IMG/VR virus record: IMGVR_UViG_3300017758_000091
Location: 1 to 27,520 of that record
Source: a virus
Reading direction: 5' to 3' (one strand)
Length of the DNA: 27,520 bases
Made by a program: the position numbers and the translations under genes
Notes under the pieces: model-generated
Databases searched by the model: none
What the model was told of the DNA's origin: nothing
Seen by the model: the letters and a program-made list of their open reading frames with translations, nothing else
Shown: positions 1 to 27,520 of the stretch, piece after piece
Position numbering within the stretch: position 1 is the first letter of the stretch
Layout: every line of letters starts with the position of its first letter

Positions 1-1
1 A

Positions 2-448
2 GATTTTTTTAAAGCTGTTGGAGAAAAAGTTAGAAAGTTTTTTGGTGGTGATACTGCAGAACTAACAGATGCAATTGATGAAGGATTAGTTGAAGCTGAA
101 GGAGCTTTAGGCTTTGGTAATAACAAACTTAACCGTGAAATGGCTGAAAAAGCAAGTAGTGAAAAGTTAAACATGTTATTGAAAGATGCTGATTTAAGTA
201 GAAAAGATAGAAGATTTGTAGAGGACTTACTTAAATCTAGAGATATTCAACCAGCTGGTCAGGTTAGTAATCAAAATACAGCAGATAATATAGATGCAGC
301 TGCTGCACAAAATAATAGTGGAGGTGGAGCTACTGGTGATACAGTTGTAGTTTCTTCGACAAATAATAATCAATCAAGTCAAACAACTAATATTACTCCT
401 GGTGGTACTAATACCCAAGTTGGATATTCAGATGCATATGCTACTTAA
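2..448 (+). CDS. Tail tape-measure-like protein, C-terminal part (5' partial)
   Basis: The reading frame is open from base 2, so the start lies outside the window and the internal ATG at 140 is not the true start. About 148 residues are visible. The first half is charged and probably helical. The last 60 residues are low-complexity, rich in Asn, Ser, Thr and Gly, with a hydrophobic VVVSST stretch. Such tails are common at the C-termini of phage tape measure and related tail proteins, and the gene sits directly before gp48, where T4-like phages carry the tape measure gp29. The assignment rests on position and composition, because no catalytic or signature motif is visible. Its stop codon overlaps the stop of the convergent gp4 gene in a shared TTAA. 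Confidence 0.55.
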   Translation, partial: DFFKAVGEKVRKFFGGDTAELTDAIDEGLVEAEGALGFGNNKLNREMAEKASSEKLNMLLKDADLSRKDRRFVEDLLKSRDIQPAGQVSNQNTADNIDAAAAQNNSGGGATGDTVVVSSTNNNQSSQTTNITPGGTNTQVGYSDAYAT

Positions 449-987
449 GAACGCCTTGTGGGTCTAGTATAAGGCTTTCGTTTTTGTATTTCTTTTCTTT
501 TAAGTAATCTTCTTTCAGCTAATAATTGAGATTTCTCAGCTTCCCATTTTAAGATACCCATTTTTTGTAGAGTTTCTTCAGTCCATATTTCAAATCTTAG
601 TCCATTTTTAGAACAAGCAATCTGAGCATTCTTCCATTTTTCAGCATTAATAGCAAACCTGGCAGTTTCTTCAATCCATCTTTTTGATTTTCTTGTAGGT
701 GATGCTGGTGCAACAGTTTCTTTTTTAGGTTTAACTTCAATAACTTTTATTACACCATCGTTAAATTTAATATAAAAATCAGGATAATATCTAGCTCTTT
801 TACCAGTCACAGGGTGTTGGTATGGTATTGCAATCTCTTCACTAGCCCATTCAAGGACTGCAGGATTGTCGTCACACCATTTCATTACGTTTCTTTCCCA
901 CATACTACGGTATGTAATGTTCTTTACATCACCCGTATATTTGTCAGGATTATTTAACGCTGCTAATTTTCCTTTGTAAGTCGGCAT
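445..987 (-). CDS. 4: Head completion nuclease-like protein, T4 gp4 family
   Basis: This 180-residue protein matches the T4 gp4 head completion protein (150 residues), which acts on filled heads before tail joining. The N-terminus has the family pattern KYTGDxxxITYRSxWE (residues 16-31), followed by the acidic IPY segment (54-56). Residues 68-88 read YPDF then EVKPKK, so D70 and E84/K86 fit a PD-(D/E)xK nuclease core like that of TnsA-type endonucleases. The C-terminal 50 residues are very basic and longer than in T4. The gene is a single - strand gene between + strand tail genes. It converges on the tape-measure gene with a 4-base stop overlap and diverges from gp48 across a 27-base gap. Identity is clear; DNA cleavage by this copy is inferred. 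Confidence 0.88.
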   Translation of the reverse strand: MPTYKGKLAALNNPDKYTGDVKNITYRSMWERNVMKWCDDNPAVLEWASEEIAIPYQHPVTGKRARYYPDFYIKFNDGVIKVIEVKPKKETVAPASPTRKSKRWIEETARFAINAEKWKNAQIACSKNGLRFEIWTEETLQKMGILKWEAEKSQLLAERRLLKRKEIQKRKPYTRPTRRS

Positions 988-995
988 AATAAATA
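988..995 (+). promoter_or_regulatory. T4-type late promoter octamer for the hub operon
   Basis: The sequence AATAAATA differs by one base from the T4 late promoter TATAAATA, which is read by the phage sigma factor gp55. It lies 19 bases before the gp48 ATG at 1015, leaving a short leader with an AGGA ribosome site at 1002-1005. The same octamer precedes other units in this window. The opposite strand has a weaker ATTAAATA (1007-1014) that could serve gp4. Confidence 0.6.
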
Positions 996-1014
996 CTCTA
1001 TAGGATTATTTAAT

Positions 1015-2082
1015 ATGCCAGAAAATTTTAAAGCCTTAAGATTTCCACAAGATTTGGGAACTAACAGTTCACCGAACTACATTACTTTTATGCCTGAAGA
1101 GTTATCTTATGAACCAACTAATTACGGCAATAAAGCAGATAGAGGTTCAGGTGGTTTATTCGGAAAATCAGACGGTGGTTCTGCTTTTGATATAGACCTA
1201 GGTGCAGGAAATCCATTTAAACAAATAGGTAAAGCTATTGGTGGCCAACTAGAATCTATTGCTGATGCAGCTGTAGATACAGTGAATGCAATTGGTAGTA
1301 TATTTGATGGTGGTTCATTATCAGCAAAAGCTACAAAGTTTGGTAAATTAGTAAATGGTAAAGTTAAAATAGGAGACTTTATATTATCATCTGGTATAAA
1401 ATCAGAAGCACCTCAAGTAAGACAACAAGGTTCAATATCATTATATTTACCAGATAGTTTAAATGCTACTACATCTGCAGATTATAGTCAAAAAGATATT
1501 GGTGCAATGGGAATGGAAGCAATCAAAGCTGCCAAGAAAGCTGGTGGCGGTAGTATAGCTGATGCTTTTAATCAGACAAAATCAGATTCTAAATTGGCAG
1601 AAGGTGTTTTAGCTGAAGTTGTAAGACAATCAGGACAAGTAGGAGATACAATTGCTATTGCAGAAGGACAAATAGTAAATCCATATTCATATCAAGTATT
1701 TGGCGGCATGGCTCATAGAACTTTTAATTATACATTTGATTTAGTCCCACGAAATTCAAGAGAAGCTGAAGAAGTTAAAAGAATTTGTGATATGTTTTTA
1801 TATTATATGCTACCATCTAAAGGTGGTGGAAGTGTAAACACTGGTAATGCTGGTGAACACTTTCTTAAAATGCCTTCACAATGGGACATAAAATACTATA
1901 GAAACGGTAATCTATTAACTCATCATCAACAACCTTTTAAATGTTTCTTATCATCTTGTGATATTCAATATGGTGGTGATGCTGAAAACTTTTTACATGA
2001 AGATGGTTCACCAGTAAAAACATCTTTAACATTAAGCTATATAGAAATAGAACCATTAATTCAAAACAAGGTGTCTGAATAA
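1015..2082 (+). CDS. 48: Baseplate tail-tube cap/initiator, T4 gp48 family
   Basis: The 355 residues are close to T4 gp48 (364), which sits between the baseplate hub and the first tail-tube ring. The diagnostic region is FGGxxxRTFxYTFDLVPR (about residues 225-245), equivalent to YGGxxxRTxxFTWDLTPR in T4, followed by a helix and a C-terminal beta segment ending in a Leu/Ile-rich strand (SYIEIEPLI). The middle holds IxLYLPDSL (about 140-150), like the ILLPRS segment of T4. The N-terminal third is Gly/Ala-rich and variable. It is the first gene of a coupled + operon; its TAA overlaps the ATG of gp53 (TAATG at 2080). No gp54 partner gene is seen in this window. Confidence 0.82.
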   Translation: MPENFKALRFPQDLGTNSSPNYITFMPEELSYEPTNYGNKADRGSGGLFGKSDGGSAFDIDLGAGNPFKQIGKAIGGQLESIADAAVDTVNAIGSIFDGGSLSAKATKFGKLVNGKVKIGDFILSSGIKSEAPQVRQQGSISLYLPDSLNATTSADYSQKDIGAMGMEAIKAAKKAGGGSIADAFNQTKSDSKLAEGVLAEVVRQSGQVGDTIAIAEGQIVNPYSYQVFGGMAHRTFNYTFDLVPRNSREAEEVKRICDMFLYYMLPSKGGGSVNTGNAGEHFLKMPSQWDIKYYRNGNLLTHHQQPFKCFLSSCDIQYGGDAENFLHEDGSPVKTSLTLSYIEIEPLIQNKVSE

Positions 2083-2735
2083 TGTACTTCAAACAATACA
2101 ATAGAATAGTATATGAATTTTCTGACGGTGTAAAAAGAGTTATGACTGATATGTCTATACGTCCTAAAATGAGAGATGAGATTACTACAAATTCTGATAA
2201 CTTTGAATTTTATTCTATCAAAGACGGAGATACACCAGAAAATTTAGCTTATGATTATTATTCTGATACCGGTAAACACTGGGCTATCATGCTTGCTAAT
2301 AATATAATGAGTATCTATAATGATTGGCCAAGAGACCAACAGCAACAAGATGAATTTTTATTTCAAAAATATAAAGTACAAACTGACAGTGATGGTGTTT
2401 CACAAACTCTTACAAAAGTACAAGTAATGGAATTCATACAGTTTGTAGGTACAACAGGTAATAATTTTAAAAGCTCTGTGACAGGAACAAGTGTTGTGAC
2501 TAAACCTAGACATTTTATAGATGCAAATAAAAAAGAATATTCTTATGATTCAATAGTAAATAATACAACAGGAAAAGATGCAAATGGTATAGGAATTACA
2601 TATCCTACAGTAGCTCCTGTGTCAATTCAAACACATGAAGAAGAGTTAAATGAAACAAAAAGAAATATTATTATTCCGACATCAAAAGTAGTAGACAAAT
2701 TGATTGACGAAATACAAGAGTATATAAATGGCTAG
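2082..2735 (+). CDS. 53: Baseplate wedge protein, T4 gp53 family
   Basis: This 217-residue protein (T4 gp53 is 196) is a wedge component that links wedges to the hub. The recognisable part is a LysM-like segment at about residues 43-80: YSIKDGDTPENLAYDYY followed by HWAIMLANNI, matching the T4 pattern YxIKGxPxPEELAxxxYxxxxxxWVLLxxN. A conserved NDW and a helix with repeated Gln follow. It carries one Asp-Ser-Asp (VQTDSDG, about residue 102), the only such site in the hub proteins. It starts in the stop of gp48 and overlaps gp27 by 8 bases, so all three are probably translated in a coupled way. Confidence 0.82.
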   Translation: MYFKQYNRIVYEFSDGVKRVMTDMSIRPKMRDEITTNSDNFEFYSIKDGDTPENLAYDYYSDTGKHWAIMLANNIMSIYNDWPRDQQQQDEFLFQKYKVQTDSDGVSQTLTKVQVMEFIQFVGTTGNNFKSSVTGTSVVTKPRHFIDANKKEYSYDSIVNNTTGKDANGIGITYPTVAPVSIQTHEEELNETKRNIIIPTSKVVDKLIDEIQEYING

Positions 2736-3915
2736 CGGAAAACAAACTGGTGCTTACGAACTAAAAAGCGCAAAAATAATTAGAGGTGGAGAAGCAGCTG
2801 ATATCACTATGATGGTATCAGAAATGAATATCTTTTCATCCATAGTTGATAGAACTATTATGGGTGAGTTTTTAATTACTGATGGTAGAAACATAATATC
2901 AGGTTTCCCTGTACAAGGTGGTGACCTATTTAAAGTACAAATAGATATTATGGGTCAAATAAGAGATTACACTTTAAGAATTACTAAAATAAAAGGTTTA
3001 TCTGATTTAGAAACTAGTAGGATGTATATTTTAGAGTGTATATCTGAATTTGCTTTCCAAGGTTTGCATCAAAAGTTTTCTCAATCATTTACTGGTCCAT
3101 TTAATGAAATTGCTTTAAAAATATTTCAAAAATATACAGACGAAAAATTTGGTGTATTTGAAGCTTCAAAAGGTAGTTCAACAGTTATTATTCCCAATTG
3201 GAGTCCTACAAGAGCTATAGGCTGGTTAGCATCAAATGCAGTTTCTACAACTGATGATATAAGATTTCGGTTCTTTCAAGACAGTAAAGGTCTATATAAC
3301 TTTATGCCTATTGAAAAAGCTTTAGATTTTTATAAAGATAATCCACCATTCACTTTTAAGTATAGAGCAAATAATTCTACTGATGGTATACCTAATGTGG
3401 AACAAGATTTATCAGCTATATCTGATTTAAAGTTTGGTCATTCTTATGATATGGCAAAAGCTTTAAGAGAAGGTTATTTAGTTGCCAGAGAATATGATGT
3501 TAGTTTAAAAGAAAAAACTCAAACTGTTCTTAATTGGAATTATCATAAAGAATTTGATAAAGCAAAATACTTAAATCCATTTCCACAATATTATAATCAA
3601 GATTATGGAATGGGCAGAATATATTTTTCTGCAAGTTCACAATATCAAAGTGACTTGTCTGGTTTAAAAAGGTCATCAGTCACAGGTTATAATCAATTAG
3701 TACAAATTACAGTTAAAGGTAATCCTGAAGTTGATATTGGACAAGTTGTACAATTAGATATACCAAATCCAGACCCTGCTGGTTCTAGAATGGGTGAAAA
3801 AGATAATATGTGGACAGGTAAATATTATGTCACAGCCAAAAGAGACTTTTATGCAGGTGATGAAGTTAAAATGGTAATGGACTGTGCTAAAGAAAGTTTA
3901 AAAGAGGAAGTATAG
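2728..3915 (+). CDS. 27: Baseplate central hub protein, T4 gp27 family
   Basis: At 395 residues it is almost the length of T4 gp27 (391), the trimeric ring that joins the tail tube to the gp5 spike. Matching features are an N-terminal beta domain ending in a GEFLITDG-type strand (about 46-54), the IPNWSPTRAIGWLASNAV segment (about 155-172; T4 has IPWTSTFENYLSYVREVAL), then RFRFFQDSKGLYNFMPI (about 180-196), equivalent to FVFVWQDIMGVNMMDY in T4. The C-terminal half has the second beta barrel with VKGNPEVDIGQVVQLDI. It is directly followed by the spike gene after one base, with a good ribosome site (GAGGAAG at 3904-3910). Confidence 0.85.
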   Translation: MASGKQTGAYELKSAKIIRGGEAADITMMVSEMNIFSSIVDRTIMGEFLITDGRNIISGFPVQGGDLFKVQIDIMGQIRDYTLRITKIKGLSDLETSRMYILECISEFAFQGLHQKFSQSFTGPFNEIALKIFQKYTDEKFGVFEASKGSSTVIIPNWSPTRAIGWLASNAVSTTDDIRFRFFQDSKGLYNFMPIEKALDFYKDNPPFTFKYRANNSTDGIPNVEQDLSAISDLKFGHSYDMAKALREGYLVAREYDVSLKEKTQTVLNWNYHKEFDKAKYLNPFPQYYNQDYGMGRIYFSASSQYQSDLSGLKRSSVTGYNQLVQITVKGNPEVDIGQVVQLDIPNPDPAGSRMGEKDNMWTGKYYVTAKRDFYAGDEVKMVMDCAKESLKEEV

Positions 3916-3916
3916 T

Positions 3917-5197
3917 ATGTTAGACGGAAAAATGTTCTGGTTCACTGGCGTTGTTGAAGACAGAATAGACCCTATGAAGATGGGCAGAATAAAAGTAAGA
4001 GTACATGGTATTCATACTGATGATAAAACACTTTTACCTACTAAAGATTTACCTTGGTCTCAAGTAGTGATGCCTATTACGTCTGCATCATTAGCAGGTA
4101 TAGGTACATCAGCAACAGGTATTTTAAATGGTTCATGGGTTGTTGGTTATTTTATTGATGGTAGTGATATGCAAGAAAATATTATTCTTGGAACTTTACC
4201 TTCTACACCTTATGCAAAAAATCCTGAACTAGGATTTCATGACCCGAAAGGTGCACATCCTAGAAGAAGTGATGGTGTTGATACACCTGATTCAGCTCTT
4301 CAATCTTCATATGAAGCCCACCCATCATATGTTAATAAAGTAGACCAAAGACAAACAAAAGTAGAAACAGCAATACCACCATTCTTAAAAACTGTAAGTA
4401 TTGATGAAGAAGATGATGCTAAGTTTACAAGAAATACTTGGGATATGCCAGAAATAATGAAAGGTAATACACCAATATATCCATTCAATAAAGTGACAGA
4501 AACAGAATCTGGTCATGTATTTGAAATTGATGATACTAAAAATAATGAAAGAATATCTATGTATCACCAATCTGGTACTAATTATGAAATTCAAAATGAT
4601 GGTGATGTTGCTACTACTATTAGAAAAGATAACTACACAGTTATTTTTGGAAATGATAAGATTTATGTAAAAGGTAATGTAGATATTACTATTGATGGTG
4701 ATAAAAAAGAACTTGTAAAAGGCAATTATCATCTTGAAGTAGAAAAAGACTATACAATGAATGTAAAAGGCTCAAGAAACTCAGCGGTAGGTGGCAATGA
4801 ATTAATTGAAGTAGGTCAAGCATTTTCTAGCAATGTAAACGAAGACTATACTCAACGTGTAGGAGGCCATGAAATACGTATTGTAGACAAATCAAGGAAT
4901 ACAACAATTGGTGATTCTGAGGACCTTTCTGTGGCCACGAATATGAATGAAATTGTAATGGGTAAAAGAGATATGTTTACTTCCGCTATCCATACACAAA
5001 CAGTCACTGATAAATTAAATATATCAGCATTAGGAGACCTTACAGTAGGTACTAAAGCTAACCATATAGAAACAATTAAAGGTACACGTACAGAAACAAT
5101 TACTGGTGCAGTTAATGAACAATATGGTGATGGACAAATAACCAATGTCACAGGTGATGTTGATATTGATACAACTGGAAATATATTGTTAAACTAA
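3917..5197 (+). CDS. 5: Baseplate spike protein, gp5/VgrG-like, no lysozyme domain
   Basis: This 426-residue protein is the membrane-piercing spike under the hub. Residues 1-95 form the OB-fold of gp5 and VgrG: FxGVVEDRxDPxxxGRIKVRV, a PWSQVVMP segment and GSWVVGYFxDG. Residues 190-225 hold the conserved ESGHxFExDDT...HQSGTxxEI motif that opens the triple-stranded beta-helix. About 235-426 is the helix itself, built of short repeats with alternating Val/Ile and Gly-Asn turns (KGNxDITIxGD and so on). T4 gp5 is 575 residues with a lysozyme domain between OB-fold and helix; here that space (about 100-190) is a Pro- and Asp-rich linker with no catalytic Glu/Asp/Thr pattern. The spike is therefore a mechanical needle, and cell-wall cleavage must come from another protein. 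Confidence 0.86.
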   Translation: MLDGKMFWFTGVVEDRIDPMKMGRIKVRVHGIHTDDKTLLPTKDLPWSQVVMPITSASLAGIGTSATGILNGSWVVGYFIDGSDMQENIILGTLPSTPYAKNPELGFHDPKGAHPRRSDGVDTPDSALQSSYEAHPSYVNKVDQRQTKVETAIPPFLKTVSIDEEDDAKFTRNTWDMPEIMKGNTPIYPFNKVTETESGHVFEIDDTKNNERISMYHQSGTNYEIQNDGDVATTIRKDNYTVIFGNDKIYVKGNVDITIDGDKKELVKGNYHLEVEKDYTMNVKGSRNSAVGGNELIEVGQAFSSNVNEDYTQRVGGHEIRIVDKSRNTTIGDSEDLSVATNMNEIVMGKRDMFTSAIHTQTVTDKLNISALGDLTVGTKANHIETIKGTRTETITGAVNEQYGDGQITNVTGDVDIDTTGNILLN

Positions 5198-5631
5198 TGA
5201 ATGAACTTTTAAATACACAAGTACTTAGTATATGGACCATTGCTGGCCCGTGGGCTGCTGTGATTGGCTCGATTATTGTAGGTATGTGGATTAAAGACTG
5301 GGCAACTGGATTTGCAAAAGGTGCTAGATTTAGAATGAGCAAGTCTTTTAATGAAGGCGATAAAGTAATTTTAGAAGGCAAACCAGCTCTTATTATAAAG
5401 ATAGGATTTACTGAAACTGTTTTTGGTGTTTATAATGATGATGGCTATACTTGGAGATTTGTACAAAATGAAAGAATACCTTTTCTTAAATTAGAAAAGA
5501 TTGTTGATAAAGATTTACACCAAGACACTGACCAAGAAAAAGCTCAAAAGATTGTTGATGCATTACAAAATGCAGAGATTGAAAAAAACAAAGCTGATAT
5601 CGAGAACATTAAAAATGGGAACAAAAGTTAA
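5197..5631 (+). CDS. Small MscS-like membrane protein
   Basis: The 144 residues have one hydrophobic segment (about 11-30), then an amphipathic Gly/Ala stretch (WATGFAKGARF, about 35-45), then a compact beta domain (about 47-92) with FNEGDKVxLEGKPALIIKIGF and a W-R-F-V-Q-N-E-R-I end. This follows MscS channels closely: the pore-lining third helix with Gly/Ala spacing, FRxGDxVxxxGxxGxVxxI, and the closing VPNGxI strand. The remaining 50 residues are charged and probably coiled-coil. Full MscS has three helices and about 286 residues, so this would be a minimal version. It starts in the stop codon of the spike gene (TAATG at 5195). The fold is inferred from pattern; channel activity is unproven, and a membrane anchor with an Sm-like beta domain is an alternative. 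Confidence 0.55.
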   Translation: MNELLNTQVLSIWTIAGPWAAVIGSIIVGMWIKDWATGFAKGARFRMSKSFNEGDKVILEGKPALIIKIGFTETVFGVYNDDGYTWRFVQNERIPFLKLEKIVDKDLHQDTDQEKAQKIVDALQNAEIEKNKADIENIKNGNKS

Positions 5632-6169
5632 ATTACCAAAATTAGCTATGGCATATACACAATTGCCTGAGCCTGAACAACATACTCAAGAAAAAATAGA
5701 GTATGTAATAGAGCAAACAAAAACTCGTAATAAGTTTTGGGAAGCATCCGTAGCAGCTCATGATGAAGACCCATCATTTGCTATCAAAGAATATTGTAAA
5801 GAAAATAATATAGATTTTCCTGCTAGAGAAGTTTATGAATTAGAAGACCAGGCTGTACAAACTATAAAGTTTTGGAAAAGAAAATTTGCTAAATTAAGAC
5901 CCTATGCAGCTGCAGAACATTATGGATTAAATGTGGATAGATTACCCAGTAAAACAAATAAGACTAAATCTTATCCAAGTGGACATTCAACCCAAGGATA
6001 TTTAGCTGGACTTTATGTATCTAGTATATACCCATCTCATAGAGTAGGTATTATGGAAGCTGGATTAGAATGTGGTATTGGTAGAATTAAAGCTGGCTTT
6101 CACTATTTGAATGACCATGAAGCTGGTATGAATTTAGCTACACAATTATTTAACTTGGTAAAGACATGA
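5615..6169 (+). CDS. PAP2 / class A acid phosphatase-like protein
   Basis: All three PAP2 active-site motifs are present. With the start at 5615 they are K88-x6-R95-P96, P121-S-G-H124, and R157-x5-H163-x3-D167. The surroundings (SYPSGHSTxGY, GRIKAGFHY) resemble class A nonspecific acid phosphatases such as PhoN, which hydrolyse phosphate monoesters through a phospho-histidine (H163). There is no signal peptide and no membrane segment, unlike lipid-phosphate PAP2 enzymes, so a soluble cytoplasmic enzyme is likely. The frame is open from an upstream ATG at 5501, but that would overlap the previous gene by 131 bases and adds 38 basic residues without family resemblance, so 5615 (17-base overlap, 184 residues) is preferred. 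5648 is another possible start. The substrate is unknown. Confidence 0.8.
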   Translation: MGTKVKLPKLAMAYTQLPEPEQHTQEKIEYVIEQTKTRNKFWEASVAAHDEDPSFAIKEYCKENNIDFPAREVYELEDQAVQTIKFWKRKFAKLRPYAAAEHYGLNVDRLPSKTNKTKSYPSGHSTQGYLAGLYVSSIYPSHRVGIMEAGLECGIGRIKAGFHYLNDHEAGMNLATQLFNLVKT

Positions 6170-6771
6170 AAAAATTTACTGACATATTAGAAGAAGAAGC
6201 TGGTAAAGGACTTACAGTCTTTGATATTGATGACACTTTGTTTAAAACTTCTGCTAAAGTAAAAGTTAAAAATAAAAAAACAGGTGATGTGAAAGAGCTT
6301 CCACCAGTACAATATAATAAGTACAAATTAAAGAAAGATGAAGAGTGGGATTTTGGTGAATTTAAAAATTCAAAAATGTTTCAGCAAACTGCTATGCCAA
6401 TTGGACGTATGGTAAAAAAAGCAAAAGCAATTATAAGAAATGCTACTAGAAAAGGTTCAAAAGTAATTATAATTACAGCTCGATCTGATATGGATGATAG
6501 AGATTTATTTTTAGATACTTTTAGAGCTCATGGTATAGATATAGACAAAGTACATGTAGAAAGAGCTGGTAATCTAGGTGGTAGTGCCGCTAGTGCTAAG
6601 AAAAAGATTTTTCAAAAGTACTTAGGTTCAGGTGACTTTGAGAGAGTACGATTTTTTGATGATGATAAAAATAACTTAAAAAGCTTTCTTTCACTAAAGA
6701 AAGAATATGATAAAGTAGACTTTTCTGCTTTTCAAGTACAAAACAACGGTTCCGTTAGGAGTGTAAGATAA
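6166..6771 (+). CDS. HAD-superfamily phosphohydrolase-like protein
   Basis: The four HAD motifs can be read in 201 residues: motif I FDIDDTLF (nucleophile D20, general acid D22, T24), motif II IIITARS (T104), a lysine cluster K145-K147 for motif III, and motif IV FFDDDKNN (D165-D167). Between motifs I and II is a basic insert of about 75 residues that could act as a small cap. The protein is soluble, without a signal peptide. HAD proteins of this size occur in T4-like phages; substrates are usually unknown but include nucleotide and nucleic-acid end phosphates. The ATG overlaps the stop of the PAP2 gene (ATGA), and the stop overlaps the PAAR gene (TAATG), so it is made together with another phosphatase and spike parts. 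Confidence 0.8.
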   Translation: MKKFTDILEEEAGKGLTVFDIDDTLFKTSAKVKVKNKKTGDVKELPPVQYNKYKLKKDEEWDFGEFKNSKMFQQTAMPIGRMVKKAKAIIRNATRKGSKVIIITARSDMDDRDLFLDTFRAHGIDIDKVHVERAGNLGGSAASAKKKIFQKYLGSGDFERVRFFDDDKNNLKSFLSLKKEYDKVDFSAFQVQNNGSVRSVR

Positions 6772-7073
6772 TGAGCTTAGCTGTCACTAGAAAAGATGAT
6801 AAACATGTAGGACATGCAAGTCCTACACCAAGTCCATTTCATCAAACTGCTTATACAGGTGGTTCTTTAAATGTATTTGCTAATGGTAAAAATGTAATAC
6901 GTGGAGAAAGTACAGATTCAACTAGTTGTGGAGACCCTGCAGTTGGTGGATCAAGTAAAGTTTTAGTAAATGGTAAAAAGGTACATAGGAAAACTGATGC
7001 AACTGGTGGTCATGGTAGTTGGGTTGCAAATGCTTCTAATGAAGGTTCACCAGATGTATTTGCAGGTGGGTAA
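6771..7073 (+). CDS. PAAR-like spike tip protein (gp5.4-like)
   Basis: This 100-residue protein fits the PAAR family, which caps the tip of gp5/VgrG spikes with a small metal-binding cone (T4 gp5.4 is 97 residues). Typical features are a His-rich start (H12, H15), GHASPTPSPFHQTAY, paired VxxNGKxVxR strands (NVFANGKNVIRGES and KVLVNGKKVHRK) and a Gly-rich GGHGSW end. H15, C53, H72 and H81 are candidate ligands; PAAR proteins use three His and one Cys for a metal ion, but which residues do so here is a guess. It lies in the same coupled operon as the gp5-like spike, separated by three accessory genes. Both junctions are TAATG. Confidence 0.8.
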   Translation: MSLAVTRKDDKHVGHASPTPSPFHQTAYTGGSLNVFANGKNVIRGESTDSTSCGDPAVGGSSKVLVNGKKVHRKTDATGGHGSWVANASNEGSPDVFAGG

Positions 7074-8263
7074 TGAGTAAGTGTGGAGCAAATGAAGCTT
7101 TAGGAGCTTTAACTGAAAAAACAAAGGATATGGCAGACACTTTAAAAGATAGTGTTGATTTGGATAAGTTGCAAGAATTTAAAGATAAAGCTGAATCTAT
7201 CAAAGGTGATATTAAAGATAAGTTGGTTTCACAAATACCTAAACCAAAAAATCTACAAGTAGAATTAGAAAAAATAAAAGGTTTAAAAGAAGGATTAGCC
7301 GTAGGTGCTGCAGTACTTGCAATAGAAAAAGATTTTGGTAAAGCTTTAGGTGCAGGTGTTTTAACTGGTGCTCTTAAAAATGTATTAGACCCAGTACTCC
7401 AAGGAGCTGCTGGAATTGCAGCTGGAGCTGAAGATGCTATATCAGATGCTTTGGGTGGTAAGTCGTTTGATATCTGTAAAAATGTACCTAATGTAGAATT
7501 AGATAAAGACGGTGAACCAGTTGAAAAGGCATTGGTAGAAGCTAAACCAAATGAAGCAGCTGAAAAACCCAAAGAAGTAGAAAAGACTGTAGAAGATTCT
7601 TCTACAAAAACTTCACTGGGTGGTGGAAAATATACACAATCTGATTATTATGTTGCAAAAGCAGAAATTAGTTTGGCATATGATAAAGTAGAAAAAGGCG
7701 TAACAAAATTTATAAAGAAAGATAAACTTGGTTTGACTAAAAAAAGTAAAGATGTAAAAAAATATTATAAGAAAGTCAAAAAAAAGTACGCAGCAGCTAA
7801 AGTAATAGCAGAGAAAAGTGGTTATAAAAAATTTTTTAATATGTGGCAAGATGGTCAGTGGCCAGAAGATGTATTTCCATTTGAAGAATATAGAACATAT
7901 CTATCACTTTATCAAGATTATGAATACACCGATACGTTAACATCTGAACTTATTGATGGTTCCTCTGCCATGGAAAAAGGTTTAGCAAGTAAAAATATTT
8001 TTGGTGCACATCCTTTCTTTGATAATCCTGATTGGTATGATAAAACAAAATATCCAGGTTTTTTTGTATACAGATTTTATGATGAATTATATTTACCAAT
8101 AAAAAGAGATAGTAGAGAATATGGTTTATACACAGCAGATAAAGCAATTGGTGATGCTCACGGAAAATTGATGGATGAACTATTGGCTTTTTGGCAAAGA
8201 GAAGATATACAAGAACAGTTAGCCATACTTGCAGACTATGAAACAGCAAATGGTTTAGTTTAA
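7073..8263 (+). CDS. Uncharacterised PAAR-linked protein, probable virion or delivered protein
   Basis: I do not recognise a function for this 396-residue protein. Residues 1-75 are charged and helical. Residues 80-135 are a Gly/Ala-rich, mildly hydrophobic helical stretch, and a CKNVPNVEL segment (about 144-152) follows. An acidic Pro/Glu/Lys linker covers about 160-185. About 200-260 is very basic (many Lys-Lys pairs), and the C-terminal 130 residues are aromatic-rich (WQDGQWPEDVFPFEEY, FGAHPFFDNPDWYDK). It starts in the stop of the PAAR gene. In contractile systems the gene after PAAR often encodes a spike-associated or delivered protein, so a similar role is inferred here. I recall similar CxxxPNVE-type proteins beside spike genes in marine myoviruses but cannot name one. 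It is the last gene of the hub operon. Confidence 0.6.
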   Translation: MSKCGANEALGALTEKTKDMADTLKDSVDLDKLQEFKDKAESIKGDIKDKLVSQIPKPKNLQVELEKIKGLKEGLAVGAAVLAIEKDFGKALGAGVLTGALKNVLDPVLQGAAGIAAGAEDAISDALGGKSFDICKNVPNVELDKDGEPVEKALVEAKPNEAAEKPKEVEKTVEDSSTKTSLGGGKYTQSDYYVAKAEISLAYDKVEKGVTKFIKKDKLGLTKKSKDVKKYYKKVKKKYAAAKVIAEKSGYKKFFNMWQDGQWPEDVFPFEEYRTYLSLYQDYEYTDTLTSELIDGSSAMEKGLASKNIFGAHPFFDNPDWYDKTKYPGFFVYRFYDELYLPIKRDSREYGLYTADKAIGDAHGKLMDELLAFWQREDIQEQLAILADYETANGLV

Positions 8264-8280
8264 TAAATCTGATTTATAGG

Positions 8281-8288
8281 AATAAATA
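8281..8288 (+). promoter_or_regulatory. T4-type late promoter octamer for the lysis cassette
   Basis: AATAAATA lies in the 43-base gap between the hub operon and the lysis genes, 18 bases before the ATG at 8307, with a GAGG ribosome site (8293-8296) close behind. The spacing equals that at 24986 before the DUF4815 gene. This suggests late expression of the lysis genes from their own promoter. Confidence 0.55.
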
Positions 8289-8306
8289 AACTGAGGTTAT
8301 ATTATT

Positions 8307-8483
8307 ATGAATATATTTAAAACAATTTGGAGGATAGTCGTTCCTCCTAAGGTAAAGCAAGTTTCAGAATTAAAAGCAATGACGAAACTTGAGCTTGAAC
8401 AATATGCACGTCAATTTGATTATGAAGTCGACCGAAGACAAACTAAAGACAAAATCATAAAACAAGTTGCGAAGCTTAAATAG
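8307..8483 (+). CDS. Small SAP/HeH-like protein, 58 residues
   Basis: This short reading frame begins ATG AAT ATA and ends TAG at 8481-8483. It encodes MNIFKTIWRIVVPPKVKQ, then a helix-turn-helix-like unit with MTKLELEQYARQFDYEVDRR and KDKIIKQVAKL. The second part has the spacing of small SAP, HeH or Rho-N type units (LxxLxxxARxxxxxxDRRxxKxxIIxxI), which are common as short phage proteins and sometimes bind nucleic acid. The first 12 residues are hydrophobic and could touch a membrane. A GAGG site lies 10 bases before the start, and the next gene begins 11 bases after the stop, so it is part of the lysis transcript. Function is unknown. Confidence 0.7.
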   Translation: MNIFKTIWRIVVPPKVKQVSELKAMTKLELEQYARQFDYEVDRRQTKDKIIKQVAKLK

Positions 8484-8494
8484 GAAGGTAAACT

Positions 8495-8944
8495 ATGTTA
8501 ACATTATTATCAACATTTCTTGGATTTGGTACGTCTTTTGTTCCTAAAATTCTAGACTTTTTCCAAGATAAAAAAGACAAAGCACATGAAATAGAAGTCA
8601 TGGCTATGCAAATGGAGCGTGAAGAAAAACTAGCTACTTATAAAGCTGACGCTATGATGCAAGCTGCTGAAACACAAAGAGATTCTCAACTTTTAGTACA
8701 TGATACTGAAATGGGTAAAGGTGCAGCTCAATGGATTACTAATTTGCGTTCTTCAGTTAGACCAGTTATTACATATTTGTTTTTTGCAATATTCTTCTTT
8801 GTAGAAGGAGTTGCAGCTTATGTAGTACTAACACAAGGTGGAGATATAGAAGCAATTACAAATGCATTATGGTCTGAAGAAACTAGGTCTATATTTGCAG
8901 CAATTGTAGCATTTTGGTTTGGTTCAAGAGCAATTAAAAAATAA
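8495..8944 (+). CDS. Holin, GTA-type three-helix family
   Basis: This 149-residue protein resembles the holin-3TM family described for gene transfer agents and many marine phages. It has an N-terminal hydrophobic segment (about 2-20), a long charged helical region (25-75), then SSVRPVITYLFFAIFFF (about 85-101) as a membrane helix and a last one ending AAIVAFWFGSRAIKK (about 134-149). The R-P-V-x-x-Y-L-F and FWFGSRA signatures are typical. Holins collect in the inner membrane and open it at a set time so that the endolysin reaches the wall. A strong ribosome site (AGGAAGG at 8482-8488, 6 bases from ATG) precedes it, and the lysozyme gene follows two genes later. Confidence 0.82.
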   Translation: MLTLLSTFLGFGTSFVPKILDFFQDKKDKAHEIEVMAMQMEREEKLATYKADAMMQAAETQRDSQLLVHDTEMGKGAAQWITNLRSSVRPVITYLFFAIFFFVEGVAAYVVLTQGGDIEAITNALWSEETRSIFAAIVAFWFGSRAIKK

Positions 8945-8955
8945 AGGAGTAAATT

Positions 8956-9165
8956 ATGAGTGAAGCGAAAAAGCCAGAGGCTGAGCTAAACATCCGTGAC
9001 ATAGCGGATAGTATTAAAATTATAGACGTTTGCGTAAAGCGAGGAGCATTTGATGGCGTGGAAATGGAACCTGTGGGGAAGGTCAGAAACAGACTTGAAG
9101 CCTTCGTCAAAGCCTACACAGAACAAAACAAACCAGATGAGCAATCCAACAAAGACAAGCAATAA
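8956..9165 (+). CDS. Small conserved lysis-cassette protein of unknown function
   Basis: The 69 residues are soluble, with a core NIRDIADSIKIIDVCVKRGAFDGVEM and then a helix VGKVRNRLEAFVKAY. Proteins with a similar xIIDVCxxRGAFxGxExxxVGxxxxRLxxFL pattern are common in marine phages beside lysis or structural genes, but I know of no function. The C-terminus is a charged Gln/Asn/Lys tail. It has an excellent ribosome site (AAGGAG at 8944-8949) that overlaps the stop of the holin gene. The lysozyme start at 9137 lies inside its 3' end. It is not a spanin: there is no lipoprotein signal or membrane helix. Confidence 0.75.
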   Translation: MSEAKKPEAELNIRDIADSIKIIDVCVKRGAFDGVEMEPVGKVRNRLEAFVKAYTEQNKPDEQSNKDKQ

Positions 9166-9619
9166 TTGTATTAAGATGATTAAACACCATGAAGGTGTTA
9201 GATATCAGCCTTATCAAGACCCCATTGGTTTATGGACAGTTGGAGTTGGACATTTAATTGGTAATGGTAAATCTTTACCAAAAGAATGGAATAAGACATT
9301 TACCTCAGAAGAAGTTGATGACATTTTAAAAAAAGACCTTGCAAGGTTTGAAAGTGGTGTCAATACATTAATTCCTATTACAAGACTTACACAAAATCAG
9401 TTTGATGCTTTAGTATCTTTTTCTTTTAATGTTGGCTTAGGTAATCTACAAGCATCCACACTCAGACAAAAATTAAATCGTGGTGATTATGAAGGTGCAG
9501 CAAATGAGTTTCCTAAATGGAGAAAAGCTGGTGGTAAAGTTTTAAATGGACTTGTAAGAAGAAGAGCTGATGAAAAAGCTTTGTTTATGTCTGATGTTAT
9601 TCACGCAATAGGTTATTAA
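9137..9619 (+). CDS. e: T4-type lysozyme / endolysin (GH24)
   Basis: This enzyme cleaves the glycan strands of peptidoglycan during lysis. With the start at 9137 the catalytic triad is E19-x8-D28-x5-T34 (HHEG, YQDPIG, LWTVGVGH), the same spacing as E11, D20 and T26 of T4 lysozyme. The C-terminal lobe has QFDALVSFSFNVGLGNL and GLVRRRADEKALF, as in the family. Its 160 residues are close to T4 (164). The frame is open further upstream to 9050, but that would add residues read out of frame from the previous gene, so 9137 (29-base overlap) is chosen; 9176 is too close to the catalytic Glu. There is no signal peptide, so export depends on the holin. Its stop overlaps that of the convergent Fe-S gene. 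Confidence 0.9.
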   Translation: MSNPTKTSNNCIKMIKHHEGVRYQPYQDPIGLWTVGVGHLIGNGKSLPKEWNKTFTSEEVDDILKKDLARFESGVNTLIPITRLTQNQFDALVSFSFNVGLGNLQASTLRQKLNRGDYEGAANEFPKWRKAGGKVLNGLVRRRADEKALFMSDVIHAIGY

Positions 9620-9921
9620 ACAGAAAAACTTTCACCACATCCACAAGACATAGATGCATTAGGATTTCTAATAACAAGTTGTGAGCCAGAAAATTCTTGC
9701 ACATAATCTACCTCTGAACCTAATATATGTAATTCAGCTATTTTATCAACAACTAATACATCTTCAATTAGTACACCATCATCTTCACTATTAGTAAAAT
9801 CCCAAGTGTATTCAAATCCTGCACATCCTCCACCTTTGATAGAAAGAAATGCATACTTTTTTTCTTGAGTAGCTAATTTTTCTTTAATGTAATGCTTGGC
9901 TGTAGGAGAGATACTAAGCAA
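9616..9921 (-). CDS. A-type iron-sulfur cluster carrier (IscA/ErpA/HesB-like)
   Basis: A-type carriers bind a [2Fe-2S] or [4Fe-4S] cluster and pass it to apoproteins. The family's three cysteines are present: C33 in GGGCAGFEY and C93-G-C95 in SCGCGESF, numbered from the chosen start, with the usual spacing of about 60. The strand LGSEVDYVQEFSGSQLVIRNPNA matches the family's DYxxxLxGxxFxxxNPNA. The chosen start is a TTG at 9921 with AGGAAAG four bases before it; this gives 101 residues, near IscA (107), and begins at the family's usual first strand. A GTG at 9951 would add 10 residues without resemblance and a longer overlap. It overlaps the stop of the tail-fibre gene upstream by 8 bases, so it is expressed with the fibres. 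Phage-borne carriers have been reported in marine viromes. Confidence 0.85.
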   Translation of the reverse strand: MLSISPTAKHYIKEKLATQEKKYAFLSIKGGGCAGFEYTWDFTNSEDDGVLIEDVLVVDKIAELHILGSEVDYVQEFSGSQLVIRNPNASMSCGCGESFSV

Positions 9922-10492
9922 AAGTCTTTCCTGTAAATTGTGCTGTTCCACCGGTATTTTCTATTGTAAATGTATTAAATGAAGATACAGTTGTACCACC
10001 GAGTGTGAAGTTAGCTGTTGTCAAATTTGTAAATGTAGACTTACCTGTAGAAGTAAGTGTAGAACCAGAGTTCATAGTTAAATTAGGTATGGTGACATTT
10101 GAGTTAAATGTAATTGTTCCAGAAGACTTGACATTAAGTGTTCCTTCAACATCTACATTTCCTCTGAGATATGTTTTACCTATTTGATTTGTTGTACCAT
10201 AGTTTGTCCATACATCATCAGAATCAGTACCATAGAATATTGCAGTACCATTAAAACTATCTGAATCAGAACCAAGAAAAATACCACCCTGTTTTATATC
10301 AATAGTAGCACCAGTAAATACTGCATTTCCTACAACACCTATATTACCATTGAATATAGAATTACCTGTGACTTCTAAACCAGGTAATGTGATGCTTTGA
10401 GGATTTTCAAAACCTGTTAAATCACCAGCATCATTAAATGTTAATGAACTGATTATATCTGCGTGTTTTCTTGTTTTACTCTTCTGTGGCAT
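9914..10492 (-). CDS. Tail-fibre-like structural protein, 192 residues
   Basis: The protein begins with MPQKSKTRKHADIIS, a basic tag shared with three other proteins in this block. The rest is low in aromatic residues and made of short beta repeats with Gly-Asn turns (TGNSIFNGNIGVVGNAVFTG, GNVDVEGTLNV, STGKSTFTNL), typical of phage fibre shafts or beta-solenoids. Two Asp-Ser-Asp sites occur (about residues 75 and 89). There is no enzyme motif. It is the last fibre gene of the - strand block, and its end overlaps the Fe-S carrier gene. Before its ATG stands ATTAAATA-GAAT, like the arrangement before the 703-residue protein. Fibre identity is inferred from composition, repeats and neighbours. 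Confidence 0.65.
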   Translation of the reverse strand: MPQKSKTRKHADIISSLTFNDAGDLTGFENPQSITLPGLEVTGNSIFNGNIGVVGNAVFTGATIDIKQGGIFLGSDSDSFNGTAIFYGTDSDDVWTNYGTTNQIGKTYLRGNVDVEGTLNVKSSGTITFNSNVTIPNLTMNSGSTLTSTGKSTFTNLTTANFTLGGTTVSSFNTFTIENTGGTAQFTGKTFA

Positions 10493-10505
10493 ATTCTATT
10501 TAATC

Positions 10506-11645
10506 CTAACTTGGGTCTATAAACTTTATTGTAGCAACTGTTGAACCAGCTGCATTTATTATAGTTAAGTTATACTTACTAGGTATAGAAACGTTTGTGG
10601 AGCCTATAGTGAATCCATCACTATCTACAGTCATTATATTATGACCACTACCAGAATGGTTTGCTGTTAGTGTGCCATCTGAATCTCTAATATCAGATAC
10701 ACTTAATGATGAATTTCTTACTATTGTTCCACTTGAATTATGTATAGGTGCAAACTTAAATGTGCCAGTTCCTGTTAATGTAGCACCTGTCATATTTACA
10801 TATGATTTATGTCCTACTTGTTTTCCTTGTATAAATGAGCTCATTGATTGTTCATTTTGAGCACTCATAGTTTTAGAAGAACCTGTATTTCCTGAACTAT
10901 TATATTCAAATGCAAAACCATTATCTGAATCTGAATCATGTCCTAAAAATCCTAAATTCACATCAGTTGATTTGAATAAAGTTCTACCTTGTAAGTCTAA
11001 AGTACCAAAACTTGTGAATACAGTGTTTTCAGAATCATGTACATTACCAGCAGTTTTAGGATATCCGAATTGCAATGGTGTATTTTCACCTGATACTCTT
11101 GCAATATTCATAGTTTGACCACCATGTTTTCTACCAAACATGATACCACCACGAGTTTTAAACCTACTTATTTTTCTACCTTCAAGATAAGCAATTGCTT
11201 GTGAACCTGTTCCATGTCCAAAAATCATATCAGAATCTAAAGGATATTTTCTATGGCGGTTTGTAAAGTCATCTAACAAATAACCACCTATATCTTCTCC
11301 AAGAAAGAAGTTTCCTTTAAAAGTTGTAAGTGAATTATCTGAGTCACTACCAATGATTGCATCTTGAAATGGTCTAGCAGATGGTAGATTAGTAGATGAA
11401 AATCTGTTAAAGTGGTCTGAATCTGGTCTGTTATTTAGTGGGAATAATAGATTTCTTGATGTTCTTGTAAAATGTGTACGGTCACCATCAGTACCTACAT
11501 TAATTGTACCTAGTTTTAATGATGTATTATTTTTATTACCGAAAAGTATTGCATCAGAGTCAGTTGATAAAAAGAACTTTCCACCAGGACCGTTTGGGTT
11601 TACCGCATTTGCGATTTTTCTAGTTTTTGAAATTTTATCTGACAT
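10506..11645 (-). CDS. Tail-fibre-like structural protein with DSD motifs, 379 residues
   Basis: It starts with MSDKISKTRKIANAV, the same KTR tag as its neighbours. The body is Gly, Ser, Thr and Asn-rich and predicted to be beta. Eight Asp-Ser-Asp/Glu sites are spread along it, for example STDSDAI (27-33), RPDSDHF, GSDSDNS, PLDSDM, GHDSDSDNG and TVDSDGF. The C-terminus (NLTIINAAGSTVATIKF) has alternating hydrophobic residues like a fibre tip strand. No known receptor-binding or hydrolase domain is visible. It lies 6 bases after the end of the 134-residue gene upstream, with AGGAT before its start, and 13 bases before the 192-residue gene, so the three form one unit. Function as a fibre or fibre-associated protein is inferred. 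Confidence 0.62.
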   Translation of the reverse strand: MSDKISKTRKIANAVNPNGPGGKFFLSTDSDAILFGNKNNTSLKLGTINVGTDGDRTHFTRTSRNLLFPLNNRPDSDHFNRFSSTNLPSARPFQDAIIGSDSDNSLTTFKGNFFLGEDIGGYLLDDFTNRHRKYPLDSDMIFGHGTGSQAIAYLEGRKISRFKTRGGIMFGRKHGGQTMNIARVSGENTPLQFGYPKTAGNVHDSENTVFTSFGTLDLQGRTLFKSTDVNLGFLGHDSDSDNGFAFEYNSSGNTGSSKTMSAQNEQSMSSFIQGKQVGHKSYVNMTGATLTGTGTFKFAPIHNSSGTIVRNSSLSVSDIRDSDGTLTANHSGSGHNIMTVDSDGFTIGSTNVSIPSKYNLTIINAAGSTVATIKFIDPS

Positions 11646-11651
11646 ATCATC

Positions 11652-12056
11652 CTAAAAATTAAAGATTCTTGGCAAGTCACTCTTATTACCATTTACTAAA
11701 TCTACAGGTCCATTAAAGGCATCTCTTACAGCACCTGTTGAAGCACCACCGCCTCTTACAAGACCACTTCCCCACGGTCTAATTTGTGTATTTCTTGTAT
11801 TGTTTTCTATTCCACCACCAGAACCAAATCCTCCAGCACCTAATATATTTCCGTTAACTACTACTTTAATATAGTTAGCATTTGGAAATTCAGGAATTGT
11901 GAGAGCTGCTACACCAGGTAATGATGTAATATTGATACCTTCAGGCACTTCAATTACTACGGATGTAGCATTGTTTCTTTCTTGTTCTGAGGGTTCAAGC
12001 AGAAAACCTACTTGGTCTGAAGTTATTTTTTTATAGTATTGAGTAAGTACATGCAT
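11652..12056 (-). CDS. Glycine-rich small protein in the fibre block (possible adhesin)
   Basis: The chosen start (ATG at 12054-12056) follows the stop of the previous gene by one base and gives 134 residues. A longer frame reaches 12128 but lies inside the upstream gene and looks like read-through of it. Residues 1-70 form a beta domain (VVIEVPEGINI, LPGVAALTIPEF, YIKVVVNG). Residues 75-85 are GAGGFGSGGG and about 100-110 WGSGLVRGGG, so there are two polyglycine loops. Glycine-rich loops framing variable segments occur in receptor-binding adhesins such as gp38 of T4-like phages, but there is no further similarity I can point to. It lacks both the KTR tag and Asp-Ser-Asp motifs found in most of its neighbours. 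Confidence 0.6.
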   Translation of the reverse strand: MHVLTQYYKKITSDQVGFLLEPSEQERNNATSVVIEVPEGINITSLPGVAALTIPEFPNANYIKVVVNGNILGAGGFGSGGGIENNTRNTQIRPWGSGLVRGGGASTGAVRDAFNGPVDLVNGNKSDLPRIFNF

Positions 12057-12057
12057 T

Positions 12058-12498
12058 TTACCCTGCCGATGCTTCAGAGAAGAACCATTTACTTCCGTCA
12101 AAAGTTCCTGAAGCCATCTTTGCAGCATTGCCTAATGATGTTCCTTTAGCACTGGTTCCCCAATCTATTGTTAGTGTACCGTTAGAGACTATGGATAATT
12201 GTGAACCAGCTATCCAACCTGCAGTAGGTACTGTGACAGTGCCCACGCCTGTATGAATTACTGTTGTGACAAAACTTCCAGCAGTGACACTATCATTTGA
12301 TGTTAAACTTTGTACACTTCCTAGAGAGCCAGTCATAGATAAACTATTAAACGCTCCATCACCAGCACTTACATTTCCACTTACTGTCAAAGTGTTTGAT
12401 GTAATACCTTGTGTAATGATATTCGTTATATTAGCATTCGCATCTTGTTGTACTAAATTTGGTAATTCTGCGAATCTTCTAGTTTTTGACTTTGCCAT
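12058..12498 (-). CDS. Short tail-fibre-like protein, 146 residues
   Basis: The protein begins MAKSKTRRFAELPNLV, another copy of the KTR tag, followed by QDANANITNIITQGITSNTLTVSGNVSAG, a repeat-like beta stretch of the kind found in marine phage fibres. The last 60 residues form a compact Gly/Trp-containing domain (AGWIAGSQLSIVSNGTLTI, IDWGTSAKGTS, GTFDGSKWFFSEA), which resembles the small C-terminal tip domains of phage fibres. It contains no Asp-Ser-Asp. The ribosome site is strong (AGGAG, five bases before ATG), and a late-promoter octamer stands upstream. It probably builds a short fibre or decorates the baseplate; receptor binding is an inference. Confidence 0.65.
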   Translation of the reverse strand: MAKSKTRRFAELPNLVQQDANANITNIITQGITSNTLTVSGNVSAGDGAFNSLSMTGSLGSVQSLTSNDSVTAGSFVTTVIHTGVGTVTVPTAGWIAGSQLSIVSNGTLTIDWGTSAKGTSLGNAAKMASGTFDGSKWFFSEASAG

Positions 12499-12512
12499 AT
12501 TTTCTCCTACTA

Positions 12513-12520
12513 TATTTATT
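12513..12520 (-). promoter_or_regulatory. T4-type late promoter octamer before a short fibre gene
   Basis: On the - strand this reads AATAAATA, 14 bases before the ATG at 12498, followed by an AGGAG ribosome site. It overlaps the last codons of the 703-residue gene upstream. The spacing would give a leader of about nine bases. Confidence 0.5.
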
Positions 12521-14630
12521 ATCCAGACTGTCGCTTAAACCAGACTTGTACATTCATTTGTATTGGGTCAATTGGATTAGAACTAGCATCCCACGTACGT
12601 ACTCTGATTGCTCTATTGTTTGGATTTGCAATTAATGGTTTACCACCAAAGACATCTATTGTTTTACCAGTTTCTGAATCGGCTCCTGGACCAGGTGCTA
12701 CTGCATTTGCGCCTTGAGCATCTATTGATGAAAATATAGGTTGACCCTGTGGTGCACAAGTTGACACTGCCATGGACATATAGAATCCATTTGTATCATT
12801 TACTGGTACTACTTCTGAATCTAATAAGAAGAAATAAACACCTTCTGAATGTCTTGAATATTTTAGTTGATCTGAATCAAATCCATAAGTAGCTCTATCA
12901 ATAATCTTATTAGGATTAGGACCATTATCTGAATCAAATGAAACTCTCATCCAAGCTGATGTTAGTGGTGTTTCTTTAATTTGGTCAGAGAATTGATGTG
13001 TCCATTGACCACCAGAATATACTAGTGCTTCACCTATGCTTGGTTGTTGACCATCTACAGCCTCATCAACATTTGATAATTGACCTAAAGTACTTACTCC
13101 AGCTGTTGGACCACTAAATGAGTATATAGCTACAAAGTCATTAACATTAAGTCTAGATGGGAACAATATATCATTTCCATTTACTTGATATTCTAAGACA
13201 GGTGTTTGTGATAATAATACACCATTTAAAAATACTAGTACATTGAATGGGTCATTTGATGTTTGTAATACTGGTGAACAATCTACTAAACCTGTAGCAA
13301 ATCCTGGGTGGTCTGAATCATTTACAGTAAATGTATGTTCTAATGTTTGGAATGCTTCGGAAGGTAATCTGTTTCCACCTAATTGGTTTGATACGTTTCT
13401 TATCCATACAGCTGATAATTCATCTGAATCTTTTAAGAATTGGTCTGAATCAAATGCTATTACTCTAGAAGTTTTATATGTATTTACTTGGTCAGAATCT
13501 GAATCCCAGAAATAAAAGTCTCCTTGTTTTTGAGATAAGTTAATACCATTTAAGAAGATAAGAGGATTACCACCAACTCTTGAAACAATTAAATCAGAAT
13601 CACTGTAAATATCTGAATCAATCATTCTAAATGTTTGGTGTGTACCATTAGCACTTAAATCAGCTCTTCTTGATTTACGCAGAACTACAAAGTCTGAGTC
13701 GGCAAATCTAAAGTTCTTATAAAAGTGAGCTATAGTTTCATCAATAGGTGATATAACTGATACTTCATCATTTGCTTTTAAACTACCATAAAACTTAATC
13801 GCATCTGCTGGACCTGATACTACTTGGTCTACATCTTTTGTTGTGACATTTGCAAGTATCTTATAATCAATAATTGCATACTTGTCGGAATCTGAATCTC
13901 TTGTAGATGTACCAGCACCAGTTGGAGATTGACCATCACCAAATGCATCTGAATCCACTGGCTGTAAGTGACCATTTACAAATACTAAAGCATTTGCATT
14001 TGAAATTACTTTTGAAAAACCTATTTTAGTATCTGAATCTGTAATAGCTTGTGGTGAAACCTGTGCTGATTGAAAGTCAATAGTAAAATTACCAGTTGCA
14101 TCAGGGTCTTGTGGTTCATACTTATTACCTGTCCATCTTAAATACTGTCCAACTGTAGGTCCTTTATCAGCATTCATATCGCTCATAAGCCTTGTAGCCA
14201 TCTCAGCTTGTAATTGTGCTAATTTAGGATGATAATTACTATTTACTTTATCTAAATCATTTCTACCTTTTGCAATTACTGCATCTACAACTGCATCTAT
14301 TAAATCACTATCAAAGTGTTGTCCTGCACGTAAATTGACTGTTGCTGCTGTATCTACTGCTACATTTCTATTAGCATCTTTTTGTACTTTATCAAATACA
14401 AGTTTATCTTTAATTTTTGTAGAGTGTCTGGTTTCAATTGTAGGATTTGCTTGGTCAGGATTTACAACAAATATATCACTGTCTTTTCCAGAGTTATAAC
14501 TAGAATTATCTCTTTTTACAGATAATGTGGTAAATGTTTCAATTGTATTATCACTATCAATACGTGATTTATTTCCATCTACAACAAAACCAGCTCCTAG
14601 TTTTGATAAATCTCTTGTCTTAGTTCCCAT
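12519..14630 (-). CDS. Large tail-fibre-like protein with FLNG modules and DSD motifs, 703 residues
   Basis: The N-terminus MGTKTRDLSKLGAGF carries the KTR tag. Three beta modules opened by a hydrophobic strand and NG turn are visible: LVFVNGHLQ (215-223), LIFLNGINL (357-365) and LVFLNGVLL (465-473). Such FLNG modules recur in phage fibres. Two short segments, GQYLRWTGNKYEP (about 161-173) and GEALVYSGGQW (about 533-543), look like the L-x-Y/W-x-G-x-x-W motif common near fibre repeats. There are about 15 separate Asp-Ser-Asp sites plus two Asp-Ser-Glu. The C-terminus (residues 600-703) is a beta-rich domain without DSD after 653. No enzyme domain is visible. Its ATG follows the stop of the 768-residue gene by 12 bases. 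A role as a main fibre subunit is likely. Confidence 0.7.
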   Translation of the reverse strand: MGTKTRDLSKLGAGFVVDGNKSRIDSDNTIETFTTLSVKRDNSSYNSGKDSDIFVVNPDQANPTIETRHSTKIKDKLVFDKVQKDANRNVAVDTAATVNLRAGQHFDSDLIDAVVDAVIAKGRNDLDKVNSNYHPKLAQLQAEMATRLMSDMNADKGPTVGQYLRWTGNKYEPQDPDATGNFTIDFQSAQVSPQAITDSDTKIGFSKVISNANALVFVNGHLQPVDSDAFGDGQSPTGAGTSTRDSDSDKYAIIDYKILANVTTKDVDQVVSGPADAIKFYGSLKANDEVSVISPIDETIAHFYKNFRFADSDFVVLRKSRRADLSANGTHQTFRMIDSDIYSDSDLIVSRVGGNPLIFLNGINLSQKQGDFYFWDSDSDQVNTYKTSRVIAFDSDQFLKDSDELSAVWIRNVSNQLGGNRLPSEAFQTLEHTFTVNDSDHPGFATGLVDCSPVLQTSNDPFNVLVFLNGVLLSQTPVLEYQVNGNDILFPSRLNVNDFVAIYSFSGPTAGVSTLGQLSNVDEAVDGQQPSIGEALVYSGGQWTHQFSDQIKETPLTSAWMRVSFDSDNGPNPNKIIDRATYGFDSDQLKYSRHSEGVYFFLLDSEVVPVNDTNGFYMSMAVSTCAPQGQPIFSSIDAQGANAVAPGPGADSETGKTIDVFGGKPLIANPNNRAIRVRTWDASSNPIDPIQMNVQVWFKRQSG
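13212..13988 (-). repeat. Three FLNG beta modules inside the 703-residue fibre protein
   Basis: Modules start at 13988, 13562 and 13238 (reading the - strand), each with a strand of the form L-(V/I)-F-(V/L)-N-G followed by a turn and one or two further strands. A fourth copy (VAVFLNGVLQ) lies near the C-terminus of the next protein upstream, at about 14809-14838. In modules 1 and 2 the turn region carries DSDSD, while module 3 has VNGND at what looks like the same place. Confidence 0.6.
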
Positions 14631-14634
14631 ATTC

Positions 14635-14642
14635 TATTTATC
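14635..14642 (-). promoter_or_regulatory. Octamer four bases from the ATG of the 703-residue gene
   Basis: The - strand reads GATAAATA, then GAAT, then ATG. A T4-type late promoter here would start transcription at about the first base of the start codon. An AGGA lies before the octamer, too far for a usual ribosome site if it serves this ATG. It may be a leaderless promoter or chance AT-rich sequence. Confidence 0.3.
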
Positions 14643-16949
14643 CTATTTCTGATAAGTTGTATATTTTACTGTTATGACATCTGAAATTGGAACGTTAACA
14701 GCAAAGTTAAGTGTAATCACTCCAGCGGCTGATACAGCTGATGATGATATATCTACAGTATGATTTACGGCTGCTGTACCAAGTTTATTTTGTGATGTTG
14801 AATTCATTTGTAATACACCATTTAAGAATACAGCTACATCAGTATTTGTAGGTGGATGATTTCCTTTAGGCATAGTAAATTGGAATGATGAATAACTGCC
14901 TTCTGAATCATGTACAATATGTTCTTGTGTAATTGTTTTTAATTTACTTCGTAATGTACTAAGTTGAGTTTTAAGGATATCACTATCATCTCTCATTGCT
15001 TGGATAGCACCTATAGCAGTACGTTTTTGTAAATCAGAATCTGAATCAAATGTTTGTATATAGTTTTTACGTAATGTTGATTTTAAATTTGTACCACTGT
15101 TTAAATCATCTGAATCTAGCCTTTGTACTCTATCTAAAATTAAATTGTCAAATCTTACTCTTAGGTCAGAATCTCTGCCCATAGAATCTGAGTCAGATGC
15201 TACTGCACTTTCAGATATTCTATTAAGTAAGTGTGTAAATGTTCTTGAAACTAACTCAGAATCTGAATCCATTTTAAGAATTTCTTTTCTAGCAACACTT
15301 TGTATTAAACTGTTTTCTGAGTCTTGATTTATAAGTTGATTGATAACTATATCAGTTAATCTATTTTTTATTGCAAGGCCATCATCTGAATCTGAATCAA
15401 TAGCTCTCATAACAATATCATTTGCTATTGTAATTCTATCAGAATCATTCATAGAAGTTAGTATACTTCTTCTAAATTTTTCTAAATCACTATCATTACT
15501 TCTGACATATTCACTTAATGGCTGCCATATTTTAGACCTATGCAATTTATTATCTGAATCTACATCTCGATTAAGATAACCAAGCATTACTCTTTCAGTA
15601 AAGCTCTTATTAATTTGTTTAAAACGTGTTAAAAATCCTGGATGATAATTATAATAATTTGTATGTTTCTTTTTACCACCGCTTGTAGCTCTGGTTTTGT
15701 AATCAGAATCAGTTAATAACATTAATCTATCAGAATCTGTAGCTCCAAGTCTTAGACCCATGAATCCCCAGAAGAACTGATTTCTTCTAACAAGCAATGA
15801 AACATAATCAGAATCTTCTAAAGTATTAATTAGACCTGGATTGACATGTTTATCATAATTTAAAGAATAACCCTGTGTATCTGAATCTACAAGTACACCT
15901 TTACCAAAGTTTGCATCAATAGTACCTGATGCACCAGCATTACCAGAGAATTCTGAATCTCTTGCAATCCAGTCAAAGTGTAAGTACTCGTAAAATAAGT
16001 TAAAGTTTGTAGCATGCATTTGAGCATTTCTTCTAGTAATCTTATCTTTTACAGTAAATAATCTAGTAGCAAGCAAGTTTTGACCATATTGTCTAGTGTG
16101 ACCAGCATCTGTATAGTCAGAATCTAGCATAATAGCTGTAATTACTGTATCAGCTAATTTTCTTCTAATGTAATATAATCTATTTCTATTTGTATCAGAA
16201 TCTACAAGGTTATTTGTATCTGAATCTACACTTATAGCACCATAAGATATATCTCTGTTGAATGGTACTAAGAATTTAGTAGTGACACTAGAATTAAAGC
16301 CTAAACCTAAAGCTGTATCGTCAAAATAATTTAATAAAGATTCTAGTAAGTTTGTAGCTGTGGGTCCATCAGAATCTAGATGTGCTGGTAAGTTTTGAGC
16401 AACTGATTTAAAACCTTCACTATCATTTTTTACTACATTTAGTTCACCTTGCATTCTTCTAAGTTCAACACGGTCAAACTTTAAAAAATGTAATAGATAA
16501 CCTTTTAATAATGTTAATATACTTACCCATTTAGCTGACCCATCAGAATCTGCAGTTAATACTGCATGAGGTGCACCAGTATATTGATTACCAGCTCCAT
16601 CATCATAAGCTACTGGAATAGCATCTAAGAAATTTCTTACCTTAGCCCATTCAGTATCTCCTATGTTAGTATTATTTTCGATTGCACTTGAACGACTCCA
16701 AGTGTTTGGCTTACCGAAAAATTGTACAAGTGAATCTGAATCTACTCTTTGATCAATACCATTGATAGTATCGGAGTCCATATTGGCGGCTATGTATTTG
16801 ACATAGGCTTTTAAGTCGTCAGAGAGACGTCTTTCATCCATTGCGGTAATGCCGCGCTTGTCATATATTTTAGAGACTTTTGCCCATTCAGAACGTAAGC
16901 CAGTTACGTCGGTCTGAAAAGGTCTTATCTCGGAATCGTTATAAGCCAT
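14643..16949 (-). CDS. DSD-rich virion or fibre-attachment protein, 768 residues
   Basis: This is the first gene of the - strand block. Residues 1-120 are helical and include EWAKVSKIYDKRG and a second EWAKVRNFLDAIP, which looks like a degenerate repeat. The middle (about 130-650) is helical to mixed with many Arg residues. The last 90 residues are beta and include a FLNG module (VAVFLNGVLQ), ending in VITVKYTTY. There are about 21 Asp-Ser-Asp and six Asp-Ser-Glu sites, one per 28 residues, often at the boundary between predicted helices (LEDSDYV, LLTDSDYK, MNDSDRIT, TFDSDSDLQK). It lacks the KTR tag of the following fibres, so it may be the proximal or attachment protein they join. I do not recognise a family for the body. 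Confidence 0.6.
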   Translation of the reverse strand: MAYNDSEIRPFQTDVTGLRSEWAKVSKIYDKRGITAMDERRLSDDLKAYVKYIAANMDSDTINGIDQRVDSDSLVQFFGKPNTWSRSSAIENNTNIGDTEWAKVRNFLDAIPVAYDDGAGNQYTGAPHAVLTADSDGSAKWVSILTLLKGYLLHFLKFDRVELRRMQGELNVVKNDSEGFKSVAQNLPAHLDSDGPTATNLLESLLNYFDDTALGLGFNSSVTTKFLVPFNRDISYGAISVDSDTNNLVDSDTNRNRLYYIRRKLADTVITAIMLDSDYTDAGHTRQYGQNLLATRLFTVKDKITRRNAQMHATNFNLFYEYLHFDWIARDSEFSGNAGASGTIDANFGKGVLVDSDTQGYSLNYDKHVNPGLINTLEDSDYVSLLVRRNQFFWGFMGLRLGATDSDRLMLLTDSDYKTRATSGGKKKHTNYYNYHPGFLTRFKQINKSFTERVMLGYLNRDVDSDNKLHRSKIWQPLSEYVRSNDSDLEKFRRSILTSMNDSDRITIANDIVMRAIDSDSDDGLAIKNRLTDIVINQLINQDSENSLIQSVARKEILKMDSDSELVSRTFTHLLNRISESAVASDSDSMGRDSDLRVRFDNLILDRVQRLDSDDLNSGTNLKSTLRKNYIQTFDSDSDLQKRTAIGAIQAMRDDSDILKTQLSTLRSKLKTITQEHIVHDSEGSYSSFQFTMPKGNHPPTNTDVAVFLNGVLQMNSTSQNKLGTAAVNHTVDISSSAVSAAGVITLNFAVNVPISDVITVKYTTYQK

Positions 16950-16957
16950 TAATCACC

Positions 16958-16979
16958 AATTATAAACATGTTTATGATT
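16958..16979. promoter_or_regulatory. Inverted repeat between divergent fibre and wedge operons
   Basis: ATAAACATGTTTAT at 16962-16975 is a perfect 14-base palindrome, and the symmetry continues three bases on each side after one mismatch. It lies between the - strand octamer (16980-16987) and the start of the 768-residue gene, so it would fall in that gene's 5' leader or just downstream of its promoter. It could be an operator or an RNA hairpin; chance in AT-rich DNA cannot be excluded. Confidence 0.35.
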
Positions 16980-16987
16980 TATTTATT
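16980..16987 (-). promoter_or_regulatory. T4-type late promoter octamer for the fibre block
   Basis: Read on the - strand this is AATAAATA, 30 bases before the ATG at 16949. It would drive the whole fibre and Fe-S block. Only seven bases separate it from the + strand octamer, so the two late promoters are back to back. Confidence 0.55.
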
Positions 16988-16994
16988 CTGCGGT

Positions 16995-17002
16995 AATAAA
17001 TA
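16995..17002 (+). promoter_or_regulatory. T4-type late promoter octamer before gp25
   Basis: AATAAATA is followed by only four bases (ATTC) and the gp25 ATG. With the T4 spacing, transcription would begin at about the A of the start codon, leaving no leader. No good ribosome site is seen between octamer and ATG. Confidence 0.45.
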
Positions 17003-17006
17003 ATTC

Positions 17007-17414
17007 ATGGCGATACAAGAGACATTTCAACGAAAAAGTAAATATTTAGACTTTGACTTAAATTTTACAAAACATCCACTTACTAACGATTTAGTAATGA
17101 AAAAAGGTGACTCTGCTATTAATCAAGCTTTAAAAAATATAGTACAAACATCTTTTTATGAAAGACCATTTCAACCGATGTTTGGTTCTGATGCAAGGGC
17201 TTTACTTTTTGAACCAGTTGATAGTATCACCATACAAAATATGAGACGAGTAATCGAATCAGCTATAAAAAACCATGAGCCAAGAGTAAAAGTATTAAAA
17301 ATAGCTATCGGAGATTTAGTTGAAGCGAATGCATACAACATAGGAATTACCTATGAGTTGCTTGATGTAAACACTAATAACGAGGTAAATCTCGTACTTG
17401 AAAGATTGAGGTAA
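17007..17414 (+). CDS. 25: Baseplate wedge protein gp25
   Basis: The 135 residues (T4 gp25: 132) have every family mark: a DFDLNFTKHPLTNDL start (15-29), the ERPFQPMFG motif (52-60) and the EPR motif (91-93) that contacts the sheath in contractile systems, then an IGITYELLDV strand. gp25 links the gp6/gp53 wedge core to sheath assembly and is shared with type VI secretion (TssE). It contains no Asp-Ser-Asp. The gene opens the wedge operon and is followed by gp6 after three bases, with GAGG at its own 3' end as the ribosome site for gp6. Confidence 0.93.
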   Translation: MAIQETFQRKSKYLDFDLNFTKHPLTNDLVMKKGDSAINQALKNIVQTSFYERPFQPMFGSDARALLFEPVDSITIQNMRRVIESAIKNHEPRVKVLKIAIGDLVEANAYNIGITYELLDVNTNNEVNLVLERLR

Positions 17415-17417
17415 TAA

Positions 17418-19232
17418 ATGGCAGACCAAAGACCGGTAGTAGCTAATCCAGATTTTAAAGATATAAAACAAGATATAATTACATATTTTAAAAACGATTC
17501 TACTTTTTCCGACTATGATTTTACTGGTTCAGCATTAAACACACTGGTAGATATTTTAGCATACAATACACATTATAATAACTTAACTGCAAACTATCTT
17601 GTAAATGAGATGTTCTTAGATACAGCTCTTATGAGAAACAATGTATTGTCTATTGCTAAGATGTTAAATTATCAGCCTCGTTCAGCACGTGGTTCAAAAG
17701 GTACAATCACATTAAGAATTCCAAAAGTTGGTGGAGCTAATCTTTATCAACTTCCAATAGGTTCATTATTTACAGCTTCAGATGGAACAACAACATATAA
17801 CTTTTTTACTACAAAAGCATATTCAGTTCAATATGATGCTTCTGAAACAAATGGTACCACAAAAGATTTAGTTGTTGAAATTGTAGAAGGTAATTCTATT
17901 ACTCAAAGATTTGTACCTAATTCATCTAATCTTTCTTTTCCTAAATTTGATTTACTAAATAAAAATATAGACACAAGTACTATTGTGGTTTCAGTAAATG
18001 GTTCTAAATGGACTCCAGTGTCAAATGAAACTCAAGGTACTAATGATGTTAATAATTTAAGTACAATTTATTTTATAGAAGAAACTAGAGACCTTACACA
18101 TAGAATTATGTTTGGTAATGGTATACTCGGCCAAGCCTTAAATGCTGGTGATGAAGTATTAGTTTCTTATATAGTCACAAATGGTTCAGATGCAAATGGA
18201 GTAAATGCATTCACACCTTCAATTGCTGGTAGAAATGATATCACAATAGTGAATACTATAAAAGCTCAAGGTGGTGGAGCAATAGAAACTATTAAAGAAA
18301 TTAAAGACAATGCACCTAATTTCTTTCAAGCACAGTTTAGAGCTGTGACTGAAAATGATTATAAAGCAATTTTGAAAAAAGAATATGCTGATATACAAGC
18401 GTTAAATGTATATGGCGGTGAAACTGTAGGTAAACCAGGTAAAGTTTTCTTTTCTATTAAACCAAAGTCTGGTGATGCACTTACGGCACAAGCAAAATTA
18501 ACTATTACTAGAGATATACTTTCAAAATTTAATCTAGTGACAGTAACGCCACAGGTTGTTGACCCGCAAATTACAAGAATTATAGCAAAAACAATTGTAC
18601 AATATGATGCATCGAAATTAACTACGAGTAAAGAAGTACTTGAAGCAAAAGTTTTAGCACTTTACAATGTACTAAACACTTCATATATTGGTGATTTCTT
18701 AGAAAGTTTTTCAGTATCTAAACTAACACAAGAAATTTTAGACTTAGATAAATCTATAGTATCAGCAAACCCAAGAATAAATTTAAGGTTTGATGTAAAT
18801 GCTAAAAATAGAGTTTTAGATAATGCATCTTTCTCTTTTAATAATAGATTATTTACAGCCCCTTATGCTGGAGAAGCTTCAGTTGGTGGTGTAATAAATT
18901 CAACACAATTTAAAAGGTCAGGTAGAGATACATTTTCTAAATTTATGGATGATGGTAAAGGTGTTCTTAGATTAGTAGACGTAATCGGTGATGATAACAT
19001 AATAGTAAATACAACTGCAGGTACTGTAGACTATGAAACTGGAGAAGTTAATATTAGTGACTTTGACCCAGAAGATTCAAAGATTGGATTCATAGCTATA
19101 CCAGATTCTTTTGATGTACTTACTTCAGGAAATTACTTATTACAAATATCAGTCGGAGATTCAACAGTGATAGCCATCGATAAAAATGATAAAGCTTCAC
19201 TAAACTTGTTTAATGTATCGAGAGCTAAGTAA
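17418..19232 (+). CDS. 6: Baseplate wedge protein gp6
   Basis: This 604-residue protein matches T4 gp6 (660), which forms the dimeric inner ring of the baseplate and is distantly related to gpJ and TssF. The N-terminus is typical: FKDIKQDIITYF, YDFTGSALNTLVDILAYNTHYNN (about 35-57) and MLNYQPRSARGSKGTI. The central GNGILGQALNAGDEVLVSYI (about 230-250) and AITENDYKAI-like segment (FRAVTENDYKAILKKEYADI, about 310-330) are also family marks. No DSD or DSE is found in all 604 residues, although both neighbours downstream are full of them. The stop overlaps the next start in TAATG. Confidence 0.92.
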   Translation: MADQRPVVANPDFKDIKQDIITYFKNDSTFSDYDFTGSALNTLVDILAYNTHYNNLTANYLVNEMFLDTALMRNNVLSIAKMLNYQPRSARGSKGTITLRIPKVGGANLYQLPIGSLFTASDGTTTYNFFTTKAYSVQYDASETNGTTKDLVVEIVEGNSITQRFVPNSSNLSFPKFDLLNKNIDTSTIVVSVNGSKWTPVSNETQGTNDVNNLSTIYFIEETRDLTHRIMFGNGILGQALNAGDEVLVSYIVTNGSDANGVNAFTPSIAGRNDITIVNTIKAQGGGAIETIKEIKDNAPNFFQAQFRAVTENDYKAILKKEYADIQALNVYGGETVGKPGKVFFSIKPKSGDALTAQAKLTITRDILSKFNLVTVTPQVVDPQITRIIAKTIVQYDASKLTTSKEVLEAKVLALYNVLNTSYIGDFLESFSVSKLTQEILDLDKSIVSANPRINLRFDVNAKNRVLDNASFSFNNRLFTAPYAGEASVGGVINSTQFKRSGRDTFSKFMDDGKGVLRLVDVIGDDNIIVNTTAGTVDYETGEVNISDFDPEDSKIGFIAIPDSFDVLTSGNYLLQISVGDSTVIAIDKNDKASLNLFNVSRAK

Positions 19233-22200
19233 TGGCAAAACACATACTGCCAATAATAAAAAAGCAGCTACCGGAGTTCATAAAATCTGAACATCCGAAC
19301 TTCCAGTTATTTGTAGAAGCATATTATGAATATTTAGAACAACAAAACGATAGTGACTCTACATCAGCACTTAATCTTTTTAAAACAGTTCCAAATGCTG
19401 GTGACTTAATTCAAAATGCTGAAGCTTACCGAGACGTTGATACCACACTTACAGAATTTAAAGAATATTTTAGAAGACAATTAACACCTTTCACAATTAC
19501 AGGTAATGCTGTTTCAGATGAAATCATATTTAAAAAAGCAAGAGATGTTTACTTAGCAAAAGGAACTCCAAATGCATTTAAGCTTTTATTTAGAATGTTA
19601 TTTGGAAAAGAAGCTGATGTATTTGAACCAAAAACACAAATCATACAAGCTTCTGAATCTCTTTTTACATCCTTTACACAGATAAAAGCTGAAGTAGTTT
19701 TAAATGAGACTAATTTAGGTGACTTCAATTATGAGTTATCTACAATTAGATTAGATAGTGATGCTGTAGATAGTGATTCATCTGCAAACATACTTACAGT
19801 TCTTGATGGTACATTTACTGGTGTCACAAAAAATAACAATACAGTTCTAACTTTATATCTTACTAAAAATCCTGACTCAGATATGGGTGGAAGATTAGTA
19901 AAAGGTAGAGAAGTAATTTTAAGAGACTCTACTGATACTTCAAAAGTAGTAAAAGTAAAACTTCTTAATCACATTGGTAATACGTCAATTGTAGATGGTG
20001 GAGCTGGTTTTAGAGTAGGTGATAAGTTTTTTGTTAATGATACTGCAAATAGTATTCCAATACAAGTTTCTAAAATACAATCAGGTGAAATTGATAGAGT
20101 CATGATTCGTAACCGTGGTAAAGGTTATAGAGTTGGAGATACTATAGAGTTTGTAAGTCCCGGTGGTGTTGATGGTGCTGGTGCTTTAGGTTTCGTAACA
20201 GCCGTAGATGCTGAAGGTGCTGTCACAGAAATTGATGGAAGTCAAGTGAGATTAGGAGGAACTGGTTATTTATCTGAAGATTTTGAACCAGTAATAGTTC
20301 CTATTATTCAAAAAGGACAATACACACATATACCAGAGCCTTTTATAAGAACAACTGATGGAACTGGATTAGATGCAAGAGGTCTTTCATCAGAGGTAGG
20401 TAAAATATTAGAAGTATCTACACCTCAAACAGGTTTCTTTGATTCAGACCAATTTGGTGTACCTCAAACTGTATCACCCTTTTCAGTAAGAATTGCAAAT
20501 CAAGAGTCAATTGATATTGGAAACGTAGTAGAATTCCAACACTTTTCACCAGATTCAGATGCTGGCAGTATGAGACATGATAGTGAAGTCATAACAATTA
20601 ATTTAAAAATAGAAGACTCTGATGGTATTTGTAATGATAGTGATACTTTATATTGGTCTGGTACAGAAGAACTTGGTACAAACTATTTGTATGAAGGTAA
20701 AGATAATAGTGACTTTAATCTAAGATTTGCTCCAGGTAGTGATCTTGATTCAGATGGAGTTTTATCTAATACCTCAATAATTTTAGGAGTTTCCTATCCT
20801 GGAAACTTTGACAAACATAAAGCTCAGTTTCATAAAAATGGTATTAGAAGTATGCAATATGCTCAAGGTAAATTTCGTTCAACCTTTGCATTCGGATTAA
20901 ACAATCAAACAAGAATTGATGACCATTATGTAAACTATTCATCAAACAGGAAATACTTTTTTAAGAGTGGTAATAAATTTAAACTAATTAAAATGCCAGT
21001 GGCGTGGGATTCAGAAAATTATAACTGGAAAATAAGAAGTGTTAAGTATTATGATTCTGATGGTGACAGTGACTTTATAGAAAGATGGAAATCAGATTCA
21101 GAGTTTGATATTCAAGGTGTCACACCAACTTATTATTCTTGGAATGAAGGTGAAACAGGTCCACGTAAATGGGCAAGATGGGTAAGTGCTTGGGCTGGTG
21201 CGGAAGAACCTATAACAAATATAGATTCAGATGGAAGAGGAAATTTACGAAAAACAGCATCTATCACAGGAGCCGAACCAGGATATCTTGGTGCTACAGC
21301 CACAGCTCGTTGGGATAAGATTACATCAACCACAAGAGTTGCAGGTAAACCTGGACAAAAATATGGTTATCCTTCAAACGTTCGTGGTAATGATTCTGAA
21401 ATTTATGATAGTGATAATAGTTATCATTTTGGTCAAATAACTGATGGTAGTTCACATGGAACTTGGAGTCCAACACATTCTTTTGGAAGAGACAGTGATA
21501 GAACAACTGTAGCATTAGACTCAGATTCTTTTAATTCATCGACTTTAGGTCATAATAATGGAAACCAAATCTTTAATGTTTTAGGAGGTTCTGGTGTAAG
21601 TGGTTATGCTAGTGTTCCTATTATTCAAAACCCATTACCAAGACATGCTGTACAGGCTTTTCCAGTTAAAATTAATGACCCAAGACTTTATAGATTAGAT
21701 AAGTTTCATATTAACCAATTACAAAATTCAGCTGCAAATGATTCAGAGCTAACACAAACTTATACTTCACAAGTTTTTGTATCAGCTGATGAAGCAGATT
21801 CAGATGGTAGTGGTAAAGGTACATCTAAAAATATTGGTACTTTTGTAAGTACTGGTTATGGTGGTGTAGTCACAACTAAATCTACTGACGGTACTAGTTT
21901 TACATTAAGTAAAGCTGATAGTGAACAAGTTGTATCAACACTAAATGTCTCTATGAAGTTTCCAAATGATAGTGATATTGATACATTTGATAAGATACCT
22001 CATGCATTACTTAGAGTTATAAAAGTAAATCCACAAGATGGTTCAAAACTTTCACAAGAAACTTTCCCTGTATCTAACACAGTTGTACAGTTTGGTTCTC
22101 CAAAAATTAATGTTAAATTTCCATTAACAACAGAAACAGAAAAAACATTCTTAAATGAAAGTGGATTCTTAAGTTCAGTATCAGGTGGTGTACTTAGAGA

Positions 22201-23575
22201 TAACTTTACAGTTTCAGAATATTCATATATCATTCAGTCTGACTTAAATATGAATTCTTGGAGAGGTCCAATTAAAGATACCTTACATCCAGCTGGACTT
22301 TACTTATTTGGTGAATTAAACGTTAACACTTTAGCAGATACTAAAACTTCTGAAGTTGTAAAACCTACTACTGATATTGGAAGTGAAGTTGCAAATCTTA
22401 CCTTTGATGCCGATGATGATTTCTTTAATGATAAGTCCACTGCAGGTGTAGCTGTATTTGCTGATTCCATAGCATTTGGTGCCAACCCATTTAATATTGT
22501 ATCACCTACAAATGATGCTTCGGGTACATTCTTAACTGCCGATTATACTCAAAGAAACGTAGAATCATCTATTCTTTCTCAAAGAGGTAATTCATTCTTT
22601 GATTATGAACCTGTAGGGCTAGTACATAAAGTTTGGACTATATTTGACAGTGAAGGACATTATAATTATGTAAGAAGTGCAATTGATTCAGATTCAGATT
22701 TAAAAGTCAAATTTGGTATGTACTTCACACCAAGAAAAGGTGATGGTAAATTAATATTAGGAAATGGTTTTGATTCAGACTTCTTTAAACGTTCAATGAC
22801 TACACAAAAACATGATAGTGAAATTACACGTCTTTCAAGAGTAAATAATACTAAAACACATTATGTTCCAAGTGAATTCCATAGTGCAAAAAGATATAAT
22901 AATGTTGAGACAATTGGTATTTCACAAATTAAGTATGAAGACTTTGAACAATTTAGAGTTTATGATTCTGAAATTCCTAAAGATATTTTTCAAAGATTTG
23001 ATGCTTTAACAGTTTCCACCTTTGAAAAAATTGACTATAACAGAATTAAAGATAGTGATACTGATGTAGATACCTTTGCTCAAGCCATTGATAGAACAAG
23101 AGAAATTAGAATAGGTAAGTCACAAGATTTTAACACAGCTATGAGACTAAATAAAGAATTAGTATTTGTTGAAAATGGTACAACGTATTATGATATAGAT
23201 GCTTACGAAAGAAAATATAATATCTTTAATTCTTTAAGAGACTCAGAATATAATGAAGGTTGGAGAATACCTGGTAAAGATGTCGCGTTAGGTAATATTA
23301 CGTATATTGCTCCAGACTCAGAAATGGATTCAGATCAAATTATAAGAGATAGCCAAATTAGAAACAGATTCGCAATTGAAAATGTAAGAGGTTTTTCAGA
23401 TGTAAAATCACCAAGAAGCTCTAGAGCTTTTGGAAACTATCTCGGTGGTGGAAATACTATTATTGTTTCCTCTACATATCCTTCTGGTGCTGGAATAAAT
23501 AATACAACGCAACTATTAGGGACTATTACTGACTCTGATTACAAAGAGAACCTTGAGTTTAAGAGAAAAAATTAA
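19232..23575 (+). CDS. Large baseplate wedge protein at the gp7 position, DSD-rich
   Basis: Between gp6 and gp8, where T4 carries gp7 (1032 residues), stands a protein of 1447 residues. Residues 1-140 are a conserved helical domain known from marine T4-like phages: LPEFIKSEHPNFQLFVEAYYEYLEQQ, then YRDVDTTLTEFKEYFRRQL and YLAKGTPNAFKLLFRMLFGKEADVF, which probably docks onto gp6. Residues 230-360 contain Gly-Asp beta turns (GGAGFRVGDKFFV, NRGKGYRVGDTIEF). The rest is long, beta-rich and repeat-poor, with about 22 Asp-Ser-Asp sites and 11 Asp-Ser-Glu, starting at residue 40. I cannot align the C-terminal two thirds with T4 gp7, so homology there is inferred from order only. The junctions on both sides are TAATG. 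Confidence 0.72.
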   Translation: MAKHILPIIKKQLPEFIKSEHPNFQLFVEAYYEYLEQQNDSDSTSALNLFKTVPNAGDLIQNAEAYRDVDTTLTEFKEYFRRQLTPFTITGNAVSDEIIFKKARDVYLAKGTPNAFKLLFRMLFGKEADVFEPKTQIIQASESLFTSFTQIKAEVVLNETNLGDFNYELSTIRLDSDAVDSDSSANILTVLDGTFTGVTKNNNTVLTLYLTKNPDSDMGGRLVKGREVILRDSTDTSKVVKVKLLNHIGNTSIVDGGAGFRVGDKFFVNDTANSIPIQVSKIQSGEIDRVMIRNRGKGYRVGDTIEFVSPGGVDGAGALGFVTAVDAEGAVTEIDGSQVRLGGTGYLSEDFEPVIVPIIQKGQYTHIPEPFIRTTDGTGLDARGLSSEVGKILEVSTPQTGFFDSDQFGVPQTVSPFSVRIANQESIDIGNVVEFQHFSPDSDAGSMRHDSEVITINLKIEDSDGICNDSDTLYWSGTEELGTNYLYEGKDNSDFNLRFAPGSDLDSDGVLSNTSIILGVSYPGNFDKHKAQFHKNGIRSMQYAQGKFRSTFAFGLNNQTRIDDHYVNYSSNRKYFFKSGNKFKLIKMPVAWDSENYNWKIRSVKYYDSDGDSDFIERWKSDSEFDIQGVTPTYYSWNEGETGPRKWARWVSAWAGAEEPITNIDSDGRGNLRKTASITGAEPGYLGATATARWDKITSTTRVAGKPGQKYGYPSNVRGNDSEIYDSDNSYHFGQITDGSSHGTWSPTHSFGRDSDRTTVALDSDSFNSSTLGHNNGNQIFNVLGGSGVSGYASVPIIQNPLPRHAVQAFPVKINDPRLYRLDKFHINQLQNSAANDSELTQTYTSQVFVSADEADSDGSGKGTSKNIGTFVSTGYGGVVTTKSTDGTSFTLSKADSEQVVSTLNVSMKFPNDSDIDTFDKIPHALLRVIKVNPQDGSKLSQETFPVSNTVVQFGSPKINVKFPLTTETEKTFLNESGFLSSVSGGVLRDNFTVSEYSYIIQSDLNMNSWRGPIKDTLHPAGLYLFGELNVNTLADTKTSEVVKPTTDIGSEVANLTFDADDDFFNDKSTAGVAVFADSIAFGANPFNIVSPTNDASGTFLTADYTQRNVESSILSQRGNSFFDYEPVGLVHKVWTIFDSEGHYNYVRSAIDSDSDLKVKFGMYFTPRKGDGKLILGNGFDSDFFKRSMTTQKHDSEITRLSRVNNTKTHYVPSEFHSAKRYNNVETIGISQIKYEDFEQFRVYDSEIPKDIFQRFDALTVSTFEKIDYNRIKDSDTDVDTFAQAIDRTREIRIGKSQDFNTAMRLNKELVFVENGTTYYDIDAYERKYNIFNSLRDSEYNEGWRIPGKDVALGNITYIAPDSEMDSDQIIRDSQIRNRFAIENVRGFSDVKSPRSSRAFGNYLGGGNTIIVSSTYPSGAGINNTTQLLGTITDSDYKENLEFKRKN

Positions 23576-24987
23576 TGGCAACAATTGGTAAAATAACACC
23601 AGAACTTAAAACACTTATTGCAAAATCAGCAAGAGACGAAGTTCGTAATACTTCAAATGATGATACCTATTATGCGTATATTGCTTATACAGATTCAGAA
23701 GATTATCCATTTCATGATTCAGACCTTTCAGAAAACGTCACCGATTCAGATTTAATTAACGTATATAAAAATATAGTCACAATGCACCGTGTCTTACCAG
23801 GTGGTGTATCAAGAGTTATTCAAAGAAAGAACTGGGTAAAAAACAGAGTCTATTCTGGTTGGAATACTGATACTTCTAATGATAGTGATTACTACGTAAT
23901 GTCTACAGAAATTGTACAGGGTGTTCCACGCCAAAATGTGTATAAAGTATTATTTGCACCTTCTCTCACAGCATCAACTGTTGCTCCTACTGGTTCATCA
24001 TCATTACCATTTAAAACATCTGATAACCACTGGTGGCAGTATATGTACACAATTACAAATTCAGATGCAATTTTATTCATGACTGAAGATTTTATGCCTG
24101 TACCAGAAAGAGTATCAAGAGAAGAATCTCAAACAGTCACAAGTGGTACATCAAGATATGATCAATTGCAAGTACAAAATAATGCAATTTCTGGTTCTAT
24201 CTTTAATGTACGAATTAAACATGGTCCAAATGAAAGGCCTGACTCAGATAAATTAAGAGGTTTCACAAGTAAAAATACAGTAAAAATGAGAGGTGTTGAT
24301 GGTACTGGTGCTACACCTACACAAGTATTTAAAGCAATTGCTACGAGAGATAGCGAACAATCAGCAGTTTGGAAGTTTGAAGTTATTCAATATGGTAAAG
24401 GTTATACAGCTTTACCTTATGCTGTTGATTCTGAGAATGATTCAGAACTAAAATGTTATAGATTAGATTTATCACCTGGACTTGGTCATGGTGCTGATGC
24501 AGGAGACGAATTACAAGCAAGAGATGTTATGTTAACTTCAAGGGTGATACCTTTAGAAAACGGATTTGCAGATTTAGCAGTTGGTGAGTTTTCTATGATA
24601 GGTTTAATGAAAAATCCTATTGATGCATCTACAAATTTAATTGGTACAAAAGATTATTATACAGTTGCTAAAAAAATTACCTGTGATAATACAGCTTTAT
24701 TTTCTATCAATGACACCTTCTTTAAAAATGGTGATTCAGACACAGCTGGAAAGGTAATAGCAGTCAGTGGTAAAGATGTTTTTTACATTAACTCTGGGAA
24801 GTTAAGAAAAACTTTCACTGATAGTGATTCAATAATTTCAACAGCACATAACAATGTAATTAAAAAAGCTACTAGTGCTGAAATAAAATTTAATAGCGGT
24901 AAGTTTCTATCAGTAGATTACTTGGAAAAAGCACTACAAAGATCAAAAGATCAGATAGAATCTTTGAATATACTATTGAGATTGTAA
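23575..24987 (+). CDS. 8: Baseplate wedge protein, gp8-like
   Basis: The protein has 470 residues against 334 in T4 gp8. Shared marks are a TYYAYIAYT start for the first strand (T4: NTIFITFGR), a tryptophan and Pro-rich loop, then MHRVLPGGVSRVIQRKNW (T4: TVKVLPSMLDAVIPRRDW), a YKVLFAPS strand, the HWWQYMYTI motif (T4: GYVWEYLFEI) and MPVPERV. Near the C-terminus IGLMKNPIDASTNLIGTKDYY parallels ISIITNPLEAKAHPND. gp8 dimers bind gp7 and gp10 at the wedge periphery. About eight DSD and four DSE sites lie mostly in loops absent from T4 gp8 (for example residues 40-60 and 100-106). It starts in the stop of the preceding gene. Confidence 0.82.
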   Translation: MATIGKITPELKTLIAKSARDEVRNTSNDDTYYAYIAYTDSEDYPFHDSDLSENVTDSDLINVYKNIVTMHRVLPGGVSRVIQRKNWVKNRVYSGWNTDTSNDSDYYVMSTEIVQGVPRQNVYKVLFAPSLTASTVAPTGSSSLPFKTSDNHWWQYMYTITNSDAILFMTEDFMPVPERVSREESQTVTSGTSRYDQLQVQNNAISGSIFNVRIKHGPNERPDSDKLRGFTSKNTVKMRGVDGTGATPTQVFKAIATRDSEQSAVWKFEVIQYGKGYTALPYAVDSENDSELKCYRLDLSPGLGHGADAGDELQARDVMLTSRVIPLENGFADLAVGEFSMIGLMKNPIDASTNLIGTKDYYTVAKKITCDNTALFSINDTFFKNGDSDTAGKVIAVSGKDVFYINSGKLRKTFTDSDSIISTAHNNVIKKATSAEIKFNSGKFLSVDYLEKALQRSKDQIESLNILLRL

Positions 24988-24993
24988 TAAATA
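24986..24993 (+). promoter_or_regulatory. T4-type late promoter octamer before the DUF4815 gene
   Basis: AATAAATA overlaps the stop codon of gp8 and ends 18 bases before the ATG at 25012, with GAAGAG (24998-25003) as ribosome site. The octamer-to-ATG distance equals that in front of the lysis cassette. Confidence 0.55.
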
Positions 24994-25011
24994 GAATGAA
25001 GAGATTTATAC

Positions 25012-27520
25012 ATGTCAACAATTAATTTAAACGTATCGCCTTATTTTGACGATTACGATCCAAAAAAGGATTATTTACGAGTCTTGTTTAGACCAGGCTT
25101 TGCCGTACAATCTCGTGAACTTAGTCAGCTACAAACAATTACACAAAATCAGATTCAAAGATTTGGTGACCATGTATTTAAAGATGGTTCAAGAGTTAAT
25201 GAAGGAAATATTCATGTAAACTTTGATGTTCATGCAATGACTCTTATATCAGGGTCTGGTAATGTTAACTTTCCACTAACAAGTGCAGATACTGGTACAG
25301 TAGAAGGTAATATAGGTAATTTTTCTGAAACATTAATTACAAACCAAGCTGGAGATGTACAAGCAAAAGTCTTAAAAACACCTACTGGTATTAATGAAAG
25401 TGCTACAGCGGGTTCAATATTCTTTACATATATTACAAGCAAAAAATTTACTGATAGTGATGAAGGTTTTATCTATGCTAAAACAGCTGATAACCCAGGA
25501 AGCACTATATCACATGTAAACGTATTTTCAAAAGTTTCTAAATCTGCAGTGGCAACAATAAAAAATGGTGTGTATTACATTGATGGATTTTTTACTAGAA
25601 TAAATGAACAAAATGTAGTTGTATCATCGACTACAAATAGGCCAACAGCGGCTATTGGATTTTCTATCACTTCAAAAGCGATTACTGCAAATGATGATGC
25701 CACGTTATTTGATAATGCTCGTGGTAGTACTAATGAAGGTGCACCTGGTGCAAACAGATTACAAAACTCTATAAGTGTACTAATTAAAAGTACTCTTGAC
25801 CAAGGTTCTGATCCGACATTTTATAAACAAATAGAAATTAATAACGGTGTTATTGTCGGTGATACTGAAAGAGCAATTCAAGGTCGTACTAATTCTCAAA
25901 ATCCTCAATACAATTTCTTAGGAGATGAGTTAGCAAAAAGACGTAGAGAAGAATCAGGTTCATATTATGTTAAAAAATTCTTGCCAAAAATTAGAGAAAA
26001 CTCTTGGGAAGATTCAGATAGATTTGGTGTTTCATTTTCTCCAGGTATAGCTTATGTTGATGGTTATCGTTTAGAAACAAGTGCACCAAAAGATATTTAC
26101 ATTGACAGAAATACTGAAGCTAAAAAAGAATTCAATTCAAAACTTTCTATAAAAGGAGCACCTTACGTAGATATTTATGATATGACATCTGGTGTTTTAT
26201 CAGGAATGCTATTAACTCAGGCTGGTGGTATTGGTTCATATCAAAATAAATTAGCATTACAAGATTCAGATGGTATTACAATCGGATTTGGTAGACCTTA
26301 TGGTGTACAAGTCACATCAACTGCAGGTGGACTTGCTAAAGGCAGACTTTATATGCATGATATAAAGATGTTTCAACATATCACAATTGGTGATTCAGAT
26401 AATTCAACTTATGATTCAGACCATACATCATTACATAAAGGAGTTTATGTCGCCGGTGAAGAAATTAAAGCAACACTAATTGGTAAAGTACAAACTGGAC
26501 ATGTAATAAAATTAGATAGTAATATCGGAGCAGGAGCTGCAGTAAAAAATGATTCAGATTGGACTGATTTTACAGGTACAAAAACAATTGCTGGAGTATC
26601 TCAACAAAGAAATGGTATATTAATTACTAATTCATCAGCTCCTTTCGCAGTTGGTGCACAATTATCAGGCGATGTACCAAGAGGAGCTTTAACAGCCGTA
26701 AAATCTAAAATTAAAACATCAAGATTATATGACTTTTCTCAAGTAAGAAGAATTAGAGCTGCAAAAGATGATTCAGACGGTGTTGGTTTTGCAGCCTTTA
26801 CTGATTGGACTCCAGGTTCTGGTGCTACACTAAAAAATGTAGGTGGTGAATTATTAGGTAATTCAGATAAAACATTTAAAACATTAAGGTCTGGTACAGT
26901 TCCATTTGATAATGACTTTGAAGTGATGTACAAATCTCCACCAACTATTTCTTCTACTGAAGGTGGATTATCAGTGACACCCAATTTAACTGATTCGCAA
27001 TGGAGTCATAATAGAAATGGTGATTACAAAAGAACAAGAATTGATGATGCTGTAGAAATTACAAAAACTTTAAAATACGGAGTCTTAAAAATCAGAAATA
27101 CTGATAGTTCAAGAACTACAGCAGTAAACTCATCATGGTCTGCACAAGATAGAAGAATTAATATGTACTATCCAGACCTATACAAAGTATATAAAATTGT
27201 ACAAGCTACAGATAATAATTCATTTGCCGAAAGTACAACTTTACCAAGTGCAGCATTTACACCAGTAAAACTTTCTATATCTGGTGGTGCTACAATTCCT
27301 CAAGGTTCATTACTTATAGGTAAAGAATCTAAAACAAGAGCAAGAGTAGCATTATCAAACACAGTTGCAACAGGAGAAAGTACGTTATCAGCTACTACAG
27401 GTTATCATATTGTAAAATCTGGTACAGGATTGGCTGATGAAGTACAAGTTTGTTTTGAAAAAGGTGTAGCATTTGTAGCAGGAGAAGCTATCACAATAAA
27501 AGTACCTGATAGAGAAACTG
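25012..27520 (+). CDS. DUF4815-type virion structural protein (3' partial)
   Basis: The frame is open from ATG at 25012 to the end of the window (836 codons) and has no stop, so the protein continues beyond it. The first 60 residues are the clear signature of the DUF4815 family of marine T4-like phages: LNVSPYFDDYDPKKDYLRVLF, RPGFAVQSRELSQLQTITQNQIQRFGDHVFKDGS. Further family-like parts are NGVYYIDGFF (about 185-194), FSPGIAYVDGYRLET (about 343-357) and a PYGVQVTS strand. About seven DSD sites occur between residues 145 and 590, for example WEDSDRF, LQDSDGI, GDSDNSTYDSDH. The function is unproven, but it is a structural, probably fibre- or baseplate-linked protein, since it stands after gp8, where T4 places gp9 and gp10. 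Confidence 0.85.
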   Translation, partial: MSTINLNVSPYFDDYDPKKDYLRVLFRPGFAVQSRELSQLQTITQNQIQRFGDHVFKDGSRVNEGNIHVNFDVHAMTLISGSGNVNFPLTSADTGTVEGNIGNFSETLITNQAGDVQAKVLKTPTGINESATAGSIFFTYITSKKFTDSDEGFIYAKTADNPGSTISHVNVFSKVSKSAVATIKNGVYYIDGFFTRINEQNVVVSSTTNRPTAAIGFSITSKAITANDDATLFDNARGSTNEGAPGANRLQNSISVLIKSTLDQGSDPTFYKQIEINNGVIVGDTERAIQGRTNSQNPQYNFLGDELAKRRREESGSYYVKKFLPKIRENSWEDSDRFGVSFSPGIAYVDGYRLETSAPKDIYIDRNTEAKKEFNSKLSIKGAPYVDIYDMTSGVLSGMLLTQAGGIGSYQNKLALQDSDGITIGFGRPYGVQVTSTAGGLAKGRLYMHDIKMFQHITIGDSDNSTYDSDHTSLHKGVYVAGEEIKATLIGKVQTGHVIKLDSNIGAGAAVKNDSDWTDFTGTKTIAGVSQQRNGILITNSSAPFAVGAQLSGDVPRGALTAVKSKIKTSRLYDFSQVRRIRAAKDDSDGVGFAAFTDWTPGSGATLKNVGGELLGNSDKTFKTLRSGTVPFDNDFEVMYKSPPTISSTEGGLSVTPNLTDSQWSHNRNGDYKRTRIDDAVEITKTLKYGVLKIRNTDSSRTTAVNSSWSAQDRRINMYYPDLYKVYKIVQATDNNSFAESTTLPSAAFTPVKLSISGGATIPQGSLLIGKESKTRARVALSNTVATGESTLSATTGYHIVKSGTGLADEVQVCFEKGVAFVAGEAITIKVPDRET

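Follow-up and report, generated by a model that had tools for sequence, protein, structure and literature searches.

Three genes lie between the gp5-like central spike gene and the PAAR spike tip gene of an uncultivated marine T4-like phage. They are fixed at this site within the phage's clade, each is under purifying selection, and relatives of each occur singly, unlinked to gp5, in other marine phages. On balance, we lean toward reading the trio as a whole as accessory cargo of a late operon, comprising an MscS-like protein of the lysis phase and two cytosolic phosphatases.

Results

Gene order and junctions

We analyzed a 27.5-kb viral record in IMG/VR (27,520 nt, hereafter the window). Its spike gene (3917–5197, + strand) encodes a gp5-like protein with an OB domain and a Gp5 trimerisation domain (PF06714, 7.5e-23; PF22178, 1.1e-13; PHROG 430, 2.8e-83), in which neither Pfam nor PHROG searches detected a lysozyme domain. 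Three ORFs follow on the + strand, encoding a 144-aa single-TM MscS-like protein (5197–5631), a 184-aa soluble protein resembling PAP2 and class A acid phosphatases (5615–6169) and a 201-aa HAD-IIIB phosphatase (6166–6771). The next gene on this strand encodes the gp5.4-like PAAR spike tip (6771–7073; PF05488, 4.5e-7). Read from the sequence, the gp5/MscS-like and HAD/PAAR junctions are both TAATG with a 1-nt overlap, the MscS-like and PAP2 genes overlap by 17 nt, and the PAP2/HAD junction is ATGA with a 4-nt overlap. The initial annotation's description of three genes joined by stop/start overlaps between spike and tip is thus borne out. A longer open frame for the PAP2 gene was set aside, the likely start being the ATG at 5615.

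Downstream on the + strand, a fast-evolving 396-aa protein of unassigned function (7073–8263; dN/dS 0.34–0.47) is coupled to PAAR by another TAATG. Beyond it lie genes for a 3-TM holin-like protein (8495–8944, +; weak GTA_holin_3TM match, PHROG 6637) and a T4-type lysozyme/endolysin (9050–9619, +; PF00959, 2e-45), whose listed ORF opens at TTG and whose real start may be further in. We also considered a foreign base composition for the trio and rejected it, as the GC content matches that of the neighbouring genes.

The trio is fixed in one clade

When we looked for the same three genes at this site in other marine phages, as the initial annotation had proposed, we found them in 10 further IMG/VR contigs (some of them near-identical pairs), with the same order and the same overlaps. 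Within the clade, dN/dS ranged from 0.02 to 0.20 for the MscS-like gene, from 0.06 to 0.25 for PAP2 and from 0.06 to 0.11 for HAD. Every trio gene is therefore under purifying selection. For one pair of contigs (L003 and L004), dS was 0.18 for PAP2, compared to 1.02 for the MscS-like gene and 0.70 for gp5, which suggests that PAP2 recombined separately from these two genes.

Because a search with the trio's own genes would favour contigs that carry them, we used the holin as an anchor. All holin-anchored relatives at ≥90% identity carry the trio (9/9), which is fixed within the window clade. The next relative, contig L303 (62%), lacks it; the gene order there is gp53, gp27-like, gp5, a 65-aa ORF, PAAR, a 700-aa protein, holin, a 153-aa protein and lysozyme. 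Because L303 has both the spike-holin-lysozyme operon and the site without the trio, we regard the trio as accessory. The end of gp5 ahead of the next start, TTGAACTAATG, is common to L303 and several trio carriers.

Other features of these records deserve mention. In L303, the 700-aa protein takes the place of the 396-aa protein that follows PAAR in the window. DSD and DSE tripeptides are strongly enriched in the window's tail-fibre and baseplate proteins (10506–16949 on the − strand and 19232–27519 on the + strand), where the nine affected ORFs hold 110 copies and shuffled sequences would give about 5. They are mostly coded GATTCAGAT and are rare or absent in the window's remaining proteins. 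The L303 fibre gene (7315–10938) shows a visible enrichment too.

Probable late expression with the spike

The initial annotation supposed that the trio is expressed late, together with the spike. In a 152-kb relative (G001), copies of the T4-type late motif TATAAATA are over-represented immediately upstream of ORFs (8/15 within 60 nt, p=1.8e-8). Between 80 and 105 kb, the motif occurs just once in the forward direction, at 83,534, ahead of the whole gene block. Together with the gene overlaps and common direction, this mapping makes late co-expression with the spike likely, and we infer late co-transcription of the trio with the spike and lysis genes from a single promoter. No late promoter was found inside the window.

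As a separate observation, TATAAATA is absent from the window (1–27520), where 4.9 copies would be expected by chance, which fits avoidance of the late-promoter motif inside operons. G001 also carries a run of curli-like CsgF, CsgG and fibre-repeat genes (locus L200, 70415–74861) and no tRNA genes; curli genes in marine phages have already been described (PMC9599517, PMC9004378).

The first gene encodes an MscS-like protein

The first trio protein has an N-terminal TM helix, a core resembling MscS TM3b and beta-domain (approximately residues 25–103) and a charged C-terminal tail. It has no Pfam match itself; two relatives match the MscS beta-domain PF00924 at 15–16 bits, compared to a cutoff of 20.2. 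Foldseek searches with its AlphaFold model (pLDDT 55, a low confidence) returned mostly the MscS family (MscS, MSL10 and YnaI; E ~0.01, TM ~0.33). As the AlphaFold models of both this and the PAP2 protein are of low confidence, we take the fold matches as supporting evidence only. The 144-aa protein has a single hydrophobic segment and ends in a charged helical tail; the TM1/TM2 sensor helices and the C-terminal alpha/beta cage are lacking. We therefore call it MscS-like rather than a proven member of the MscS family, and given the sub-threshold Pfam matches, the pLDDT of the model and the missing TM1, TM2 and cage, any channel function is a prediction only.

The family comprises at least 286 loci in IMG/VR, and none was found in 50,697 isolate records; the three members scanned against PHROG had no match. 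Likewise, tblastn of the MscS-like and HAD proteins against isolates and a direct nucleotide search of isolates with the window gave no match. A bacterial origin was rejected, since the genome scan produced one match, to a contig that is phage-like although assigned to a Neomarinimicrobiota MAG.

Neighbours of the MscS-like gene point to a probable role in lysis

In four contigs (L180, L181, L183 and L187), the MscS-like gene directly follows an M15 endolysin gene with a 1-nt overlap, and in most other T4-like loci it overlaps or abuts a gene for a 2-TM protein of PHROG 10198. In L191, it belongs to a complete cassette that runs GH108 endolysin, i-spanin, o-spanin, TM protein, MscS-like protein and 2-TM protein. 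This cassette (4409–6788) sits on a 335-kb contig that is filed under a Neomarinimicrobiota MAG and is phage-like in the 12 kb that we read. Adjacency of the MscS-like gene to endolysin, holin or spanin genes recurs in separate lineages, counted as raw neighbourhoods that include related contigs. L150 is an exception, its MscS-like gene lying by a small terminase gene and an SNase gene instead of lysis genes. The PHROG 10198 protein, which in vibriophage nt-1 has no annotated endolysin adjoining it, is a candidate rather than a proven holin.

Relatives of the other two genes show looser associations. HAD relatives lie 1.3–3.3 kb from a lysozyme gene or, in L091–L093, 0.6 kb from an Rz-like spanin gene, and the L111 PAP2 gene lies 0.6 kb from a spanin gene; these distances are raw values, and the related contigs are not independent. 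The L111 locus (508–3649) is unusual in that the PAP2 domain is fused into a 463-aa protein, near the Rz-like spanin and a class 3 lipase. We consider the lysis neighbourhood of the HAD and PAP2 relatives suggestive and that of the MscS-like gene stronger. The nearness of the holin and lysozyme genes to the trio in the window's own clade was discounted as evidence, given that this spike-lysis operon is also present in L303, where the trio is missing.

The initial annotation had offered a role at either entry or lysis. For the MscS-like gene, the lysis half gains support from its neighbours in other phages, not from the spike; for entry, we found no evidence. In our searches of the literature, no account of an MscS-like phage protein in lysis turned up. 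We propose that the protein most likely inserts its single helix into the host inner membrane and oligomerises via its beta-domain. During the lysis phase it would then serve as a small pore, a tension valve or a holin partner, tuning membrane permeability or the timing of lysis.

Two phosphatases without signal-like segments by hydropathy

The PAP2 protein matches PF01569 above the family cutoff (E=1.3e-10), and an alignment of 6 sequences shows the motifs K88-x6-R95P96, PSGH 121–124 and R157-x5-H163-x3-D167 to be invariant. Comparison with the acid phosphatases in PDB entries 1iw8 and 1d2t gave values of 6e-8 to 1e-7, and tblastn against isolates returned distant partial matches only.

The window's HAD protein falls just under the cutoff for Acid_phosphat_B, the HAD-IIIB family (PF03767, E=2.2e-5), and matches PHROG 415 at 8.7e-12. 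Each of these profiles is matched by 14/14 HAD members, the best PF03767 value being 6.9e-10. Residues D20/D22, T104, K145 and D165/D166, which make up the DxDxT, T, K and DD motifs, are invariant in the 14 sequences.

By hydropathy, neither protein has a signal peptide-like or TM segment, and at the PAP2 N-terminus the maximum 19-residue hydropathy is below 0. This disfavours membrane-lipid enzymes and makes extracellular phosphate scavenging unlikely, and the phosphate recovery in phosphate-poor water that the initial annotation entertained finds no positive support. Most likely, PAP2 and HAD would be cytosolic phosphomonoesterases acting late in infection on nucleotides or 3′-phosphate ends.

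A salvage reading can also be framed around these enzymes: SNase, PAP2 and HAD would degrade and dephosphorylate host nucleic acid to yield phosphate and nucleosides in poor water, and the MscS-like gene would be no more than a neighbour. Two phosphatase families with intact motifs, an SNase gene that occupies the slot in L006–L008 and lies beside the MscS-like gene in L150, and the existence of phage phosphorus-acquisition genes (PMC10987575) all agree with it. However, the window's own slot has no SNase gene, enzymes expressed late would come late to the supply of nucleotide pools, and the hydropathy result counts against any extracellular step. We consider this explanation doubtful.

The HAD protein could instead serve nucleic-acid end repair as a stand-alone 3′-phosphatase comparable to the phosphatase half of T4 PseT, in which case PAP2 would be unrelated. 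PHROG 415, which all HAD members match, is annotated as polynucleotide kinase, and T4 pseT adjoins the spanin genes pseT.2 and pseT.3, recalling the spanin gene near HAD in L091–L093. Yet profile similarity to PseT is weak, at an HHalign probability of 13%, and we rejected HAD as a PseT fragment. The T4 pairing of kinase and phosphatase is absent, the 201-aa protein corresponding to the phosphatase part only, and Pfam prefers a HAD-IIIB acid phosphatase. End repair therefore strikes us as improbable.

The genes occur independently, and the interval is variable

Elsewhere, the three genes are found apart. A 170-kb record (G005) has gp5 at 43.9 kb and an MscS-like gene at 132 kb, 88 kb away, with no HAD or PAP2. 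In a 137-kb record (G012), 117 kb of the linear sequence separates gp5 (2.4 kb) from HAD (119 kb), with no MscS-like gene or PAP2. In G015, HAD (6.7 kb) is 21 kb away from PAP2 (28 kb), and relatives of PAP2 (L106) and of the MscS-like gene (L150) occur in the terminase gene region of other contigs. Near 79 other gp5 loci, none of the three genes was present within the fetched stretch (0/79). Since the records are fragments or of uncertain completeness, these absences are provisional.

A joint role for the three genes, as first suggested, is accordingly not borne out. The initial annotation held that independent occurrence at unrelated sites in relatives would indicate a chance insertion. Such occurrence is largely what we see, and it argues against a joint system; chance insertion does not follow, as the trio is fixed in the clade.

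The gp5-PAAR interval itself appears permissive. In T4, 5.1, segC and 5.3 lie between genes 5 and 5.4; a single gene occupies the interval in RB49, Vibrio phage D479 and Aeromonas phage Ahp1, and in Melnitz a PAAR-like gene directly follows gp5. The contrast drawn earlier with T4 is correct in that T4 lacks such genes there, but it misleads as to novelty, because T4 and several of its relatives also have genes in the interval. Single-sequence search gave no PAAR for most of the nearby T4-like gp5 loci, so that occupancy outside annotated phages is only partly known.

Two further observations concern this slot. An SNase gene follows HAD at L201 (G001, 94739–95140) and in L006 (2829–3230), and the same type of SNase follows the MscS-like gene beside the small terminase in L150. 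Phages that are otherwise near-identical can differ in which of two PAAR sequence types they carry (L009, 7601–7897; L010, 6527–6829), with the flanking genes unchanged.

The location of the trio invites comparison with type VI secretion, whose VgrG and PAAR are the counterparts of gp5 and PAAR and in whose operons effector or adaptor genes are common. The products of genes lying between gp5 and PAAR might then be loaded on the spike and delivered into the host at infection, as in T6SS VgrG-effector-PAAR operons (spike loading is described in PMC7324665). The SNase, the phosphatases and the swapping PAAR types resemble VgrG-operon variability. Against this, the same genes occur far from any gp5 or PAAR in relatives, a TM protein is a poor cargo, Pfam found no adaptor domain and no PAAR or gp5 extension, and PAAR types change while the trio stays. 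We regard spike delivery as very unlikely, and virion packaging has no positive support. That the genes are passengers of benefit to nobody, inserted by chance, is hardly credible: they do occur independently at other sites and the interval does take various genes, but the same-site trio recurs in the 10 contigs under purifying selection (dN/dS well below 1 for each gene) and is present in every closely related holin-anchored contig.

Discussion

We favor the reading that three independently travelling genes settled in a permissive gp5-PAAR (gp5.4) interval in one uncultivated marine T4-like clade. There they would be maintained as a run of genes with coupled translation and be expressed late, together with the spike, holin and lysozyme. 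On this reading the trio consists of independently mobile late genes fixed in the slot, and the MscS-like product is most likely an inner-membrane protein of the lysis phase.

How uncultivated ocean phages control lysis is poorly understood. The MscS-like family, which has hundreds of IMG/VR members and recurs among endolysins and spanins, offers a concrete candidate for a new type of lysis regulator. A bolder proposal, which we put forward as speculative and rather unlikely, is that these proteins form a new, widespread class of marine-phage lysis proteins: one-helix MscS relatives, tension-sensing or pore-forming, that set lysis timing and are absent from the isolate records searched. The trio also documents a T4-like spike/tip interval gaining accessory genes with the core operon unchanged.

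Comparison with known systems

Like the MscS family (PF00924), the phage protein has a TM helix followed by a putative beta-domain-like core with the pattern F.EGD.V.L.G. It differs in being phage-encoded and only 144 aa long, in having one TM segment and no TM1, TM2 or cage, and in scoring below the Pfam cutoff. The PAP2 protein shares all three catalytic motifs with the class A acid phosphatases (PhoN/PhoC, PAP2 fold; 1d2t, 1iw8), with which its C-terminal half aligns. In contrast to them, it is 184 aa long, carries G at the S position of motif 3, has an N-terminal region of its own and, by hydropathy, no signal peptide-like segment. The HAD protein carries the DxDxT, T, K and DD motifs of the HAD-IIIB acid phosphatases (AphA, class B; PF03767), again with no signal peptide-like segment by hydropathy, and unlike the T4 PseT 3′-phosphatase, to which it is weakly similar, it has no kinase domain.

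Marine phage lysis cassettes such as those of L191 and L180 combine endolysin, spanins and a 2-TM protein with a gene of the MscS-like family, whereas PAP2 and HAD are missing from them and gp5 does not adjoin. The closest counterpart of the site is the interval between T4 genes 5 and 5.4. Its genes are others, with no MscS-like, PAP2 or HAD gene among them, but there as in the window, variable small genes occupy the space between spike and tip.

Follow-up and report, generated by a model that had tools for sequence, protein, structure and literature searches.

Why should a gene for an A-type iron-sulphur (Fe-S) carrier (ATC; IscA/SufA/ErpA family) close a run of tail-fibre-like genes in a phage? 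The usual view of viral Fe-S carriers is that they help host metabolism, and ATC or sufA/erpA genes of marine phages are already in print (PMC5332604, PMC10580990, PMC9038755). The present gene resembles these in being an ATC of a marine viral genome, the published T4-like genomes carrying radical-SAM or cas4 Fe-S genes as well; it differs from what these sources describe in that it ends a fibre unit. The arrangement raises the question of which protein receives the cluster, and whether that protein belongs to the tail.

The carrier gene and the fibre-like unit

The window, by which we mean the whole stretch of DNA that was analysed, is an entire virus record of 27,520 nt (GC 33%) and is probably a fragment of a T4-like phage genome. 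Its plus-strand baseplate genes, namely the tube cap, a gp53-like gene, a tail protein, the gp5-type spike (Gp5_OB; 3917..5197, 0 Cys) and a PAAR tip protein (6771..7073; 1 Cys, 5 His), extend to a phage lysozyme (PF00959; 9050..9619). Plus-strand genes resume at 17007 with a gp25-type baseplate wedge ORF (17007..17414), named from synteny, followed by a gp6-type wedge subunit (17418..19232) and more wedge genes; the gp6-type product matches annotated baseplate wedge proteins of the Methylophilales phages Melnitz (35%) and of Pelagibacter phage HTVC008M (34%). The gp5 and gp25 genes form the upstream and downstream borders, respectively, of an accessory interval. Between both baseplate blocks, the minus strand holds six fibre-like ORFs, from 16949 down to 9914, with the ATC last. 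These are 14643..16949 (768 aa, 0 Cys), 12519..14630 (703 aa, 2 Cys), 12058..12498 (146 aa), 11652..12128 (158 aa; phrog_10745, unknown function), 10506..11645 (379 aa, 0 Cys) and 9914..10492 (192 aa, beta-rich, 0 Cys). That they are tail fibres is something we infer. None of the six matched Pfam, five of the six were without a PHROG match, the three that were searched against 50,697 phage records had no match there, and the model of 9914-10492, all-beta with a pLDDT of 44, was too weak for a fold search.

The ATC starts 8 nt inside the last fibre-like ORF, whose stop lies at 9914-9916, and runs in the same direction, as a preliminary description of this DNA had stated; its 3' end overlaps the convergent lysozyme ORF by 4 nt. 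The description had also spoken of a gene fused into the tail-fibre unit, which holds for the transcription unit and not for the protein, the two being separate overlapping ORFs. Its view of the gene as an intact A-type carrier was borne out. The open frame (9616..9921, minus strand) comprises 101 codons from a TTG at 9921, and its product scored 38.5 bits against Pfam PF01521, above the curated cut-off of 26.3. All three cluster cysteines are in place, Cys33 in the GGCxG region and Cys93 and Cys95 in a C-terminal CGC. Matches in phmmer included SufA (2d2a, 2.6e-11) and HI1723 (6.7e-17), and the predicted model, with a pLDDT of 81 that falls below 50 in the segment carrying the last two cysteines (90-101), matched IscA (1r94, 3.4e-7) and SufA (2d2a, 1.2e-6) in Foldseek. 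The frame thus encodes an intact-looking carrier that is like bacterial IscA/SufA/ErpA in Pfam family, cluster cysteines and predicted fold; in PHROGs it falls in phrog_17776, of unknown function. Since pN/pS against four relatives (0.15, 0.29, 0.32 and 0.35) indicates purifying selection, a chance frame is excluded.

An alternative start, GTG at 9951, would add 10 residues and was rejected because the codon is not kept in a close relative, L004. The TTG is preferred as a Shine-Dalgarno-like AGGAAAG (9926..9932, minus strand) lies just 5' of it within the fibre-like frame (AGGAAA is kept in L004), as the product then begins where IscA/SufA alignments begin, and as TTGCTTAGT at the start is kept in all four relatives compared.

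Two other features of the window may be recorded here. The tripeptide DSD is packed into its structural proteins, with 87 copies in eight proteins against about 3.6 predicted from residue composition. DSD-rich stretches lie at 2082-2735 (plus), 9914-16949 (minus) and 19232-27518 (plus), and also occur in L004 and L188; the copies use many synonymous codons and occupy mostly conserved positions in L004 (two proteins aligned). Per 1000 aa, the rate is 12-16 in this lineage, 3-5 in L110, L222 and L210, and 0.15-0.4 in most other T4-like loci checked. In addition, a lone minus-strand gene among the plus-strand baseplate genes (445-987) encodes a protein of head-closure type (phrog_218) that also matches endonuclease families weakly.

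Inheritance of the carrier and of its position

The same ATC site was found in eight other viral contigs. The overlap of fibre gene and ATC is seen in L003, L004, L006, L011, L012 and L013, and that of ATC and lysozyme in L002, L003, L004, L011, L012, L013 and L105, the others of the eight ending at a contig edge in each case. The ATC start, the overlap and both neighbours are therefore features kept within the lineage. In L004, a contig of 152 kb, the ATC is 87% identical and the fibre order is the same. A more distant relative, L110, has a lysozyme at 73% and the same baseplate order and lacks the ATC: the site holds a 290-aa ORF with no similarity to window proteins, and the 46.9-kb record gave no match to PF01521.

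An alignment search for ATC relatives yielded at least 599 candidate stretches, 566 of which were confirmed. The best 80 of the 566, together with relatives from an earlier search and the window, make up 50 non-redundant viral groups (95% identity), and because of this choice the group counts given below describe the relatives nearest the query. In a tree built on 115 columns, with many poorly resolved forks and 14 cellular rows found mostly through a phage-like pattern, all 52 viral rows fell on one side of a branch (100/97) separating the cellular rows. By its sequence, the ATC is thus placed in a virus-specific clade of marine T4-like phages. This clade has an invariant Trp40 and a near-invariant Glu37, whereas of the 14 cellular rows none has Trp40 and two have Glu37; compared with bacterial IscA/SufA/ErpA the viral proteins have a shorter loop, and the cellular relatives found are just 32-41% identical. 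In the alignment Cys33 is present in 52 of 52 viral ATCs, and Cys93 and Cys95 in 51, the remaining row being gapped there. In INPHARED the ATC matches fell, by our reading of the contigs, on uncultured giant phages or on contigs carrying genes of bacterial type, and on no T4-like isolates.

The window's lineage forms a seven-row clade (100/99) within a 15-row group (99/93), the other members of which adjoin SNase or PhoH/PDDEXK genes, except for L270, in which the ATC lies about 8.5 kb from gp5. Position labels changed 15 times on the tree versus 45.8 times when shuffled, so the position of the ATC appears to be inherited within lineages and shifted between them. Among the matches listed, 19 of the 50 groups had a tail gene alone within two genes of the ATC, 7 an Fe-S gene alone (ferredoxin, radical SAM or SPASM-like), 2 had both and 22 neither; L002, whose contig ends at the fibre, and L006, in which fibres are visible, were set as tail-linked by hand. 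The tail neighbours among these matches were gp5, gp53 and hub genes, and a giant fibre gene directly downstream. Tail linkage as a constant trait of the whole family was rejected, since the sister clades are not tail-linked. The linkage to fibre genes that the preliminary description had proposed to follow in relatives is consequently constant within the lineage and differs between ATC lineages, the latter being one of the two findings it had named as speaking against its own reading.

Late-promoter octamers and timing

For cyanophage S-PM2, NATAAATA has been reported as the late promoter, and cyanophages are reported to carry early and late promoters on one gene in some cases (PMC2984593). 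For pelagimyophages, late-promoter prediction is reported to fail, and their structural operons are reported to consist of structural or hypothetical genes only (PMC7029224). In the window, AATAAATA occurs in 7 copies, 6 of which lie at most 60 nt ahead of a gene on the same strand, a placement for which 2.9% of positions qualify. One copy (16980..16987, minus strand) precedes the first fibre-like gene. Another (12513..12520, minus strand), 22 nt before 12498, is the nearest upstream of the carrier and is conserved in all four relatives examined; a variant octamer, GATAAATA (14635..14642, minus strand), precedes 14630. No AATAAATA stands directly before the window's ATC. As TATAAATA with one mismatch occurs at chance level in the window, just the exact octamer is informative; a sigma-70 scan of the window gave fewer matches than shuffles, and a terminator scan about as many.

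Late expression of the carrier, which the preliminary description had assumed, we grade as likely. The mark of a late gene, NATAAATA or TATAAATA upstream, is found for the ATC in the AATAAATA copies before the fibre genes at 16987(-) and 12520(-), assuming read-through. The octamer itself favours structural genes: in the 152-kb relative it stands before 20 of the 73 ORFs of the structural half, compared with 9 of the remaining 117, and across the ATC loci, among the matches listed, it precedes gp25 in 23/23 and the tube cap in 16/16 cases, versus 0/14 for RNase H and 0/10 for SNase. At the ATC start, NATAAATA was present in 20 of the 50 groups (among the matches listed); random positions had it in 2.4% of cases, and 163 other gene clusters in 15% on average. 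When each group was represented by a single member, the octamer preceded 18/50 ATCs (among the matches listed) versus 15/127 control clusters (Fisher p 3.7e-4), and 34/46 (likewise among the matches listed) versus 56/109 when co-directional runs were counted and contig edges omitted (p 0.007), p-values that overstate independence since the groups share ancestry. As the octamer occurs before the ATC even in groups without a nearby tail gene, late timing rather than the tail looks like the shared trait.

In L032, L041, L047, L054, L085 and others, the octamer often lies 13-15 nt before the ATG of the ATC, which leaves almost no leader and no space for a usual ribosome-binding site. A limited literature search returned no account of late-promoter context or timing for viral ATCs in the texts accessible. 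If ATCs are late in most lineages, as the promoters suggest, one can ask in a specific and testable way which late protein requires a cluster, and a late ATC, if true, would bear on phage iron use in iron-poor oceans.

Candidate recipients of the cluster

The explanation that we favour, and consider reasonably probable, is that a virus-specific carrier takes clusters from the host SUF/ISC machinery to Fe-S enzymes of the infected cell, above all phage-encoded ones, and is made late by read-through from the fibre genes. The carrier would pick up its cluster from a host SUF or ISC scaffold and hand it to late or still-active Fe-S enzymes, mainly phage-encoded ferredoxin and radical-SAM proteins. 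Lying last in the fibre unit, at its 3' end, the gene would be transcribed late by read-through from the fibre late promoters, and the overlap with the fibre-like ORF may aid its translation; related phages would obtain the same timing via their own late promoter or a place behind gp5. Most likely, then, the ATC supplies the virus's own Fe-S enzymes rather than the tail.

As no Fe-S enzyme was recognised in the window itself, candidate clients were read from a relative. The 152-kb L004 contig encodes an 88-aa bacterial-type ferredoxin with nine Cys (137539-137805) and two radical-SAM proteins (PF04055) above the Pfam cut-off; these proteins of a close relative would be the most likely clients. 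Co-occurrence was assessed in 28 hand-picked records, 13 with and 15 without an ATC, which were unmatched for length and kinship and in which several ATC-bearing records stem from one phage or from very near ones (G001/G002, G010/G016 and G011/G012/G017). In this set ferredoxin (PF13237) was present in 5/13 records with and 0/15 without the ATC, and radical SAM (PF04055) in 9/13 (38 matches in 1.13 Mb) versus 6/15 (13 in 0.72 Mb), a modest excess. Among the matches listed, 9 of the 50 groups had a ferredoxin or radical-SAM/SPASM-like gene no further than two genes from the ATC, and a ferredoxin adjoins it in four other groups, L028 (on the opposite strand), L063, L082 and L088. This co-occurrence, in a small and unmatched set, fits a carrier for phage Fe-S enzymes, the role proposed for the viral ATC as a known auxiliary gene (PMC5332604). 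In G002, no octamer lay closer than 80 nt to the start of a radical-SAM or ferredoxin ORF; one occurs about 100 nt ahead of the 505-aa radical-SAM ORF.

In L065, L043, L020 and relatives, a radical-SAM ORF (227-252 aa) and a separate ORF that we label SPASM-like (116-128 aa; without a Pfam match) lie near the ATC, and the near-ATC radical-SAM cluster carries the late octamer in 57% of 21 copies.

A serious rival, to which we nevertheless give considerably less weight, is that the carrier maintains host Fe-S enzymes, such as those of respiration and SUF clients, through a long infection and has no special phage client. Viral sufA/erpA genes are treated as auxiliary genes in print (PMC5332604, PMC10580990, PMC9038755), and ATC-bearing records without a PF04055 or PF13237 match exist (G017 and G019, both fragments); against this stand the late timing and the phage ferredoxin and radical-SAM genes near the ATC. 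Somewhat less probable still is a bolder reading of the late timing, in which marine T4-like phages would share a virus-only, late-timed carrier for a dedicated late client. This client could be a protein of the virion or of its assembly, or else a late radical-SAM/ferredoxin system modifying such a protein, and cluster delivery would then be part of particle making.

The preliminary description had suggested that the carrier puts a cluster or iron into a tail protein (a gpL-like tip, PAAR protein or fibre) during late assembly, which we consider unlikely. The starting idea is the link between Fe-S biogenesis and tails seen in lambda, whose tail-tip protein gpL has a [4Fe-4S] cluster (cited in PMC5175280), and it gains from the late, overlapping position of the ATC in the window, from the finding that 21 of the 50 groups among the matches listed have a baseplate or fibre gene no further than two genes from the ATC (for example gp5>ATC>gp25 in L055), and from the late timing common to ATC lineages, which could equally indicate a late virion client. 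The cysteines argue otherwise. As the description had itself observed, the fibre proteins show no clear cysteine cluster: the six fibre-like proteins, 2,346 residues in all, contain 2 Cys. No window protein contains CxxC or HxH, no window tail protein has more than three invariant Cys across the lineage alignments (the maximum being the tube cap), and gp5 has 0-3 Cys in 32 copies. Unlike the gpL case, then, the window has no 4-Cys tail protein, and gpL-like or HxH-type metal sites in it were rejected, as was the PAAR protein as an Fe-S site given its single Cys; a site formed jointly by oligomer subunits that contribute one Cys each, for example the PAAR Cys, may still exist. The iron-binding HxH fibres of the 'Ferrojan horse' are reported to bind iron ions rather than clusters (PMC11705849), and share with this locus the marine phage fibre context, whereas the window proteins are without HxH.

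Outside the window, where the description had proposed to look for conserved cysteines in tail proteins, the lineage's gp26-type hub protein was found to have two CxxC knuckles. The complete Cys4 site was present in 1/3 ATC-bearing versus 11/12 ATC-lacking contigs with gp26; being commoner without the carrier, it does not follow it, and the hub was rejected as a client. Of four named isolates without PF01521, Vibrio phage D506 has the complete site, whereas P-SSM4, Bellamy and S-SKS1 lack it. Gene order points the same way, the sister ATC clades adjoining SNase or PhoH/PDDEXK genes as described above and the ATC lying between gp5 and gp25 in 0/61 gp5-centred loci that cover both. Two of 80 gp5 loci contain an ATC, one of them from the window's own lineage, and the majority of T4-like loci sharing these baseplate genes are without it. 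The case shows that linkage to fibre genes is no evidence for a metal-loaded tail, even if ATCs are not late.

Finally, that the gene is a passenger without current function, retained by chance in the gp5-gp25 interval, which is plastic (64-5488 nt in 61 loci), is very improbable in view of the purifying selection, the very observation that speaks against such a passenger, the three cysteines maintained throughout the viral clade, and the conserved start, overlap and neighbours in the lineage.

Many T4-like contigs have both CxxC knuckles of the gp26-type hub (L101:6932-7639) complete, whereas three cyanophages and two ATC-bearing contigs have NPxT in place of the second.
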